Part shown: in pieces, positions 1-64,000 of the stretch
Numbering within the stretch: position 1 is the first letter of the stretch
Layout: each line of letters starts with the position of its first letter
Assembly: GCA_016933955.1 (NCBI GenBank)
Contig: JAFGTT010000028.1
Span: 1 to 64,000 of the forward strand
Length of the DNA stretch: 64,000 nucleotides
From: Candidatus Zixiibacteriota bacterium
Lineage (GTDB): Bacteria > Zixibacteria > MSB-5A5 > GN15 > PGXB01
Direction of reading: 5' to 3'
Made by a program: the position numbers and the translations under genes
The notes under the pieces: generated by a model
Databases searched by the model: none
The model's input: the letters and a program-made list of their open reading frames with translations, nothing else
What the model was told of the DNA's origin: nothing

Positions 1-2
1 CA

Positions 3-38
3 GCTGGGGCTTGACAACAACGGCCGCTTGATTACATT
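3..38 (+). CRISPR. Terminal repeat of a type II-C CRISPR array
   Basis: A 36-base segment starting GCTGGGGC and ending GATTACATT is matched in reverse complement by the anti-repeat of the tracrRNA at 4536-4571, which identifies it as a CRISPR repeat. Only this copy lies in the window; the rest of the array is off the left edge. Pairing requires the crRNA to be read on the plus strand, towards the cas genes, as in other II-C loci. A hairpin terminator follows, so this is the 3' (trailer) end of the array. Repetition itself cannot be seen here; the call rests on the match to the anti-repeat. Confidence 0.85.
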
Positions 39-41
39 TCT

Positions 42-78
42 ACTCCCTGTAAGCCATAATCTTGCAGGGAGTTTTATT
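42..78 (+). terminator. Intrinsic terminator of the CRISPR array
   Basis: A 12-base-pair stem (42-53 with 61-72, one G-T wobble) closes a 7-base loop and is followed by TTTTATT. It lies just 3' of the last repeat and before the end of cas2, so it ends plus-strand crRNA transcription before it runs antisense into the cas operon. The minus strand has no T-run after the stem. Confidence 0.8.
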
Positions 79-89
79 AATTACGAAAT

Positions 90-431
90 CTAAAAAAGCA
101 TTAATTGCTGGGGCGGTTTTTCGGTGGAGACACGCTTTTTGCCATGAAAAACCAGCATTTTGCCGAATTGATGCTCGGTTACGGCAAGAAATCTGATCTG
201 GCCGCCCGGGGGTAAGAGCGGTTTTAGTCTGCTGCTTATCGATTTGGATTTTTCTTCGCTACTGCAATATCGGGCATAAACCGAAAATTGAAGCATGGCA
301 AAGCCCTCTTTGAGCAAGGAAGTCCTGAAACGGCTGTATTCCCGGCGTGCTTTGCGTGTTGTTACCGGAAGATCAAAAAAGGTAAATAACCACATAGCCC
401 TGAAGGGAGATAAATTCCTTCTCTCAGTCAT
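90..431 (-). CDS. cas2: CRISPR-associated endonuclease Cas2 (type II)
   Basis: This 113-residue protein has the Cas2 ferredoxin-like pattern: the first strand reads MWLFTFFDLPV, with the conserved Asp, followed by an Arg-rich helix (RKARREYSRFR) and the LQFSVYAR strand. Length is normal for the family. Cas2 bridges two Cas1 dimers in the spacer-integration complex. It is last in the cas9-cas1-cas2 operon and its start overlaps the end of cas1 by 8 bases, implying translational coupling. The gene ends just before the array terminator. Confidence 0.93.
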   Translation of the reverse strand: MTERRNLSPFRAMWLFTFFDLPVTTRKARREYSRFRTSLLKEGFAMLQFSVYARYCSSEEKSKSISSRLKPLLPPGGQIRFLAVTEHQFGKMLVFHGKKRVSTEKPPQQLMLF

Positions 432-1347
432 AATTTATGGCCGGAATCATTAGTTTCCGGCAATTGCCCAAATAAACGGATGCCAGGGAAGAGGAATACC
501 TCGATATGGCATCGAATATATTCCGGGATTCTTTCCCTATTAACAAATTTGCGTTCATGATATTTTCCAAAAGCACCTTTTTCGCATCATTGTTCAAAGG
601 CGTGTCAGGTCCCCAAATATCTATTGCTCGCCAAACAGCCCGATCTGCAAGCGGCCTGAGGGGCTCCATCAGGTCATCGGCCAGACAAAAGGGATTATAG
701 CGGTTATGATGATGGACGCCAAGAGTGGGGTGCAATCCGGATGCACAAATAGCTCGACAGACAATACCTCGCATGATTGCATAGCCATAATTCAGTAGTC
801 TATTGATCCCGTCATTTGACCCCGGGATTCGCCGAAAGGAGTCCCCGAAAAGCGCGGGCCAATAGCGTCTTGAGGCCTGAGCCTCAAAATTGTTTGGATC
901 TCCAGATCGGACCTTTTTGGTCATTACAACCAGACCATGGTCATCACCTTTCAGGGATTTTAGCAACTCGCCCTGCGCGATGATCTTGGCTTTTATGATT
1001 TGCATCCAAATTCTTTTTTTTGTGGGGAGTTGAACTGCGGCCTGAGCGGCAAAGCGTTCGGCCTGAACTGAATTATCTGCCAGGGGCATTAAAAGACCAA
1101 CCGGCAAACGCTTTTCATTGCAGATAATAATGGTTCCTGATTCGGCGCATATTCCCGCAAGAACGGCCTGAGTGCAATTTATTACAGGATTGGACAGTAT
1201 TAAAACAGCCAAATCCTCAAGCGGAACGGAATGAGTCCGGTCCGGGTGTTTAATTATTAGCTGATCATATCGGACACTGAGGGCGGCCGGTTCCTCCGAA
1301 AGATCGATAATTCGTTTGTCCGTCATACCGGACAATATTATCGACAT
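424..1347 (-). CDS. cas1: CRISPR-associated endonuclease Cas1 (type II)
   Basis: This 307-residue protein is the integrase that inserts new spacers. The type II Cas1 core is clear: LLNYGYAIMRG, then GLHPTLGVHHHNRYNPFCLADDL followed by MEPLRPLADR, which carry the metal-binding His and acidic residues. It lies 31 bases downstream of cas9 and overlaps cas2. The first Met is used, although the eighth residue is also Met and neither start has a strong ribosome binding site. No cas4 or csn2 is present, which supports subtype II-C. Confidence 0.95.
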   Translation of the reverse strand: MSIILSGMTDKRIIDLSEEPAALSVRYDQLIIKHPDRTHSVPLEDLAVLILSNPVINCTQAVLAGICAESGTIIICNEKRLPVGLLMPLADNSVQAERFAAQAAVQLPTKKRIWMQIIKAKIIAQGELLKSLKGDDHGLVVMTKKVRSGDPNNFEAQASRRYWPALFGDSFRRIPGSNDGINRLLNYGYAIMRGIVCRAICASGLHPTLGVHHHNRYNPFCLADDLMEPLRPLADRAVWRAIDIWGPDTPLNNDAKKVLLENIMNANLLIGKESRNIFDAISRYSSSLASVYLGNCRKLMIPAINYD

Positions 1348-1378
1348 ATCGTCCGTTACACTTTAATCCTGCTGTCTA

Positions 1379-4300
1379 TTAATCATTTGCGTCTCTTATT
1401 TGACCAAGCGGTGTGATACATATTTTCCTGCAATTTTTCTTTCGCAATGGTTCTGGCAAAGCCGTGAATCCCTTTTTCCCGATATTCTTCAAGGGTCTGG
1501 CATCATTAATGGGAACAAATCGAATATTAGAAGTATCTTTTTCAATCGATCTGACAACATATAGTTTCTTTTTGCCATTGGGGGTATCCAATTCAATAAC
1601 CTCTCCATTAGATAGAGAGAATTTGAAGGCTCTATTATCACCGAATTCTCTTTGTATTATTGGTTGACCGTTTAGTTTTCGTTGATAGGCTTCCATCAGA
1701 GTCACCACGTGACCTTCCCATTTAACCCTGTCGCTTTTCGGGAATTTAATTTCAACGATTTCCATATGATGGTTTGATGCTGTTTGGACATACCTGATAC
1801 TATTCAAACCTCCGATAGGGGTAGTCTGTCGATTATCACGTATTCTGACTTTGTGAATCGGGATAATCCGTCCATCGCCTCCAGTTATAACAGGATGATT
1901 TTCCGGTGATGCAAAGGCCTTTTTGGGGTCATCGATATCGAGTTCCTGAAGTTTGCTCAGGACAGCATAACGGATTGTCGGATCAATGATATTTTCGATA
2001 TCCTTTATGGAGAGATTATCTACCCGGGTCCGGATATGGACATATGTTTTTCCATTGCTGTCTGTTCGCGGTTTTCCATAGAGAGTTTCTTTATGAAGCG
2101 GACCTCTGACTTTTTTTGATACACTGTGCGAAACAATGACATCCTTTATTTTGCCTTCTACTTCGGCAAAAAAACCATCCCATGGTTGAGGAACTGATTT
2201 GAACAGGCGATGTGTATAAGAAATCGATCGTTGAGAGGCCTGACTGAGAATCTTAATGGTGGCTTGGTCAGTCAATGCCACCGCAATGGCATCGACAGCG
2301 TGGTGGCGATGATCATCACGAGTTTTACCGGGGCCATCACTAAGGATTTTATTAAGTCCCCATTCGTTTCTAAGAAATGCTGTAATCTGACCGCTGGTTG
2401 CCATGACTCGACGTTTCCCGGAAGAATCAATACCATCGGAGTTGGTCCCGCCAAAGAGGAGACCAAGATACCTTTTAGCCCATTTGGAGGCCCAGCGCGT
2501 ATCATTGAGCTGGCGATTGGTAAACTCGCTTAAAAGGCCGTCAACTTCTTTGGGCGGCATTAAGAAACGACGCAATTTTATCCGTGCCATATCACCTTTA
2601 AAATTCTCGACTCGGCTAATTATATCATCCCATTTATCAATGTTATGATATGCCTCAAACGGCGTTCTTTTGTGTTTTGTATTCCGATTTTCCTCTGCCC
2701 AGCAGAGTGTTTTATTCACATAGGAATTATCAAGACAGCGATCAAAAGGGATGATATGTTCAATATCGAATTGAGGATGGTCACCGACAAGTGATGTAAT
2801 ACTTATTGCTCTTCCTGTATACGGACATTCCCAATTACATTCGCTTGCCAATTGGACCTTCAATATATCGGTTGCGGTTGGATTACTTATTGACGTTTCT
2901 TCCATTATTTTTTGAGCCGCGTTTTCTCTATCTCTTTCATTGAGTCGCATTTTCTTCCATTTATTCTGTCTTTGTGTGGCTGATTGGCGAAGATCGCGAG
3001 CCAATTCAATCCGAATATAATCCGGTTTGCCATATTCCCTGATAATAGCGTTTATGGTTTTTCGCAATTCAGTCAGCGATCGTTCGACAATGGGATTGCG
3101 AAGTTCCGGGAGGAAATCGGACTTGACGGGAGGTAGATTATTCATATCGAGGTCGATTCTCTCAAACCTTTCAGGATAACATTCTTTAATTGCCGATGGG
3201 AGAGGGAAATCTTCCATTAGGTATGGAAGGAGTCTTTTTAATGCCCGCTGAGAGAAATTACAGTAGCCACTTTCCAAGCGAATTTCAGCCGCATTTTGAG
3301 CCTCTTCTTCGGATAAGGCCCAAAATTCCATGAGCCTGTTTTTCAGGGTGGAATCTTTTTCGATACAACGGAAATCATCAACCAAAGCGACACGCCGATC
3401 CTCACTTAAACTCAGCCATTTATCCATTCCGATAATCTTGATAATACTGGCAACGGTGCGATTACCGGGGATTTTTTTCTCTCCGCCAAGTTCCAGGTTG
3501 AATTTGTCGAACTTATTTAGCCCAAGAAGCTTTCGGATTTTTGGAAATGTTTGATCCCCAGCGTATTCCAAAGCTTCAATCAGTAGTTTTCGTTCTTCTT
3601 TTGAAAGGGACCTATCGGTGAATTTTGATGATTCCTGTATGCGAAGATTGTTGATCGACTGAAGATACCTGAACCTCTGAGAAACAATCAATCCCCATGC
3701 CGCTCTTCTGCATCCTGTTTCCAACTCGCATTTGCCCACCAGGCCTTTCTGGCTTTTAAGCGGCCGCTGATAGAAAACGGCGTGATAAATCATCTTCTTT
3801 ATTTCGTCAGTAAGCAGTTCGGGATAGAACCTTTTCTGGCTCTCCCAGATAGCATGAAATTCTTCCATATACATTTTGCGAGAAGTATATCGAGTTCTGA
3901 TGCGGCTCTCTTTTGGATTTAATTTTGAGAAATATTCTCCCAAAGTCCGGCAGTCAGTTTTTTTGATTGAATCGGCCAATTCAGATATTTCACCCTTGAT
4001 TCCCTTTTCTTCGTCTTCCTGTTTAGGCGCTGATTTTCTATTGCTAAGGAACCCTCTCCGCTGGGCAAGATGGTAAAAAACACGTCCAATTTCGAACTTA
4101 TCCAATTTTTCTTCCAACGCTTTGGCTCTAATTAGATATGGCGAACCAAGTTGTAGATCCAACTCCGTAAATAAGAGCTGGCGTTGACCCGAGTCTTTAA
4201 TATTGCCATCGGGAAGCAATCCCGATTTTTGGAGAAGGAAGGCCAATTTTCTCAGGCGTCTCGATGTGCGTTCTGTCATCCGTCTCCTGGAACGGGCCTC

Positions 4301-4489
4301 GCGCCGCTCGAGATTTCGGGATTTACCTCGGCCATCCTGCTCGAGGCTGTCGAGACCGGCCTCAAAGACTCTGACCCCGACTCCAAGAATAGACGGATTG
4401 GATTTTGATTGATTAATCATGGCCCAGCCGACAGAATTGGACCCCAGATCAATCCCCAGGATCCTGAGCCCGGATGATTTGTTTTTCAT
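1379..4489 (-). CDS. cas9: CRISPR-associated endonuclease Cas9, subtype II-C
   Basis: This 1036-residue protein is the RNA-guided DNA nuclease; the size is typical of compact II-C enzymes. All catalytic parts are visible: RuvC-I with D14 (LGIDLGSNSVGW), an arginine-rich bridge helix at about 55-80, RuvC-II with E495 (IRIELARDL), an HNH domain with D575-I-E-H578 and a downstream ENRN, and RuvC-III with H730 and D733 (HHAVDA). The C-terminal 250 residues should hold the wedge and PAM-interacting domains. The ATG is preceded by AAGGAG, which overlaps the -35 box of the divergent tracrRNA promoter. Nothing suggests inactivation. Confidence 0.96.
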   Translation of the reverse strand: MKNKSSGLRILGIDLGSNSVGWAMINQSKSNPSILGVGVRVFEAGLDSLEQDGRGKSRNLERREARSRRRMTERTSRRLRKLAFLLQKSGLLPDGNIKDSGQRQLLFTELDLQLGSPYLIRAKALEEKLDKFEIGRVFYHLAQRRGFLSNRKSAPKQEDEEKGIKGEISELADSIKKTDCRTLGEYFSKLNPKESRIRTRYTSRKMYMEEFHAIWESQKRFYPELLTDEIKKMIYHAVFYQRPLKSQKGLVGKCELETGCRRAAWGLIVSQRFRYLQSINNLRIQESSKFTDRSLSKEERKLLIEALEYAGDQTFPKIRKLLGLNKFDKFNLELGGEKKIPGNRTVASIIKIIGMDKWLSLSEDRRVALVDDFRCIEKDSTLKNRLMEFWALSEEEAQNAAEIRLESGYCNFSQRALKRLLPYLMEDFPLPSAIKECYPERFERIDLDMNNLPPVKSDFLPELRNPIVERSLTELRKTINAIIREYGKPDYIRIELARDLRQSATQRQNKWKKMRLNERDRENAAQKIMEETSISNPTATDILKVQLASECNWECPYTGRAISITSLVGDHPQFDIEHIIPFDRCLDNSYVNKTLCWAEENRNTKHKRTPFEAYHNIDKWDDIISRVENFKGDMARIKLRRFLMPPKEVDGLLSEFTNRQLNDTRWASKWAKRYLGLLFGGTNSDGIDSSGKRRVMATSGQITAFLRNEWGLNKILSDGPGKTRDDHRHHAVDAIAVALTDQATIKILSQASQRSISYTHRLFKSVPQPWDGFFAEVEGKIKDVIVSHSVSKKVRGPLHKETLYGKPRTDSNGKTYVHIRTRVDNLSIKDIENIIDPTIRYAVLSKLQELDIDDPKKAFASPENHPVITGGDGRIIPIHKVRIRDNRQTTPIGGLNSIRYVQTASNHHMEIVEIKFPKSDRVKWEGHVVTLMEAYQRKLNGQPIIQREFGDNRAFKFSLSNGEVIELDTPNGKKKLYVVRSIEKDTSNIRFVPINDARPLKNIGKKGFTALPEPLRKKNCRKICITPLGQIRDAND

Positions 4490-4499
4490 TTAAAACTCC

Positions 4500-4528
4500 T
4501 TGACAAGTCTATCGACTTTGGATATATA
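4500..4528 (+). promoter_or_regulatory. Promoter of the tracrRNA
   Basis: A perfect TTGACA (4500-4505), a 17-base spacer and TATATA (4523-4528) predict a start near 4535, exactly where the anti-repeat begins. The -35 box overlaps the ribosome binding site of cas9 on the other strand, so tracrRNA and cas9 diverge from the same 50 bases. Confidence 0.85.
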
Positions 4529-4534
4529 TATTAT

Positions 4535-4640
4535 GAATGTAATCAAGCGGCGGTTGTCTGTCAACCCTCAGTAAGAGACAACTGTCTCGTAGGTTTTGGC
4601 TCTACGGAGCCGCCACGCCCGTCCAGAACGGGCGTTTTTT
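4535..4640 (+). ncRNA. tracrRNA of the type II-C CRISPR system
   Basis: The RNA starts with a 36-base anti-repeat (4536-4571). Its first 16 bases are the exact complement of the repeat; the rest pairs with about two mismatches, one bulged base and two G-U pairs. Three stem-loops follow: GAGACA/TGTCTC (4575-4588), GGCTC-TACG-GAGCC (4598-4611, a UNCG-type loop) and the terminator stem CGCCCGT/ACGGGCG (4616-4634) with six Ts. The promoter is just upstream. Length is about 105 nt, in the usual II-C range. It pairs with pre-crRNA, allows RNase III processing and loads Cas9. Confidence 0.92.
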
Positions 4641-4737
4641 ATAGGTCTCGGCCGTGTTCCAATCCGCCTAAGTAATTGATAAACGGTAGAGTATCGGGTG
4701 TGAGTGAAGAAATTATATTATGAATCCAATTATAGAA

Positions 4738-4767
4738 TTGACAATAACTTATGGGGGAGTCTATATT
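4738..4767 (+). promoter_or_regulatory. Sigma-70-type promoter of the kinase/regulator pair
   Basis: TTGACA (4738-4743), an 18-base spacer and TATATT (4762-4767) lie about 30 bases before the kinase start. It is independent of the tracrRNA transcript, which ends at 4640. Confidence 0.6.
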
Positions 4768-4795
4768 TATTTAAACTGATCTACCATTGAAACAT

Positions 4796-7084
4796 ATGAA
4801 TGAAATAATTACAAATAAAGAAATATTTTGTCCATTAAAAGTTGTCTTCCTTGTCCTGATAATATTGAATATTTTTCATACCGATCTTTATGCAATTGAC
4901 AAATTTAACATCGAATCTGATGTCGATACATCCTACTTGCCGTATTATATAGAATTGTCCGATCTCAATGACTGGGGAGCAAAATCGAAAATAATATATA
5001 ATCCAATTCATGTCTATAAACCGGCCATAAGCAGTACACAAAGTGGCTGTTATATCAGGGTGTCAAATCCTTCCCTTAATTATCCGAGACCAGCCACTTT
5101 TTCGATGGTAGATGCAAGGGAATCAATCAGACTGATTGACGATGATTCAATTGATTTAATAGTAAATGATTGGTCATTTTATAACGATTCAAATCTTGGA
5201 TTTGGCATTATTACTGGCGGGGGAACCCGGAATGACTCCGCCTTTGTGTTTAAAATAAATCCGGAAATTGAAGAACCGCCTGAACTATTATTTCTGCAGA
5301 GCGAAAGCGACCATAATGGTGATGGCTTTTGGGACGCTTCTTTGATTGTCCTGCTAATAGACGACTATGACTACGATGGGATTCATGAGATCTTTATTTA
5401 TATTGACCCGAAAGATGAAATGTTTACGCGCACGTTATATTGTATAGAACTTGAAAAATTTAAAATAGAATGGAAAATACCGGTTGCATTAATACTGGAT
5501 CATGGAAGATTATTTAGCTTAGAAGATTCGCTTAATCCGGGAATTATTATTCATGGTTATAATCCAAAGAATGACATAAACGATGACAATTTTAACGATC
5601 AGTATTCATATATTGCAATGATTAATGCCAAAGGCGAAATCATTTACTCGAAGATTGTAGCATTTGAACATTTTAGCTGTAGCTTGATACCTTCAGAACA
5701 AAAAGGAGTGTTCTATTTACCACATCAAGTTGAACTTGAAACAATTTCTGACACCTTGGAATATACTGACAACAAATATTATTTATCCAAGATAACAAAG
5801 CAGGGAGAAGTTCTAAAAACCATTTCTCTTTCGATGAAACCGAATAAAATATGGTTGATGCCCTATCGTGATGCCAGGAATAAAGCTCTATTTGTTCAGA
5901 ATAACGCTTTCACTGTATTTATATTTAATTCAGAATTAGAGCCAATAGCTGAGGCTCAAGCACCCAGGGTTATCACATATTTCGGCACAATCAGATTACC
6001 GTCAAGCGATGAAGATGCGCTGTTTTTCCGGGATGGAATTTATGATTTTAGTCTAAAGAAGTTATTACATTTATCACAGGGTTGCGCCAATTATTATGAA
6101 CCCCTGATTTATGATCGGCATAATAGTGTTACCGATATAGTTTTAGGCGGCGGGAATTGTTGGTGTATCGGTAGTATTAAGAAAAAACCTCTTTCGAAAA
6201 TACTATCAATCGTTTTTGTTAATAACAAAGATTATTTTCTGGTAATCATGACAGGGACAATTGTGGCTCTATATTTTGTTAATTTTTATAGGAGGAAAAC
6301 GAAATCCAATTTGATCCTGATAAAAAAGCAAAAAAATGAACTGGAAAAGATGCACCAGGAGCTGAAAGACGCTCAGCAAAAAATAATTGAACAGGAGAAA
6401 TATAAACAGGCAAAAGATATCGCAGGTGGATTTGCGCATGAAATAAGAAATGCTCTTTACCCGGTTGACATTATCATTGCCAAATTAAAAATGTCGGATG
6501 ATATCGGGAAAATCGAGGAAAATAAACTCCGGGAATATCTGAAAAGTATAGACATCTCTATTGGAAAGGCCGTTGATCTGACCGAGTTGATATCCCAGTA
6601 CACTAAGCTTGATTCCCAATATATTCCGGAAAGAGTTAATCTCGATGCTGTTATCAAGGAAGTAATAAATAGTAACAGGTCATTGATTGATAATTCCGGT
6701 ATATCTCTTGAATATGATAACACCCAGGAGTATGTTGTTATCAGTAATCATAAACAACTCGCAATTGTACTCAATAACCTGTTATTGAATTGCATTGATG
6801 CCCTTTCCAATAATTCTGAACCGGCAATTAATATTGGCATTGGTTCAGATTATGATTTTATCGAGTTGCATTTCAGGGACAATGGCATTGGGATAGAATC
6901 GGATAAGATTGACAGGATATTTGAGGCTTTTTATTCAACAAAACCGGATAAAGGCAAAGGCATAGGCCTTTCATTGAGTAAGAAGATTGTTGAAATGTAT
7001 GGCGGAATAATAATGGTGGAAAGCGGAAAGGATAAGGGGACAACTTTTGTAATTAGATTAAAAAGGCATAGTGATGAAGGTTAA
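4796..7084 (+). CDS. Membrane sensor histidine kinase with large periplasmic domain
   Basis: The protein has a signal or anchor helix at about 14-34 and a periplasmic domain of about 440 residues with a calcium-loop-like stretch (DHNGDGFWDA). One transmembrane helix at about 478-497 and a coiled coil (QKNELEKMHQELKDAQQK) follow, then a HisKA domain with phospho-accepting H548 (GGFAHEIRN) and a HATPase domain with the N, G1 and G2 boxes (LLLNCIDAL, DNGIGI, GKGIGLSLSKK). The start is the ATG at 4796; a TTG nine bases earlier is possible and neither has a clear ribosome binding site. The gene overlaps the regulator by about 11 bases, so they form one operon. The DNA is visibly AT-richer than most neighbours, which may mean transfer. 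The signal sensed is unknown. Confidence 0.85.
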   Translation: MNEIITNKEIFCPLKVVFLVLIILNIFHTDLYAIDKFNIESDVDTSYLPYYIELSDLNDWGAKSKIIYNPIHVYKPAISSTQSGCYIRVSNPSLNYPRPATFSMVDARESIRLIDDDSIDLIVNDWSFYNDSNLGFGIITGGGTRNDSAFVFKINPEIEEPPELLFLQSESDHNGDGFWDASLIVLLIDDYDYDGIHEIFIYIDPKDEMFTRTLYCIELEKFKIEWKIPVALILDHGRLFSLEDSLNPGIIIHGYNPKNDINDDNFNDQYSYIAMINAKGEIIYSKIVAFEHFSCSLIPSEQKGVFYLPHQVELETISDTLEYTDNKYYLSKITKQGEVLKTISLSMKPNKIWLMPYRDARNKALFVQNNAFTVFIFNSELEPIAEAQAPRVITYFGTIRLPSSDEDALFFRDGIYDFSLKKLLHLSQGCANYYEPLIYDRHNSVTDIVLGGGNCWCIGSIKKKPLSKILSIVFVNNKDYFLVIMTGTIVALYFVNFYRRKTKSNLILIKKQKNELEKMHQELKDAQQKIIEQEKYKQAKDIAGGFAHEIRNALYPVDIIIAKLKMSDDIGKIEENKLREYLKSIDISIGKAVDLTELISQYTKLDSQYIPERVNLDAVIKEVINSNRSLIDNSGISLEYDNTQEYVVISNHKQLAIVLNNLLLNCIDALSNNSEPAINIGIGSDYDFIELHFRDNGIGIESDKIDRIFEAFYSTKPDKGKGIGLSLSKKIVEMYGGIIMVESGKDKGTTFVIRLKRHSDEG

Positions 7085-8009
7085 AATATTGATTGTCGAC
7101 GATAATGAAGAGGGATTGAAATGGCTAAAAGAGTATTTTTGCGATGAATATCATGTTCTAATAGCTCGATCAGGTGATGAGGCCATAGAAATCGCCAAAG
7201 AAAATTTAGATATTGCTGTTGTTATTATGGATATTAAGATGCCCGGAATGGATGGGTTAGAGGCTGGCCGACATATTAGAGAAATACTTCCAAAGACTCG
7301 TTTGATTTTACATACCGGTTTTCCTGGAGAATATGACGAGGATGAAATCGATAGAAAAGAAAAGCCGTTTGATTATATTCAAAAGGGCAGATCGGCAACT
7401 GAGCTAAAGCGTTCAGTAAAAAATGCATCTGAATCATTTCAATCAGACAACAATAAAATAAATTTGCTTCTTCAGGCGGAGTCGTCTTTTAAAATTGTCG
7501 GTAGATCAAATGTAATGATGGCCGTCTTTGAATTCATCAATAAGTTTGGTCCAACAAATAATAATGTATTAATTACCGGAGAATCCGGAACTGGAAAAGA
7601 GCTGGTCGCCCAGGCAATACATAATCTAAGCAATAGGGGAAAATTGGTTATATATCAATGCAGTTCCAAGGATCGGGCTCAGGTTGAATCGGAACTATTT
7701 GGCCACAACAGGGATGCCTTCAGCAATGCCGGAGAAAGAACCGGATACTTTGAATATGCTGATGGTGGCACACTGTTTCTTGATGAAATCGGCGATCTGG
7801 ATTTGACCACACAGGCTAAAATTCTCCGTGTGGTTGAATATAAAACCTATATCAAAATAGGCGCCCCCATGGAACGGAAGGCCGACATTAGAATAATTTG
7901 TGCCACCAATAATAATTTGGAAAAAATGGTTGAAGAAAAATCTTTCCGATTTGATCTGTATCAAAGACTAAATGGATTAAGTGTTAATTTTGCCTCCTTT
8001 AAGAAATAG
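7071..8009 (+). CDS. NtrC-family response regulator, N-terminal part (frameshifted gene)
   Basis: This is the first two thirds of an NtrC-type regulator. Counted from the ATG at 7074, a receiver domain (1-120, phospho-accepting D53 in VIMDIKMPGMDG) is followed by an AAA+ domain with Walker A (GESGTGKE, 169-176) and Walker B (GGTLFLDEIGDL). Reading stops at 8009, but the expected LPPLR...KEDIP continues in another frame from about 7990. Removing one T from the TTTT run at 7988-7991 restores a normal protein of about 453 residues. The GAFTGA loop that contacts sigma-54 is degenerate here (DAFSNA, 214-219). The gene overlaps the kinase end. It may be a pseudogene, an assembly error, or a regulator that does not use sigma-54. 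Confidence 0.8.
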   Translation: MMKVKILIVDDNEEGLKWLKEYFCDEYHVLIARSGDEAIEIAKENLDIAVVIMDIKMPGMDGLEAGRHIREILPKTRLILHTGFPGEYDEDEIDRKEKPFDYIQKGRSATELKRSVKNASESFQSDNNKINLLLQAESSFKIVGRSNVMMAVFEFINKFGPTNNNVLITGESGTGKELVAQAIHNLSNRGKLVIYQCSSKDRAQVESELFGHNRDAFSNAGERTGYFEYADGGTLFLDEIGDLDLTTQAKILRVVEYKTYIKIGAPMERKADIRIICATNNNLEKMVEEKSFRFDLYQRLNGLSVNFASFKK

Positions 8010-8436
8010 AAAAGAGGACATTCCTTTTCTTATTCAAAAATTCAGTTCCGATTATACCAATGAAAATTGTATGTCAACACGGTTTTTCGATCAGACCGCG
8101 ATTAGCCGCTTAATAAAATATGATTGGCCTGGAAATGTAAGGGAATTAAAAAATAGAGTCAAAGAGCTTATAATTAACTCTGATTCCGAGTTAATTATAG
8201 GAAGCGATGTCGAGAAAATATTGGCCAATAAAGCCAACCTTGAAACAGACAACAAAAAACTGGCAGTCAGGATGAAAAGATATGAAAAGACCTGTATTAT
8301 TGAGGCTCTTCATGAGGCGAATTATAATATTGCCAGGGCGGCTGATATCCTATCAATAGAACGCTCCAATCTTCACAAGAAAATTAAATATCATGATATC
8401 GAAATATCATTATTAAAAAATAGCGACACTAATTGA
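7981..8436 (+). CDS. NtrC-family response regulator, C-terminal part (frameshifted gene)
   Basis: This frame continues the regulator: the end of the AAA+ domain (LPPLRNRKEDIPFL, then YDWPGNVRELKNR with the sensor-2 arginine) and a Fis-type helix-turn-helix (NIARAADILSIERSNLHKKI). It has no plausible start of its own; the GTG at 7981 lies inside the upstream frame. Both halves keep good family motifs on each side of the break, which favours a recent mutation or a sequencing error over old decay. Confidence 0.75.
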   Translation: MLILPPLRNRKEDIPFLIQKFSSDYTNENCMSTRFFDQTAISRLIKYDWPGNVRELKNRVKELIINSDSELIIGSDVEKILANKANLETDNKKLAVRMKRYEKTCIIEALHEANYNIARAADILSIERSNLHKKIKYHDIEISLLKNSDTN

Positions 8437-8476
8437 GTGTGTGTTTTATTTTCACTTTGATTTTATTTCAAAAGTG
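8426..8476. promoter_or_regulatory. Pair of inverted repeats, possible upstream activator sites
   Basis: ACACT-N5-AGTGT (8426-8440) and CACTTTGA-N7-TCAAAAGTG (8453-8476) share a CACT/AGTG core and their centres are about 31 bases apart, close to three helical turns. They lie 75-130 bases before the sigma-54 promoter, where enhancer-binding proteins usually bind. The function is inferred. Confidence 0.45.
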
Positions 8477-8551
8477 TCTTCTTTGCCACGCCTGAATTAG
8501 AATCCATTCGTAACATATTAATTTTCATTGAATTATGTCCGTCCCAAATTG

Positions 8552-8567
8552 TGGCACGGCAATTGCA
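8552..8567 (+). promoter_or_regulatory. Sigma-54 (-24/-12) promoter
   Basis: TGGCACGGCAATTGCA matches the published consensus TGGCACG-N4-TTGCW at every fixed position. It lies 131 bases upstream of the surface-protein start and directly downstream of the NtrC-type regulator, the expected arrangement for an activator and its target. Confidence 0.88.
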
Positions 8568-8697
8568 ATTCTAATCCCCAAACCAATAATAAAATAATCA
8601 AGTTTAATAAAAAGCGGGGATGGAGAAGGGAGGAGACCTTATCTAACCGGAACCTGATTACCAACGATATAAAAATAACAATCTAATCGGAGGATGT

Positions 8698-11586
8698 ATG
8701 AAAGTAGCCATAATAATATCGATTTTTTTCATGCTCGCGATGTTTATTTCTTTGCCAGCTATAGCAAGTCTGTCAATTGGGACTATGCATCCCGATGGGA
8801 ATAACAAGCATTTGATATGTGTAACTGAAAATAATCCGGAGCATGTTCATTGGTCACCCGACTTAACCAAAGTAACTTACTTTTCCAATATAGGTGCTGA
8901 CGGATATCAGGAAATTTATTTGTACGACATCAATCAGGGCATAACATGTCAGTTGACTGATTATAATGAATCCTACGCTCAGGCGTCATCCAGATTTTAT
9001 GATAATTCGACAATTTGGTATCGATATCATCAATCAAGCGGGAATATTTCCGAATATCGTGATATTTCTTTTAACGGATGCAATGTGATGAAGACTTCAA
9101 CATTATTCACTCAGACTGAATGGAATCATTTGGCAAATTTCGACTTGTCAGATAACTATATCTGTTTTGGGGTGCAAATGGGGAGCAATGGGAATACAGA
9201 AGAAATATTTCTTACCCCCAAAGACAACATCCCGGATTATACCCAATTAACTACCAATTCATTACCCGACAGATCACCAGATATTTCCGCAGACGAAACA
9301 AAAATAGTCTACTTGCACGCATATGGAGCAGGTAGAACGGATAATATATTCGTTATGGACATTGATGGGGCTAATAAAACTCAGCTCACATTTGTGCCGG
9401 ATGGATCGGTATATGGGCCTCATCTTGAAAAGCCGTTGTGGTCGCCAAACGGGACCCAAATCTGCTATTCATATCATGATGGTTCTCAGTGGGATATTTA
9501 TATAATGGACAGTGATGGAACTAATGCCGTAAATATCACCAACACCGTTGATTTTGACGAAAGAGTTTGGGATTGGAACAATGATGAGATTCTATTTACT
9601 ACGGATGGTTTCGTTCCAGGAATGTTGGCCTATTATTCATTTGAAGAAAACGCAAATGATCAAACTGGAAATGGTTTTGATGGGGTAATAAATGGTGATG
9701 TTTCTTATGGCGAGGGTGCTTGCGGAGTTGGAGCATATTTTGATGGGGAGGGGGATTATATTGAGATTCCTGCAGAAGGAGTGCTTTCCTTCGATGCTGC
9801 TACCGACTCGTACACAATATCACTATGGTTCAAGGCGACATCTTTAATACCTGGATGCGATTATTGCGATTATATTCTTATTAAAGATCGAAATCCAGAA
9901 AATTATGAGTCTCAAAGTTACGGCATTAGTATTGACCTTCATAATCCGGATAGTCTTCAATTAATCGCCAATATATGGGATAAAGTGCCCAATATGAATT
10001 GGGTCGTCAAAAGTGGATTTGAAACAGAGATTAACAGGCCTTATCATATAACAGAGGTAGTTAAGGCCGGCATTTCGCATGAACTATATATTAATGGTCA
10101 TTTGATCGATAGTCTTGATATTACTGGAATTGGACATACTGACGAGAATGACGGGTCAATTACAGTTGGTGCTGGCTGGTATCCTAATGGATGGCAGTAT
10201 TTTACGGGTATGATCGATGAGATTAGGATTTATAATTTTGCTCTTTCAGAAGAGGAAATTGATAGCATTTACGGATTATGCAATCCCGATTCCCTCTTCA
10301 TCACATCAATTGAATCCTGCTTGAATAGTGATGGGACATTTGAGATTCCGGTTAAAATTAAAAACAAGACTGAAATCACAGGTTATAATATCCCGATTAT
10401 TTATGATTATGCTAATGCAACTTATTTTGGGTATTCACTCGAAGGAACATTGTGCGAAGGCTGGACAGGCGATGATACGGTGTTAAGTGAGAATCAGTTC
10501 GTTCTTGGATTTATAGATGGGATGGGGATGAATTCAATTCCACCGGAGAGCGATGATATTCTGATCAATCTTATTTTCCGGAGTAATGATCCGACCAGTG
10601 AAATTTGTGAATTCGATCTGGTGCTGGACACGACATTATCGGATGATGTCAATTACCATCTGGCCTTTTCCGATGCTGCTGTCCCGCCGAAGGAATATGT
10701 TCCAGCCGTTAAAATCGATACATCCTATATTGACAATTATATTCCGGGAGATGTTAATCGTTCCGGTGGAGTAAATATTCTCGATGCCACAACATTTATA
10801 TGCTATTTATATAAGGATTGCCCGGAGCCGGTCTGCCCGAAGGCCGGTGATCCCAATGGTGATTGCGCCACCAATATCCTCGATGTGACCTATCTGATCA
10901 ACTATCTCTATCGCGGTGGCCCAGCACCGGTGTGCGGATGCGTTGGGGAAGGATCGGTGGAGAAAACGGCAGTAGTGATGTTGGGGACAATTGAAACCTT
11001 CTATGATAATGGCAAAACTTATATATCGCTCAATTCCCCGATAGATATAATGGCAGTTGAATTCGGTTTAATCACCGAAACCCAAGAATCTTTGAATATC
11101 CGCAACTTGGCTAATGGGATGGAGCTTTATTATCGGCAGGAGGAGAATCGAGTTCGAGGCTGTCTGGTGGATATCAGTGGAAAAACCATGATTAAAGCCG
11201 GTTCGGCCCGTGTGCTGGAGCTTGATGGCATGGTTGAGTTAACTCACGTTCTCGGTTCGGATATAAAGGCTCAGGGGGTCGGATTCGCCATTGCCAATCA
11301 TCCGGCTAATGACATGTTACCTATGGAATATACGCTCAGCCAGAACCACCCTAATCCCTTTAACCCGGTAACGGAGATTGAATTCAGTCTGCCGAAATCG
11401 GGAGATGTCAGCCTGGCGGTTTATGATATCCTGGGACGGAAAGTCGAAACGCTGGTTGACGACTATCTCGAGGCTGGCAACCATACGGCGGTCTGGGATG
11501 CCTCGAGACAGGCGTCCGGGATTTATTTTTATCGGCTGATAGCCGGTGAATTCAAAGAAACGAGGAAGATGACTTTGATTAAATAG
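8698..11586 (+). CDS. Secreted surface protein: TolB-like propeller, LamG, cohesin-like, dockerin-like, sorting tail
   Basis: This 962-residue protein starts after GGAGG. Domain order is signal peptide (1-23), WD40/PD40 TolB-type propeller (about 25-300, repeats such as WSPDLTKVTYFSN and ILFTTDGF), LamG-like jelly roll (about 307-525), a cohesin-like domain (about 530-675, FEIPVKIKNKTEITGYNIPI), a dockerin-like pair (about 682-745, GDVNRSGGVNILDATTF and GDPNGDCATNILDVTYL), and a C-terminal sorting or FlgD-like tail (about 880-962, NHPNPFNPVTEIEF). Such tails direct secretion or cell-surface attachment in FCB bacteria. It is the likely target of the sigma-54 promoter. The ligand is unknown. 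Confidence 0.8.
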   Translation: MKVAIIISIFFMLAMFISLPAIASLSIGTMHPDGNNKHLICVTENNPEHVHWSPDLTKVTYFSNIGADGYQEIYLYDINQGITCQLTDYNESYAQASSRFYDNSTIWYRYHQSSGNISEYRDISFNGCNVMKTSTLFTQTEWNHLANFDLSDNYICFGVQMGSNGNTEEIFLTPKDNIPDYTQLTTNSLPDRSPDISADETKIVYLHAYGAGRTDNIFVMDIDGANKTQLTFVPDGSVYGPHLEKPLWSPNGTQICYSYHDGSQWDIYIMDSDGTNAVNITNTVDFDERVWDWNNDEILFTTDGFVPGMLAYYSFEENANDQTGNGFDGVINGDVSYGEGACGVGAYFDGEGDYIEIPAEGVLSFDAATDSYTISLWFKATSLIPGCDYCDYILIKDRNPENYESQSYGISIDLHNPDSLQLIANIWDKVPNMNWVVKSGFETEINRPYHITEVVKAGISHELYINGHLIDSLDITGIGHTDENDGSITVGAGWYPNGWQYFTGMIDEIRIYNFALSEEEIDSIYGLCNPDSLFITSIESCLNSDGTFEIPVKIKNKTEITGYNIPIIYDYANATYFGYSLEGTLCEGWTGDDTVLSENQFVLGFIDGMGMNSIPPESDDILINLIFRSNDPTSEICEFDLVLDTTLSDDVNYHLAFSDAAVPPKEYVPAVKIDTSYIDNYIPGDVNRSGGVNILDATTFICYLYKDCPEPVCPKAGDPNGDCATNILDVTYLINYLYRGGPAPVCGCVGEGSVEKTAVVMLGTIETFYDNGKTYISLNSPIDIMAVEFGLITETQESLNIRNLANGMELYYRQEENRVRGCLVDISGKTMIKAGSARVLELDGMVELTHVLGSDIKAQGVGFAIANHPANDMLPMEYTLSQNHPNPFNPVTEIEFSLPKSGDVSLAVYDILGRKVETLVDDYLEAGNHTAVWDASRQASGIYFYRLIAGEFKETRKMTLIK

Positions 11587-11641
11587 ACGGGGGGAACGAA
11601 ATCGATCTGACTGTTTTTGGCTGATCGATTTTGACCTTCAA

Positions 11642-11672
11642 GCCCGGGGGTGCGGTGCTCTCACCTCCGGGC
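11642..11672 (+). terminator. Hairpin terminator after the surface protein
   Basis: An 11-base-pair GC-rich stem (GCCCGGGGGTG with CACCTCCGGGC, one G-T pair) closes a 9-base loop 55 bases after the stop codon. It is followed by AAATTATAT rather than a clean T-run, so termination may be partial. Confidence 0.55.
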
Positions 11673-11695
11673 AAATTATATAGCAGGGAGAAGAA

Positions 11696-11817
11696 ATGGC
11701 TGTAAGCATAATAAAGATTATAACTTCATCGATTTGAAATATCTATAGTATAAAGATAAATATGATGATAATACCGACAATGTCGATCTGGCACTAAATG
11801 TTGGATTCTCATATTAA
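11696..11817 (+). pseudogene. Remnant of an outer-membrane beta-barrel gene
   Basis: A strong ribosome binding site (AGGGAG) and ATG at 11696 open only 13 codons. In a different frame, the stretch up to the TAA at 11815-11817 encodes alternating beta-barrel sequence ending NVDLALNVGFSY, a typical terminal strand of an outer-membrane protein with C-terminal aromatic residue. One TAG and the loss of the gene body separate the two parts. This looks like the two ends of a deleted porin gene. The call rests on the C-terminal strand pattern alone. Confidence 0.45.
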
Positions 11818-11869
11818 ATAGAAATGGCATTGCATTCATTATACCTTTGAAGTGATCAAGTTCAGGTAA

Positions 11870-12307
11870 ATGCATGCCGAGAATGTTAATATGAAAGAAT
11901 TTCAAGTTCTTATCGGTGAATCCGAGCCATTGATGGTTGAGCTTCTTGGCGAACTTATTGAGGATGTCGTTGGTAAAGAATCCGCGATAACAATTTATAA
12001 CTCTGCCTATTTGGATGAACTAAGGGAATTCGCTGATCAGATTGATTTCAAGATTTTCATTCTAACGGTGAATAATATCATGTTAAGGTCAACAATATTG
12101 CCATATGAGGAACGCGTACATAAAGTCCTTGAACTGGTTAGTGAAATAAAAGCCAAATATGGAGTTCCCATTATTATTATGGGAGTCGAGTATCTATTGA
12201 CTGATGAGGTCATGAAATCGGATGCCGACGCGATTGTGAAAACTCCATTTAAACTCGATTATTTTAAAGAGAAATTGGCAAATCTTCTTCAGGATTGCAG
12301 AGTCTAA
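11870..12307 (+). CDS. Pseudo-receiver (degenerate response-regulator domain)
   Basis: This 145-residue protein has the alternating pattern of a receiver domain: QVLIGESEPLMVELLGEL at the first strand and helix, FKIFILTVNN at the third strand, VPIIIMGVEY at the fourth, and DAIVKTPFKLDYFKEKL with the conserved Lys and a KPF-like motif at the end. The usual acidic pair after strand one is reduced to ES, and the phospho-accepting Asp after strand three is missing. It therefore probably signals without phosphorylation. The second Met (11891) is an alternative start. It lies alone, with no output domain. Confidence 0.55.
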   Translation: MHAENVNMKEFQVLIGESEPLMVELLGELIEDVVGKESAITIYNSAYLDELREFADQIDFKIFILTVNNIMLRSTILPYEERVHKVLELVSEIKAKYGVPIIIMGVEYLLTDEVMKSDADAIVKTPFKLDYFKEKLANLLQDCRV

Positions 12308-13052
12308 GTTGTATTTACAAAAGAATTTAAGGCGGTTTCCCCCAAAAAGGCTCGAAGGTCTTCAACAGGTGGTCCGGGTTGTTTGGACAGTTTGGCGGCT
12401 TAATTAAGGTGGATTCGGTTTATAGGAAAACCAGTTTGATTGCCTTCTATTTTAAAATCGATTATCAGACTAGATTGCTTTGGTCGTGAGAAATTGTCTT
12501 GCTACAGACAATTCAAATACTCCTTTAAACTACCCAGTGGTCAAGACAGTAGCATCAATCTTATAAAAATGATCCTTTTGGATTTCAATATTCCTGTTTT
12601 TTGTGAAGCCTTAAATGATATGATCGGCTAATGTGATTGTCAATTTTATGAATATCAAACAGTGGTTTGTGTGACTGAAGTTTTCCGTGTATTTCGCACC
12701 CCATCTCAAGCCGTTTTATTTGTCCAAACCAGGCTAATCCTTATACAAGGGGGAGGATAGGATGGCGCTCTTATTTTTTTTGAATTGGCTCGGAATAAAC
12801 ATGGCTGAATACTTGGCGACAGGCATATCGGTCACCGCATACTACCCTTGAAGACCGGAAGACCTCTCCGGGTGTGACCTCCGGTGTTTCACTTCAATTG
12901 GAAATATTGGTTGCAATAATAATCCTCTTCAGTATATTATGGAATAAGGGTTCTCTTTTATCTTATCGCAATACATTGGCCAAAAAGCAAGAATACGAAT
13001 CTGAATATAATTTCTTGTAGAATTCATCATTTCGACCAAGGGAGGCCCCAAC
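12308..13052. other. 745-base gene-poor stretch
   Basis: No recognisable gene was found except a 29-codon frame at 12762. Open frames here (for example 12440-12631) lack ribosome binding sites and family motifs. A possible stem (ACCGGA and TCCGGT arms around 12855-12888) follows the small frame. The subtilisin gene at 13053 is preceded by GGGAGG; no clear promoter was found. Confidence 0.5.
12762..12851 (+). CDS. Possible 29-residue hydrophobic peptide
   Basis: An exceptionally strong Shine-Dalgarno sequence (GGGGGAGG, 5 bases before the ATG) precedes a 29-codon frame encoding a hydrophobic peptide starting MALLFFLNWLGINMAEYL. A GC-rich inverted repeat follows the stop. It could be a small membrane peptide or the relic of a larger gene. 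No homologue is recognised. Confidence 0.3.
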   Translation: MALLFFLNWLGINMAEYLATGISVTAYYP

Positions 13053-16000
13053 ATGTTACCAAGCAAATTTCCAAGCCCGATTGCGTTATTAATTCCATTT
13101 GCAACCTTTATTTTGATACTCCTCGGAACTGGAGCATTGACTGCAGAATCGGGGGAGATAACGACACATGGAACCTCCGGCGATTTCTCCGCATCCAGGG
13201 CTCTATACCCGGCCGAGAGTAATCTTATCGAAGTCATGTTCAGGCCCCAATTCAAAATCCGTTTGCGCAAGGGGCGACTGGTTGACAGTAACTCACGACC
13301 CATCAATGGATTGGATGGCATTTTGGGGGACCTTGATGCCTTCGAATGGTCAAGAATTTGTCTGCTTCCGGAAGCGCGCTTCGATGAATTTCAGGCCAGG
13401 GGTCAGGCCAAAAGCGGCCGGACGCTTTACAACCTGAACAATATTTATCGGCTTGCCTTTTCTGGAAAAATCGACATCCAGGAATTATGCCGAAAACTCG
13501 GTGAGTTAACGGAGGTTATGTCGGCGCGGCCGGTACCTTTACCGCCGCCCTTACCAGCGGTGGGTAATTATGAAACATCGCAATATTATTTGAATCCGGC
13601 CAGTTCATCCCCATCGGGGATAGATGCCGAATTCTCATGGACTCAGCCCGGAGGAACCGGGGCCGGAGTGACCATATGCGATATCGAATATGGTTGGAAT
13701 TACTCCCATGCCGATATAGCCAAGGCCCAGAATTCCCAGATTAATCCTGAGCCTATTGCTTTGCCACCGGGCGAGACTGATGATCACGGCACCGCTGTCC
13801 TAGGCATTCTTGTCTCCGATAACAACGGTTGGGGCACCACCGGGCTTTGCTACGGCGCCGATATAAAGACGTGCGGAGCCTATTATGGCGATCCCTTATC
13901 CTTTAATCCCGCGGGTGCCATAGCCTACGCCATCGACAGCTTGTCAACCGGAGATATTATTCTCCTGGAATTGCAGTGGGATTATGGAGACCCCAATACA
14001 ACTCATACTGATTTCATTCCCATCGAATGGTACGGCGATTATTATCCCGATTCCCAGTCATATAATGCCGTTTATGCAGCCATAGAAAATGCCGTAGCCA
14101 ATGGAATCCACGTGGTTGAGGCCGGCGGTAACGGCGGGGCTCCCACGGCCAACAGCGGCTATAATACTGGTAGTTTGAACTGGTATGGGCATTCCGGTGC
14201 GGTAATTGTCGGGGCAGGAGGGGCGTACGCCGGGGGAACCTATCCCCAGGGAAATCTGGAACGAATATATTGGTCAAGTTATGGCCCTCGCTATGATCTC
14301 CAGGGAGGAGGCGAAGATGTGGTTACTACCGGTTACGGATATCTATACAGCACCGGCGGTAAAGATTCCCTTTATACCAACATTTTCGCCGGCACTTCCA
14401 GTGCCTCGCCGATGGTGGCTGGCGCCATTGCCTGTTGTATGAGTTATAGCCTGAATCAGGGATGGAGTATTGATTCTTTGAACCCGGCCAAAATCCGCGA
14501 TGTCCTCTGGTCTACCGGAACTCCACAGGTCATGGGACCGACCGGATATATAGGTCCGCGCCCCAACCTGAAAAAAGCCTTCGACAGCCTGAGTTCTTTC
14601 ACCGATGCCACTTTCTGGGCCTTAAGAAACACTACCCGGGGTACTTATGGTATCGCCTGGGGCGATTACGATAACGATGACGACCTTGATTTCTATGTTT
14701 CTAATTACTTCAGCCCCAACAACCTTTATCAAAATGACGGGAATGGTAATTTTACCGAGGTTGCTTCTTCTCCTATTAATGACAGCGATCCCGGTACCGG
14801 TGTCGCCTGGGGCGATTATGATAACGACGGCTATCTTGATATCTATAATGTAAAACTCAGTATCGGCGGCAGTCTTCGTCCCAACAAACTCTTTCACAAT
14901 AATGGCAACGGTACCTTCAGTGACGTTACGCCCGCAGTCCTTGCCGATACCGGGTTTTCCTACGGTTTGGGCTGGGCCGATTATGATCTCGATGGTGATA
15001 TAGACTTGTTTTTTACCAACGATAATTATTACGGGACAGGCAATAAACTGATGCGAAACGATGGCGGCGGTAATTTTACCGATGTAACCTCATCGGCTTT
15101 GCCGCCCACTGGCGATTATAGCCATAGTATGGCCTGGGGGGATTATGATAATGACGGTTATCCCGATATATATATCACCAAGTATGGTGCAAGCCGTCCC
15201 AATTTGCTTCTGAGGAATAACGGCAACGGCACATTTTCGGATGTCACCGCGGCACCACTGAATATCACCGACGCCAGCTATGGACTCGGTTGGGGGGATT
15301 ATGATAACGATGGTTATCTTGATCTGTTTGTCGCCTGTCGGAAGTATAGTAATCATCTTCTGCATAACAACGGCAACGGGACATTTACCGATGTAACTTC
15401 GGGACCTCTTGCCGGACCCGACTCAACGGTTGATGTCGTGTGGGGCGATTATGATAACGACATGGATCTTGATTTGTATCTGGTTAACAATAAGGCCGCG
15501 AATAAGCTCTTTCGTAACGATGGTGGCGGGGCTTTTACGGATATTACCGTATCCAGCCTGGCTCTTATCGATACTCTGGATAATACCAGCGCCGCCTGTG
15601 GTGACTATGATGCCGATGGGGATCTCGATCTGGTGATTGGCGCTTACCAGCAATTCGGAAATAGTCTACTTAAGAATCGGATCGGAGCCAATAATCACTG
15701 GTTGCATGTCAATCTTGTGGGAACCAACGCCAACAGGTTCGGTATTGGTGCCAGAGTTAGAGTGGTCGCCGGAAGTATCTCGCAAATTGACGAAATTTCC
15801 GGAGGATCTAATCTGTACTCCCAGAATTCATTAACGGCTGAATTCGGTCTTGGCTCTTACACTGTGGCCGATACGGTGGAAATTAATTGGCCGACAACAG
15901 CCCAATCAATCACAGTTAAAACAAACGTAAATGCCAACCAGGTAATAACTGTGTATGAAGTTGCCTCTTATGTATGTGGCGATGCCAATGGCGGCGGATC

Positions 16001-16172
16001 AGTTAATATTCTTGATGTCACCTATCTGATAAATTATCTGTATAAATCGGGTCCAGCTCCAGAGCCGCAGGAAGCTGGAGATGCTAACGGAAATGGAGCG
16101 GTCAATATTCTGGATGTGACCTATTTGATAAGTTATCTTTATAAGAGTGGACCGGAACCAATATGTCCATAA
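13053..16172 (+). CDS. Secreted subtilisin-like protease with FG-GAP repeats and C-terminal dockerin
   Basis: This 1039-residue protein has a signal peptide (about 1-31) and an S8 catalytic domain (about 180-510) with the triad D210 (CDIEYG), H245 (DDHGTAV) and S449 (GTSSASP). Seven FG-GAP/VCBS repeats with the core WGDYDNDGYLD span about 530-870. An ASPIC/UnbV-like domain (about 872-970, GIGARVRV) and a dockerin-like pair (about 975-1039, two VNILDVTYLI repeats) follow. The calcium-binding repeats suggest a beta-propeller on the surface. The start follows GGGAGG. The protease probably attaches to a cohesin partner such as the one in the 8698-11586 protein, an inference from the domain types. 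Confidence 0.88.
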   Translation: MLPSKFPSPIALLIPFATFILILLGTGALTAESGEITTHGTSGDFSASRALYPAESNLIEVMFRPQFKIRLRKGRLVDSNSRPINGLDGILGDLDAFEWSRICLLPEARFDEFQARGQAKSGRTLYNLNNIYRLAFSGKIDIQELCRKLGELTEVMSARPVPLPPPLPAVGNYETSQYYLNPASSSPSGIDAEFSWTQPGGTGAGVTICDIEYGWNYSHADIAKAQNSQINPEPIALPPGETDDHGTAVLGILVSDNNGWGTTGLCYGADIKTCGAYYGDPLSFNPAGAIAYAIDSLSTGDIILLELQWDYGDPNTTHTDFIPIEWYGDYYPDSQSYNAVYAAIENAVANGIHVVEAGGNGGAPTANSGYNTGSLNWYGHSGAVIVGAGGAYAGGTYPQGNLERIYWSSYGPRYDLQGGGEDVVTTGYGYLYSTGGKDSLYTNIFAGTSSASPMVAGAIACCMSYSLNQGWSIDSLNPAKIRDVLWSTGTPQVMGPTGYIGPRPNLKKAFDSLSSFTDATFWALRNTTRGTYGIAWGDYDNDDDLDFYVSNYFSPNNLYQNDGNGNFTEVASSPINDSDPGTGVAWGDYDNDGYLDIYNVKLSIGGSLRPNKLFHNNGNGTFSDVTPAVLADTGFSYGLGWADYDLDGDIDLFFTNDNYYGTGNKLMRNDGGGNFTDVTSSALPPTGDYSHSMAWGDYDNDGYPDIYITKYGASRPNLLLRNNGNGTFSDVTAAPLNITDASYGLGWGDYDNDGYLDLFVACRKYSNHLLHNNGNGTFTDVTSGPLAGPDSTVDVVWGDYDNDMDLDLYLVNNKAANKLFRNDGGGAFTDITVSSLALIDTLDNTSAACGDYDADGDLDLVIGAYQQFGNSLLKNRIGANNHWLHVNLVGTNANRFGIGARVRVVAGSISQIDEISGGSNLYSQNSLTAEFGLGSYTVADTVEINWPTTAQSITVKTNVNANQVITVYEVASYVCGDANGGGSVNILDVTYLINYLYKSGPAPEPQEAGDANGNGAVNILDVTYLISYLYKSGPEPICP

Positions 16173-16211
16173 GCCTATTAGATTTCCGGTGATTTTTCTA
16201 ATTCATTTTTT

Positions 16212-16556
16212 TTATTTTCTTTTAAGCCAGAAATCGAATGATCGGCCGGGAACAAAAATATCCAGTCCGATTGAGATTTTATCAAGGGGATTTTTCACGA
16301 TATGAGTCTCATTACCCGGCAGATACGCGGTATCACCTTCACCCAGCTCCTGAGTATCATCGGGAGTGATAATGATTATTTTTCCTTTCAGAACGACCAG
16401 AACCTGAGCGCTCGGATGATTGTGCTCCGGCGACGTGTGACCGGGAGGTTTGATAAAATACTCGATAGAGATATCTTTTTGATTACAAAGGCTGACCCGT
16501 TTCCAATCATTTTCCGGTTCGTATGATTCTCCTTCGTTCAGACGGATGACATGCAT
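16212..16556 (-). CDS. Cupin-domain protein
   Basis: This 114-residue single-domain cupin shows motif 1 (PPGHTSPEHNHPSAQVLVVLKG, metal ligands in HNH and the Gln/Glu position) and motif 2 (GDTAYLPGNETH). Small cupins of this kind bind a metal and act as isomerases, dioxygenases or sensors; the substrate cannot be told. The ATG follows AAGGGGGA. It lies 135 bases downstream of, and in the same direction as, the NtrC regulator, so it may be co-transcribed. Confidence 0.8.
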   Translation of the reverse strand: MHVIRLNEGESYEPENDWKRVSLCNQKDISIEYFIKPPGHTSPEHNHPSAQVLVVLKGKIIIITPDDTQELGEGDTAYLPGNETHIVKNPLDKISIGLDIFVPGRSFDFWLKRK

Positions 16557-16691
16557 AATTAATCCCCCTTATACTTTGATATTGTTTTTCTCCGGATATG
16601 CAACAACATAGGCCCCCCCCTTTAATTGCAGGTAATCATAATCCTTCCGGAGTATCATCTACCCTGCGGAAATCAGATAAAGAATGGAGTC

Positions 16692-18095
16692 TTATGATTC
16701 GTCATTGATGGAATTTCTCGGCTGATTGACTGAAATTTTGTATTCGCGGATTTTGGAATAAAGAAAACGGCGATGAATCTGAAGATATCGGGCGGTTTCG
16801 GTTTGATTCCAGTTGTTGTTTTTCAGGGCCGATATTATTAAATCTTTTTCAATATTGGCCAGTATTTTTTTCAGAGGAATTCCGCGTTTGAGATGTTCCT
16901 CTAAAGCCTGGTTCACCTGCATACCTTTGGCGAAGATGGGGAGATCGTCAATGGTGATAACATTTTCCCGGGCCATGACAATGGCGCTGTGAATGGTATT
17001 CTCCAGTTCCCGGACATTCCCCGGCCACGAATACATAAGAAGTTTTTCCATCTCTTTGTACGGTACCACAAGATTTTTATCCGGGCTGAATTTCTGCAGA
17101 AAATGTTTGATCAATAACGGAATATCCTCTTTCCGTTCGACCAGCGGAGGAAGATTTATTCTGATGACATTCAGCCGGTAGAAAAGGTCCTCTCGCAAAC
17201 GCCCCTCCTTGACCTCCATCTCCACATCACGATTGGTGGCCGCAATAATTCGGACATCGACATGAACAGGTTCTTCACCGCCGACCCGGTAGAAGGATTT
17301 CTGCTGAAGCACTCGCAATAACCGGACCTGAAGTGATGGCGGCATGGAATTAATTTCATCCAGGAAAATAGTCCCACCATCGGCCAGTTCAAATTTTCCC
17401 TGCCTCCGGGCAATGGCCCCGGTGAAAGAGCCTTTTTCATGTCCGAAAATTTCGCTTTCCAGAATACTTTCGGCGAAGCCGCCGCAGTTGATTTTTATGT
17501 AGGGTCGATGTTTCCGAAGGGAGTGCCTCTGAATGGCATCGGCGATCATCTCCTTGCCGGTCCCGCTTTCACCCTGAATCAGGACAGTGGCATCCGAAGG
17601 TGCCACTCGTCCGATCAACTTGAAAATCTCTTTCATCTGCGGGCTGGCCCCGATGATTTGGGTATCATCATTGTCCGGGATGGATGATACTTTGTTCCTC
17701 AGTTCCCGGACTTCATCCAGCAGTTCCGAAAATTCCAGGGCCCGTTCGATAATCAATAAGAATTCATCGAGTTCGAAAGGCTTTTCAAGATAATCATAGG
17801 CCCCGGCTTTCATGGCCTGGATAGCTCGCTCGCTGGTGCCGTAGGCGGTAAAAACGATAATCGGCAAATCAGGCATTATTTTTTTAATTTCCTTAAGCGC
17901 CGTCAGACCATCCATACGGGGCAGATTTATATCGAGCAAAATGATATCGGGTTTGTGTTCCCGGACTCTGTCAACAGCTTCACGGCCGTCCTCGGCCTCG
18001 ATCGTATGACATTCACGGGAAGAAAGCAGGTCGATGATATTCTTTCTCATGAAAGCTTCATCATCGACGATAAGAATGGTTTTATTTTTTATCAT
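16692..18095 (-). CDS. NtrC-family sigma-54-dependent response regulator
   Basis: The start is ATG 18095 after AAAGGAAA, giving 467 residues and overlapping the kinase by 14 bases; an upstream Met at 18188 would add 31 residues of non-homologous sequence. The receiver domain has D55 (LLDINLPRMDG). The AAA+ domain has Walker A (GESGTGKE, 175-182), a GAFTGA loop as GSFTGA (222-227) and GGTIFLDEIN. A Fis-type helix-turn-helix (NQTETARYLQIHRRFLYSKI) ends the protein. All motifs needed to activate sigma-54 promoters are intact, unlike in the regulator at 7071. The most likely targets are its own operon and the divergent poly-glutamate cluster. Confidence 0.9.
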   Translation of the reverse strand: MIKNKTILIVDDEAFMRKNIIDLLSSRECHTIEAEDGREAVDRVREHKPDIILLDINLPRMDGLTALKEIKKIMPDLPIIVFTAYGTSERAIQAMKAGAYDYLEKPFELDEFLLIIERALEFSELLDEVRELRNKVSSIPDNDDTQIIGASPQMKEIFKLIGRVAPSDATVLIQGESGTGKEMIADAIQRHSLRKHRPYIKINCGGFAESILESEIFGHEKGSFTGAIARRQGKFELADGGTIFLDEINSMPPSLQVRLLRVLQQKSFYRVGGEEPVHVDVRIIAATNRDVEMEVKEGRLREDLFYRLNVIRINLPPLVERKEDIPLLIKHFLQKFSPDKNLVVPYKEMEKLLMYSWPGNVRELENTIHSAIVMARENVITIDDLPIFAKGMQVNQALEEHLKRGIPLKKILANIEKDLIISALKNNNWNQTETARYLQIHRRFLYSKIREYKISVNQPRNSINDES

Positions 18096-19644
18096 TTTCC
18101 TTTTCCTGATGGCCGGTGGTGATCGGGATCTCGATAGTACACAGAGTACCCTGTTCTTCGGTCGAGAAAAATCTGATTTTACCTCCATGAGCCTTGATTA
18201 TTTCATAAGAAATCGATAATCCCAGCCCGAATCCTTTATCTTTGGTGGTGAAAAACGGATCAAAAACGTTTTGGAGGATGTTGTCAGGAATCCCGGTTCC
18301 GTTATCCCGAATTAAAATACGAACAACACCGGCTTTCCGTTCATACTCCGTTTTGATCTGCACCAACCCGGAACCGGAAATGGCCTCTCTGGAGTTGTTA
18401 ATGATGTTTATGAAAACCTGTTCCACGGCGTTTGAATCCAGCAGAATATCCGGCAGTTCAGGATCGAAATCGGTTTCTATTTTCACATCGAATTTCCCAC
18501 CCCTGGTTTCCAGGAGCAGAATGGTATGATGAAGCAGGTCATTAATATTGGTTTTCCTTAAGTTTTCGGATTTCGGCTTGGAGAAAAACAGGAGGCGCCG
18601 GACCAAATCGGAAAGCCGGTCGATTTCGCGGACCACCAGTTTAAGCGATTCCTCGGTCACACCGTTTTTGGGATCACCGACAGTTTTATTGGATAATATG
18701 TTCTGTTGCCACATCTGGATACGGGTCTTGATAATGGCCAGGGGCGTTTTGACCTCGTGGGCAACCCCGGCAATCAGTTTTCCCAGTGAGGCCATTTTTT
18801 CTTTCTGATGCAACTCCCGCTCCAGTTGTTCACGGCGGCGATGTTCCTCGCCGAGAGCCTTGACCATCATATTGATTGATCGACCAATATAGCCCAATGA
18901 CCCTCGGTACTCGGTAACTTCGTGAGCTACACCGGTTTTGACTATTTCGAGATCTTCATGAATTCTCAATATTTTCTTACGTTGTGAGACTGAAATGAAA
19001 ACGGCAATGATAAAACCCAAGAGTGATATGACAGCGCCAATATTTATAACCTGGCGGAGTCTCAGGGTTGGCAATTCCCGCTCGATATGAATCCGGGCCC
19101 AGAGCGCTCCGATTGATTCGCCGTTGATAATTATCGGTTCCGTGGCCAGCGGGAAAATGGCCGGATCGAATTTGTGCAGCTCGACCATCGATCGGGCGGA
19201 GTCGATTGTCTCCATGACCTGGTTCTTTATAATATTGTATGATCTCGGTGGCGGGCCGAAAGCTGGAATCGGCGGTGGCGAGGTGGGAAAAGCATAGCCG
19301 TAAAACTCATCAAAATCTCTGAAAAAGAATCCTCCCTCCATTCCTCTGGCGTGCGAGAGAACCGCAGTTGATATGATTTTTAGCCGCCGATCCATTTTAT
19401 TCATGTCGGCCACACTGGGATTGCCCACCCGAAAGAAATTTTCGTTGACAAGACTGTCAATGACATCGCGCGAAGATTCATTGAGTTGTTTAACTATGAC
19501 CTCTGTCAGAGTTCGGTTGGTTTCAACAATATCATTTTTCCACTGGTTGATGGACATAAATATTAAAAAGGAAATGATGGCAACCACGGCGCTGAAAAGA
19601 GTGGCATATAGTATCGCCCGGACATGTATTTTAAAAAACTTCAT
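18082..19644 (-). CDS. Membrane sensor histidine kinase paired with the NtrC regulator
   Basis: This 520-residue kinase has transmembrane helices at about 9-30 and 196-216 around a periplasmic sensor domain of about 165 residues, a HAMP-like linker (about 217-275), HisKA with H296 (GVAHEVKTP) and HATPase (FINIINNSREAI, DNGTGIPDN, GFGLGLSISYEI). The start follows GAGGGAG. It is transcribed ahead of its regulator and divergently from the poly-glutamate cluster, so it may sense an envelope or nutrient cue linked to that polymer. The ligand is unknown. Confidence 0.9.
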   Translation of the reverse strand: MKFFKIHVRAILYATLFSAVVAIISFLIFMSINQWKNDIVETNRTLTEVIVKQLNESSRDVIDSLVNENFFRVGNPSVADMNKMDRRLKIISTAVLSHARGMEGGFFFRDFDEFYGYAFPTSPPPIPAFGPPPRSYNIIKNQVMETIDSARSMVELHKFDPAIFPLATEPIIINGESIGALWARIHIERELPTLRLRQVINIGAVISLLGFIIAVFISVSQRKKILRIHEDLEIVKTGVAHEVTEYRGSLGYIGRSINMMVKALGEEHRRREQLERELHQKEKMASLGKLIAGVAHEVKTPLAIIKTRIQMWQQNILSNKTVGDPKNGVTEESLKLVVREIDRLSDLVRRLLFFSKPKSENLRKTNINDLLHHTILLLETRGGKFDVKIETDFDPELPDILLDSNAVEQVFINIINNSREAISGSGLVQIKTEYERKAGVVRILIRDNGTGIPDNILQNVFDPFFTTKDKGFGLGLSISYEIIKAHGGKIRFFSTEEQGTLCTIEIPITTGHQEKENDKK

Positions 19645-19726
19645 GTCTCCCTCAACAGGAAAGCCCCCGTTCTAATAAGTCAATTACAGTTATTTTCATC
19701 GGACCATTATATACGATAAATAAGTA

Positions 19727-19743
19727 ATCAATTCCTGTGCCAA
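19727..19743 (-). promoter_or_regulatory. Candidate sigma-54 promoter for the kinase/regulator operon
   Basis: On the minus strand the bases read TTGGCACAGGAATTGAT. The -24 box is perfect; the -12 box is TTGA instead of TTGC. It lies 83 bases before the kinase start. Confidence 0.35.
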
Positions 19744-19779
19744 TCCAAACGGGCCCGAATTCTCTCTCGAATAACTACA

Positions 19780-19792
19780 TCGGATCATCCGA
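19780..19792. promoter_or_regulatory. Palindrome TCGGAT-C-ATCCGA, possible activator site
   Basis: A perfect 6-1-6 palindrome lies about 37 bases upstream of the minus-strand candidate promoter and about 105 bases upstream of the plus-strand one. Only one copy is seen, so a role as NtrC-type binding site is speculative. Confidence 0.3.
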
Positions 19793-19896
19793 GCGGGCGG
19801 TTTAAGCACATCCCTCCGGGCTAAAATATCGCAGTTCTCCTAATGAAATAGCACAGAATCGCCGCAAAATCAATAGAAATAGGCGGTTCCGGGGGA

Positions 19897-19913
19897 TTGG
19901 CATAAATTTTGTT
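19897..19913 (+). promoter_or_regulatory. Candidate sigma-54 promoter for the poly-glutamate cluster
   Basis: TTGGCATAAATTTTGTT keeps the TTGGCA of the -24 box and correct spacing, but the -12 box is TTGT rather than TTGC. It lies about 133 bases before the first gene of the cluster. Confidence 0.35.
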
Positions 19914-20045
19914 GTTTATATTATCAGGCCATATAAATTAGAAGGTTTTGGCAGTTTTTTTACTACACTGCGTTATGAAAGGTCCCGGCCCCATAAAGTC
20001 TTTAATTTGAAGTCAAGAATTTTGTCATTTTACGGAGGATGGGCT

Positions 20046-21890
20046 TTGAAAAAATTCTCTTATTTAAAATTCAGCATCTTTGCCTTATTCCTATCCACTC
20101 TGGTTTTTCTGATAATTTCATGTGATCGTTTGTTTGTGACGGATGGGGATTCGGATGAAGGGTTGCTGAAACACGGTGGGTATATCTACTTCGTTGATAA
20201 CGAAAATCTCGAATTAGTAATGCTCGACCGGAATCTTGTTACCCTGAAAACCTGGGATGTCAAACCGTTATTCGGTGAAACCAGACTGCAGGGTATCACC
20301 TTTGACGGAACCGATCTGTGGTTATCAGCCGCAGGTGATTATGACCTGATTGTCCAGATTGATGCCAGCAGTGATTCTCTGATTGTCCTGCGGTCTTTCG
20401 ATGCCCCGCCGAACGGGCGGGGGACAATTCGGGATATGACCTGGGACGGCACTAACTTATGGGCGGTTAACAGCGGTTCATCCACCTATAATTTCGCCCC
20501 GACCCTGTATAAAATGGATCCAGAAAACGGCAGTCTTCTGGATTCTTTTATTTTACCATCTCCCGAGCCGCGAGCTATAGCCTATGTCGGTGCCAACGGT
20601 GATGTTTACGGTCGAAGTATGGCAGTGGGGATATACTACGGCGACGTCGAGAAGGACTCGATTTTTGTTTTTATGACGGAAAAAAGGATGTTCGACAAGG
20701 TCTTCGCTTCGCCTGTCCCGCTCCGAGGGGAGGACTATATTTTCCCGGTCGGTTTGGCTTATGATGGCGCCGATTTCTGGGTGATTAACAGCAGTAGCGC
20801 CGGGGATCAACTCTATCGGCTTGATTATCGGGGAAATATCCTGGATATGATTGAACTTCCCTTTGTCACCCCCGGACCGATTGTCTGGGCCGATTTTGAT
20901 GTCAGGAATCCCAATCCTCCAGCTGTTCTGGCCGTTTCACCCAACTCCGGATCGCGGGGTATGAATTTTAGCGTGACTGTCATCGGCAGTGGTTTTATTC
21001 CCGGAACCGGTCTTGATGTTTCTTTCGGTGAGGGTATAACCGTTTCGAATATCACCTTTATTGATGGCGATAATCTGGAGGTCGATATTGAAATCGCGGT
21101 CGATGCGGCCTTCGGATCCCGCGATGTTACGGTTATCAATCCCGATGGTCAGTCGGGAACAGGCAGTGCCCTGTTTACCATTTCCACCATCGACCCGCTG
21201 GCCGGGTACATCTGGATGGCCAATGCTGAAAATGATTCTTTGTATAAAATAAAGGTTCTGGATTCCACTATTGTCCAGGTGTGGGATATTCTGGGCGTTG
21301 CTCCCGGCGGCTCATCGCAAGGCTTGGCCTTTGATGGCACCAATATCTGGATGAGCGACGGCGGCACCAACGATAAAATTATCAAGCTCAATACCGGCGG
21401 GGCGACCCTGTCGATATTGAAATCGATCACCGCGCCGCCCAATGCCGAGGGGACTATCCGCGAAATAGCGTTCGATGGTACCGATCTCTGGGCTTGCAAC
21501 AGCACCACAGCGCAGATTTATAAAATAGATACTGCCAGCGGCGCCCTTCTTGATTCCGTGCCGACACCCGGCAGTGAAGCCCGGGGCATTGTGTTTGCCA
21601 ATGGTGAGTTGTATTGCAACGATCGAACCATAGACTCGGTTTTTGTTTACAGCTTCGACACGCAAACCTGGACGGCTGTTTTCTCAACTCCGATCCCGCC
21701 CAACGGAGATGAAGGGAATCGTTATGCCACCGGCATGTCATGGGACGGTGTCAATTTCTGGATTGCCAACAGCACCTATGAATTCGATTACATTTTCCAG
21801 GTGACGGTCAACGGGACGGTACTCAGAACATACGATGTTCCTGATCAAGGTGATGCCCAGCCATCCGGAATCGTATTCACGCAGGACTGA
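20046..21890 (+). CDS. Lipoprotein with beta-propeller and IPT/TIG domain
   Basis: The start is set to the TTG at 20046, 7 bases after GGAGG; a TTG at 20007 has no such site. The protein (614 residues) begins with a lipoprotein signal (KKFSYLKF..., lipobox FLIISC). Two propeller-like halves carry repeats of the form GITFDGTDLWLS and GLAFDGTNIWMS, with an IPT/TIG Ig-like domain between them (VSPNSGSRGMNFSVTVIGSGF). It is the first gene of the plus-strand cluster, with the next gene starting 10 bases after its stop. It may bind polymer or peptides at the cell surface; no enzymatic residues are recognised. Confidence 0.75.
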   Translation: MKKFSYLKFSIFALFLSTLVFLIISCDRLFVTDGDSDEGLLKHGGYIYFVDNENLELVMLDRNLVTLKTWDVKPLFGETRLQGITFDGTDLWLSAAGDYDLIVQIDASSDSLIVLRSFDAPPNGRGTIRDMTWDGTNLWAVNSGSSTYNFAPTLYKMDPENGSLLDSFILPSPEPRAIAYVGANGDVYGRSMAVGIYYGDVEKDSIFVFMTEKRMFDKVFASPVPLRGEDYIFPVGLAYDGADFWVINSSSAGDQLYRLDYRGNILDMIELPFVTPGPIVWADFDVRNPNPPAVLAVSPNSGSRGMNFSVTVIGSGFIPGTGLDVSFGEGITVSNITFIDGDNLEVDIEIAVDAAFGSRDVTVINPDGQSGTGSALFTISTIDPLAGYIWMANAENDSLYKIKVLDSTIVQVWDILGVAPGGSSQGLAFDGTNIWMSDGGTNDKIIKLNTGGATLSILKSITAPPNAEGTIREIAFDGTDLWACNSTTAQIYKIDTASGALLDSVPTPGSEARGIVFANGELYCNDRTIDSVFVYSFDTQTWTAVFSTPIPPNGDEGNRYATGMSWDGVNFWIANSTYEFDYIFQVTVNGTVLRTYDVPDQGDAQPSGIVFTQD

Positions 21891-21900
21891 GGTGAGAGAT

Positions 21901-23193
21901 ATGGAGAAATTTAGCAGAATATACATTCCGATAATCGTGACCCTCCTTTTAATCCTCGGGTCAAGTGAGGAGATATTAGCCCAGGTCAATTTCAGCGGCG
22001 ATTTCCGTTTGCGGGCCTACAGCGATCATTTTTATAATGATCAGGATGGCCGCGGCAATGAAAATTATATCCGCCACCTGGCCAGAATACGGGCAAAAAT
22101 CCAGGCCAACCGGAATACCTTCTTTTATACCGAACTGATCACCTGGACTCAGGATAATCCCCTGTCGCCGGTGCGGAATATTTCCGGGACGGGCCGGATG
22201 CAGTACGGTATCAGCCAGGTATTCGCCGAAATCATGTTCCCCGATCTGCCGTTTTTCGATCTGGTTCGCTTACGGGCCGGTCGCCAGCAATTTCCCATCG
22301 GCAATGGGCTTTCCATGGGTGAATCATATTATTTCTTCGACAAATTCGACGGTGTCCGTCTGGATATGGCTTGGCAGGAATACAGCCTGTCCCTTTTCGG
22401 AGCCATTACCGGACAGAATGTCAGCGCCAGCGGCCTGTACCCCGATCCCGGTTCCGACCAGATTTATATCGCCCGGCTTTCCCGGCCGATCTTAAATCAG
22501 GATGTGATGACGTATTACATTTATAACAAACTGCGCGGCGATTTCAATGATAGCTATATCTGGGGCGGTGGTGCCAGCGGCGATTTTATGGCCGGGCACC
22601 TGGATTATTTTGTGGAGGGCGCCGGTCAATGGTTCAATACTCTTGACGGGCTTCCGGATAAAGGCGGACTTGGCTATATGGGCGGTATCAGCTACCGCTG
22701 GTCATGGGGACCATTTCATTCGATAAAGGCCGAAACCAGGTATGCCGCCTATCAGGGTGATGATATCGATACACCTGATATCGAAACATTCAGCCCTCTT
22801 TATCCGAGCTTTTTCTGGGGCAGTCGAGTTGGTTATGTCAACGGAGCGATCGGCGGCGATTTCCCTTACAACGGAAGAAATCCCGAGGGTAGTCGGATAT
22901 TGTACACCCGTCTTTATGTTATCCCTTCGAAAATTCCGGCATTGCGAATCCAATTGCAGTATTTGAATGTCGGCGAGTATGTGGATAACGATGATTACAA
23001 CTCCATGGATGATGAATTTTCCTTAATGTTTTATTACGAGCTTTCCAAACAGGCGCGACTGCAGTTTCGCTTTGCCCGCAATATTCCCAATGAATATGAA
23101 GATAGAGATGTGAATGAAAGCGGGCAAGTATCATGGTCGGAAGATCGGATCAGCATGTCCCGATTTATGACGGAAATTCAGGTTGTTTTTTAG
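21901..23193 (+). CDS. Outer-membrane porin, alginate-export-like beta barrel
   Basis: The start is ATG 21901 after GAGGTGAG, giving a signal peptide ending in ILAQ and a 430-residue mature-size barrel. The sequence starts VNFSGDFRLRAYSDHFYND and is dense in alternating aromatic strands; the central LRAGRQQFPIGNGLSMGESYYFFD resembles the alginate export (AlgE/OprD-like) family. It ends in a C-terminal Phe (EIQVVF), as expected for barrel assembly. Position directly after the lipoprotein and before the TRAP permease suggests a channel for an anionic substrate, possibly the polymer or its fragments. Confidence 0.8.
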   Translation: MEKFSRIYIPIIVTLLLILGSSEEILAQVNFSGDFRLRAYSDHFYNDQDGRGNENYIRHLARIRAKIQANRNTFFYTELITWTQDNPLSPVRNISGTGRMQYGISQVFAEIMFPDLPFFDLVRLRAGRQQFPIGNGLSMGESYYFFDKFDGVRLDMAWQEYSLSLFGAITGQNVSASGLYPDPGSDQIYIARLSRPILNQDVMTYYIYNKLRGDFNDSYIWGGGASGDFMAGHLDYFVEGAGQWFNTLDGLPDKGGLGYMGGISYRWSWGPFHSIKAETRYAAYQGDDIDTPDIETFSPLYPSFFWGSRVGYVNGAIGGDFPYNGRNPEGSRILYTRLYVIPSKIPALRIQLQYLNVGEYVDNDDYNSMDDEFSLMFYYELSKQARLQFRFARNIPNEYEDRDVNESGQVSWSEDRISMSRFMTEIQVVF

Positions 23194-23235
23194 AAGTTAG
23201 GCTGTCATGGCAATAATTAAGGATAGACTGAGTAG

Positions 23236-24501
23236 ATGAGTCGTGAGCTGATAATATTGCTGGTAATGCTGGGTATCTTTGCGCTCGGTGTTTTCAAGCT
23301 CAAGTTACCGGCCGGGATTGCGCTGATGCTCTCGGCTGTAGCCGGGGCGCTGACCGGAGGGGAAGGAATTCCGGTCAGGCACCTTGTCGAAGGCGGGTTC
23401 GGTTTTTTCGAAGCCATACTTATTATTACCACGGCCATGATATTTATGAAGATGGTCAATGCTACCGGGGCGCTGGGAACAATCAGCTATACTCTTATCA
23501 AATCCCTGTATCGCTGGCCGACAATCCTGATGATCGTTATTGTCATCTTTATCATGTTTCCCGGGATGCTGACCGGGTTATCATCGGCCTGTATCCTGAC
23601 TACCGGAGCGCTGGTGGTCCCGGGACTTCTCGCCATGGGTATGCCGCGGCTGGCTGTCGGGTCGTTTATCGCCATGGCCGCCGTTTACGGTGAAGTGGCA
23701 CCACCGATTTGTATCCCGGTGATGCTGATCGGTGGCGGCGTCGATATGCCGTACATCGGATTTAACAAACCGCTGTTCATCGCATCCTTCCCGATTGCAA
23801 TCGTAACCGCGGTTTTTTACAGGTATCGCTACCTCAACGGATTCAGTATTGACGAGGTTCTGGCCCAGTTGAAACCGCCGGTTTATAAGCGGCACGGTCT
23901 TAAGCTCTTTATTCCCCTGGCATTTGTTATTTGTTACATGATTCTGGAACAGACTATCCCGAGCTATATTCCTCACCTGGGAGTTCCGTTAACCTTCATG
24001 ATCGGCGCTCTGTTTAGCTTCGGAACCGGAGAGAAATTCAATTTCCTGAATATATCCCGGGAAGCCATTCGCGACGCTTTGCCGGTCGTGGCGATTCTGG
24101 TCGGGGTGGGGATGTTTCTCCAGATCATGACCCTGACCGGCGTTCGGGGTTATCTGGCTACCAGCGCCCTGTATCTGCCCGAGAGCGCCAAGTACCTGGC
24201 CGCCATGATCATGCCTTTTTTCGGATCGGCTTATGCCTCGGCCTCGGTTATCGGTGTTCCACTGGTTTACGTGTTCATTGGCAAAAACGCCATTGTTGTC
24301 ACCGCGGCCCTGGCATTGATGGCGGCGATGGGCGATATGATGCCCCCGCCGTCGCTACTGTGCGCCTATGCCGCTCAAATGGTCAAAGAGAAAAATCATT
24401 TCAAGATATTGAGAGCAAGTATCATCCCTATTGCTCTGACCATGCTGGTGGGACTGTTGCTGATAGTCTTCGCCGGCGAACTGGCAACGGTGTACTTCTG
24501 A
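23236..24501 (+). CDS. dctM: TRAP transporter large permease, DctM-like
   Basis: This 421-residue protein has about 12 hydrophobic helices and the DctM pattern, including LPAGIALMLSAVAG near the start, FPGMLTGLSSACILTTG, and GEVAPPICIPVMLIGGG. DctM uses a sodium gradient to import carboxylates such as dicarboxylates or glutamate delivered by a periplasmic binding protein. Neither the binding protein (DctP) nor a normal small permease (DctQ) is present in the window, so it is an orphan or uses a non-standard partner. The 48-residue protein just downstream could be that partner, though it has far fewer helices than DctQ. Confidence 0.87.
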   Translation: MSRELIILLVMLGIFALGVFKLKLPAGIALMLSAVAGALTGGEGIPVRHLVEGGFGFFEAILIITTAMIFMKMVNATGALGTISYTLIKSLYRWPTILMIVIVIFIMFPGMLTGLSSACILTTGALVVPGLLAMGMPRLAVGSFIAMAAVYGEVAPPICIPVMLIGGGVDMPYIGFNKPLFIASFPIAIVTAVFYRYRYLNGFSIDEVLAQLKPPVYKRHGLKLFIPLAFVICYMILEQTIPSYIPHLGVPLTFMIGALFSFGTGEKFNFLNISREAIRDALPVVAILVGVGMFLQIMTLTGVRGYLATSALYLPESAKYLAAMIMPFFGSAYASASVIGVPLVYVFIGKNAIVVTAALALMAAMGDMMPPPSLLCAYAAQMVKEKNHFKILRASIIPIALTMLVGLLLIVFAGELATVYF

Positions 24502-24515
24502 GTTTGAGGTGAATT

Positions 24516-24662
24516 ATGTTATACTGGATATACGTATTAATAACCCTGTTTCTCTCGATTATTATTATCATCGAGTTGTTTTCGGAAAAACAATGGAAGA
24601 AGCAGATTGCCCTGGCCATGGTACTGCTTCCCTTTGTACTGAGGATTCTTCAAATTAAGTGA
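24516..24662 (+). CDS. 48-residue small membrane protein
   Basis: An ATG after GAGGTG opens 48 codons encoding two hydrophobic segments, about 2-20 (MLYWIYVLITLFLSIIIII) and 31-46 (IALAMVLLPFVLRIL), joined by a charged loop (SEKQWKKQ). It lies 14 bases after the permease stop and 7 bases before the next gene, so it is in the operon. Such spacing and a good ribosome binding site support a real gene. Its role, perhaps as a subunit of the orphan permease, is unknown. Confidence 0.65.
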   Translation: MLYWIYVLITLFLSIIIIIELFSEKQWKKQIALAMVLLPFVLRILQIK

Positions 24663-24669
24663 GTAGCGG

Positions 24670-25800
24670 ATGATGCAGAGACACCATATAACAGCCGTGA
24701 TAATCCTGGGTATTATGGCTCTGGCAGGCGGGCTGGCGTCTGCGGATTTTCTGGATATGTACCGTCCGATCGATGTATATCCGTCATCGGGTTTGACCGG
24801 AATCGGGAATCTAAGCGATTATTTGCCTTCAATTAAGGGAACGCAGGCCGATACCAAAATATATTTCTTCGACAGCGGCCATCCCGGAGGGACGGCTTTA
24901 TTACTGGGCGGGACTCACCCCAACGAACCGGCCGCTTTTCTGGCGGCTGTGATGGTCCTGGAAAATGTTATGATTGATAAGGGAAGAATTCTGGTTATCC
25001 CTCAAGCCTGCCGGAGTGGCTTCACCTGCACTGATCCATTCGAAGCCTATCCTCAGGATTACACAATAACCACTCCCACCGGGCCAAGGCGGTTTCCGTT
25101 CGGTTCGCGGGTAGCAAACCCGCTCGATCAGTGGCCGGATCCTCTGGTGTACTCCCACTATCCCTCCGGACAGCGTCTCTCAGGTTTTGAGACCAGGAAT
25201 CTGAACAGATCCTATCCCGGCCGGCCCAATGGCACCTTTTCGGAGAAACTCGGTTATGCCATCATCCGGTTAATTGAAATGGAAAATGTCGATATTGCTT
25301 TCGACTTGCATGAGGCGGCCCCGGAAATACCCATAATCAATGCCATTGTCTATCATGAAAAAGGCGAGGATATTGCCCTGAGCGCCGTCCTTGAGCTGGA
25401 ATTCGAGGGCTTGCGTTATTCCCCGGAAATGTCGCCGATAAACTTCCGCGGTTTAAGCCACCGGGAGTGGGGAGATCACACCAAGGCGATTCCATTTCTA
25501 ATGGAAACCAGCAATGTTATCCAGGGGCGCTTGCGCGGTAAAACCAATACCGATTTGATTATCAAAGGAGAAAGCCCCCGGTATCGGGAAGCCCTTGAAT
25601 CCGGCGCCCTGAGAATCGAGTATGATCCCGATGGTCAACCGGTGGAAATGAGAGTGGGGCGACATGTTCAAGGATTTAGGGCTTTGATATCTGCTTATAA
25701 TGAATATTACCCGGAGAAACCGGTTGAAATAAAAAACCTGCCCTCATTTTCCGAAATGATGGAAAAGGGGGTAGGGTATTACTTGAGTGAAAAAAAGTAA
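24670..25800 (+). CDS. Secreted succinylglutamate desuccinylase/aspartoacylase-like zinc enzyme
   Basis: This 376-residue protein has a signal peptide (about 1-25). The M14-type zinc site is visible: H83 and E86 (GGTHPNEPA) and H214 (FDLHEA), with the substrate-binding NLNRSYPG at 177-184 and a later METSN. The AstE/AspA family cleaves acyl groups or amide bonds from amino acids such as N-succinylglutamate. Export is unusual for the family and, beside a gamma-glutamyltransferase and poly-glutamate synthase, suggests a carboxypeptidase or amidase on glutamate peptides. The second Met at 24673 is an equal start. Confidence 0.82.
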   Translation: MMQRHHITAVIILGIMALAGGLASADFLDMYRPIDVYPSSGLTGIGNLSDYLPSIKGTQADTKIYFFDSGHPGGTALLLGGTHPNEPAAFLAAVMVLENVMIDKGRILVIPQACRSGFTCTDPFEAYPQDYTITTPTGPRRFPFGSRVANPLDQWPDPLVYSHYPSGQRLSGFETRNLNRSYPGRPNGTFSEKLGYAIIRLIEMENVDIAFDLHEAAPEIPIINAIVYHEKGEDIALSAVLELEFEGLRYSPEMSPINFRGLSHREWGDHTKAIPFLMETSNVIQGRLRGKTNTDLIIKGESPRYREALESGALRIEYDPDGQPVEMRVGRHVQGFRALISAYNEYYPEKPVEIKNLPSFSEMMEKGVGYYLSEKK

Positions 25801-25821
25801 CTGGAATCCAAGGAGAATAAT

Positions 25822-26379
25822 ATGCGCACATCGCTTAAATTAACAGGTTTGTTGATTGCCCTGCTGTCTCTGGTTATTTCGGCGGCGGCCCAGGAGACGC
25901 CGCCGAAATTCCAGCAACCGATTTTAATATCATCCGCCGGCCAGAGTGCCGACATGAAATTGATCGAAAAACTGGCGGGTAAAGAAAAACTCGAGACCAA
26001 AGCCGTAAATATGGCACAGCCCTCGGATCTGGATGGGATCAAAACCCTGATTCTGGTTCCGGGTTTCAGCTCCAAAGGCCTCGGGGCCGCCGGGGTAAGT
26101 CAGAACGACGAAATGGCCCGGGTGGAAGTCCTTATCAAGGCCGCCCAGGAGAAGAAAATCGATATTGTCATGGTGCATATCGGTGGAACCGCCAGGAGAA
26201 AAGGCCAGTCGGATGCCTTCAATAAAATCTCCGCCGAGGCTTCGAAACAGATGATTGTCGTCAGTCAGGGTGATGAAGATAAATTTTTCACGAATATTGC
26301 CAAAGAGAAAAATATCCCCATCGAGATCGTGGAAAAAATTATCGATACCGCTGAGCCTCTGGGAAAGCTTTTTAAATGA
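25822..26379 (+). CDS. Secreted DUF6305-like protein
   Basis: This 185-residue protein has a signal peptide (about 1-23) and a Rossmann-like body: QPILISSAGQSADMKLI, then DLDGIKTLILVPGFSSKGLGAAGV, KIDIVMVHIGGTARRKG, QMIVVSQGDEDKFF and IPIEIVEKI. I recognise this as the pattern of a family annotated DUF6305, from memory. No catalytic residues are assigned. It sits between the zinc enzyme and the gamma-glutamyltransferase with a good GGAG site before its ATG, and is presumably a periplasmic binding or accessory factor. Confidence 0.65.
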   Translation: MRTSLKLTGLLIALLSLVISAAAQETPPKFQQPILISSAGQSADMKLIEKLAGKEKLETKAVNMAQPSDLDGIKTLILVPGFSSKGLGAAGVSQNDEMARVEVLIKAAQEKKIDIVMVHIGGTARRKGQSDAFNKISAEASKQMIVVSQGDEDKFFTNIAKEKNIPIEIVEKIIDTAEPLGKLFK

Positions 26380-26386
26380 AGAGAGA

Positions 26387-26407
26387 TGATCCGGAATATC
26401 CGGATCA
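26387..26407 (+). other. Intra-operon hairpin
   Basis: TGATCCGGA-ATA-TCCGGATCA is a perfect 9-base-pair stem with a 3-base loop in the 54-base gap between the DUF6305-like gene and the transferase gene. No T-run follows, so it is more likely an RNA processing or stability element than a terminator. Confidence 0.5.
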
Positions 26408-26433
26408 CGCTTTAATGCGGAGTAAAAACCAAT

Positions 26434-28350
26434 ATGAGTGTGAACCACAGGAAAATATATGACCCCTCGGTAATCCTGCGGCTGATAATTATTCTTATTC
26501 TGGCCGCGGGATCAACTCTGTCTCAGGATGTTCTTCCCGGTAGCGAGATTGCCCGCGGAACGCAGGGGATGGTTGCCACGGCACATCCACTGGCCTCGCA
26601 GGCCGCGCTTGAAATGCTGAAACAGGGCGGTAATGCTGTTGATGCCGCGGTTGCGGCGGCTTTTGCTATCGGAGTTGTCGAACCGGATGGATCAGGTTTA
26701 GGCGGCGGTGGGGGAATGGTGATCTACCTTAACCGGGAAAAAGAATCATACTATATCAATTATTATCAGCGGGCCTCGGAAAATGTCGGCGATATCGATT
26801 ATGATCCCGATAATGATCGTCTGACGGCTAAATCGATTCTGGTTCCCGGAACAGTTGCCGGTCTGACAATGGCTCTGGAGAATTTTGGAACCCTGTCTCT
26901 CAATACCGTCCTTGAACCAGCCATAAGGTATGCCGAAGAGGGTTTTCCTCTGGATAATACCCTGGCCCAGATTCTTCTGGATAACACCAGCCTGGTCGAG
27001 AAGAATCCAGCCACGGCTGAGGTGTTTCTTGAAGAAGGTTTTCCGCGTATGGAAGGAGATACTCTTCGTCAGCCGGGATTGGCCGCCACTCTCAAGGAAA
27101 TTGCCCGGAACGGATGTGACGGTTTTTACAAGGGTCATGTGGCCGAAACCATCGTGGGCGAAATCCGGCGACGCGGCGGGGTGATAACCATGAATGACTT
27201 TAAAAATTACCGGGCCATTCTGACCAAACCGCTGGAGGCGGATTATAGGGGCTACAAAATCATCACGGCCAATGCACCGCAATCGGGCGTCAGTGTTCTT
27301 CAATCGCTCAATATGCTGGAAAGAACCGATTTGGCCAAAATGGGTCATTACAGTCAATCGGCCCGGTCACTGCACCTGATGGCGGAAACCTTCCGGCGAA
27401 GTTACGCCGACCGCTGGACATATCTCGGGGATCCCGAATATATCCATGTTCCGCTCACTGGCATGATTTCGGACCGCTATGCCACCGAACGATTTATGGA
27501 AATCAACCAGTACAAAGCCGATCCCCGGAAATACCGCGAGACAGCCGCCGGTAATCCGGCCAAGTACGATTCCGAAAAAACCGTCGACGATCAAAAAGCA
27601 ATTACACCGGCGACCGATAAAACGTATTTCGATGATGAGAATGAAGAGGGAAAGTCCTCCTATGATGATTGGGGCGAAGATATGTTCGACAGCTGGGGGA
27701 AGAAGAAGAAAAAAGTGCAGTCGGCCGGCTCCGAAAAGACGCCGCCGGGCAATTCCGATACCACGACAAAAACACCGGGATTCGAGGAAGAATTCGATGG
27801 CCACACCACCCATCTGTCGGTGATCGACCGAGCCGGGAACATGGTATCGCTGACCCAGACGCTGGGCACCTTTTTCGGCTCCGGGATAACCGCCGGGGGG
27901 GTTCTGTTGAATTGCGGGATGTCGAATTTCTCCAGGACTTCATTGGCCAATGTCCCTCAACCGGGTAAACAACCGCGTAGTTCCATTGCGCCGACGGTGG
28001 TTTTGAAAAACGATAAACCTTTTATGTTACTCGGTTCACCTGGAGCCAGCCGCATTATTTGTACCGTTGTCGAATTGATCGTCAATGCTATCGATTTCGG
28101 TATGGATATCAACCAGGCCAACCTGGCTCCAAGATTCTATTGCCAGAAATTCGAGGATTACCTTTATCTCGAGAATGGCATCAGTGAAAATGTCCAGAAT
28201 CAGCTTGAGAAAATGGGGCACGCTCTGAAAGTATATAATGCCCGCGACCTGTTTTTCGGTGGGGCACAGTTGATATATATAGATCCCGTGGACGGGATAT
28301 ACTATGGATCGGCCGACATTCGCCGAGGAGGTGTGGCCATAGGATTTTGA
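26434..28350 (+). CDS. ggt: Secreted gamma-glutamyltransferase
   Basis: This 638-residue protein has a signal peptide (about 1-31) and the GGT fold from GTQGMVATAHPLASQAALEML onward, including PDGSGLGGGGG. Autoprocessing should occur before T458 (HTTHLS), the N-terminal nucleophile of the small subunit; downstream LLGSPGASRII forms the oxyanion site. The enzyme transfers or hydrolyses gamma-glutamyl bonds; relatives next to PGA genes act as depolymerase or as anchoring enzyme (PgsS, CapD). Just before T458 lies an unusual insertion at about 385-455, rich in Asp, Glu and Lys (YDDWGEDMFDSWGKKKKK), not typical of the family. Confidence 0.9.
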   Translation: MSVNHRKIYDPSVILRLIIILILAAGSTLSQDVLPGSEIARGTQGMVATAHPLASQAALEMLKQGGNAVDAAVAAAFAIGVVEPDGSGLGGGGGMVIYLNREKESYYINYYQRASENVGDIDYDPDNDRLTAKSILVPGTVAGLTMALENFGTLSLNTVLEPAIRYAEEGFPLDNTLAQILLDNTSLVEKNPATAEVFLEEGFPRMEGDTLRQPGLAATLKEIARNGCDGFYKGHVAETIVGEIRRRGGVITMNDFKNYRAILTKPLEADYRGYKIITANAPQSGVSVLQSLNMLERTDLAKMGHYSQSARSLHLMAETFRRSYADRWTYLGDPEYIHVPLTGMISDRYATERFMEINQYKADPRKYRETAAGNPAKYDSEKTVDDQKAITPATDKTYFDDENEEGKSSYDDWGEDMFDSWGKKKKKVQSAGSEKTPPGNSDTTTKTPGFEEEFDGHTTHLSVIDRAGNMVSLTQTLGTFFGSGITAGGVLLNCGMSNFSRTSLANVPQPGKQPRSSIAPTVVLKNDKPFMLLGSPGASRIICTVVELIVNAIDFGMDINQANLAPRFYCQKFEDYLYLENGISENVQNQLEKMGHALKVYNARDLFFGGAQLIYIDPVDGIYYGSADIRRGGVAIGF

Positions 28351-28378
28351 CATAAGGTCTTTGGAATGAAAAAATAAA

Positions 28379-29533
28379 ATGTATACTCCGTTTGCATTAC
28401 TGCTTTTTCTCATAATTCTGCTTATTTATGAGAGTATTGATATCGATCGAAAAGTAAGCGGTATCAAGACACGGATTCACATCAATGGAACTCGTGGTAA
28501 ATCGAGCATAACGAGATATATTGCCGCAGGGATGCGGGCTTCCGAACAGACCACTATTGCCAAAATAACGGGCGTGCGTCCGACAATAATCGGTCCCGAC
28601 GGCAAAAGCTGTCTGATCAAGCGCCGGGGATGCGCCCGGGTACAGGAGCAATTCACGATTATAAACCGGGCCGCCCGGATGAACGCCGGTTGTCTGGTTC
28701 TGGAATGCATGTCCATACTTCCTGAATACCAGAAGGTAGAAAGCCGAAAATTCCGACCGCATATCTACGTCCTGACCAATATCCTCGATGATCATCGCGA
28801 GAAACTGGGCCGTCAAATTGAGGATCAGGCGGCCGGTATCTGTTCAGCCATTCCTTCCAATACCAGGGTTTTGACGGTTAAAAATGATTATCTGGATACC
28901 ATAAGGAAATACGCTGGAAAGAAAAACAGCCGGGTTATTGTTGTTGATGACCTTGATGGTCAGATTAAAAGTTCCGTACCTGAGGGTGTTTTTCCCGCCA
29001 ATGTGGCCCTGGCTCTGGCGGCCTGTACCGAGGCCGGGGTTAGTCCCAATATAGCCCTGCCGGCGATTCTGGAAGAAGCGGGGATTTCGGGAGAGCGGCC
29101 GATAGATTTGAACCGTTTAGGGTCAAAAGCTCTGTTCATTAATGGATTTGCCGTCAATGATACTCCTTCGGCGGAAAAGTATATCACCTGCTGGCAGAGG
29201 ATGTATCCCCAGTATGAAAATCTTTTTATAATATTCAACAGCCGCGCCGACCGCCCCCTGCGATCGGAGGCTTTTGCTGCATGGATGGGGCGGATACCCG
29301 ATCTGGCGGGAATAATTTTGATCGGTAACCACGCTCCCTATATGAAAAAAACCCTGGTGCATTCGGGAATATCTCCGGCACATATTATGGTCTGGACGAA
29401 AAATGATATTATCAGGGCCGGTGAAAAACTCCTGGAATTAAAAATCAACGATGCCCTGATAGTCGGTCTGGGAAATATCAGCGGTGATGGTTTCAGGGTT
29501 ATCGAAACTCTTGCGGGAGAAATCGGGTCATGA
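28379..29533 (+). CDS. pgsB: Poly-gamma-glutamate synthase subunit PgsB/CapB
   Basis: This 384-residue Mur-ligase-like ATPase has an N-terminal membrane helix (about 4-20), a P-loop NGTRGKSS (36-43, K41), and the family signatures CLVLECMSI and LTNILDDHRE. PgsB activates glutamate as acyl-phosphate and adds it to the growing gamma-linked chain at the inner membrane, together with PgsC. Length matches the family. The start has only a weak ribosome binding site. It overlaps pgsC by 4 bases. Confidence 0.93.
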   Translation: MYTPFALLLFLIILLIYESIDIDRKVSGIKTRIHINGTRGKSSITRYIAAGMRASEQTTIAKITGVRPTIIGPDGKSCLIKRRGCARVQEQFTIINRAARMNAGCLVLECMSILPEYQKVESRKFRPHIYVLTNILDDHREKLGRQIEDQAAGICSAIPSNTRVLTVKNDYLDTIRKYAGKKNSRVIVVDDLDGQIKSSVPEGVFPANVALALAACTEAGVSPNIALPAILEEAGISGERPIDLNRLGSKALFINGFAVNDTPSAEKYITCWQRMYPQYENLFIIFNSRADRPLRSEAFAAWMGRIPDLAGIILIGNHAPYMKKTLVHSGISPAHIMVWTKNDIIRAGEKLLELKINDALIVGLGNISGDGFRVIETLAGEIGS

Positions 29534-29958
29534 TTTACGAATTCTTTTTCATCGGCCTGGTGATCGGTTTTTTGTACTACGAAATGACCGGCATTTCGCC
29601 GGGAGGAGTTGTTCCTCCGGCCTATTTCGCTCTTTATATTCACCAGCCTAATAAAATTATCATGACCCTGGTTCTGGCGGTGGTTGTCTGGCTCGTTATC
29701 GAATGGCTCGGCCGCACGCTGATTGTTTATGGACGGCGCCGCCTGCTTCTGGCTTTACTGCTTGGTTTCTGTCTTAAGCTGGCCATTGAACGCTGGCTAC
29801 AGCCGATCCCGATGATGACTTTCGATTTGCAGTCTATCGGATATATCATCCCCGGCCTGATCGCCAATGAAATGTCAAGACAGAAAGCCGTCCCGACTCT
29901 GGCCTCGCTGGGAATCGTGACTATCCTGATTTATCTGGTGATTTTATTGATACGGTGA
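29530..29958 (+). CDS. pgsC: Poly-gamma-glutamate biosynthesis protein PgsC/CapC
   Basis: This 142-residue integral membrane protein has four to five helices and the PgsC pattern GISPGGVVPPAYFAL near the start, then RTLIVYGRRRLLLALLLG and IIPGLIANEMSRQ. It partners PgsB in synthesis and export. Its ATG overlaps the pgsB stop (ATGA), which implies coupled translation. Confidence 0.92.
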   Translation: MIYEFFFIGLVIGFLYYEMTGISPGGVVPPAYFALYIHQPNKIIMTLVLAVVVWLVIEWLGRTLIVYGRRRLLLALLLGFCLKLAIERWLQPIPMMTFDLQSIGYIIPGLIANEMSRQKAVPTLASLGIVTILIYLVILLIR

Positions 29959-29965
29959 AGCGTTT

Positions 29966-31027
29966 ATGAAAAAGGGTATTGCTCCATACGGTCTCGTGTT
30001 AACCCTGGTAGTGGCGGTGGGGATTCTCATTGTTATTGAACAGTATTTCACCTATTCCACCGCCCATGAAAACGCCCGGCAGATGAACCGCGCGGCCGAT
30101 CTGGCCGCCCGGTGGTTTAATCTGATCGGAGAGCTCAAGGAATCCCGCGGGATTCCTCTGAATAACGCCTTGAATGCCAAATACCGGGCCTTGATCGGAG
30201 ATGATTATACTGATATGACCACCACCCTGGGATCGCTTGAGGCCAAGGAGACATCGGCCAATCCGGATTTTGCGGCCCTGATGGTACGCCTGATGACCGA
30301 GGCCGGGATTGATTCCACCGGAACCGTGGGCGTTACTCTTTCCGGTTCTTTTCCGGCCCTGGGTATCGCCACCCTGGCCGCCATCCAGACCATCGGAGCC
30401 AGGGCAGTGGTTATCAGTTCCCTCGGGGCTTCCACCTATGGGGCCAATCAGCCCGGGGCAACTTGGATTGATATGGAAAAGTGGCTGATTGATAACGGCG
30501 GCCTGAAATATACTTCGTCATTGGTCACTTACGGGGCCGACAATGACAATGCCGGAGGTATTCTGGAGGAGGGTGCGGCCATTATGCGTGATGCCGCCCG
30601 GCGCAATAATTATGAACTCTGGATTCCATCCACCTGGAAGGAATCGATGAATAGAAAAATGTCGATGTTGCTCGATAGCCACATTGCCCTGCTGGTTAAT
30701 ATCGGCGGTAATCAGACATGTCTTGGAACCTGCGCCCATTCTTCGGCTATTCCCGAAGGGTTCCATGCCGACTATTCCGGGTGCGGGGATGTTGATCGAG
30801 GATTGATAGCCCGTCTGGCCGAAAGGAATATACCTTTCATACATCTTCTGAATATAAAAGATTTGGCCTGCCGGTACGGTTTGCCATTGGCTCCCGGCAA
30901 CAGCCTGGCGGTCCCGACCGGATTATATACCACCGGAAAAATATCGAAAGTGGCAGTTGTCGCCGGCCTGGTGATAATAATCCAGATACTGGCTCTTTCC
31001 AATCGTTTGAGTCTTTGCCGGAATTAG
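29966..31027 (+). CDS. pgsW: Poly-gamma-glutamate system protein (PgsW-like)
   Basis: This 353-residue protein has a membrane helix at each end (about 9-27 and 325-345). The middle has an alpha/beta pattern with LSGSFPALGIATLAAIQTIGARAVVISSLGAS, ATWIDMEKWL and LLVNIGGNQTCLG. I recognise it as the family found beside pgsBC in bacteria that lack the usual PgsA; the symbol pgsW is from memory. It starts 8 bases after pgsC. No PgsA/CapA metallophosphatase is present in the window, so this protein may take its place in export or chain release. Confidence 0.8.
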   Translation: MKKGIAPYGLVLTLVVAVGILIVIEQYFTYSTAHENARQMNRAADLAARWFNLIGELKESRGIPLNNALNAKYRALIGDDYTDMTTTLGSLEAKETSANPDFAALMVRLMTEAGIDSTGTVGVTLSGSFPALGIATLAAIQTIGARAVVISSLGASTYGANQPGATWIDMEKWLIDNGGLKYTSSLVTYGADNDNAGGILEEGAAIMRDAARRNNYELWIPSTWKESMNRKMSMLLDSHIALLVNIGGNQTCLGTCAHSSAIPEGFHADYSGCGDVDRGLIARLAERNIPFIHLLNIKDLACRYGLPLAPGNSLAVPTGLYTTGKISKVAVVAGLVIIIQILALSNRLSLCRN

Positions 31028-31120
31028 AAAATGATGATAAAAACCATAATAATGAAATATCGTGAATCCATGACAACAGCGAAAAAAGCAAATTAAAATA
31101 ATACTCTAAGAGGAGGCGCT

Positions 31121-34100
31121 ATGCTAATCCAGTTTGACAATTTGAAAAGCTCCTTCAAACGCATTCGGTCAGGAATGCGCGGATCGATTTTCCTGCTGGC
31201 AAGCATGATGCTGTTAAGCACAAGCCTGTTTGGACAGGTGCAGATTTCCGGCGATATCACCGCCCATATGGACAGTGTTATCAACCTGGCCATCGGTGAT
31301 ACCCCTCAGGATCTCTATGCGGCACCGAGCGCCGCCCAGGAAACCACCTGGCGGGGAATTATCCAGGACATTCTGGATGGCGACTATGTTTCGGCCCATT
31401 CCGGGGCCGGGACGCTCGATTATCGGGTGGTCGAATTCACCGATGTATCATCAAAAGTATTCTATATTCTCGAAAGAACTCCCTCGGCAACATCGAATTT
31501 CTGGGGGACTTTTGTTTTCAATCCCGAACCGCGCCGGCCCAATCTGGTAATTCAATGCCCGCATCCGGTCCAGAATCTCAATACCGGTAATCAAGGCTTT
31601 CGGGTTTTCACGGTGGCCAATGCCCTGGCTTTTTTTGTCGCCGGGACTCATAAATGCAACACAACCACCTTCTCGCCCTGCAGTGGTACTTCGACGTCAT
31701 GTTCGGTCGATCCGGAATCGTACCGCAGTTGCGATCAGGCGCATATCGTTAACGGGACCTTTCAATTTACCACCGAGGAGCTGCTGGATTATGATTCCGA
31801 ATTGATTTTTATCCAGCCCCATGGTTATACCCCTGAAACCGGGGAACCGGATATCGTTATAAGTAACGGTACAAAATTTTATCCGGCAGTTGATTATCTT
31901 CCCGACCTGAGAGATAATCTATACAATATCGATAACAGCCTGACTTTCAAAATCGCTCATATCGATGACTGGGGTAATGACATCGGACAGACCAACGTCC
32001 AGGGCCGCCTGATCAACAATACCGGTGATCCCTGTGCGGACAATGCTACCTCTACAACCGGCCAATTCATACACCTGGAACAGAAATATGCCGGTCTTCG
32101 CGATACGGAAAACAACTGGTACAAGCTGGCGAACGCCATTGTTTTGACTTTTCCCCTTGAGAATGGTCAGGTTACTTCGGCCCAATCCGGTTCCTGGAAT
32201 GATAATGCCACCTGGGAAGGCGGTCAAATTCCGACCTCGGATGATGATGTTTTAATCGCGGCCGGGCATACTATCACGGTTGATGATCTTACCGCCGAGT
32301 GCCATTCCGTTTTGTTCGGAGACACTTCGTCGCACATTGATATGGATGCCAGCAGCCGTTTGAGTGTATATGGTGACTTTACGCTCTTTAATGAACTCCA
32401 TAATGTTTTTTCGGCCGGCTGGTCGGCTACCGATGCCAAAATTTATTTCACCGGCTTTGAGCCCCTTCAGACTCTGAGTGGCTGGAGTACCACCGGCGGT
32501 TCGACTTCATTCCGCGATGTCGTTATCGACAAATCGTCGGGGAAAGTCGTTACCGGCGGGACCGGTATGCGTCTGGGTGTTCAGAACAGCCTGGAAGTAC
32601 TCAGCGGGACGCTGGAACTGTCGGCCGATGATGATCTCGAAGCGCGCTGGGCATCCAGCGGTCTGCTCACCGGAAACCAGAACCTGACCATTGATATTAC
32701 GGCCGATGGTCATTTCCTTCTGTTCGACGGCGATGGGACCCATTTTATCCGCAGTGATACGGGGTCGGTTCCGATCGGCAAGATGACCGTATATGGCGAG
32801 GTGCAGTTGTACGATGCCAGTTCTTATGATATAAACATAAACAATGTCGATGTTAAAAGCGGCGGAATTCTGGAGCTGGGAACCGGCCTCGGCAGTACTA
32901 CCTACGGCCCGGAATTCAATCCCGGTACTATTACCGTCGAATCCGGTGGTGAAATTCTCAACCAGAGCTCGACCGACATCTGGTTCGATACCTCATCCGT
33001 CATCTTGAATACCGGGGCCACCTATAAAACGGCCAGCAGTACGACAATTTATCCTCCGACCTTTGTTAACAACGGCAAGGTGCGGTACCAGAGAGATCCC
33101 GCGGTGGAAACCAACGACCAGATTGTAGTTGACACCAATTATTATGATATTGAATTAAGTTTCAACGGTAACGGCACCAAAAAGGCATGGAGCTTTCTTG
33201 GCGATCGGAGTGTCAATGACAGCCTGACTATTAATAATGATGCCGAACTGCTTCTAACCGCTGATGATGAACAGACTCTTACGGTAAACAATACTATCCG
33301 TCTGACCAGCGGTTCGATCGACAACAGCGACCCTGATATTACCCTGGCGGTTGGCGATGGCGCACTCATTTCCCGTGCCACCGGGACTTTGGCCGAGGCG
33401 CCGACATTTATGGGCGGGGTCGATGTCCGTTATACCAGTACGACCGCCTCGGTCACCACCGGTCCGGAACTGCCGACTTCATCATCGGCCCTGAACAGCC
33501 TGACCATATATTCCACCGACCAGACAGTAACGTTGGGCAGCGATATTGTGGTCAATGAAACGCTAACACTGTCTACGGGGACATTCGATAACGATGGTGT
33601 CGATGACGATTTTTCAATGACAATGGCCGAGGGATCGACCGTCCGGCGGGCGGCGGCGGAACTCACCACTGCTCCTATTTTCGACAACAGCGTTAATGTC
33701 GAATATATCAGCAATTATTACCATGTTTCGACGGGATATGAAATCCCGACTGCCTCCGGTATCCTTAAGGACTTTACCATCAGTGGTGATCACGGAGTGA
33801 CATTATCACATAATATGACCGTTAACAGGACGATGACTATCAGCGGCAGCGCCCTTAACACCGAGAGCTACACCGTGACCCTGGCTTCCGGGGTAAGCCT
33901 AGTGGAGGAAAATGGTTTTACCGTGCGCGGTAATCTGACCACAACGCGTACTCTGAGTCAGTCGGTCAACAATAATCTCGGTGGTATCGGAGTGGAAATC
34001 AATGCCACCGGCGGCGCTCCCGGCGCCACAACCGTTTTGCGGGTTACCGACGATCCCCCTAGCATCGGCTCGGTTCAGGGTATTTCCCGCTATTTTGATA

Positions 34101-36736
34101 TTACCCCGGCCAACAACAGCGGTCTTAATGCTACCATGGTTTTCCATTATTCGGAGAGCGAGCTCAACGGTATTATGGAAAATACTCTGACCCTCTACTC
34201 CTCGACCGATGGTGGGGCCACCTGGACTCCCCGCGGGGGAACCCGTGACGAAACGGCCAACACCCTGACTCTTTCCGGAATCAGTTCTTTTTCCCGCTGG
34301 ACCGCGGGCGGCAGTCTGGGGGAACAGCTTGTCTCGGTTCAATCCGGTTCCTGGACCGACCCGGCCACCTGGCAGGGAGAAGTCATACCCGGAGCGGAGG
34401 ATGATGTTATGATTCTGGCGGGCCATACCATTTCGGTCGATGATAATCTGGCCCAGTGCCATTCTCTGAGTTTCGGTGGTAATGATGCCCTGATCGATAT
34501 GAACGCCTTCAGCCGCCTCGATATTTACGGCGATTTCACTCTTTTCGATCGCACTCATAATGTTTTTTCAGCCGGATGGTCCGCCGACAGCGCTTTTGTT
34601 CGTTTTGTCGGCAGTGAACCGACCCAAACTCTGGCCAATTTCAGCACTACCGGGGCCTCAACTTCTTTCCGCGATCTTATTATCGAAAAGGATAGCGGGA
34701 CGGTCGTAACGACTCTCGGAGATTCCCTGCGGTTAGGAATCCAGAACAGCCTTGAAATTATCAGTGGAACGCTGGAACTGGCTCCGGGTGCCGATCTGGA
34801 GGCCCGCTGGGCCTCAAGCGGAAACCTGACCGGTAACCAGGATCTCAACATTATGATTCATCCCGGCGGGAAATTTATTCTGGTTGACGGTGACGGGACC
34901 CATTTCATTCGAAGCGGAGCCGGCTCTCTTCCCGTTGGGAAAATGACTATTTACGGCGAGGCCGAGTTCTATGATGCCAGTTCCTACGATATCAGTATTG
35001 GTGGAATTGATGTCAAAGATGGCGGAACGCTGAAACTCGGGACCAATCTGGGCAGCAGCACGTACGGGCCGGAGTTCAATCCCGGAACCATCACCATTGA
35101 CTCCGGTGGATCGATGTACGGAGTGACAACCACCAACATCTGGTTCGATACCACCATTGTTATTCTTAATCGCGGCGGTACCTATAAAACATCCAGTTCC
35201 ACTACTGTTTTCCCGCCGACCTTCATCAATAACGGTAAGGTTCGTTACCAGCGTGATCCCGAAACCGAAACCACCGATCAGGTGATTGTGGACACTAATT
35301 ATTACGATATCGAATTTAGTTTCAATGGCAACGACACCAAAAAAATCTGGACCCTTGCCGATGACCGAACCGTTGACGACAGCATGACGATAAATAATGA
35401 TGCTGAATTTATCCTTGAGGCAACATCACCATATACCGTGACCGTTAACGGACTTTTGAGATTAACCAGCGGATTGATTAACAACAGCGATGCCGATGCC
35501 ACTCTTGTTTTGGCCGATGGTGTCTGGATTTCACGGGCAACCGGACAGATTTCCAATACCCCGAATTTTCTCGGAAATATCAATGTCCGTTATACCAGTA
35601 CCGAAACATCTGTGACAACCGGACCAGAACTCCCGACCGGTTCCACGGTCTTGAATGATTTAACCATCTATTCCACTGATCAAACGGTTACACTTGGGGC
35701 CAATGCCACGGTCAACAATGAGCTCACTCTTTCGACCGGTGTTTTCGACAACAACGGCAGTGCCGACAATCTGACCCTGACGCTGGCCGATGGTTCGACA
35801 ATCCGCCGGGCCACCGGGGAACTGACAGCGGCGCCGGTTTTTGCCGATCAGGTCGATGTCGAATATATCAGCACCGTGGGAGCGGTGACCACCGGTCCGG
35901 AATTGCCTTTTTCTCCAACCGTCCTGAACGACCTGACCATCAGCGGCAATATGGGTGTTACCCTCGGAGCCGATGTGACTGTCAATGGCACTCTGGCTTT
36001 GAATGACAGTATTCTTTCGACCGGGACGTACACGGCCACACTCGGAAACAGCGCCGGTATCATCGAGACTTCGGGCTATGTGGTCCAGGGTAAGGTTGCA
36101 ACCACCAGAACTCTGAACCAGGCGGTTAACGAGTCATTCGGTGGCCTGGGTATTGAAATTAACGCCTCCGGCGGCGCTCCGGGTGCCACCGCTGTCCTTC
36201 GGACAGCCGGAACAGCGCCGACTATTTCAGGGGCCACCGGGGTGAGTCGTTATTTCGATGTGACCCCGACGAACAACAGCGGACTCAATGCCACCGTGAA
36301 ATTGCATTACCATGAAAGCGAGTTGAACGGTGCCGCTGAAAATACCCTGGCCGCCTATTCATCCAGCAACGGTGGAACGAGCTGGACATCGCTTGGAGGA
36401 ACGGTCGATACAGCTGCCAATACCGTGACAGTCGATGGAATCGGCAGTTTCGACCGCCTTGGCCTTGGCGGTACTTCCGCGGGTTGCGACTGCAATCCCG
36501 GAGAGGCCAACAACAGCGGCTCGATCAACATTCTGGATGCCACCTATATCATCAACTACCTTTACAAGAGCGGTCCGGCTCCGAAGCCATACGCCAAATG
36601 TTCCGGAGACGCCAACTGCAACTGTGCTGTCAATATTCTGGATGCCACGTTTTTGATCAATTATCTCTATAAAAGCGGACCGGCACCGTGCGATTGCGCA
36701 ACCTGGTCCGGGAGTTGCGGAACGCCGCAGAAATAG
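31121..36736 (+). CDS. Giant modular secreted protein: hydrolase-like head, two beta-helix modules, dockerin
   Basis: This 1871-residue protein starts after AGAGGAGG with a signal peptide (about 1-39). Residues 40-345 form a head domain with conserved QCPHP, AGTHKCN, SDQ/CDQAH, QPHG and ISNGT motifs that could bind metal. Two long beta-rich modules follow (about 350-1065 and 1070-1785), each opening with a WxDxATWxGGxxP-type motif and ending with an NNSGLNAT domain. A C-terminal dockerin-like pair (about 1790-1860, SINILDATYIINYLYKSGP) closes the protein. It is the sum of the next two genes' domains with the module doubled. Likely surface-attached by cohesin; substrate unknown. Confidence 0.75.
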   Translation: MLIQFDNLKSSFKRIRSGMRGSIFLLASMMLLSTSLFGQVQISGDITAHMDSVINLAIGDTPQDLYAAPSAAQETTWRGIIQDILDGDYVSAHSGAGTLDYRVVEFTDVSSKVFYILERTPSATSNFWGTFVFNPEPRRPNLVIQCPHPVQNLNTGNQGFRVFTVANALAFFVAGTHKCNTTTFSPCSGTSTSCSVDPESYRSCDQAHIVNGTFQFTTEELLDYDSELIFIQPHGYTPETGEPDIVISNGTKFYPAVDYLPDLRDNLYNIDNSLTFKIAHIDDWGNDIGQTNVQGRLINNTGDPCADNATSTTGQFIHLEQKYAGLRDTENNWYKLANAIVLTFPLENGQVTSAQSGSWNDNATWEGGQIPTSDDDVLIAAGHTITVDDLTAECHSVLFGDTSSHIDMDASSRLSVYGDFTLFNELHNVFSAGWSATDAKIYFTGFEPLQTLSGWSTTGGSTSFRDVVIDKSSGKVVTGGTGMRLGVQNSLEVLSGTLELSADDDLEARWASSGLLTGNQNLTIDITADGHFLLFDGDGTHFIRSDTGSVPIGKMTVYGEVQLYDASSYDININNVDVKSGGILELGTGLGSTTYGPEFNPGTITVESGGEILNQSSTDIWFDTSSVILNTGATYKTASSTTIYPPTFVNNGKVRYQRDPAVETNDQIVVDTNYYDIELSFNGNGTKKAWSFLGDRSVNDSLTINNDAELLLTADDEQTLTVNNTIRLTSGSIDNSDPDITLAVGDGALISRATGTLAEAPTFMGGVDVRYTSTTASVTTGPELPTSSSALNSLTIYSTDQTVTLGSDIVVNETLTLSTGTFDNDGVDDDFSMTMAEGSTVRRAAAELTTAPIFDNSVNVEYISNYYHVSTGYEIPTASGILKDFTISGDHGVTLSHNMTVNRTMTISGSALNTESYTVTLASGVSLVEENGFTVRGNLTTTRTLSQSVNNNLGGIGVEINATGGAPGATTVLRVTDDPPSIGSVQGISRYFDITPANNSGLNATMVFHYSESELNGIMENTLTLYSSTDGGATWTPRGGTRDETANTLTLSGISSFSRWTAGGSLGEQLVSVQSGSWTDPATWQGEVIPGAEDDVMILAGHTISVDDNLAQCHSLSFGGNDALIDMNAFSRLDIYGDFTLFDRTHNVFSAGWSADSAFVRFVGSEPTQTLANFSTTGASTSFRDLIIEKDSGTVVTTLGDSLRLGIQNSLEIISGTLELAPGADLEARWASSGNLTGNQDLNIMIHPGGKFILVDGDGTHFIRSGAGSLPVGKMTIYGEAEFYDASSYDISIGGIDVKDGGTLKLGTNLGSSTYGPEFNPGTITIDSGGSMYGVTTTNIWFDTTIVILNRGGTYKTSSSTTVFPPTFINNGKVRYQRDPETETTDQVIVDTNYYDIEFSFNGNDTKKIWTLADDRTVDDSMTINNDAEFILEATSPYTVTVNGLLRLTSGLINNSDADATLVLADGVWISRATGQISNTPNFLGNINVRYTSTETSVTTGPELPTGSTVLNDLTIYSTDQTVTLGANATVNNELTLSTGVFDNNGSADNLTLTLADGSTIRRATGELTAAPVFADQVDVEYISTVGAVTTGPELPFSPTVLNDLTISGNMGVTLGADVTVNGTLALNDSILSTGTYTATLGNSAGIIETSGYVVQGKVATTRTLNQAVNESFGGLGIEINASGGAPGATAVLRTAGTAPTISGATGVSRYFDVTPTNNSGLNATVKLHYHESELNGAAENTLAAYSSSNGGTSWTSLGGTVDTAANTVTVDGIGSFDRLGLGGTSAGCDCNPGEANNSGSINILDATYIINYLYKSGPAPKPYAKCSGDANCNCAVNILDATFLINYLYKSGPAPCDCATWSGSCGTPQK
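31230..32160 (+). repeat. Head-domain copy 1
   Basis: This stretch encodes the same domain as 36885-37830. Shared motifs include GDITxHxDS, ILERTPxxTSxxWGTxVFNP, QGFRVF, FVAGxHxCN, QPHGxxxxxGxPDIxxSNGT and RDTExNWxKLxNAxxxTFP. Confidence 0.8.
32170..34320 (+). repeat. Beta-helix module copy A (about 2150 bases)
   Basis: It opens with AQSGSWNDNATWEGG and ends near SFSRWTAGG. It is closely related to copies B (34330-36475) and C (38319-40190), with fixed landmarks HNVFSAGWSA, DLEARWASSG, GNGT/GDGTHFIRS, STYGPEFNPGTI and IWFDT. Copies A and B contain two VxYxSxxxxVxTGPELPT sub-repeats. Confidence 0.85.
34330..36475 (+). repeat. Beta-helix module copy B (about 2150 bases)
   Basis: It opens with VQSGSWTDPATWQGE and ends near SFDRLGLGG, in tandem with copy A inside the same gene. 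It has the same sub-repeat number as A. Confidence 0.85.
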
Positions 36737-36759
36737 AATCAATCCCAACTTGAAGGGGT

Positions 36760-36784
36760 AAGAGCCGGTCACCGATCGGCTCTT
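36760..36784 (+). terminator. Hairpin between the modular genes
   Basis: AAGAGCCG (36760-36767) and CGGCTCTT (36777-36784) form an 8-base-pair stem 24 bases after the stop of the giant gene. Only ATTG follows, so it is a weak terminator or a processing element. Confidence 0.45.
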
Positions 36785-36833
36785 ATTGCCGGATAAAGAA
36801 GGGATAATTAACATAAAGCCCCGGGTGGTAAAA

Positions 36834-38081
36834 ATGAAAGTGAACCTTTTGCTGTTAATTGCAATCATTATCATGACCGTTAATTCTAACGCTCAGGTAA
36901 TCACAAGCGGTGATATTACCGTTCATATCGACAGCATCATAAACGAAATACCGGGGGCGACTCCGGAAGGATTGTATCTGCAACCGGGTGCATCGTCTCG
37001 TGCGTTATGGCGCGGCGTTATCCAGGGAATCTTATCCGGTGATTATGCGGCCGCCAATATGCAGGCGTCCGGAATAAATTACCAGGTGGTTCAATTCACT
37101 GATAATTCGGTTACACCGGCGAAGGTTTATTACATTCTTGAAAGAACTCCGGAATCAACCTCCCGGTACTGGGGTACATACGTTTTCAATCCGGCCCCTG
37201 CCCGCAGTAAACTCGTTATTCAATGCCCCCACCCCAAATATGATCGGAATACCGGCAAGCAGGGTTTCAGAGTTTTTTATCAGGCCGGGGCCAGGGCTTA
37301 CTTTGTGGCGGGAATTCATCGTTGCAACGGTATAACATTTAGCTCGTGTGATGGAACAACGACTGCCTGTTCCGAGGAATCCGAGGCGTATCGATATTCA
37401 GATCAGCCCCATGTGGTTCTGGGGACTTTTCAGATCACAACCGAGGAAATGCTGGCGGTAATTCCGGATATGATAGTCGTTCAGCCTCATGGTTTTTCAC
37501 AGGATAGCGGGGATCCGGATATTATTATGAGTAACGGGACATATTTTACGCCGGAGATCGATTATCTTTTGAATCTTCGGGATAATCTTCTTACCCAGGA
37601 CGCTTCGTTGACTTTTAAAGTGGCTCATATTGACCTTGAATGGACCAAATTGGTAGCCAGAACCAATACCCAGGGACGGTTGATCAATAACAGCCCCGAT
37701 CCATGCGGAACCTACGCCACCTCGGTAACCGGCCGATTCCTTCATCTGGAACAGACATACAGCGGGTTACGCGATACCGAAGCCAACTGGCAGAAACTAG
37801 TTAATGCCGTCATCATGACTTTTCCCGATGACTGCGGGTGTTATCCCGGAGATGCTAACAACAGCGGTGCTGTTAATATTCTGGATGCCACCTATATAAT
37901 TAATTACCTGTATCGGGGGGGCTTACCTCCGAGTCCATATGCCACCTGTTCCGGTGATGCCAATTGTAATGGTGGTGTCAACATTATGGATGCGACCTAT
38001 CTGATAAATTACCTTTATAAAAATGGTCCCGCTCCATGTTCTTGTCTGATATGGACGGCGGATTATGGTGCACCATATTGA
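36834..38081 (+). CDS. Secreted head-domain protein with dockerin
   Basis: From the ATG at 36834 the protein has 415 residues: a signal peptide ending near NSNAQ (about 1-21), the head domain (about 22-340) and a dockerin-like pair (about 345-405, AVNILDATYIINYLYRGG). An ATG-less extension upstream lacks a signal. The head keeps QCPHP, AGIHRCN, SDQPH, QPHGF and MSNGT, spaced as in the giant protein. Repeated His and an HG dipeptide suggest a zinc amidohydrolase fold, which would fit poly-glutamate cleavage next door, but no family was firmly recognised. Confidence 0.75.
   Translation: MKVNLLLLIAIIIMTVNSNAQVITSGDITVHIDSIINEIPGATPEGLYLQPGASSRALWRGVIQGILSGDYAAANMQASGINYQVVQFTDNSVTPAKVYYILERTPESTSRYWGTYVFNPAPARSKLVIQCPHPKYDRNTGKQGFRVFYQAGARAYFVAGIHRCNGITFSSCDGTTTACSEESEAYRYSDQPHVVLGTFQITTEEMLAVIPDMIVVQPHGFSQDSGDPDIIMSNGTYFTPEIDYLLNLRDNLLTQDASLTFKVAHIDLEWTKLVARTNTQGRLINNSPDPCGTYATSVTGRFLHLEQTYSGLRDTEANWQKLVNAVIMTFPDDCGCYPGDANNSGAVNILDATYIINYLYRGGLPPSPYATCSGDANCNGGVNIMDATYLINYLYKNGPAPCSCLIWTADYGAPY
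36885..37830 (+). repeat. Head-domain copy 2
   Basis: This is the counterpart of 31230-32160; it is carried here as a free-standing domain joined directly to a dockerin. Confidence 0.8.
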
Positions 38082-38252
38082 GGATCGGTCCGGATAATGG
38101 TTATGAAAATGATTGCATATACTCAAATAGAGCGGTTTCTCCGATGTTATTCCGTTCCGGCAGGATCGCCGCAAGAATTTTGTACATACACAATTCGGTT
38201 CAATAGGATATAAATTATTACGTGTCACAATTTGTAGCATAGGAGGTCTTTG

Positions 38253-40757
38253 ATGAAGGGCTTTGTGTTAACTGGTGTTTTAATCCTGGCGCTTTGCAGC
38301 AATGTTGCCTTGGCCCAGATTAATTCCGCACAGTCCGGTCCCTGGCAGGACCTAACTACCTGGGACGGGGGAGTTGTACCGTCCTCGTTCGATGATGTAG
38401 TCATTTCATCCGGCCATACCGTCTCGGTCGATGATGAATTCCCGGAATGTCATTCACTGTCTTTTGCCGACAATACGGCTTTGATTGATATGAATGCGGG
38501 CGGGATTTTGAATGTATACGGGGATTTCACTCTGGCCGCCGCCGACCACAATGTCTTTTCAGCCGGGTGGTCGGCCAGCGGCGCCTATATCAGGTTTACC
38601 GGTAGTGAACCGGTGCAAACCCTGAGCGGTTGGAACACCGGAGGAGGCTCGACTTCTTTCCGCGATATGATTATCGATAAGGAAGCAGGGACAAAAGTCG
38701 TTACCGCGGGAAGTGGGATGCGTTTCTGCCTGCAGAACAGCCTTGAGATTATCAGCGGTATTCTGGAAATCAGTCCGGATGATGATCTTGAAGCCCGCTG
38801 GGCAAGCAGTGGTAATCTGACCGGTAATCAGAATCTGGAAATCACCATTCAACCAGATGGCGAGTTTCTTTTGATTGATGGCAATGGAACCCATTTCATC
38901 CGCAGTAATACCAGCTCGGTACCGATCGGAAAAATGACTATTTACGGCCGGGCGGAGTTCTATGATGCCAGTTCATACGATATCAGTATTGCCGGTATTG
39001 ATGTTAAAGATGGCGGAACACTGCATATCGGAACCTATCTTGGCAGTTCCACTTACGGACCCGAATTCAATCCCGGTACTATAAATGTCGAAGACGGCGG
39101 CACGCTGTACAATGTTACCACTACCGACATCTGGTTCGATACGACCATCGTTAATCTCAATGAAGGCGGCGAGTATCGTACCATAAGTTCCTCAACCGTT
39201 TTTCCGCCGACCTTTAACAACAACGGCAAGGTCCGTTATATGCGCAATTCTTCGGGCTCCGATCAGGAGGTAGTCGATACCGACTATTACGGGGTGGAAT
39301 TCAGTTACAGCGAGGGCAGTACCCGCAAGCTCTGGACCCTGACCGATGATCGCAACGTGTTAGACAGCCTTACCACCAATAACAGCGCCGAATTATTGCT
39401 GGCGGCCGATAACCCACATACGCTAACTGTCGAGGGGACAGTCCGTATGACCAGCGGCCTGATTGATAACAGCGATTCGGAAGTTTCCCTGGCCGTATCC
39501 GACGGAACTCTCATCTCCCGCGCGACCGGCCAGATAGCTGTGGCGCCGGTGTTTCTCGGAGGTGTTAACCTGCGTTATACCAGCTCTGTCGAAGCGGTCG
39601 TTGCCGGACCAGAAATGCCGACCGATCCCGGAGTTCTTGATAATTTATCCATTGCCAGTGACCAGGGCGTGGCTCTTTCCCATGATATAGCTGCCAATGG
39701 TAATGTGGTGCTTGAGGATGGCCCGTTAATGACGGACACCTATACCCTGACTCTTGGGCCCGATGCCGCACTCGACGAGACAGCCGGCTTTATTGTCCTG
39801 GGAAATGCAGTTGCGACCCGAACTCTGGATCAGGCTGTTAGTGAATCATTCGGCAATCTGGGGCTGAAAATCGAGGCGCTCGATACTGCTCCCGGAGAAA
39901 CAACGGTACGCCGTGTTACCGGAACACCTCTTATGATTGATGATATTCCGGGAATTGCAAGGTATTTCGATATCAACCCGACCAATAATACCGGACTTAA
40001 TGCCACCCTGGTGATTCATTATAACGATGATGAATTGAATGGCATTCCCGAAGCGCTGCTGGCCGGGTACGCCTCTGATGACGGCGGTTCCAGCTGGAAT
40101 CTGTATAACGGAACGGTTGATCTTTCCGCCAATACTTTCACTCTCGAGGGTCTGGGTTCCATGTCGCTCTGGACTCTCGGGCGCGATACCGTCACCGCGG
40201 ACAATATCCTGATTGTCAAACCGGATCCAATGTTTGCCTTTATGGAATATCCCTACGGTAACCTTGCGGCCATATTCTATCTCGGCGGCGAATTCGCCGG
40301 GGGCGATCATGGGGTCGGGGAAATTGATCCCGCCTCCGTCCGGGTTAACGGCCTGACTCCGCTGGCGGTTACGATTATCTCCTCTTATCCCGGTTTTGCC
40401 AGCGATGTCCTTGAAATAGAACTGGATATAAGAGCCTTTATCGATGGCTATCCGTTGTTGTGGGATGTTTCGGATCAGACCTATACCATAACCGGGAGTT
40501 TCAGCGGCGGCGGTGATTTTGACGAGTCGGCCGGGGTGCAAATGATCGGTCATAAATCCGGCGATGCTAATTTTGATTATCGTGTCAATATCCTTGATGC
40601 TACTCATCTGATAAACTACCTCTATCGGGGAGCGGAACCTCCTCAACCGATTGTTGGAACCGGCGATACCAATGGCGATGGAAACATCAACATCCTGGAT
40701 GTGACCCGATTAATTAATTACCTGTACAGCGGCGGTCCGGCGCCGACTCACCCGTAA
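38253..40757 (+). CDS. Secreted beta-helix module protein with dockerin
   Basis: The start is ATG 38253, six bases after AGGAGG, giving 834 residues. A signal peptide (about 1-21, NVALAQ) is followed by one beta-helix module (about 22-645), a short Ig-like region (VKPDPMFAFMEYPYG...) and a dockerin-like pair (about 770-830, VNILDATHLINYLYRG and INILDVTRLINYLYSG). The module aligns with both copies in the giant protein but has one VxYxSxxxxVxxGPEMPT sub-repeat where they have two. Probable surface scaffold or adhesin. Confidence 0.78.
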   Translation: MKGFVLTGVLILALCSNVALAQINSAQSGPWQDLTTWDGGVVPSSFDDVVISSGHTVSVDDEFPECHSLSFADNTALIDMNAGGILNVYGDFTLAAADHNVFSAGWSASGAYIRFTGSEPVQTLSGWNTGGGSTSFRDMIIDKEAGTKVVTAGSGMRFCLQNSLEIISGILEISPDDDLEARWASSGNLTGNQNLEITIQPDGEFLLIDGNGTHFIRSNTSSVPIGKMTIYGRAEFYDASSYDISIAGIDVKDGGTLHIGTYLGSSTYGPEFNPGTINVEDGGTLYNVTTTDIWFDTTIVNLNEGGEYRTISSSTVFPPTFNNNGKVRYMRNSSGSDQEVVDTDYYGVEFSYSEGSTRKLWTLTDDRNVLDSLTTNNSAELLLAADNPHTLTVEGTVRMTSGLIDNSDSEVSLAVSDGTLISRATGQIAVAPVFLGGVNLRYTSSVEAVVAGPEMPTDPGVLDNLSIASDQGVALSHDIAANGNVVLEDGPLMTDTYTLTLGPDAALDETAGFIVLGNAVATRTLDQAVSESFGNLGLKIEALDTAPGETTVRRVTGTPLMIDDIPGIARYFDINPTNNTGLNATLVIHYNDDELNGIPEALLAGYASDDGGSSWNLYNGTVDLSANTFTLEGLGSMSLWTLGRDTVTADNILIVKPDPMFAFMEYPYGNLAAIFYLGGEFAGGDHGVGEIDPASVRVNGLTPLAVTIISSYPGFASDVLEIELDIRAFIDGYPLLWDVSDQTYTITGSFSGGGDFDESAGVQMIGHKSGDANFDYRVNILDATHLINYLYRGAEPPQPIVGTGDTNGDGNINILDVTRLINYLYSGGPAPTHP
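38319..40190 (+). repeat. Beta-helix module copy C (about 1870 bases)
   Basis: It shares the landmarks of copies A and B and is shorter by about 280 bases, matching the loss of one roughly 90-residue sub-repeat. Confidence 0.85.
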
Positions 40758-40805
40758 ATATTCCGGCAATTTTACGGGCACGGCGTGGATTTTTGTCGCA
40801 ATAAG

Positions 40806-40831
40806 GGTCCGGTTTTGACCGGACCTTTTTT
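40806..40831 (+). terminator. Intrinsic terminator after the modular secreted genes
   Basis: GGTCCGGT-TTTG-ACCGGACC is a perfect 8-base-pair stem followed by six Ts, 48 bases after the stop codon. Confidence 0.88.
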
Positions 40832-40900
40832 ACAAGTGCGTTTGGGGCGTTAAAGACTTATAATAAGATGAAAATGTTGAAAATGTCATGGAGCAATGTG

Positions 40901-41926
40901 ATGAAAATATCTTTTTCACGAATCCTGCAGTTTCTATTCATTATGCCGCTAATACTGTTCGGCCTGTCATGTTCCCACGGGAATAAAGTCCATGACAATC
41001 TCCAGGACCGCCTTGCGAAATTCCATCAGAAAGACAAAGTCACCATCATTTTGACCGATTCCGGTCTGGGCGGGCTTTCGGTAGCCGCCGATATTGAACA
41101 TAGACTCCGGGATTATGGCCTTTTTGGTGAGGTCAGTATGGTATATTTCAATGCTCTGCCGGACGAAAGCCGCCCGTACAACGGCATGAGCAGTACCGCC
41201 GAAAAGGTAATTACCTTTAACTCCGCTCTCAACAGTATGGCCACAAATTATCATCCCGATTTAATCCTGATCGCCTGCAATACTCTTTCGGTTATCTACG
41301 CGCAAACTGAATTCTCGCGACAGATGGAGATTCCGGTGGTCGATATAGTTAAATTCGGAGTTGATTTAATTTATGATAAATTAAAAAATGACAGCGGTGG
41401 TGTCGCAGTTATCCTTGGTACTCCAACTACGATCGGCCAGGATACGCACCGGAGGCTTTTAATTGCCAGGGGTATTGACTCTACCAAAATTTTGACCCAG
41501 GGTTGCGATATGCTGGAAAGCGAAATTCAGGTCGATCCGAAAAGCGATATGGTTTCGGCCATGATCGAAATGTATGCCAGCGAGGTGCTGGAATCCATTT
41601 CTCGAACGGACCGGAACAGGTTGTATGTAGGTTTGTGTTGCACTCATTATGGTTATACCCGGGAAATCTTCCAGCAGGTTTTTGAACGGACCTGGGGCGG
41701 GACAGTCGAAGCTCTCGATCCCAATAGTATCATGAGTGGATTTTTATTCGATGATAAGTATAATAATCGCCATGATAATACCGCCATAACGGTTACGGTG
41801 GTATCTCAGGCCCGATTGAACCAGGATGAGATAGCCTCAATCGGAGTCATGATCCGGCCGGTTTCTCCAGCCACCGCCGAGGCGCTGATCAATTATGTTT
41901 ATAATCCAAACCTGTTTAAATTCTGA
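40901..41926 (+). CDS. Exported lipoprotein of the glutamate/aspartate racemase family
   Basis: The start is taken as ATG 40901, 7 bases after GGAG; ATG 40868 is an alternative. The signal peptide ends in a lipobox (LFGLSC), so the protein should be lipid-anchored outside the cytoplasm. The body matches glutamate racemase: DSGLGGLSV with the catalytic Asp, ACNTLS with the first Cys (C126) and CCTHYG with the second Cys (C247) and His. MurI itself is cytoplasmic and has no such signal. Both catalytic cysteines being kept suggests activity. The neighbouring poly-glutamate cluster makes D/L-glutamate interconversion outside the cell a plausible role. Confidence 0.82.
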   Translation: MKISFSRILQFLFIMPLILFGLSCSHGNKVHDNLQDRLAKFHQKDKVTIILTDSGLGGLSVAADIEHRLRDYGLFGEVSMVYFNALPDESRPYNGMSSTAEKVITFNSALNSMATNYHPDLILIACNTLSVIYAQTEFSRQMEIPVVDIVKFGVDLIYDKLKNDSGGVAVILGTPTTIGQDTHRRLLIARGIDSTKILTQGCDMLESEIQVDPKSDMVSAMIEMYASEVLESISRTDRNRLYVGLCCTHYGYTREIFQQVFERTWGGTVEALDPNSIMSGFLFDDKYNNRHDNTAITVTVVSQARLNQDEIASIGVMIRPVSPATAEALINYVYNPNLFKF

Positions 41927-41959
41927 CGAATATTTACGCAGTCAAATTATCCAATTAAA

Positions 41960-41988
41960 AGAGGGCCGATCATTCGGCCCTCTTTTTG
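41960..41988. terminator. Bidirectional intrinsic terminator
   Basis: AGAGGGCCGA-TCAT-TCGGCCCTCT is a perfect 10-base-pair stem with Ts on both outer flanks (TTTTG on plus, TTTTAATT on minus). It serves the convergent racemase-like gene and the metalloprotease gene. Confidence 0.9.
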
Positions 41989-42009
41989 TTCGATTCGTGA
42001 ATCCCGATA

Positions 42010-45000
42010 CTATTTCTGAAGAATCATTTTCTTTGAACTGGTGTAATCACCGGCTGTCAGGCGATAGAAATAGATTCCGCTGGCCACCTGCGATCCGGCG
42101 TAATCGGTCCCATCCCAGCGGACATTATGATGTCCCGCCGGCTGAATATCGTCGACCAGACTCCTGACCCGTTGGCCAAGGACATTGTATATATCCAGGT
42201 TGACCGGGGCCGCCACCGGAAGATCATAGCTGATTATGGTCGCAGGGTTGAAAGGATTGGGATAGTTATCATGCAGGCGAAATTGGGCGGGAACCAGATG
42301 GCTGTAAACCGTATAATCGGGCTGGTACCGTCCGGTGGCCCGTATAATAAAATCGCGAACGATTGAATTGTCGGACAGGTTTTCCACCTTAAAGCTCAGT
42401 TCAATTAGATCGCCCTTTTCAAGAACGACAGCTTCCGAACCATCGAATCCGGTCCGGATTTTGGCCGATGGATTGACGGTTTGCATACGGAAATCCGACG
42501 CTTCGTATTCCCGAATAACGGCTTTTTCATCGGCCGGAATATATTGCCGGATTTCATCGGTTGCAAACCGGCCATTCCAGGAAATCCGAACCGTCAGGTT
42601 TGCAGTTTCCTCCCCGGGCTGGATATCGCTCATAATATAAGCCGCACCGGGATTGGTTCGGAAGGGGATATCCGGTAATGTTACCCAGTTTCCGGATGAC
42701 GTCAACCGTTCGACCATCAGAGTGTTAGGGATTTCTTCCGCCGCTATTTTACGGGTCGGGTTGTCATACAGGCAGGGTGGCTTTTGGGGTGAGGAAAAGC
42801 TCAGGCCGGTATTCGATCCCGAAGCAGGAAAAGTCACCATCAGATAACCGGACTGATCCGCATGGAACAAAATATTATCCGCGGCCGTGACCGCCTCGGT
42901 CCAGTCTTTTCCATCCTGATCGATCACCGAAATTGGTTCCGAGGATGACCGGAAGGTGAAGATTTGGCCATCAACGGTACATCCGGCTCTTGTCATGCCA
43001 TCGTGATCGACAGTGATCAATTCCAGGTTATCGAGATATGTGATTTCATCTTCCAACTCGCGGAGCTGAAAAACAACCCGACCGTCACGCGGTACCACCG
43101 GTTTGGTTACAAGGTAATAATCGGTTACAATATCAGAATATCCGGATAACTCACAAGCTGTCAAAAGCGGGTTCTCTTCCACAAACGAAGTCCCGTCGTA
43201 GCTGTACAGCACCGGACAGGACGGTGGGGGAGCGGCCAGAACCACGATATGTCGTACTTCCGACCAGGACCCGACGCCGCAGTTGTTCCCGGCCGCAACC
43301 CGCCAATAATAGGTTCCGTCTCCAAGTTGAATAGGGATAGTATAAGCGGTGTCGGTGATATAATAGGCCGAAACAATCGGTGAACTGAAATCGCTGTCGT
43401 TGTCCAGTTGGTACCAGTACAGGAATGCAGTCGGCACCGATAATATACGCAGGGTCGGCTGAGCCGGCTCATCGAGTGTTTTTCCATCCACCGGAGCATA
43501 CAGGATCGGGGCCGGAGGCTGTCCGAAATTTTCGGTTACCAGCAGATTGCTGCCGGTGGGATGGATGGTGGCTATATCAATACTTCCCTCACCATCGAAA
43601 TCGGCCGATACGATTCCTGCCGCATCGGCGGCAACCGAAATATTTTCGGCATCGGAAAATGTCCCATCGCCGATATTAAGAAAGACGGAGATAGTACCGA
43701 CCGTCCGATTGGCAGTTATCAGATCCATGTCACCATCACCATCCCAGTCGGCGGCGGCGATGCCCGTGGGACCGGAGTCGGTATCGTATAAGACTCTCGC
43801 CCCCATGATTCCAATACCCATGTTCATAAGAACCGATATAGTGTTGGCGTTCTTGTTCGAAACAGCCAGATCCAGATCGCCGTCAAGATCCAAATCAGCG
43901 GCCACCAGATCGGTTGGATTGGCAGGTACCGGGAAGTAATCCTCGGCGAAAGTTCCGTCATCTTTACTCAGCAGAACAGCCACCGTGAAGGCTTCGGAAT
44001 GGGTTGCAATAATGTCGGGAATACCATCATTACTGATATCGGCGCATTTGACCGCCGAAGGTAAACGGCGCTGAGAATAGGGCTCAGTGTAACTGAAAGT
44101 CCCGCTCCCGGAATTGTATACCACCCCAAGGTGATGTCCCGAGGTACCGCCGGTGTTATATCCCACCGCCAGGTCGATAACACCATCGTTATTGAAATCG
44201 GCCGGATAACATTTCCAGGGCGCTATTGGCATGATGGAATGAGTCTGATCGGGGAAATCACCATAACCATCGTTGTGGTAAACCGATATGGTACCGTTCA
44301 GATAATTGGTGGTAACCAGATCGAGATCACCGTCGCCGTCAAAATCGGCTGTTTGAATATCGGATGGCCCGCTGCCGCTGATACATGAAATTATCGATGA
44401 ATTTGTGAATAGTCCCGTCCCATCATTGAATGAAACCGTGATTTTATTTGAGGCGGTGTTGTACGAGGCGATATCAAAAGTACCATCGCCATCGAAATCG
44501 GCTGTGATAAAATCGTCAGGCGGATAGAGCAGAATTTGAGGCGGGCCGGGAATGAAATCGGCATAGCCGCAGGAGGTAGTGGCAATCGACCAGTCAAACC
44601 CGAGTCCGTCGACAAGAGGTTCGCCTGTCGAGGTTTCGATATCCGGGGTAAGGGTCACGGTGATTAGATCACCGGGGGCGAATTCCTCTCCGGGTACGAA
44701 AGCGGCGATTTTAAATTCCGAATTATAATACAAAGTTCCATCAATCGGCCCGGTCAAATTACTGCGAACCAAAAACGAAGCGGTTGTTACAGTGGTCGAA
44801 TCCATGCTTTCATCGAAGGTAACGGTGATAACACTGCTGAGAGGAACATCCACGGCATTCCGTTCCGGATAGACGCTCATGAACACCAGCCTGGGGGCAT
44901 CCATCCCGTGGGCGCCAAAACCGGCCGCAATTTCGGCGTAATGCGGGGTGCCGTTGCCCAGGTTACCGTCGTCATCATCAAGGGTAAGAAAATCGATCGT

Positions 45001-46617
45001 GATTTCGGGATTGATTTCTATTCCGACATGGACCAGGATACTGTTGATGGTAAGATCGGCTATGATATCTCGATAAGTATCCGGTTCGGTGATAGCCAAC
45101 TCGTTTCTGGTATCCCAGATACAGCCAGAAAGTAATTGTCCGCAATAATGAATTTCTCCTTCGCAGGGATACTGGAAATCATTATCGGCCGTCCTGCTGG
45201 CGGAATTGCAGTCACCATAGAAGCCGAGACCAAGTTCCGGCATATCGGAATAAAGCACCGCCATGCAATCGCCCATGCCTTCATGGTAAGCGCATTGTGA
45301 GGTATTTCCGGACATTAAAACGATGTAGTGTCCGTATTCGTGCTGAATAATTGGCTGAAAAGCCGCGTTGGAGCAACCCTCACCGGCGCGCCCCAGTATG
45401 ATCGACATGGTCTGACCGTTGAAGGCGGCCTGGCAGCTGAACTCGGCGTTGACATTGAGCAAAAAGCCTGTCTGATCATGGACACCCGGATATAATGGGT
45501 TGGCCTGCATCACCAGATCGCGGATTTCATTGGCATAGTAATAGGCGTTAACCTGGGCTCGTTCGAATTCATCGCCATTAGTTTCATTATGTATGAAATT
45601 CACCGGACCCGGCGGGCTGACGGAAGTGGTGATGGACGCTTCGCCGCCGGCCAGATTATCCATGACAAAATACTGACCCTGAAGCGAGGATGTTACATTA
45701 ACCGGAGTGCTGCCATTGTGGGGAAAAATAAAATCGCCGTTCTGATCGGTGAAAACCGAATCGGCCCCGATTTTAATCTTGGCATAGGGAATGCCCACCG
45801 GCGATTCATCATTACAAATATCAGCGGCATTGGGTTCGGTGGCCATGCCCTGCACCGAGCCGGTTATATCAATATCGAAAATGAGACTTTGTTTGGACAA
45901 AACCTCTGACGTGACAGGATCGACAATAAAATGATAGGCCCCACCATCATCGGCCCGGCCGATGAATTCGACGGCGGTCCGCGGAATTTCCGGGGCACCA
46001 TCCCGTCCGGCCCAGACGACCACAGCCTGGCGTCCAAAATCGGTCAATCCGGGTTCGGCCGCCCGCGCGGCCGCCTCGGCTTCCGTCCATGATTTTCCGG
46101 CCAAGCTCGGATCGGCCTTAAAATCGCCGAGATCCCGAAGCGATGAGGAAGCCAGAACGATTGGACAGCCAGGTTCATTGCGAACCAGCAGTTTTAATTC
46201 GGAACCGTACACCGGAATACCATCCTGATATTGTGTGTAATAAATCAGGGAAAATTTGAACCGGTCTTCCTCAGGCAAATACATCACCGGTTGCATTCGT
46301 AAACTGGGATTGCGGCGGCTTCCGGGAACAAGATTATTCGACCGGACTCCCCATATTTCCGAATATTCGGCGATAAAATTCTCCGCCGCCTTTTCCGGGC
46401 TCTTTCCGGTGCCCAATGGGGCTCCATACAGACGTGTTATGCAGCCATCCCGATTATATATTTTGGCCCCCGGGTTATCACTTTTAAACTGTTCGAGTAT
46501 GACCGCCCGGTTGTTGACTTCCGCATTTGCCGGAATGCCGTCGAAGGTCCCTAAAATAACCAATACGGCCAGTGTGACAGCGAGCATTGTCCTTTTCCAT
46601 CTGACATATGATTGCAT
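42010..46617 (-). CDS. Secreted M36 (fungalysin)-like metalloprotease with FG-GAP repeats and sorting tail
   Basis: This 1535-residue protein has a signal peptide (about 1-32), an FTP/PepSY-like propeptide (about 35-250) and a metallopeptidase domain with the zinc site H426-E-x-x-H430 and third ligand E446 followed by D450 (HEGMGD). A Big/SbsA Ig-like domain (about 580-690), FG-GAP repeats (about 700-1040, cores DFDGDGDLDL), a fibronectin-like segment (about 1045-1130) and a C-terminal sorting tail (about 1450-1535, NYPNPFNPATIISYDL) follow. The start follows GGAGGACAG. It probably acts on the cell surface or is released. Its zinc ligands are intact. Confidence 0.87.
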   Translation of the reverse strand: MQSYVRWKRTMLAVTLAVLVILGTFDGIPANAEVNNRAVILEQFKSDNPGAKIYNRDGCITRLYGAPLGTGKSPEKAAENFIAEYSEIWGVRSNNLVPGSRRNPSLRMQPVMYLPEEDRFKFSLIYYTQYQDGIPVYGSELKLLVRNEPGCPIVLASSSLRDLGDFKADPSLAGKSWTEAEAAARAAEPGLTDFGRQAVVVWAGRDGAPEIPRTAVEFIGRADDGGAYHFIVDPVTSEVLSKQSLIFDIDITGSVQGMATEPNAADICNDESPVGIPYAKIKIGADSVFTDQNGDFIFPHNGSTPVNVTSSLQGQYFVMDNLAGGEASITTSVSPPGPVNFIHNETNGDEFERAQVNAYYYANEIRDLVMQANPLYPGVHDQTGFLLNVNAEFSCQAAFNGQTMSIILGRAGEGCSNAAFQPIIQHEYGHYIVLMSGNTSQCAYHEGMGDCMAVLYSDMPELGLGFYGDCNSASRTADNDFQYPCEGEIHYCGQLLSGCIWDTRNELAITEPDTYRDIIADLTINSILVHVGIEINPEITIDFLTLDDDDGNLGNGTPHYAEIAAGFGAHGMDAPRLVFMSVYPERNAVDVPLSSVITVTFDESMDSTTVTTASFLVRSNLTGPIDGTLYYNSEFKIAAFVPGEEFAPGDLITVTLTPDIETSTGEPLVDGLGFDWSIATTSCGYADFIPGPPQILLYPPDDFITADFDGDGTFDIASYNTASNKITVSFNDGTGLFTNSSIISCISGSGPSDIQTADFDGDGDLDLVTTNYLNGTISVYHNDGYGDFPDQTHSIMPIAPWKCYPADFNNDGVIDLAVGYNTGGTSGHHLGVVYNSGSGTFSYTEPYSQRRLPSAVKCADISNDGIPDIIATHSEAFTVAVLLSKDDGTFAEDYFPVPANPTDLVAADLDLDGDLDLAVSNKNANTISVLMNMGIGIMGARVLYDTDSGPTGIAAADWDGDGDMDLITANRTVGTISVFLNIGDGTFSDAENISVAADAAGIVSADFDGEGSIDIATIHPTGSNLLVTENFGQPPAPILYAPVDGKTLDEPAQPTLRILSVPTAFLYWYQLDNDSDFSSPIVSAYYITDTAYTIPIQLGDGTYYWRVAAGNNCGVGSWSEVRHIVVLAAPPPSCPVLYSYDGTSFVEENPLLTACELSGYSDIVTDYYLVTKPVVPRDGRVVFQLRELEDEITYLDNLELITVDHDGMTRAGCTVDGQIFTFRSSSEPISVIDQDGKDWTEAVTAADNILFHADQSGYLMVTFPASGSNTGLSFSSPQKPPCLYDNPTRKIAAEEIPNTLMVERLTSSGNWVTLPDIPFRTNPGAAYIMSDIQPGEETANLTVRISWNGRFATDEIRQYIPADEKAVIREYEASDFRMQTVNPSAKIRTGFDGSEAVVLEKGDLIELSFKVENLSDNSIVRDFIIRATGRYQPDYTVYSHLVPAQFRLHDNYPNPFNPATIISYDLPVAAPVNLDIYNVLGQRVRSLVDDIQPAGHHNVRWDGTDYAGSQVASGIYFYRLTAGDYTSSKKMILQK

Positions 46618-47175
46618 GATCTGTCCTCCATGGTTTAAGTCAATTTGATTCCTCCGGCCATCTTTCCATTAAAATTCCGAACATTCTCGCCTGATAGCCG
46701 GATTTCTGCAGGGAATGTTTGCCGGTTGCTGAAATGACTATAATCCTGTCGGTTTTAACCTCCTTTCAGGTTTGGAATTCCATTTTTTTTATTTCCATTA
46801 TCAGCGGTAGTGCGGAGAAGTCCGGTCGAATCATGTGCTCAAGTCTATAGCGTAACCGCCACCAATACTATCCATCGAAGGGTTTAAATCTTACAGGCAA
46901 GTTTCAAATTTATCCGGTAATGGTTGGAAGGTTGCTTCGCCGCAAGCTAATATATTGAGATATAATATCTTGAGAAGAATATTCCATGATCGCCAATAAG
47001 CACCATTTGTTATTTTGTCGATTATGAGTATAAATGATCAATGGATGATCGGCGGATCATTATGTTTATGGTCTCAATGATCGGGTGGACAAAGGAGCTT
47101 TTATTTTGTATAATATTTTAGAACTGAAAATAAGAAATATATTCAGCAGATATCAAAGAGGAGGTCGGTTTTATC
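46618..47175. other. 558-base divergent intergenic region
   Basis: It lies between the metalloprotease (minus) and a secreted protein (plus). It contains a sigma-70-type promoter for the plus gene, a second good Shine-Dalgarno-like AAGGAGG on the minus strand (46757-46764) without a following start codon, and a cluster of ATGATC words at 47032-47082. No gene or RNA was recognised. Confidence 0.5.
47086..47114 (+). promoter_or_regulatory. Sigma-70-type promoter
   Basis: TGGACA (47086-47091), a 17-base spacer and a perfect TATAAT (47109-47114) lie 61 bases before the start of the secreted protein. Confidence 0.75.
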
Positions 47176-47820
47176 ATGAAACGTTTGCTAATCATCGGCT
47201 TGGTATTATTGATCTGTATGCCCACGGCCTTTGCGCGCAAAAAAATCAAAAAATCGGGAGAAATCGAAAATAATGTCTATACTGATTCCCAATACGATTT
47301 CACCCTGACATTACTTGAAAACTGGAAACCTGAACTTCAAAAACCCGATAATGATGTCCGCCTCATTCTGAATCAACAAAATCATGAAATCCCTCCGGAT
47401 CTGATGCAGTTTCCCGCCCTGGCCAAAGTCCCCGAGCTTGTTATTCTGGTAGGCAAGGTGCCGATGCCTCCGGCTGCCTTTGCCGATTCGCTGGCCAGCG
47501 ATTCCTATAAATCCGATGTGAAAAAGGAATTGCTCAAGGATATGATTGCTCTTGAAGAAAATGTAAGTTTTCAAGGTTTGAAGACGACCGCCAAAAAATT
47601 GATCGAAATCGATGGTCGAGAGGCGGTGCAGTGGGAAGGTGTCGCCAATTATATCAAGAATCTGGGTATGGGCGAAACCATTTCGCGTACGTATGCCGTT
47701 GGTATGGTGGCGGTTCAAAAAAATAAGGAAACCATCATCTTCATGCTGGAGTGCGAAAGATCATTCTTTGTCAGTGTCTTCGGCGAAGTCCTGACCATGT
47801 CCCAGAGTCTTAAATGGTGA
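47176..47820 (+). CDS. Secreted protein of unknown function
   Basis: This 214-residue protein has a signal peptide (about 1-21, ending TAFA) and a single domain starting NNVYTDSQYDFTLTLLENWKPEL, a pattern like the DcrB/PsbP-like fold of periplasmic proteins. No catalytic motif is visible. The ATG follows AGAGGAGG, and the gene has its own promoter and terminator, so it is monocistronic. Confidence 0.7.
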   Translation: MKRLLIIGLVLLICMPTAFARKKIKKSGEIENNVYTDSQYDFTLTLLENWKPELQKPDNDVRLILNQQNHEIPPDLMQFPALAKVPELVILVGKVPMPPAAFADSLASDSYKSDVKKELLKDMIALEENVSFQGLKTTAKKLIEIDGREAVQWEGVANYIKNLGMGETISRTYAVGMVAVQKNKETIIFMLECERSFFVSVFGEVLTMSQSLKW

Positions 47821-47849
47821 TAATGACCTTAAAAGAATATAATAATTCG

Positions 47850-47876
47850 GGGCGGCTGGCAGGCCGCCCTTTTTTT
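47850..47876 (+). terminator. Intrinsic terminator
   Basis: GGGCGGC (47850-47856) and GCCGCCC (47863-47869) form a 7-base-pair stem followed by seven Ts, 30 bases after the stop codon. Confidence 0.9.
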
Positions 47877-47990
47877 AATGCTTATTGAATATAATAGCCT
47901 GTTATAAGTTTATATCCTCTGATAAGCATATTTACATTATCTTTATTATTCCCGGAACAGGATTTTCCGGAGAGATAACGGCACTAATAT

Positions 47991-49311
47991 ATGAATCTGG
48001 ATAAAGATAAAAAAAGGAATAGGAAATTCCGACCCCCATCCCTCGATGCCAAAGCCCTGCAGGCCGCTCGCAATGCTCTTTCCGGAAAAAACAGGACGGA
48101 TTGATAAAAAGGCTTCTACCCTTCATGGGCCCCGCCTTTATCGCCAGTGTCGCCTATGTTGATCCCGGGAATTTCGCTACCAATATTCAGGCCGGATCGA
48201 AATATGGATATACTCTTCTCTGGGTCATTGTCGCCAGCAATATGATGGCCATGTTGATTCAGGCCTTGTCAGCCATACTGGGCATCGCCACCGGTTTGAA
48301 TCTGGCTGAACAATGCCGCCGGCATTTTGCCCGTCCGATTGTCTGGACTATGTGGGTAATAATGGAGCTGGTTGCCATTTCGACCGATCTGGCCGAATTC
48401 CTCGGAGCCGCTTTGGGATTAAACCTGCTTCTGGGAATACCGCTTCTTACCGGGGCAATTCTTACAGCAATTGCCACTTTCTTGATTTTGGGATTGGAAC
48501 GCTACGGTTTCCGTCCACTTGAGGCGGTTATCACAGCCATGGTCGGTGTTATTGCCGTCTGCTACCTGATTGAAACGGTCTTGGATCGACCCGATTGGGG
48601 ACAGGTTATAACAGGAGCTGTGATTCCGGGATTCGGGGGATCGGATGGTGTCTTGTTGGCTACCGGCATTCTCGGGGCCACGGTTATGCTTCATGTCATA
48701 TTTCTTCATTCAGCCCTGACCCAGAGACGAATTATTGTCCGTAATCCGGCCAAGCTGAAACGTCTTTTTCACTTTGAATTAGCTGATGTTTTCATCGCCA
48801 TGGGAATTGCCGGACTTGTCAATATGGCGATGCTGATTATGGCGGCCGCCACTTTTCACAGACAGGGCATGACCGAGGTCGGGACTATTGAAGCCGCGCA
48901 CCTGACTCTTCAACCCCTGCTCGGGAAGGCCGCCGGATGGGTATTCGGCATATCTTTGCTGGCCGCAGGGCTATCATCATCGACTGTCGGTACCAGTGCC
49001 GGTCAGGTTGTTATGCAAGGTTTTTTACATCGCCATATCCCTATCTGGATACGTCGATTAGTGACAATTATTCCCTCGATAATCGTGATTGCCATGGCCT
49101 TCGATCCCACCAGGACTCTTGTTATCAGCCAGGTGGTTTTAAGCTTTGGATTACCGTTTGCCGTCATTCCGCTGATTATTATCACCCGGCGCAAAGATAT
49201 AATGGGCGGTCTGGTGAATCGTTCCCTGACAACATATGCTGTAAGTTTAATTGCGCCCTGATCGCAGCTTTGAATTTGTATTTAATATGCCAGACTATGT
49301 TTTCGGGATGA
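47991..49311 (+). pseudogene. mntH: NRAMP metal transporter (MntH family) with two apparent frameshifts
   Basis: The core frame at 48101-49261 encodes an NRAMP transporter: LLPFMGPAFIASVAYVDPGNFATNI (metal-binding DPGN in helix 1) and later NMAMLIMAAATF in helix 6. Its N-terminal cytoplasmic extension (LDAKALQAARNALSGKN) lies in another frame, 47991-48104. Its last helix (ALIAALNLYLICQ) lies in a third segment ending at 49311. Each join needs one extra base, near 48101 and near 49245; one missing G at each would explain both. The restored protein would have about 440 residues, normal for the family. The next gene's ATG overlaps the restored stop, supporting the long form. Imports Mn or Fe. 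Confidence 0.75.
48101..49261 (+). CDS. mntH: NRAMP transporter core reading frame
   Basis: This is the uninterrupted 386-codon part of the gene, opening at a TTG that overlaps the stop of the upstream frame (TTGA). It covers transmembrane helices 1 to about 10 including both metal-binding motifs. If the sequence is correct as given, translation would depend on reinitiation at this TTG and would lack the last helix. Confidence 0.75.
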   Translation: MIKRLLPFMGPAFIASVAYVDPGNFATNIQAGSKYGYTLLWVIVASNMMAMLIQALSAILGIATGLNLAEQCRRHFARPIVWTMWVIMELVAISTDLAEFLGAALGLNLLLGIPLLTGAILTAIATFLILGLERYGFRPLEAVITAMVGVIAVCYLIETVLDRPDWGQVITGAVIPGFGGSDGVLLATGILGATVMLHVIFLHSALTQRRIIVRNPAKLKRLFHFELADVFIAMGIAGLVNMAMLIMAAATFHRQGMTEVGTIEAAHLTLQPLLGKAAGWVFGISLLAAGLSSSTVGTSAGQVVMQGFLHRHIPIWIRRLVTIIPSIIVIAMAFDPTRTLVISQVVLSFGLPFAVIPLIIITRRKDIMGGLVNRSLTTYAVSLIAP

Positions 49312-50225
49312 AATTTATGATAAATCATATCCTCGTTCCCCTCGATGGATCTCCTCTGGCAGAATCTTCGCTGCCGATGGCGGCTTTCCTCGCGCAGGTG
49401 TTTGCCGCCAGGGTGACCCTGGTACATATAATTGAAAAAAACCCGCCCGAAGAAATTCATGGCCAGCCGCATTTGAAAAATGCCGATGAAGCCTTTGAAT
49501 ATCTGGATACTATTAGCCGTCGTTTTTTTTCTGATAAGACGATTATCGAAAGTCATGTTCATACCGAGGAAACCACGGAAATTTCGGCGGGAATCTCTGA
49601 TCATGTCGGCGAACTGCATTCCGATCTGATCGTAATGTGCACCCATGGACGGGGCGGACTGCGAGATCTGGTCTTTGGAAACAATGCTCAGCAGGTTATC
49701 TCAATGGGCAAGACTCCGGTAGTGGTGATTCCTCAGCCGGAGGATATTGACAATGATGTTGTAATCAGGCGGATTCTTGTGCCGCTTGACGGCCAGCCAG
49801 AACATGAGCAGGGTTTGTCTCTGGCAGCGGAATTCGCTCTGGCCTGCAAGGCCTCTCTGCACCTGTTGACGATTGTCCCCACCTTCGATACTCTGCCGGG
49901 CAAATGGAGTTCAACCGGACGCCTTCTTCCGGGAACGACCGACCGAATGCTGGATATGTCTGTTTCTCAGGCCATAGAATACCTTGATGAACATCGAAGC
50001 ATTCTGGAAAAGAAAGGTCTGGCGGTGACAATTGATGTTTTCCGCGGTCACCCGGCCGGTATGATAAATAGGGCCGTTGAGACCATGGGGATGAATCTGG
50101 TTGTAATTGGAACTCTTGGCCGAGGCGGAACCAGGGCATTCTGGACCGGCAGTGAGGGCTCCAGAATTTGTTGCCAGTGCCGCCTTCCGATATTGCTTGT
50201 CCCATGGCAGAATGTGAAATCATGA
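49308..50225 (+). CDS. Universal stress protein, two tandem UspA domains
   Basis: The start is ATG 49308 (MKFMINHILVPLDGS), overlapping the restored stop of the NRAMP gene (ATGA); 305 residues. Two UspA domains are visible, each opening with ILVPLDGS/Q. The first has CTHGRGGLRDLVFGNNAQQV and the second GTLGRGGTRAFWTGSEGS, both close to the G-2x-G-9x-G(S/T) ATP-binding signature. Tandem Usp proteins next to transporters are common and are thought to regulate them; this is a family-level inference. Confidence 0.88.
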   Translation: MKFMINHILVPLDGSPLAESSLPMAAFLAQVFAARVTLVHIIEKNPPEEIHGQPHLKNADEAFEYLDTISRRFFSDKTIIESHVHTEETTEISAGISDHVGELHSDLIVMCTHGRGGLRDLVFGNNAQQVISMGKTPVVVIPQPEDIDNDVVIRRILVPLDGQPEHEQGLSLAAEFALACKASLHLLTIVPTFDTLPGKWSSTGRLLPGTTDRMLDMSVSQAIEYLDEHRSILEKKGLAVTIDVFRGHPAGMINRAVETMGMNLVVIGTLGRGGTRAFWTGSEGSRICCQCRLPILLVPWQNVKS

Positions 50226-50234
50226 TTATCGAGC

Positions 50235-50253
50235 GGAGCCATTCCAAGGCTCC
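50235..50253 (+). terminator. Hairpin after the stress-protein gene
   Basis: GGAGCC-ATTCCAA-GGCTCC forms a 6-base-pair stem, extendable by GCG/CGC, starting 9 bases after the stop. A weak T-run (CTTTTTC) follows 14 bases later. Confidence 0.45.
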
Positions 50254-50358
50254 CGCGACAACCACTTTTTCAAGCTCATCCCGGTTGTTTAGATGGTTTT
50301 GTCTTTATATTGCACCGCAGTTACATCTGGATAAACCGGCATCACCAGTTTCGACCGC

Positions 50359-50487
50359 TCATCCGGCCAGCGCGATAAATCCGATATAGACCGCCACTGC
50401 AGTATTGAATCCAAAAAGGTAAAACAACCATTTGTCAGCTTGGCCATAAAAAATCTGCGCTGACGGCATTGCACCCGCGTAGGCCAT
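50359..50487 (-). CDS. Possible 42-residue membrane protein
   Basis: A 42-codon frame starts with MAYAGAMPSAQIFYGQADKW and continues with a single strongly hydrophobic segment ending IGFIALAG. It lies downstream of, and in the same direction as, the efflux permease. There is no ribosome binding site, so it may be a relic or chance frame, though the composition is that of a real membrane helix. Confidence 0.3.
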   Translation of the reverse strand: MAYAGAMPSAQIFYGQADKWLFYLFGFNTAVAVYIGFIALAG

Positions 50488-50504
50488 TTATTTTCGATGA
50501 ATTA

Positions 50505-51602
50505 CTATTTAATCCGTTTGGAAAACCGGATCCAGGCCAGCCATAAAATTATTATCCCGAAAATCACCAAGGCAAGTATTTCGGGATAAAGAACCGATAC
50601 TGAAGACGCTTTCATCATAATTCCCCGAACGATAATCATAAAATATCGAAGCGGGTTCAGGTAGGTTAAATACTGGATAGTCCGGGGCATGTTGGCTATG
50701 GGGGTAAAAAAGCCTGAGGTCAGGATCGCGAAGATGGAGAAAAACCAGGCATAAAACATCGCCTGTTGCTGAGTTTTCGATACCGTCGATAAAAACATTC
50801 CCACTCCCAGGGTCGTGAATAGAAACACGAAAGACAGGCTGTAAAGCAACAGCCATGATCCGGCAAATGGTATTTTGAACCAGAGAATTCCGAAAACCAG
50901 CGCCATCGACATTTCGATATATCCCAGAATCGCGAACGGGATAGTTTTACCAAGGATCAGGGCCGGCGATGACAGCGGTGTCACCATAAGTTGCTCCAGA
51001 GTCCCCATCTCGCGTTCTCTAACAATTGCCATCGAGGTTAACATAACGGTGATCATGGTCAGCAGGGTGGCCACTATTCCCGGGATCATGTAATTGACAG
51101 ATTCCATTTCCGGATTGAACAGCACCTTCCTGTTAAAACTGATCGGAAGACTGATTCCGGCGGTTTTTTCTCCAAAGCCGGCCGTTATCATATTGGCGTA
51201 TCCAAGCGCAATCGCCGCCGAATTGGCATTGGTGCCATCAATCATAAATCCAACCGTGGCCGCCCGTCCGGTTTCGAGATTGGCTTCGAAATCCTGTGGA
51301 ATAATTATGGCGGCGCCGAATTGCTTCTCCTTGAATCCGCGCTCGATATCAAGCAAGCTGATATCCGTCCCAAGAACTCTGAAATACCCTCCCGGTGTAA
51401 AGGATCGGATATATTCACGTGAAAATGCCGTACCATCATGGTCGTATAAAGCCAAGTCGATATTCTTTACATCCACATTGACCGCATAACCCAGCAACAG
51501 CAGTTGTATTAGGGGCATAAGAAATATCACCAACAGCATGTTCCGGTCGCGGATGACCTGGTAAAATTCTTTCTTAATCAAAGCCAGAATGGAGCGAATC
51601 AT
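50505..51602 (-). CDS. ABC-2 type permease, YbhR-like
   Basis: This 365-residue permease has one N-terminal helix (about 22-41), a large extracytoplasmic domain, and five C-terminal helices, with the family signatures IKKEFYQVIRDR at the start and REREMGTLEQLMVTPLSS in the cytoplasmic loop. It is last in the efflux operon, 2 bases after its partner permease. Together they export drugs or lipophilic compounds, by analogy with E. coli YbhSR. Confidence 0.88.
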   Translation of the reverse strand: MIRSILALIKKEFYQVIRDRNMLLVIFLMPLIQLLLLGYAVNVDVKNIDLALYDHDGTAFSREYIRSFTPGGYFRVLGTDISLLDIERGFKEKQFGAAIIIPQDFEANLETGRAATVGFMIDGTNANSAAIALGYANMITAGFGEKTAGISLPISFNRKVLFNPEMESVNYMIPGIVATLLTMITVMLTSMAIVREREMGTLEQLMVTPLSSPALILGKTIPFAILGYIEMSMALVFGILWFKIPFAGSWLLLYSLSFVFLFTTLGVGMFLSTVSKTQQQAMFYAWFFSIFAILTSGFFTPIANMPRTIQYLTYLNPLRYFMIIVRGIMMKASSVSVLYPEILALVIFGIIILWLAWIRFSKRIK

Positions 51603-51604
51603 AA

Positions 51605-52711
51605 TCAGTTGATTTTCAATTTAAAAGTTCTGGCGGCTACACCGATAAGAATGGCCGCGATTATAACCAGCGGAACAGCCTGAATCATTAGCACTCCCAG
51701 CGATGATCCGCGTAGCATGATTCCCCGGATTACCTCTACAAAATATCGGGCCGGGATAATATGCGTTATAACTCTCAGGGCCACCGGCATGTTTTTTATC
51801 TCGAAAATAAAACCGGACAGCATCACCGATGGCAGCATGGTAATCACCATAGAAATCATCATAGCCAGTTGCTGGGTTTTAACCAGAGTCGAGATCAATA
51901 TTCCGATTGACAGGGCCGCGATGATATAAATCAATCCCATTGCGAGCAGGAGAATAATCGATCCGGAAAAAGGTGTCCCGAAATAAAAAACCGCAAACAG
52001 CAAGACCAGAATTCCATCAAGCAAGGCCAATCCGATATAGGGAAGGACCTTGCCGGTGATTATCTGAACCGGGGTTACCGGTGCTATGAGAAGCTGTTCC
52101 ATTGTCCCCGTTTCTTTTTCCCGGGCGATGGTGATCGATGTCAGGAGGGCAGAAATCATCATCAGGATAACCGCAATCAGTCCGGGTACAAAAAAGTGCG
52201 ATGATTTCAGATCGGGATTGTAATAAATCTGGGGTGATATGATTATCCCCGGGAATTCCATTCCCTCTGGTAACTGATTCATGAAAAACTGCCGAATAAC
52301 AATACTGGCGTAACTCGAGACGGCCAGGGCCGTGTTGGCATCGGCCCCATCTATAAGGATTCCCAATTCATAAGATGTCATATCGGTCAGGGCCCTGGCC
52401 ATACCCGGCTCAATGGTTATAATGGCCGCCGCACTTCCGGTTTTCAAGACCCGTTCCGGGTCGGACGGGTCAACGGCGTTATCAGGAGGCAGAAAATAGC
52501 CGGAGTTGTAAAATCGGGCGGCCAGATCGCGGGATTCTGCCGTCCGGTCATAATCGATTATCGCCAGTTTGATATTCTTGATATCCAGGTTGATTGCATA
52601 ACCATACAGGAAGGTCATCATAATCGGCATAATGATGGCAATTATCAATGAGCGCGGATCACGTAAAATATGTCTTATTTCCTTGATCGCCATGAACCTA
52701 ATTTTTCTCAT
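51605..52711 (-). CDS. ABC-2 type permease, YbhS-like
   Basis: This 368-residue protein has the same topology as its neighbour and the signatures IKEIRHILRDPRSL and AREKETGTMEQLLIAPV. It overlaps the upstream ATPase by 4 bases (ATGA). The two permeases probably form a heterodimer. Confidence 0.88.
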   Translation of the reverse strand: MRKIRFMAIKEIRHILRDPRSLIIAIIMPIMMTFLYGYAINLDIKNIKLAIIDYDRTAESRDLAARFYNSGYFLPPDNAVDPSDPERVLKTGSAAAIITIEPGMARALTDMTSYELGILIDGADANTALAVSSYASIVIRQFFMNQLPEGMEFPGIIISPQIYYNPDLKSSHFFVPGLIAVILMMISALLTSITIAREKETGTMEQLLIAPVTPVQIITGKVLPYIGLALLDGILVLLFAVFYFGTPFSGSIILLLAMGLIYIIAALSIGILISTLVKTQQLAMMISMVITMLPSVMLSGFIFEIKNMPVALRVITHIIPARYFVEVIRGIMLRGSSLGVLMIQAVPLVIIAAILIGVAARTFKLKIN

Positions 52712-53442
52712 GAAGCTCCCGCTTGAGAAATGAGATTTATAAACAGCTCCTGCAGGTCCGGCTGACTGTGTTTCCTGATTAATTCCTGCGGATTGCCGAT
52801 CTCGATTATCTTTCCCTGATGCATGATCGAAATCCGGCGGCAGAACTCGGCTTCATCCATATAATGCGTTGTTACGAAAAGCGTTGTCCCCTCGTCGGCA
52901 AGGCGATATAGAATCTCCCAGAAACGACGACGAAAAACCGGATCGACCCCGCCGGTCGGTTCATCAAGAAAGAGGATTTGCGGCCTATGCAGAAGCGATG
53001 CCGCCAGGGCCACCCGCTGACGCCAGCCGGTCGGAAGTGAAGCGCAGGAGCGATCGATAAAATCAGTCAGGTCGAGAGCCTCAATCAATTCGGAAATACG
53101 CCCGCGCAATCGGCGACTATCAAGCTGGTACACCGCCCCGTAAAATTCAAGATTTTCCCGACCGGACAGATCGCAGTACAATGAAAATTTCTGGGACATA
53201 TAGCCAATTGATTTCTTAATTTTCTCACTGTCTCGATAAATATCATGCCCTGCCACGGTGCCGCCGCCGGAGGTCGGCAACAGCAGCCCGCAAAGCATCC
53301 TGATAGCGGTCGTTTTGCCGGCTCCGTTGGCGCCAAGAAAGCCGAATATCTCTCCCGGTTCAACACGGAGACTGATATTATCGACCGCGGTAAAATCGCC
53401 GAATTTTCTTGTCAGAGCATCAAGAGTCACCGCCGCTTCCAT
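52708..53442 (-). CDS. ABC transporter ATPase, second of pair
   Basis: This 244-residue ATPase has Walker A (GANGAGKT), Q-loop (YMSQKFSLY), and Walker B (ILFLDEPTGGVDP). The signature motif is unusual (LPTGWRQRVALA instead of LSGGQ), which may make one of the two ATP sites weak. In E. coli YbhF both ATPase halves are fused; here they are separate genes one base apart. Confidence 0.88.
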   Translation of the reverse strand: MEAAVTLDALTRKFGDFTAVDNISLRVEPGEIFGFLGANGAGKTTAIRMLCGLLLPTSGGGTVAGHDIYRDSEKIKKSIGYMSQKFSLYCDLSGRENLEFYGAVYQLDSRRLRGRISELIEALDLTDFIDRSCASLPTGWRQRVALAASLLHRPQILFLDEPTGGVDPVFRRRFWEILYRLADEGTTLFVTTHYMDEAEFCRRISIMHQGKIIEIGNPQELIRKHSQPDLQELFINLISQAGAS

Positions 53443-53443
53443 A

Positions 53444-54349
53444 TCAACTCCCCATCAGTTGAATAAACACATCTTCAAGTTCCGGATTGATTTGCTTGAT
53501 TCCGGTCGGTTTGAGATCGATTGCATTAAGACGCTCGGCAAGATTATCGGCCGATTGTTCATCATCAGTGTACAGATGGATCGAGGAACCGAAACGCCGT
53601 GCGTACGATCCATCTAGGCTGTTCAGACGACTCATGTACTCCGATGATGGAACCATCTCCACCAGGTAGACATATCCTCGAAACATGGCGGTTAATTCAC
53701 GGGGCGTCCCCTCGGCCAGTTTTCGGCCTTTGTGAATAAAAATCGCCCGGTCGGCCAGCTCCACCTCATCCATGTACGGAGTTGAAACCACAATAGCCGA
53801 ACCGGATTCTCTAAGGTCTTTTAAAATACTCCAGAATTGCCTCCGTGACAGGGGATCCACGCCGGTGGTCGGTTCGTCAAGAAGTAGTACTTCCGGGTCA
53901 TGAACCAGATTACAACTTAAGGCCAGTTTCTGTTTCATACCTCCTGAAAGCGCCCCGGCCCGACGCCGGGCAAACGGCCCCAGCCCTGAAAATGAATACA
54001 ATTTTTCCATCCGGCTTTCCAGAATATGCCTGTCCAGTCCGAACAGACCGGCATAAAACTTCATATTTTCCTCGACCGACAGGTCAGGGTAAAGCGAAAA
54101 TGCCTGAGGCATATATCCCAGGTGCGGTTTTATACGGTCGAATTCCCGGACGTGGTCATAGCCGGCGATCCGAACCTCACCCTTTTCGAAGTTGATCAGG
54201 TTGCATACTGCCCGAAAAATGGAGGTTTTTCCGGCTCCATCGGGACCGACCAGGGCGAGTATTTCCCCCCGGTCAACAATGAAATCAAAATCATCGACTG
54301 CTTTTAGAGTGCCGTACTTGACTGTAAGATGACTTGCTTCGATCATCAT
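53444..54349 (-). CDS. ABC transporter ATPase, first of pair
   Basis: This 301-residue ATPase has Walker A (GPDGAGKTS), Q-loop (YMPQAFSLY), signature LSGGMKQKLAL, and Walker B (VLLLDEPTTGVDP), with a C-terminal extension of about 70 residues typical of drug-export ATPases. Its start overlaps the end of the HlyD gene (ATGATG). Confidence 0.9.
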   Translation of the reverse strand: MMIEASHLTVKYGTLKAVDDFDFIVDRGEILALVGPDGAGKTSIFRAVCNLINFEKGEVRIAGYDHVREFDRIKPHLGYMPQAFSLYPDLSVEENMKFYAGLFGLDRHILESRMEKLYSFSGLGPFARRRAGALSGGMKQKLALSCNLVHDPEVLLLDEPTTGVDPLSRRQFWSILKDLRESGSAIVVSTPYMDEVELADRAIFIHKGRKLAEGTPRELTAMFRGYVYLVEMVPSSEYMSRLNSLDGSYARRFGSSIHLYTDDEQSADNLAERLNAIDLKPTGIKQINPELEDVFIQLMGS

Positions 54350-55230
54350 GGAATCGTTACCATCACCGGCATACCGATTTTCAAGCGTTCTTCGGGATTG
54401 GATATGGTTATTTTAACGGCGTAGACCAGATCGGCCCGGGCCTGTTTGGTCTGAATATTTTTCGGCGTAAATTCGGCTTCCGCCGAAATCCAGCTTATTT
54501 TTCCCTCAAGCATTGTTCCCCGGCCGTCTTCGGGGTCGATATTTGCCGTGGCTCCGAGTATCAAATCGGTCAGATCCGCGGGGGGAAGATAGACCTTAAC
54601 CCAGACTGTATCCAATTTTCCGATTTTTATCAGCGGTTTGCCAATTCCGACCAGTTCGCCGATTTCGATGTATTTATCAATTACCCGTCCCGAAATCGGG
54701 GCGGTGGGAAAGCAATTGTGCAGTTGCTCGGTCAGCAAGGCCAGCTCAGACTCGGCTTTTTTCAAATCGGCTTCGGCGGCGTCGCGGGCCGCCCGAGCCT
54801 GCCTGACTGTCAGTTCGGCCTGATGGAAGGTGTTTTCGATTTTGTCATATTGCTGTTGATTGGCCGAGCCCGATTCCAGAAGGGTTTTCACCCGATCGTA
54901 CTCCTTGCGGGCCAGATCGAGATTGGTTTCTGCCTGTTCCTGCCCCAGAATGCTTATTTGCCTTTGTGTAATAGCCGCCTGATGCATGGCCTCGGCCTGG
55001 TGAAACCGTAAGGCCGTCGTCACCGTGTCGATGTAAGCAATGGTATCGCCGGCCGAAATCGGGTCAGCGCGATCGAAATGGAGATCCATCAACCGACCGG
55101 TAGCCTCCGATGATACCAGGACTTCGGTTGCTTCTATCATTCCCGAACCGCCCGGAATCCGGTCGTTGGAACCGCATGAGACCATCAGTAATCCGGCCGC
55201 TGTCAGGACCGCGATAAACAGGTATTTCAT
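54346..55230 (-). CDS. HlyD/YbhG-like membrane-fusion lipoprotein
   Basis: The start is ATG 55230, 8 bases after GGAGG; 294 residues. The signal peptide ends in a lipobox (LLMVSC). A biotinyl-lipoyl-like half (VLVSSEATGRLMDLHF), a long helical hairpin (about 75-185, with AEAMHQAAITQRQI and RQARAARDAAEADLKKAE) and the second half (FPTAPISGRVIDKYIEIGE) follow. The protein links the inner-membrane pump to TolC. It starts one base after the TolC stop. Confidence 0.9.
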   Translation of the reverse strand: MKYLFIAVLTAAGLLMVSCGSNDRIPGGSGMIEATEVLVSSEATGRLMDLHFDRADPISAGDTIAYIDTVTTALRFHQAEAMHQAAITQRQISILGQEQAETNLDLARKEYDRVKTLLESGSANQQQYDKIENTFHQAELTVRQARAARDAAEADLKKAESELALLTEQLHNCFPTAPISGRVIDKYIEIGELVGIGKPLIKIGKLDTVWVKVYLPPADLTDLILGATANIDPEDGRGTMLEGKISWISAEAEFTPKNIQTKQARADLVYAVKITISNPEERLKIGMPVMVTIP

Positions 55231-55231
55231 C

Positions 55232-56554
55232 TTATAGACCTCCATATATTTTATCCGAACCAAGGACATAAAAGTACTCCGTCTCAGCCAGATAATAATT
55301 CGTTATCACGGCCTGGTACAACTCCTCGGCAGTGGTCAGCTCATTTTCAATTTCAAGCAGACGGTTGACCGACATCTCGCCCGCCTCGCGGCTTTTCTGC
55401 GCCAGCCGAAACTTATCCCGAACAATGAAATATTCGGTTCGGGAACGAAGATAGGTACTATAGGCCAGGCGAAGATTCTCCGCGGAAATATCGGCCATTG
55501 CCATCAGCGATTCCTCCAGTTCATTTCGGGCCATACGGGCGGAAAAGACCGCCTGGTTGGCCGCGCTGACATTGCGGCCGGTTTTATCTCCCAGGTTTAA
55601 TTCCCAGTTCACGGATAACCCGGCTATAAAACTACCATTCCACTCATTACTGAACATATCACGATATGGTTTGCCGTATGAATATCCGACGTATCCGCTT
55701 AAGGTCGGGAAGTATTCAGATTTATTCGTCTGTGCCAGATATTCAGCAGCCCTGATATGATGATCATACATTTTCAATTCTGTTCTTGTTATCCGGTCGG
55801 CCGTGATCATTATGGTCGTATCCGGGGGCAGAGGAGAGGGCAGGCTGTCGGCCGGGTCAACCACGATTCCGATCAATCTTATCAGGGACCGCAGGGCGTT
55901 TTGACGTCCCGAGGTCTTCTCGGCCAGGGCCTGAATCGCATTCTGATAAGCCAGCTCGGTATCAAGCAAATCAACTGAGTCGGCGACACCACTGTTGTAC
56001 ATGTTGCGGACATTAGTTCGGATAGTTTCAACCCGTTTGAGCGAAGCCCCGGCCGCACGCTCTGTCGCTCCGGCCAGCATCAGGCCCAAATACGCCCGCC
56101 GGCAATCATAAGCCGTCGCAAGTCGCTGTCGCTCCACTCCCAGAGACCCAACGACAGCATTTTCTCGGCCGGTTTTAATCCGATTGGAGATTCGCCCTCC
56201 GGTATATAATGGCAGGCTAAGTCTCAGATCGGCCTGATAATTTTCCGTTGCTCCCAGATTCCGGGAACCGATTAAAGGAAAATCTATCGAGGGGACGTCA
56301 TCATACCAATATGATACCGCGCCAATCGTCAGGGTCGGCATCCGATATGCTCTTGAAACCCGATAATTATCCATTGCCGCGGCCGAATCATGACGCGAGG
56401 CCATAATTTCGAAGGAATGTTCCATGGCAAGGTCGATAGCTTCCTCCAGAGTCAATTTCTGCACCGCCCGGATCGGTCCGGTCGAAACCAGCAGAAGTAG
56501 GGTTAACCAGATGTAAAGTCTAACGAGTTTTAATACCGTGCAGGAACAAATCAA
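55232..56554 (-). CDS. TolC-family outer-membrane efflux protein
   Basis: The most likely start is the TTG at 56554, 6 bases after GGAGG, which gives a signal peptide (about 1-30) and 440 residues; the open frame extends to 56629 but without a binding site. The gene overlaps the end of tetR by 35 bases. Two OEP repeats are visible (LTLEEAIDLAMEHSFEIMASRHD and the later LRLAYSTYLRSRTEYFIVRDKFRLAQKSREAGEMS region), with the usual GGRISNRIKTG. It forms the outer-membrane channel of the pump. Confidence 0.88.
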   Translation of the reverse strand: MICSCTVLKLVRLYIWLTLLLLVSTGPIRAVQKLTLEEAIDLAMEHSFEIMASRHDSAAAMDNYRVSRAYRMPTLTIGAVSYWYDDVPSIDFPLIGSRNLGATENYQADLRLSLPLYTGGRISNRIKTGRENAVVGSLGVERQRLATAYDCRRAYLGLMLAGATERAAGASLKRVETIRTNVRNMYNSGVADSVDLLDTELAYQNAIQALAEKTSGRQNALRSLIRLIGIVVDPADSLPSPLPPDTTIMITADRITRTELKMYDHHIRAAEYLAQTNKSEYFPTLSGYVGYSYGKPYRDMFSNEWNGSFIAGLSVNWELNLGDKTGRNVSAANQAVFSARMARNELEESLMAMADISAENLRLAYSTYLRSRTEYFIVRDKFRLAQKSREAGEMSVNRLLEIENELTTAEELYQAVITNYYLAETEYFYVLGSDKIYGGL

Positions 56555-57161
56555 CCAGCGCCTCCGGCCGGTCATTACGGAATTTCTTTTCATCGTCAAT
56601 CTCCCATACCTTATTGATAACTGGGGCAATAAGGAAATAACCTATATTCATGGTGATAAAAGAGGTAATCGCCTGACGGATATCGACCCGGCGGAATTGC
56701 CCCGCCCTGATATAATCATCAATCATAACATACAATTTGCCGGATATACCCTTTTGGCCGATCGACTCGCCGAATGCCTCTTTAATCCGCTCGCCTCCGG
56801 ATGCCAGTTCATGCAGAAATATCGGCCGGAAATAGGCGACTTTTTCAAACATCCCGTGATAGAATTCAGCTACTTCGTACAGGAATTTCTCTGCGTCGAT
56901 TTTTTTGTCTATCAGTTTACTAATATGCTCGGCAATCATATCGGTTTGAATCCTGATGATCCTCTGATATAGATTATCTTTGGAGTGAAAATGATAATAA
57001 ATCATTGCTTTATTGATCCCGGCCCGCATTGCAATTCGGTCAATACGCGCCCCGGCCGGACCGAATTCGGCGAATTCAATCCGGGCCGCCTCGAGGATTT
57101 TCTCGGCCGATCCGGGCCCTTTATTCTCCCGCCCGCCAGATGTCAGCGATATTTCTGTCAT
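56520..57161 (-). CDS. TetR-family transcriptional repressor
   Basis: This 213-residue protein has an N-terminal helix-turn-helix (AEKILEAARIEFAEFGPAGARIDRIA and INKAMIYYHFHSK) and a ligand-binding domain. It is first in the efflux operon, the same order as cecR-ybhGFSR in E. coli, with a TolC gene inserted. A palindromic operator lies just upstream, so it probably represses its own operon until an export substrate binds. Confidence 0.92.
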   Translation of the reverse strand: MTEISLTSGGRENKGPGSAEKILEAARIEFAEFGPAGARIDRIAMRAGINKAMIYYHFHSKDNLYQRIIRIQTDMIAEHISKLIDKKIDAEKFLYEVAEFYHGMFEKVAYFRPIFLHELASGGERIKEAFGESIGQKGISGKLYVMIDDYIRAGQFRRVDIRQAITSFITMNIGYFLIAPVINKVWEIDDEKKFRNDRPEALVDLFLHGIKTR

Positions 57162-57164
57162 AAT

Positions 57165-57201
57165 TTAACTAACTATTTGGTTTAACTAAACAATTAGTTA
57201 A
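57165..57201. promoter_or_regulatory. Operator of the TetR repressor
   Basis: TTAACTAA-ACAA-TTAGTTAA (57182-57201) is a perfect 8-4-8 palindrome, and a third half-site TTAACTAA lies at 57165-57172, 17 bases from the first. The cluster ends 3 bases before the tetR start codon, which fits autorepression. Confidence 0.75.
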
Positions 57202-57465
57202 TATATTATCGAATAATGTCAAGCGATATTTTGTAAAAAATTATAATAAAACTATAAGATTATGTCGTTTAATATCTTACGATTTATATCGAAAGATACT
57301 CAAGGATCATTTTTAACGGCGATTAGCCAAATTCCCGGCCGAAAAAAGGTAATTCACATCAAATTAATGACTGATACTTTAAAGTAAACGCGTGATTAAA
57401 GTCAAAAATATGAATACCGGAGGCATATTAATCGAAATCACCCACTGATAATAAAGAGAAATAAA
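57202..57465. other. AT-rich intergenic region
   Basis: This 264-base stretch lies between tetR and a small lipoprotein gene, both on the minus strand. It holds the palindrome at 57273-57298 and should contain the tetR promoter; no consensus boxes stand out. Confidence 0.5.
57273..57298. promoter_or_regulatory. 26-base imperfect palindrome
   Basis: Arms TATCTTACGA and TCGAAAGATA differ by one base and flank a 6-base AT centre. It may bind a second regulator upstream of the efflux operon, or form a hairpin after the lipoprotein gene. Confidence 0.4.
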
Positions 57466-57795
57466 TCAATTAACTCCTTCTACAAAAAAAAGATCGTGGG
57501 GTTTTTTTGAGGAATCTTTAGGCACATAAATAGTTCTTGTAGAATCCCTAAATTTAAATTGGACTATATAATTTCCAAAACTTGGATCAAATAAGGAGTC
57601 AATAACAACATAATTACTATCATTAACAAATACCCTGGCATCTCTAATGGCTTTTTCCAAAGTCCTCGCCTGCTGATCTTTAACCCCAACCATCGGCTGT
57701 TTTACAACTCCGCAACCGGAAGCGAAAGACGACAGCCCGGCCAGAACATAAAAATAAACTCCTGCCCGCTTGATTCCATTCTCAAGATTTGCCAT
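57466..57795 (-). CDS. Small lipoprotein of unknown function
   Basis: From ATG 57795 the protein has 109 residues with a signal peptide and lipobox (FASGC, Cys at about 28). The mature part of about 80 residues is soluble and beta-rich (YVVIDSLFDPSFGNYIVQFKF). A TTG at 57813 directly follows AGGAG but is too close to serve well. No family was recognised. Confidence 0.55.
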   Translation of the reverse strand: MANLENGIKRAGVYFYVLAGLSSFASGCGVVKQPMVGVKDQQARTLEKAIRDARVFVNDSNYVVIDSLFDPSFGNYIVQFKFRDSTRTIYVPKDSSKKPHDLFFVEGVN

Positions 57796-57913
57796 ACAAA
57801 AGATAATGCACAACTCCTGATTAAAAATTTATGTATTAGATTTAGACATCGCCCAAAAAACTGTAATTCTGAATTGCGGACTTGGTAATATTTTTCACAT
57901 CCAATTGGCGATT

Positions 57914-58123
57914 CTATTCTTTCACCACCAGGACATTGACCGCTTTGATAATAACCTTTACCTGGTCGCCTTCTTTTATTCCCAGATCCTCAAGGGAGTC
58001 CATGGTGATGACCGAATTCATAGTCACCCCGGCCGGCACTTCGATCGTTATCTGGCTCATCACCCCGCCTCGTTTGATTCGGGTTACCCTGCCTGTAATC
58101 TGGTTGCGAGCACCATACTTCAT
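57914..58123 (-). CDS. Molbindin-like Mop (TOBE) domain protein
   Basis: This 69-residue protein is a single Mop domain: SARNQ-like ARNQITGRVTRIKRGGVMSQITIEV, then SVITMDSLEDLGIKEGDQVKVIIKAVNVLV. Free Mop domains assemble into hexamers that store molybdate or tungstate. No molybdate transporter is next to it. It lies 21 bases after the kinase-like gene and in the same direction. Confidence 0.9.
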   Translation of the reverse strand: MKYGARNQITGRVTRIKRGGVMSQITIEVPAGVTMNSVITMDSLEDLGIKEGDQVKVIIKAVNVLVVKE

Positions 58124-58144
58124 TTCAATTCTCCCCGGATGCTT

Positions 58145-58864
58145 TTATTTATTCCAATCGAGATTTTCCAGGGCCAGCCGAAGATCACCGGCATTTCGGT
58201 ACTGGCGGTGCAGTAAATCCCGTTTTCGCCCCTGAATAATCGGCTTGAGAATAGCCTTATTTTTGCGGTAATCTCTGGCCCCCCCGATCATTTCGTACAG
58301 AATGGTTATCAACGAAATTACATCTTCCTGGATTTTATCCCGCGTCGGACGTCCCAAATCGAGAAAATCCAGCAGAGAAACCTCGAATCCCAATCCGTAC
58401 CTTTCCACCATTATGTTATCAGTGTGAATATCCCCATGATATTCTCCAAGGAAGTGAATCTGTTCGATTCCCAGCGCCAGGGCGTAAATAAGGTGCAGGG
58501 CCTCGAAAAGAGGTAATCGGGCTCCCTTGCGGCGTCCCAGGTAATTCGACAGCATTTCGCCCCCGAAAAAGTCCGATACCAAGAAATCGACATTACGTCC
58601 TTTAATACGGGCGGTGTCATGATGATGGTACTGAACAATAATCGGGCACAGGCGAAGTTTGTACAATTTACGGGCGTAGCGAAGCAGGGGTCTCTGTTTT
58701 AATCCCTCGCGATCATAGAAAAGTTTGGCGGCGCGGATGACCCCGGTTCGGTTTTCCTGGACTTTGTAAACCTCGCCTTCCCAGCCCGCCCCGAGGGGTT
58801 CAATAATATGATAATTCGAGCCCAGCGTTCGCCCGGGCGAAAGATTATATGACAACTCGGTCAT
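58145..58864 (-). CDS. Protein-kinase-like protein, atypical Ser/Thr kinase
   Basis: This 239-residue protein has a glycine loop (LGAGWEGEVYKV), a probable ATP-binding Lys (AAKLF), a catalytic loop HGDIHTDNIMV with Asp and Asn kept, and a metal-binding Asp in LDFLDLG where DFG is expected. HGD replaces HRD. The C-lobe is short compared with normal kinases. It has no membrane or sensory domain. It is likely active as a small soluble kinase; the target is unknown. Confidence 0.78.
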   Translation of the reverse strand: MTELSYNLSPGRTLGSNYHIIEPLGAGWEGEVYKVQENRTGVIRAAKLFYDREGLKQRPLLRYARKLYKLRLCPIIVQYHHHDTARIKGRNVDFLVSDFFGGEMLSNYLGRRKGARLPLFEALHLIYALALGIEQIHFLGEYHGDIHTDNIMVERYGLGFEVSLLDFLDLGRPTRDKIQEDVISLITILYEMIGGARDYRKNKAILKPIIQGRKRDLLHRQYRNAGDLRLALENLDWNK

Positions 58865-58963
58865 ATGTCACCTGCAATTGCGGTTGTCGGTCATGGTTCT
58901 GGACGAGTGAAAATTATGATATTGAACCGGACCTGTCAAATGCTAATTGATGTCCTGAAGTGT

Positions 58964-59596
58964 CTATTTCAATCCGGGGAACAACTCCCCCAACCCCGAA
59001 GCGATGAATTCTACGGCTATGGCTGCCAGCAAAAGACCCATTATGCGAGTGACATTATTCACGCCCGTTCGCCCCAGTTTATGGATCAGGGGCAGGGAAA
59101 CCTTGAGAGCCAGCCAGACCAAAAAAGCCACGACAATAATGCAGAGAATCAAGAAAATTTTCATGGACCAGCCGGGATACCGATTGGCATAGATAATAAT
59201 AGTACTCATCGCCGCCGGGCCGGCCAGAAGGGGAACGGCCAGTGGTACCACCGCCACATTGTTCTTGCTTTCGGCCTCGAGCGCCTCTTCCGGAGTATGT
59301 TTACTGCTGGAGACCCGGGCGTTGAGCATCGATATTGACAGTAACAGGATCAGTAATCCACCGCCGACCTGGAATGAGGCAATCCTGATACCGAATAATC
59401 CCAGGACCATTTCTCCGAGAAGGGCGACAATAATCAGAATAATCCCGGCCGCTACTACCGCCACCCGGGCCGTTCGGTCCCGTTCCGAGGGAGTCTGGTC
59501 TGAGGTGACACTGACGAAAATGGGAATCAATCCCAGCGGATCGACAATGACAATTATAGCCGTGAATATTTCCAGATAATCCTGCCAAATCAGCAT
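58964..59596 (-). CDS. MarC-family integral membrane protein
   Basis: This 210-residue protein has six hydrophobic helices and the MarC signatures VDPLGLIPIFVSVT, FQVGGGLLILLLSISML and PLAVPLLAGPAAMSTII. The start follows GGAGG. The family's role is not settled; it is no longer thought to be a general drug pump. Confidence 0.9.
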   Translation of the reverse strand: MLIWQDYLEIFTAIIVIVDPLGLIPIFVSVTSDQTPSERDRTARVAVVAAGIILIIVALLGEMVLGLFGIRIASFQVGGGLLILLLSISMLNARVSSSKHTPEEALEAESKNNVAVVPLAVPLLAGPAAMSTIIIYANRYPGWSMKIFLILCIIVVAFLVWLALKVSLPLIHKLGRTGVNNVTRIMGLLLAAIAVEFIASGLGELFPGLK

Positions 59597-59736
59597 TGCA
59601 AACCTCCACCCGGAATTTATTGGCGATTTAGTACCGAAGCAATCAATTTATTCAGACGATAAGTATCCTCACAACAGCGATCTAAGGGCGATAGTCCTTG
59701 ACAAAATCGTGATAAATATTATCTTTCTTTTCAATT

Positions 59737-60780
59737 ATGATTAACCGCATCCTTACGGGCCTGGTATTTTTAATTCTGCTGTTTGTTTTTCATCCGGTTA
59801 TGGCACAGGATTCCGATCTGACGGCCGGAGAAGAAATCATTTTGTCAGCCAATCAAGACGAGGCCGGGGAAAGCGAAATAGAACATAATCAGACGGACCG
59901 GGAGTAGCCCGGCCTGGGCGATTTTCTGTTCAAAGGTAAATATCTCGCATTTTTGATTCTGGCCGCGATCGGTCTGACACTCCTTCTGGGGCGATGGATC
60001 AACTTCTGGGTTCGGATCGGTATGCTGGTTGTGGCCTTCGTTCTTTTTGGTCTTGATTATTTCTATCCGCTTCATCCCAGTCCCATGTGCGGGGTGACCA
60101 AATTATTCATGTTCAAGTTCGTTTATGGCGAATTTTTCGCCGGTTTTCTGGCTCTTTTTCTGGCCATGTTTATTCCCAGCCTGATCGGCAGGAAGCTTTT
60201 TTGCGGCTGGGTTTGCCCGTTGGGAGCGCTCCAGGATTTAATAAATAAAATTCCTTTTAAATATCGCTGGAAGCAGTTTAACTTCACCGTTTTTAATACC
60301 ATAAGGATGGCGCTGTTGGCCATGTTTTTCCTGACTTTCTTCTTTGTTAAAGATCATATCCGCATGCTGGCCGAATATACCGGGGCCAACCCGATGGACA
60401 AGATGTGGTTGGCTTTCACTTCATACAATGTCTATGACCCGATCAATTTCTTCGAGTTGCTTCACTGGAATATCGACACCCTTTTTATTATCATGTTTGT
60501 CATCCTGGTGATAGCCAGCCTGATGCTTTACCGCCCCTTCTGCTATACCATCTGTCCGATCGGGGCTCTGACATGGATGTGTGAAAAAATCGCTCCCGGG
60601 CGTATCCGGATTGATCATGATGCCTGCACCCTCTGCCTTGAATGCGTCGAGGCCAGTCCCTGCCCGACCATAAAAAAGCTGGTGGAAAACGAATCGATTG
60701 CCTTCCCCGACTGCACTTCATGCGGGGAATGCCTTAAAAGCTGTGACCAGAACGCCATAAAATTCAGCTTCAAAAAATAG
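59737..60780 (+). pseudogene. Iron-sulfur membrane protein gene interrupted by an in-frame TAG
   Basis: One frame runs from ATG 59737 to the stop at 60780 and is broken only by TAG at 59905-59907. The first 56 codons encode a signal peptide (ending VMAQ) and an acidic linker. After the TAG the same frame continues as [15 protein letters not shown] into the first membrane helix of the iron-sulfur protein. A single base change would give a 347-residue protein. Other genes here end in TAG, so the codon is not reassigned. Alternatives are two separate proteins, suppression, or a sequence error. Confidence 0.6.
59953..60780 (+). CDS. 4Fe-4S membrane protein, NapH/CcoG-like
   Basis: This 275-codon frame opens at a TTG inside the first hydrophobic segment and has five to six helices. 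Two membrane-side cysteine motifs (CGWVCPLG and CYTICPIG) and two ferredoxin clusters ([14 protein letters not shown] and [11 protein letters not shown]) are present. Such proteins move electrons from quinol or other donors across the membrane to a periplasmic or cytoplasmic enzyme. The electron partner is not in this window. The real start is probably 59737 or a codon just after the TAG at 59905. Confidence 0.8.
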
Positions 60781-60797
60781 TTGCCAGGGCACCCAAA

Positions 60798-61001
60798 CTA
60801 TAATTTTCCTTCACTGACCAGACGGGCGAAATATTCGAAAGAGCGATTATAAGTCCGTTCGGCCTCGATGTTGAAACAGCAGGCCGGAAGCTCGCGCATC
60901 CGAATATGGTAACTGATACAATCGCAGCAGGTACCTTTACGTGAGCATGGTTCGTAGCTGCAGTTGCATGATTTCAGATTCCTGTCTTTATGGCACTCCA
61001 T
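60798..61001 (-). CDS. DUF6485-like cysteine-rich small protein
   Basis: This 67-residue protein has nine cysteines, with CNCSYEPCSRKGTCCDCISYHIRM and ELPACCF. The pattern matches a small metal-binding family annotated DUF6485, from memory. The start follows AGGAG. It lies 94 bases downstream of the trpB terminator and probably has its own transcript. Confidence 0.8.
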   Translation of the reverse strand: MECHKDRNLKSCNCSYEPCSRKGTCCDCISYHIRMRELPACCFNIEAERTYNRSFEYFARLVSEGKL

Positions 61002-61094
61002 CGTATCTCCTATTCATTTATTGGTCCCTAAAATATATAACCACAAATTATAATCAATTTTCGCCTTGAATCAACAAGGTATCCTTAATAAAAA

Positions 61095-61122
61095 CCGCCG
61101 GTTTCATTAATAAAACCGGCGG
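61095..61122 (-). terminator. Intrinsic terminator of trpR-trpB
   Basis: On the minus strand a perfect 10-base-pair stem (CCGCCGGTTT with AAACCGGCGG, 8-base loop) is followed by TTTTTATT, about 40 bases after the trpB stop. Confidence 0.88.
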
Positions 61123-61164
61123 CAGGGAACCTCTGTGAAGGCTGCTGTATTGAGAGGAGAATAA

Positions 61165-62385
61165 TTATTTGAGACCGTACTCCCGGCCGTACTTCCGGGC
61201 CACATAATCGATATCTTTATCGCCCCGTCCGGACAGGTTGACCAGAATTGTCTGACCGGTGTCCAGTTGCGGGGCAAGGCGCATGGCAAAAGCCACCGCA
61301 TGGGCGCTCTCCAGGGCCGGTATAATCCCCTCGACCCGGGACAGGGTAAAAAAGGCATCGAGTGCTTCGAGATCGCTGACCGTTTCGTATTTGACCCGGC
61401 CGAGATCTTTCAGATAGCTATGTTGCGGTCCGACTCCGGGATAATCCAATCCCGAGGCGATGGAGTAGACCGGCAGGGGATGCCCGCTTTCGTCCTGCAA
61501 CAAATAACACTTGAAACCGTGAATCACACCCGGTTTGCCCAGTGTCAGGGTGGCGGCATGGTCACCATCCTTAAACCCGCGCCCGGACGGTTCCACTCCA
61601 TACATCCGAATTTGATTATCGTCCATAAAAGCGGTGAACAGCCCGATGGCATTCGATCCACCCCCGACACAGGCCACCAGGTTATCAGGCAATTTGCCGG
61701 CCAATTCCCGGAACTGGTTCCGGGCTTCCTCGCCGACAACCCGCTGAAAATCGCGGACCATCATGGGGAAGGGATGCGGGCCGACCACAGAACCGATGGC
61801 GTAGAACTGGCTGATCGGGTCTTTGATATACGCTTCCAGGGCGGCATCGACCGCCTCTTTAAGAGTCCTCAGACCGAACGCGACCGGAATTACCTTGGCC
61901 CCCAGAATCTGCATCCGGATGACGTTGGGGTGTTCCTTTTCGATATCGACTTCGCCCATATATATATCGCATTCCAGGCCGACCAGAGCGGCGGCGGTGG
62001 CCAGGGCGACGCCATGCTGACCGGCCCCGGTTTCCGCGATAATTTTTTTCTTCCCCATTTTTTTGGCCAGAAGCGCCTCGCCAAGGCAATGATTGATTTT
62101 ATGTGCTCCCGTATGATTCAGATCTTCGCGTTTCAGGTATATCCGGGCTCCATCCAGTCTTCGTGATAAATTGGCCGCATAAAAAATGGGGCTGGGGCGG
62201 CCAACATAGTGGCGGTAAAGATACGCCAGTTCCTCTTTAAATTCGGGGTCATCCTTAAAACGCAGGTAAGCCCGGGTTATTTCATCCAGGACATCGATTA
62301 AAAAATCAGGAACGAATCGTCCCCCGAAAGGGCCGAAAAAACCGTTATGGTCGGGCTGGTTTTGAAGCGGGTCTATTGAATGCAT
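61165..62385 (-). CDS. trpB: Tryptophan synthase beta chain
   Basis: This 406-residue protein is a TrpB1-type enzyme joining indole and serine with PLP. The Schiff-base Lys is K96 (HTGAHKIN); the catalytic Glu is in ETGAGQHG, and phosphate binding is by GGGSNAIG. The start lies inside the end of the repressor gene (41-base overlap), so the two are translated together. trpA and the rest of the pathway are absent from the window, so the gene may serve indole salvage. Confidence 0.95.
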
Positions 62386-62659
62386 GGCGTTCTCCTGTCC
62401 TTTGATCCAAAATTCTCTTCGATACGGAACCCCGGGTCTTAAGAACCCGCGATCCCCGTGTTATTTTGCACAGGCTGATGCCCAGTTCGGAGGCGATTTT
62501 CCGCTGGGGAACCCGGTCATGGAGCATATTCATCAGCCGCCATCGAAGAGCCACATCGCGAATTTCGACAGGAGTGAGTATTTCACTTAAGAATCTTTTC
62601 ATGGTCGCGAAATCATCAATTTCGCAGAGGACCCGAATAATTTCATTCGCAGTCGACAT
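62345..62659 (-). CDS. trpR: TrpR/YerC-type transcriptional repressor
   Basis: This 104-residue protein has the Trp-repressor fold: [19 protein letters not shown] followed by the reading-head helices [24 protein letters not shown]. TrpR represses when tryptophan is bound. Direct coupling to trpB supports tryptophan control of this pair. The last 14 residues extend into the trpB start and are not conserved-looking. Confidence 0.88.
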
Positions 62660-62675
62660 TGGTAAGACCTCAGGC

Positions 62676-62722
62676 GTTTCTACTTATAGAAACATATATA
62701 ATACAAAATAGAAATTTGTAAA
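62676..62722 (-). promoter_or_regulatory. Promoter and operator of trpR-trpB
   Basis: On the minus strand TTTACA (62722-62717), a 16-base spacer and TATATA (62700-62695) form a promoter. A perfect palindrome GTTTCTA-CTTA-TAGAAAC (62676-62693) covers the start region just after the -10 box, and a second inverted repeat, TACAAA/TTTGTA (62702-62720), overlaps the -35 box. Both are placed for repression, most simply by TrpR itself. Confidence 0.6.
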
Positions 62723-62769
62723 GCACTTTTTTTCATATTCTGCAGATTTTTATAAAAGAGATGCCAGAA

Positions 62770-63420
62770 TCATATTGAGGTTTGCTGTTTGGGAATGGTT
62801 ACAGACAGCAGAAAAGGGAACAGTTTTTTTATTTCAAAACTGGTAATATTCAGCCGTTCAAGCAGTTCCTTCATCTCATCAGGTTTATATGAGGCCCGGA
62901 GGGAATTGAAAAAACCGTCCTTGAAAGGCATAATATACAGCCACCAGACCCGCCGGAAATCGAAAATACATAATTTACCGCCATCGGCTACGGCCTGTAA
63001 CAGGTTTTTAATTGATTTTTCGGTATCTCCGAAATGGTGCAAGCTGTAGGAGCAATAAACCAGATCGAATTTGGGGAGGTTTTGGAATACTCCCGGATCG
63101 TTGGCATCGCCCATCACATATTCGACTCTTTCCTGGAGGCCTCTTTTTTTCATATATTCCCGGCCATAGTCGGCCATTGCCGAGGATATCTCGAAAGCGG
63201 TAACATGCACATCCGGAAAACGCCTGGCCACTCTGGCGGCCAACAAGCCCGGACCGGCCCCGACTTCCAAAACCCGGCCGCTCACGCCGTTTCTCTCCAA
63301 TACTTTCAGAAAATCATTATAAACCATATTCCATTTGCCCATATGCTCGGCATAATGGCGCGCCTCATCGGGATTTTCGAATTGATGTTCATGATCGGTT
63401 AATGGTTTTCTTGGAAACAT
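62770..63420 (-). CDS. Class I SAM-dependent methyltransferase
   Basis: The start is ATG 63420, 6 bases after GGAGGGAG; 216 residues. The SAM-binding motif I is VLEVGAGPGLLAARVA, with motif II at VTAFEIS and motif IV at FDLVYCSYSLHHF. It resembles UbiE/Methyltransf_25-type enzymes. The substrate cannot be told. It lies alone between trpR and the phosphofructokinase. Confidence 0.88.
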   Translation of the reverse strand: MFPRKPLTDHEHQFENPDEARHYAEHMGKWNMVYNDFLKVLERNGVSGRVLEVGAGPGLLAARVARRFPDVHVTAFEISSAMADYGREYMKKRGLQERVEYVMGDANDPGVFQNLPKFDLVYCSYSLHHFGDTEKSIKNLLQAVADGGKLCIFDFRRVWWLYIMPFKDGFFNSLRASYKPDEMKELLERLNITSFEIKKLFPFLLSVTIPKQQTSI

Positions 63421-63807
63421 TACTTCTCCCTCCATCGGTTAATAGTAATAATATAACCATTCCCGGTGACGGCGTCAAATGACAGGTCGGTGGGATTTTT
63501 TGCCAAAAGCCATGGTTTCTGGGCAAAGCCTCGGGGTTTTTCAAGTTGCTTTTTCCAGCAGTTTATAGCGTATACATTACTTCCTGCCGACATTTGGAAG
63601 ATTATTTATGTAAAAAATTTACCGTCTCATTTCGCCAATTGTAAAATTGATGTATAATACTCCAAGAAGGAGGGGAACATATTCATGACGATTTCGATTT
63701 CTCCCCAAGAGGGACGTTATAATAATCGTATATTATTCAATAATAACAGCTTTTGACCGATAAAATAAAAAAAATTGCAACCGCAGAACGAACACGGAGG
63801 TTAGACT
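63421..63807. other. 387-base divergent intergenic region
   Basis: It contains an extended -10 promoter (TGTATAAT near 63650) and a small frame at 63685, both pointing towards the phosphofructokinase gene. The part nearest the methyltransferase shows no clear feature. Confidence 0.5.
63685..63756 (+). CDS. Possible 23-residue leader peptide
   Basis: AAGGAGGGG precedes an ATG by 9-10 bases and opens 23 codons (MTISISPQEGRYNNRILF...). It lies just after an extended -10 box and 51 bases before the phosphofructokinase start. It could be a leader peptide or a chance frame. Confidence 0.3.
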   Translation: MTISISPQEGRYNNRILFNNNSF

Positions 63808-64000
63808 GTGGCCGATACCAATACAAGCAAAGGCGTTATCGCCATTTTGACCGGCGGGGGAGATGTCCCGGGATTGAATCCTGCTATCCGCGCTGTCACA
63901 ATCAGGGCCATTCGGGAAGGATACAAGGTTATCGGTTTGCGCCGCGGGTGGGCCGGGACGATTGAGTTGATTCGCAATAAGAAAGCCGACAACAGCACCA
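63808..64000 (+). CDS. pfkA: 6-phosphofructokinase, N-terminal part (cut by window edge)
   Basis: A GTG start 7 bases after GGAGG opens a frame that runs off the window after 64 codons. The first strand and nucleotide loop, [20 protein letters not shown], and [16 protein letters not shown] are typical of phosphofructokinases. The GGGDVPGLN form is found in both ATP- and pyrophosphate-dependent enzymes; the residues that decide lie beyond the edge. Confidence 0.85.

What the first reader, a model, noticed from the sequence alone, without database searches (positions are those of the whole stretch)
20046..31027. Ten-gene poly-gamma-glutamate synthesis and recovery cluster without PgsA
pgsB, pgsC and a pgsW-like gene form the end of a run that also has a surface lipoprotein, an anionic-type porin, an orphan TRAP permease, a secreted zinc deacylase, a DUF6305-like protein and a secreted gamma-glutamyltransferase. 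Gaps are short throughout. The set covers polymer synthesis, extracellular trimming and re-import, which would make the polymer a reusable store or shared good rather than a simple capsule. This combination appears undescribed as one system.
Basis: inference. Interest (0 to 1): 0.78.

Follow-up and report, generated by a model that had tools for sequence, protein, structure and literature searches.

The report
Gamma-polyglutamate make-and-recycle gene cluster
This bacterium carries one conserved block of genes that appears both to build a gamma-linked glutamate polymer and to cut it up and take it back in, and the same block turns up in at least four bacterial phyla, so it is probably a real, largely undescribed system rather than a chance run of neighbours.

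Summary
The ten genes are real and in the stated order. PgsB, PgsC, PgsW, GGT and DUF6305 match curated families well; DctM and the M14-type enzyme match weakly but above cut-off; the porin call stays weak. In 567 genomes DUF6305 occurs in 17, 15 of them with PgsW.

The system is larger than reported (about 16692-41926). A divergent sensor kinase and sigma-54 activator recur in ten loci of three phyla. An exported glutamate-racemase-like protein with both catalytic cysteines recurs in seven. A secreted hydrolase domain, with no Pfam family and a predicted M14-like fold resembling phage gamma-PGA hydrolase, lies in or beside most clusters. The cluster GGT has lost two glutamate-binding residues (E. 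coli R114 to Tyr, D433 to Asn). One genome keeps the degradation and uptake half without pgsB.

Best reading: a regulated system making extracellular gamma-polyglutamate and recovering its glutamate. Genes and association are shown; chemistry and transport direction are inferred. Novelty: new variant of a known kind.

The parts
16692..18188 (-). NtrC-type response regulator (receiver, sigma-54 activation and Fis-type HTH domains), divergent from the operon
   Evidence: Sigma54_activat 236 bits, Response_reg 113.5, HTH_8 46; close relatives divergent at the same place in 9 other loci
18082..19644 (-). Membrane sensor histidine kinase with a probable periplasmic sensor region, divergent from the operon
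   Evidence: HisKA + HATPase_c; conserved beside the cluster in ten loci of three phyla
19726..19743 (-). Sigma-54-like site TTGGCACAGGAATTGATT upstream of the kinase gene
   Evidence: combined p 1e-5 over nine loci for this direction, but not every locus has one
19897..19914 (+). Sigma-54-like site TTGGCATAAATTTTGTTG upstream of the operon
   Evidence: similar sites in all nine loci with a short intergenic region, combined p 1.5e-6 to 9e-5
20046..21890 (+). Exported lipoprotein with propeller-like repeats around a TIG-like domain
   Evidence: lipobox LIISC-D; DUF6923 27.1 bits; same place in 7 loci
21901..23193 (+). Predicted outer-membrane beta-barrel (porin-like), substrate unknown
   Evidence: signal peptide and length; weak Alginate_exp and DESULF_POR1 matches in relatives
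23236..24501 (+). DctM-like membrane permease without DctP or DctQ partners
   Evidence: PF06808 29.9 bits, cut-off 23.8
24516..24662 (+). 48-aa membrane protein, next to DctM in the clusters
   Evidence: found in all module loci, with near-invariant C-terminus PFVLRILxIK
24670..25800 (+). Secreted M14/AstE-AspA-type zinc hydrolase
   Evidence: PF24827 26.7 bits; H83, E86, H214 and E279 conserved across 19 relatives
25822..26379 (+). Exported DUF6305 protein, predicted single Rossmann-like alpha/beta domain
   Evidence: PF19823 160.7 bits; AF2 pLDDT 90.4; structure comparison inconclusive
26434..28350 (+). Exported gamma-glutamyltransferase-family enzyme with an altered donor pocket
   Evidence: TIGR00066 456 bits; nucleophile motif TTH kept, E. 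coli R114 to Tyr, D433 to Asn, G484 to Ala
28379..29533 (+). PgsB, poly-gamma-glutamate synthase
   Evidence: TIGR04012 262 bits, cut-off 222.7
29530..29958 (+). PgsC
   Evidence: TIGR04011 122 bits, cut-off 96.5
29966..31027 (+). PgsW, poly-gamma-glutamate system protein, in the place of PgsA
   Evidence: TIGR04332 291 bits, cut-off 100
31121..36736 (+). Secreted X11 hydrolase-like domain followed by G8 repeats and dockerin
   Evidence: X11 region aligned; G8 53.2 and Dockerin_1 31.1 bits; relatives next to PgsW in other clusters
36834..38081 (+). Secreted X11 hydrolase-like domain with dockerin
   Evidence: AF2 pLDDT 83.9, pTM 0.86; Foldseek: M14 carboxypeptidases, N-formylglutamate amidohydrolase, phage gamma-PGA hydrolase
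38250..40757 (+). Secreted G8 and dockerin protein; related genes lie in several clusters
40868..41926 (+). Exported (lipoprotein) glutamate-racemase-like protein
   Evidence: TIGR00067 68.6 bits, below the 146.65 cut-off; both catalytic cysteines kept in all 7 members; a separate full-scoring glutamate racemase exists elsewhere in the genome

Best explanation
A regulated gamma-polyglutamate synthesis-and-recovery system. PgsB, PgsC and PgsW polymerise cytoplasmic glutamate and export the chain. Secreted hydrolases with M14-type folds (X11, the AstE-like enzyme, and formylglutamate-amidohydrolase-like enzymes in some relatives) shorten it. The altered GGT, predicted to act mainly as a hydrolase, releases glutamate. 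The exported racemase-like protein interconverts D- and L-glutamate. The DctM permease with its 48-aa partner, possibly helped by DUF6305, returns glutamate or short gamma-glutamyl pieces to the cell. A membrane kinase and NtrC-type activator switch the set on through sigma-54. Shown here: gene content, cross-phylum linkage, conserved catalytic residues, export signals and the sigma-54-like sites. Inferred: substrate, direction of transport, racemisation outside the cytoplasm, and the reserve or matrix role.
For: PgsB, PgsC, PgsW and GGT above curated cut-offs. The same set in the window's phylum, Calditrichota, a Bacteroidota-like phylum and Cetobacterium. DUF6305 in 17 of 567 genomes, 15 of them with PgsW, Fisher 9e-18, uncorrected for relatedness. 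PgsW tree: the 22 rows without the module form one clade (100/99) that excludes all 16 rows with it. Exported racemase-like protein with both cysteines in seven loci, beside a separate normal glutamate racemase. X11 fold like N-formylglutamate amidohydrolase and phage gamma-PGA hydrolase, with X11 in all 8 DUF6305-positive Bacteroidota-like genomes against 17 of 387 others. GGT residue changes; E. coli D433N loses transpeptidation but keeps 82% hydrolysis (PMC8062742). In G329 the degradation and uptake half stands without any PgsB hit in the genome. Conserved sigma-54 activator and sites. Fusobacterium nucleatum is reported to make polyglutamate (Candela 2009, cited in PMC3815933).
Against: No polymer, activity or transport measurement. 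DctM is a distant family member and its substrate is unknown. R114 binds the alpha-carboxylate in ordinary GGTs (own knowledge) and gamma-PGA keeps its alpha-carboxylates, so losing R114 is not explained simply by polymer substrates. The racemase-like protein scores below the equivalog cut-off. X11 has low TM-scores (about 0.3-0.45) and also occurs in genomes without the module. The porin and lipoprotein are absent from several clusters. In two Calditrichota loci pgsBCW is divergent from the module, and in a third (G173) it lies about 145 kb away.
Confidence: 0.6

Rival explanations
1. A gamma-PGA capsule or matrix system in which GGT and the zinc enzymes only trim, release or anchor the polymer (a CapD-like role). 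The DctM unit supplies glutamate from outside for synthesis and is not for recycling.
For: GGT-family CapD anchors and trims capsule in Bacillus (PMC8062742). CapsuleFinder counts PGA systems as capsules, common in Fusobacteria (PMC5542703).
Against: An exported racemase-like protein and several hydrolase families go beyond trimming. The pgs-free G329 cluster keeps GGT, M14, X11 and DctM. The altered GGT carries the D433N change that abolishes transpeptidation in E. coli GGT, which fits anchoring poorly. PgsBCW loci without the module carry two different conserved secreted genes instead.
Confidence: 0.17
2. Mainly a scavenging system for gamma-PGA or gamma-glutamyl compounds from other organisms; the synthase is a linked but separate function.
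For: The G329 cluster lacks PgsB; a second G133 copy pairs DctM, the 48-aa protein, M14 and DUF6305 with a C69 peptidase and no pgs genes; sigma-54 two-component control fits nutrient uptake (own knowledge).
Against: Among 17 DUF6305 genomes only G329 has neither PgsW nor a PgsB hit, and pgsBCW directly follows GGT in most loci.
Confidence: 0.14
3. The PgsB/C/W branch makes a gamma-glutamyl product other than a long polymer, such as short oligomers or gamma-glutamylated acceptors, and the hydrolases are tuned to that product.
For: The GGT donor pocket lacks both canonical glutamate contacts. The module-linked PgsW rows lie outside the clade of the other PgsBCW type.
Against: PgsB and PgsC score above equivalog cut-offs for the gamma-PGA synthase.
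Confidence: 0.09

Closest known systems
Bacillus pgsBCA(E)/capBCADE gamma-PGA loci (CapsuleFinder PGA system)
   Same: PgsB and PgsC homologues, with a GGT-family enzyme in the same locus; in Bacillus, gamma-PGA is also reported as a late nitrogen reserve degraded by GGT (PMC8062742)
   Different: PgsW instead of PgsA in the cluster; dedicated DctM unit, DUF6305, M14-type enzymes, exported racemase-like protein and a sigma-54 two-component pair; altered GGT pocket
Fusobacteriota pgsBCW loci (Cetobacterium somerae plasmid p1; F. nucleatum is reported to make polyglutamate)
   Same: GGT, DUF6305, DctM, small protein, M14, PgsB, PgsC and PgsW contiguous, with a kinase-like ATP-binding protein and a regulator upstream; already named gene by gene by PGAP
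   Different: Different gene order; GGT keeps canonical Arg and Asp; no lipoprotein, porin, X11 or racemase-like gene found in the 30-kb stretch
PghP phage gamma-PGA hydrolases
   Same: X11 has a similar predicted fold (21dc, E 2.8e-4, prob 1.00; viral PGA hydrolase)
   Different: No PF05908 match; dockerin-bearing secreted proteins of a cellular genome; active-site equivalence not established
TRAP transporters (DctPQM)
   Same: DctM-family permease above the Pfam cut-off
   Different: No DctP or DctQ in the cluster; a 48-aa partner and DUF6305 lie beside it

Membership tests
gamma-PGA synthase system (PGA capsule model) | PgsB/CapB and PgsC/CapC both present | tested here: met
   TIGR04012 and TIGR04011 above cut-off; model definition in PMC5542703
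gamma-PGA synthase system (PGA capsule model) | PgsA/CapA (accessory) in the locus | tested here: not met
   None among the cluster proteins scanned; genome-wide absence not tested
gamma-PGA synthase system (PGA capsule model) | Produces gamma-PGA | not testable with these tools
   Needs chemistry
Gamma-glutamyltransferase | TIGR00066 equivalog cut-off and Thr nucleophile motif | tested here: met
   456 vs 357.85 bits; TTH conserved
Gamma-glutamyltransferase | Canonical donor-site Arg (E. coli R114) and Asp (D433) | tested here: not met
   Tyr and Asn in the window protein and in 13 relatives
TRAP transporter | DctM permease | tested here: met
   PF06808 29.9 vs 23.8 bits
TRAP transporter | DctQ and DctP partners in the operon | tested here: not met
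   No such family among cluster proteins; DUF6305 predicted as one small domain
Succinylglutamate desuccinylase/aspartoacylase | Zinc ligands HxxE and H plus catalytic Glu | tested here: met
   H83, E86, H214, E279 conserved
Glutamate racemase | TIGR00067 equivalog cut-off | tested here: not met
   68.6 vs 146.65 bits
Glutamate racemase | Two catalytic cysteines | tested here: met
   CNT and C-[TS]-H motifs in all seven
PghP gamma-PGA hydrolase (for X11) | PF05908 sequence match | tested here: not met
   No match
PghP gamma-PGA hydrolase (for X11) | M14-like fold | tested here: met
   Foldseek prob 1.00 but TM 0.29-0.47

The most novel reading that the evidence does not exclude
A previously undescribed, cross-phylum system in which one regulated gene set builds an extracellular gamma-polyglutamate and also degrades, racemises and re-imports it, through a DctM permease that works with a 48-residue partner and DUF6305 in place of DctQ and DctP, and a GGT subtype re-tuned for hydrolysis.
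Probability: 0.45. Interest if true: 0.8.

Novelty: new variant of a known kind. Interest (0 to 1): 0.68.

Why it matters
Gamma-polyglutamate is known mainly from Bacillus, with few demonstrated producers outside it. A conserved block spanning at least four phyla, mostly uncultured, would make gamma-PGA a widespread extracellular glutamate pool and give roles to DUF6305, PgsW and an unnamed secreted hydrolase family. It also offers a directly testable hypothesis in a cultured relative (Cetobacterium) and a natural GGT subtype carrying residue changes that, made by mutagenesis in E. coli GGT, suppress transpeptidation.

Tried and rejected
CapE analogy for the 48-aa protein: rejected as the main reading, because it follows DctM in nearly every locus, including the pgs-free second copy in G133. 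DUF6305 as a TRAP solute-binding protein: not supported; its model is a single small Rossmann-like domain with only weak, mixed structure matches. Sequence search of M14 and PgsW against the PDB: M14 finds AstE-type deacylases, PgsW nothing. Literature: no held paper uses DUF6305; 'pgsW' occurs only in unrelated papers; searches for the combination found nothing, though subscription papers are not held. Rfam and tRNA scans of the window found nothing. The simple promoter and terminator scan gave no clear break inside the run.

Full report
Observation. PgsB, PgsC, PgsW, GGT and DUF6305 pass curated cut-offs; DctM and the AstE/AspA-type zinc enzyme pass narrowly; the beta-barrel and lipoprotein have no informative family. 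The porin's assignment to an anionic type rests only on sub-threshold matches in relatives.

Is it more than chance? I searched the window's phylum (132 genomes), the phylum of a Calditrichota MAG (40) and that of a MAG titled Bacteroidetes (395) for PgsW (TIGR04332) and DUF6305. Counting matches over the cut-offs, PgsW is in 37, DUF6305 in 17 and both in 15 of 567 genomes (Fisher 9e-18; relatedness is not corrected for). Of the two exceptions, G169 is a 1.7-Mb genome with a partial PgsB hit and G329 has no PgsB hit at all. Around DUF6305 the unit DctM, 48-aa protein, M14, DUF6305 recurs in every locus, with GGT and pgsBCW in most. The full ten-gene order including lipoprotein and porin occurs in two relatives of the same order and also in G142 and G416 of the other two phyla; in G475 two G8-type genes lie between the porin and DctM. 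Cetobacterium somerae plasmid p1 carries the eight core families in a permuted order.

The cluster is larger. A sensor kinase and an NtrC-type regulator with a sigma-54 activation domain are divergent from the operon in the window and in nine other loci of three phyla; an ATP-binding protein and a response regulator also precede ggt in Cetobacterium. The intergenic regions of the nine loci with a short gap each hold a sigma-54-like site facing the operon (individual p 0.005-0.18 over two null models; combined 1.5e-6 from the values and 9e-5). The window has only three matches to the stricter pattern in 64 kb, two of them in this intergenic region.

Downstream of PgsW, the window has two proteins with a shared secreted domain (here X11), a G8/dockerin protein and an exported racemase-like lipoprotein, up to 41926. 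Gaps there are wider, 93-168 bases, so their co-transcription with the first ten genes is less certain. X11 relatives lie in or beside clusters of all three phyla, and in the Bacteroidota-like sample all eight DUF6305 genomes have X11 against 17 of 387 others, so X11 is linked but not exclusive. The X11 model (pLDDT 83.9, pTM 0.86) matches M14 carboxypeptidases, an N-formylglutamate amidohydrolase and a phage poly-gamma-glutamate hydrolase with probability near 1 but low TM-scores. I read it as an M14-like hydrolase, not a proven gamma-PGA hydrolase. His133, His219 and Glu306 of the alignment are invariant and are candidate zinc or catalytic residues by inference.

The racemase-like protein keeps both catalytic cysteines in all seven members although it scores below the equivalog cut-off. 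The genome has a separate full-scoring glutamate racemase, so this copy is not the only one and is probably not the peptidoglycan enzyme. In most relatives it starts with a signal or lipoprotein sequence.

The GGT. Fourteen cluster GGTs share Tyr for the canonical Arg (E. coli R114) and Asn for Asp433; eleven of them also have Ala for Gly484. G172 and G140 carry a second GGT with canonical Arg and Asp; the second copy of G133 keeps Arg but has Asn. The Cetobacterium cluster GGT is canonical at both positions. In E. coli D433N abolishes transpeptidation and keeps 82% of hydrolysis, and D433N with Y444A and G484A raises cephalosporin acylase activity (PMC8062742). A hydrolytic role is thus likely; the exact substrate is open, because loss of R114 is not predicted by gamma-PGA alone.

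Two informative variants. G329 has regulators, X11, lipoprotein, porin, DctM, small protein, racemase-like protein, M14, DUF6305, a formylglutamate-amidohydrolase-like protein and altered GGT, but no PgsB hit in the genome. A second G133 copy has DUF6305, DctM, small protein and M14 with a C69 peptidase and no pgs genes. These suggest the uptake and degradation half is a self-standing module. Conversely, PgsBCW loci without the module in the window's phylum carry two other conserved secreted genes, and in the PgsW tree those without the module, 22 rows, form one clade at 100/99 that excludes the 16 module-linked rows, among which phyla are mixed. The mixing is compatible with horizontal transfer but was not tested.

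Mechanism. I favour a regulated make-and-recover system for extracellular gamma-polyglutamate (0.6). Gene content, linkage, residues and sites are shown; substrate, import direction and physiological role are inferred. Reserve use of gamma-PGA with GGT is already described for Bacillus (PMC8062742), F. nucleatum is reported to make polyglutamate (cited in PMC3815933), and CapsuleFinder lists PGA systems in many phyla (PMC5542703). What appears undescribed in the held library is the combined cross-phylum module. Hence new variant of a known kind.

Limits. Most relatives are draft MAGs; G142 ggt is split between frames and G173 has masked sequence. Genome-wide PgsA was not searched. No F. nucleatum genome was examined.

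Noticed in passing
window 427-4489 (-): Cas1 and a Cas9-like protein (RuvC_III, HNH_4, Cas9 alpha-helical lobe) of a type II CRISPR system.
   Followed up: no
window 8552 (+): A near-consensus sigma-54 site GTGGCACGGCAATTGCAA lies upstream of a secreted lectin/dockerin protein (8698-11586) and after a second kinase/regulator set at 4787-8436.
   Followed up: no
G133:C2 (locus L076) 5500-10462: Second, pgs-free copy of DUF6305, DctM, 48-aa protein and M14, followed by a secreted peptidase C69 gene.
   Followed up: partly
L026 13631-16792 and relatives: PgsBCW loci without the module carry two conserved secreted genes after PgsW, the second a likely beta-barrel; possibly a different outer-membrane export pair.
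   Followed up: partly
whole genome G000: Six cohesin-domain hits occur elsewhere in the genome, so the dockerin-bearing X11 proteins may dock to surface scaffolds.
   Followed up: no
L069 10373-11293 and relatives: Exported N-formylglutamate-amidohydrolase-like genes lie in or near five module loci (G329, G416, G475, G133, G266).
   Followed up: partly

Follow-up and report, generated by a model that had tools for sequence, protein, structure and literature searches.

A predicted lipoprotein relative of glutamate racemase accompanies a divergent polyglutamate gene block in Candidatus Zixiibacteriota

A gene for a MurI-related protein with a predicted lipoprotein signal lies at the end of a divergent poly-gamma-glutamate (pgs) gene block in a Candidatus Zixiibacteriota bacterium. 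Sequence comparison shows kinship with MurI, retained catalytic motifs, a conserved lipobox, a MurI encoded separately in the same cell and an occurrence restricted to genomes with the divergent pgs block. The protein is probably a glutamate racemase of the MurI superfamily that acts outside the cytoplasm, anchored to a membrane and independent of a cofactor, and that participates in a polyglutamate turnover module, a reading in which we place moderate confidence. All positions refer to the window, the whole stretch of 64,000 nucleotides that was analysed.

The longest frame of the racemase gene spans positions 40868-41926 on the + strand and encodes 352 amino acids. The start at 40901 (40901-41926, 341 amino acids) is preferred, because a GGAG at 40890-40893 lies 7 nt ahead of this ATG. 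The earlier note had claimed the presence of all three glutamate racemase motifs (DSGLGG, ACNT and CTH), and these were recovered in the frame, the third reading CCTH where MurI has GCTH. Alignments with the homologues and MurI place DSGLGG at 41057-41074, ACNT with the first catalytic cysteine at 41273-41284, and CCTH with the second catalytic cysteine at 41636-41647 (residues 64-69, 136-139 and 257-260 counted from 40868). The alignments confirm the open reading frame as that of a MurI-related protein with racemase-type active-site motifs. Among family models, NCBIfam glut_race TIGR00067 matches best (E=5e-19), with a score of 68.6 bits, far below the cut-off of 146.65; two homologues from the phylum score 61.1 and 58.3 bits, also under this curated cut-off, and the Pfam Asp_Glu_race match to the racemase is likewise sub-threshold. 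Solved glutamate racemases are matched at about 1e-9 to 1e-11. AlphaFold models of two racemase sequences reached a pLDDT of 51, too poor for a fold search.

Identity of the window protein to MurI is about 21-31%, and the homologues are mutually just 43-51% identical. When aligned to MurI of the phylum, the protein retains Asp-Ser, Cys-Asn-Thr and Cys-Thr-His, but the substrate-loop positions YFGD and PYG are not kept, being replaced by NALPD and PYN in the window protein and by [PT]YN across the homologues. The low family score, the altered loop and the limited identity to MurI would suit a protein that has lost glutamate racemase function, either a MurI-related lipoprotein binding glutamate or polyglutamate or an enzyme catalysing a different reaction within the Asp/Glu racemase superfamily. 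We regard such a loss as quite unlikely: both catalytic cysteines, DSGxGG with its Asp-Ser pair, the Asn-Thr and the histidine of the CTH signature are kept in all three homologues, the G089 protein having CSH in place of CTH.

The N-terminus, MKISFSRILQFLFIMPLILFGLSC, comprises a positive n-region, a strong hydrophobic core and the lipobox LFGLSC, and matches the lipoprotein pattern. The predicted signal peptide and lipobox occupy 40901-40972, with the codon of the lipid-acceptor cysteine at 40970-40972. The pattern was assessed by a purpose-written rule in the style of PROSITE PS51257 rather than by SignalP or another trained predictor, and called for a positive n-region, a hydrophobic core and a lipobox with its cysteine within about 35 residues. 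By this rule the lipoprotein signal claimed in the earlier note is predicted in 3/3 homologues, the window protein among them, against 0/13 MurI controls from the phylum. A lipobox with a hydrophobic stretch arises in 0.035% of shuffles of the window protein N-terminus, and these shuffles together with the MurI controls led us to reject a chance hydrophobic stretch. The corresponding N-terminal stretches of the other two proteins finish with LLILSC and LLVAC; the cysteine does not vary, despite its differing flanks and an otherwise divergent N-terminus. The regular expression halted, in the G002 protein, at an earlier cysteine within the hydrophobic stretch, and the aligned cysteine is likelier to be the lipid acceptor. 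Signal-like hydrophobic N-terminal stretches are also found on most other proteins of the block. The conserved lipobox suggests that the mature racemase is lipid-anchored outside the cytoplasm.

MurI-family glutamate racemases are normally intracellular and supply D-glutamate for the cell wall. A canonical MurI is encoded elsewhere in this genome, on a different contig, and an over-threshold MurI is separately present in each of the three genomes with the lipoprotein racemase. We therefore rejected the window protein as the sole, cell-wall racemase, and the lipoprotein copy is not the cell-wall enzyme.

A two-sequence profile (E<=1e-20) searched against 132 Candidatus Zixiibacteriota genomes found the lipoprotein racemase in three: the genome of the window (G000), G002 and G089. 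PgsB scores in the phylum are split: E values lie at about 1e-122 to 1e-135 in 16 genomes and at 1e-73 to 1e-78 in another three; one further genome has a pgsB fragment only. The three genomes with low-scoring, divergent PgsB are exactly those with the lipoprotein racemase, and divergent PgsB occurs in 0/129 others. Treating genomes as independent, which they are not, gives p 2.7e-6 for this co-occurrence. The racemase and pgsB share a contig in all three genomes, at distances of about 11, 15 and 5 kb. In the window, the proximity to a polyglutamate cluster noticed earlier is borne out by pgsB, pgsC and a TIGR04332 gene at 28379-31027. The earlier note had proposed a search for lipoprotein racemases near pgsBC, and had named as refutation that such homologues never occur in genomes with pgsBC; in the phylum, 3 of 3 sit in a block with divergent pgsB. 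The link with pgsBC is stronger than that note could tell, because every homologue found in the phylum shares this block. All of the linkage was seen in three genomes belonging to one phylum, and a single ancestral block may be its source, so that few independent events may lie behind it. No close relative of the racemase was found in viral contigs or in a plasmid collection, the latter yielding only six MurI/RacE-like matches at about 27-28%, and a contig scan with narrow peptide patterns recovered only the relative already known.

The gene content and order of the block are largely conserved across two families. In the three loci the order is lipoprotein, exported protein, DctM-like permease, AstE/AspA-like protein, DUF6305 protein, gamma-glutamyltranspeptidase (GGT), PgsB, PgsC, TIGR04332 protein, secreted G8/dockerin proteins and racemase; G089 differs in having the racemase placed between two of the secreted proteins, and its copy of the first block gene runs past the stretch read. 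Between genomes, the racemase has the lowest identity (45-51% in the block comparison) and the permease the highest (77-82%). All block genes of the window are on the + strand. The block opens with a predicted lipoprotein with repeat domains (20007-21890), an exported protein without a Pfam match, 60-63% identical across the block copies (21835-23193), and the DctM-like integral membrane permease (23236-24501). Next come an exported metalloenzyme of AstE/AspA-like type that carries HPNE and DLHE motifs (24670-25800), an exported DUF6305 protein (25822-26379) and an exported GGT retaining the motif DGHTTHLSV (26434-28350). PgsB of the divergent clade (28379-29533) carries the nucleotide-binding motif NGTRGKSS and matches TIGR04012 with 262.5 bits against a cut-off of 222.7; it is adjoined by PgsC/CapC (29530-29958; PF14102, E=1e-34) and the TIGR04332 poly-gamma-glutamate system protein (29966-31027). 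A PgsA/CapA component had no match among the block genes scanned. A histidine kinase and sigma-54 response regulator pair, a possible regulator, lies just 5' of the block on the opposite strand (16692-19644).

Three secreted proteins separate the TIGR04332 gene from the racemase. The first (31121-36736) combines an unclassified domain of 300 amino acids with G8 and dockerin, the second (36786-38081) has the same unclassified domain with dockerin, and the third (38250-40757), directly 5' of the racemase, has G8 and dockerin. The unclassified domain (31247-32155 and 36906-37823) is present in 2-3 copies per block, bears PH, DQxH, TTEE, QPHG and HLEQ motifs, and is confined within the phylum to the three racemase genomes. 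It had no sequence match in Pfam, NCBIfam or PDB, and a profile comparison with the AstE/AspA-like protein showed no similarity; AlphaFold models of four of its sequences reached a pLDDT of 35, too poor for a fold search. Our guess is that it might be a polyglutamate hydrolase.

The setting of ordinary pgs clusters in the phylum is different. Around 16 ordinary pgsB loci, tblastn of the flanks found pgsC in 16/16 and the TIGR04332 gene in 15/16, and no gene for the racemase, GGT, permease, AstE/AspA-like protein, DUF6305 protein or secreted domain, this absence being weak at three loci, whose contigs measure about 5 kb or less. Two more genes without a convincing Pfam match, common to most of the 16 loci, lie 3' of TIGR04332 in these clusters (e.g. 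L071:12924-15007). PgsB uses ATP and cytoplasmic glutamate. That the racemase supplies D-glutamate for polymer synthesis, the role proposed for cytosolic Glr of Bacillus, with a signal that does no more than keep it at the membrane close to PgsBC, is in our judgement quite unlikely, since the lipobox would put the mature enzyme beyond the cytoplasmic membrane, away from the pool on which PgsB draws, and the ordinary clusters do without an adjoining racemase. In its favour, the racemase is closely linked to pgsB, and a D-containing polymer requires a racemase (PMC4928254).

The racemase gene is flanked by terminator-like hairpins on the + strand, one on its 5' side at 40803-40832 (-19.8 kcal/mol, z -4.4) and one on its 3' side at 41957-41990 (-25.7 kcal/mol, z -7.8). 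Both were missed by a consensus terminator scan, and were spotted by eye and backed by folding. With hairpins on both sides, the racemase may be transcribed apart from the rest of the block in this genome. The own terminators and the lipobox are compatible with an exported racemase that makes D-glutamate or another D-amino acid for the envelope or for signalling, its linkage to pgs being a by-product of a shared envelope function. Periplasmic racemases, BsrF and RacK, are known and are considered to supply the cell wall with D-amino acids (PMC12502697). We nevertheless think an envelope or signalling role unlikely, as the racemase occurs solely with one divergent pgs block and in 0/129 other genomes, which presumably build cell walls too.

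Next to the racemase, on the opposite strand and outside the conserved block, 42010-46617 encodes a large secreted protein that has FG-GAP repeats and a type IX-like sorting tail. The region 48101-50225 encodes an MntH-like NRAMP transporter, matching PRK00701 from profile position 30, and then a double universal stress protein. An operon-like group on the - strand (50505-56629) encodes two ABC-2 permeases, two ATPases (RbbA/Drr-like), an HlyD adaptor and a TolC-like outer membrane protein.

A cofactor-free racemase can in principle function outside the cytoplasm. In the turnover module that we favour, PgsB, PgsC and the TIGR04332 protein would synthesise and export poly-gamma-glutamate, and the exported GGT would free glutamate from the polymer, perhaps with help from the AstE/AspA-like enzyme and from the unclassified secreted domain. 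The lipoprotein racemase, on a membrane facing the periplasm or the outside, would interconvert D- and L-glutamate, and both forms of the released pool might then be taken up, perhaps via the DctM-like permease, or reused. Catalytic activity, glutamate as the substrate, polymer breakdown, the direction in which racemisation runs and the step of uptake are what we infer here, and D/L equilibration of polymer-released glutamate would be the simplest reading of the racemase role; the enzyme may set the D/L ratio of this glutamate, as the earlier note proposed. GGTs are described as exo-hydrolases of poly-gamma-glutamate that liberate glutamate; breakdown is not certain, because members of the family of the CapD type anchor the polymer instead (PMC4928254).

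BsrF/BsrV and RacK are PLP enzymes of another fold. The window protein shares with them action outside the cytoplasm, here predicted from sequence, whereas they have broad specificity (PMC12502697) and are not known to sit in pgs clusters. With MurI/RacE (TIGR00067; PDB 1b73, 1zuw) it shares full-length superfamily similarity, the two catalytic cysteines, DSGxGG, ACNT and CTH, but unlike them it is a predicted exported lipoprotein, scores below the family cut-off, has the altered YFGD and PYG loop, is linked to pgs and coexists with a separate MurI. Bacillus Glr/RacE is likewise a MurI-family racemase discussed alongside polyglutamate, but is cytosolic, and Bacillus pgsBCA with ggt/capD or pgdS likewise pairs the synthase genes with exported gamma-glutamyl hydrolases of the GGT family or other kinds, whereas no exported racemase, DctM-like permease, AstE/AspA-like or DUF6305 gene is described there (PMC4928254) and the present block has all of these. 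Both cytosolic MurI-type racemases that have been considered in relation to polyglutamate and periplasmic Bsr/RacK racemases are already known (PMC4928254; PMC12502697), and in the open-access literature we found no paper on an exported, periplasmic or lipoprotein MurI-type glutamate racemase.

We tentatively suggest, at somewhat short of even chances, that the block represents a second polyglutamate-system architecture, with genes for synthesis, for extracellular release of glutamate and for its stereochemical recycling grouped together and a MurI-type racemase moved outside the cytoplasm for this purpose. If so, a cofactor-independent glutamate racemase would have been recruited outside the cytoplasm, against the expectation that MurI-type enzymes supply D-glutamate intracellularly. 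The module would explain how a diderm bacterium reuses both mirror forms of glutamate from its own polymer, and would offer a compact gene set for testing glutamate recycling.
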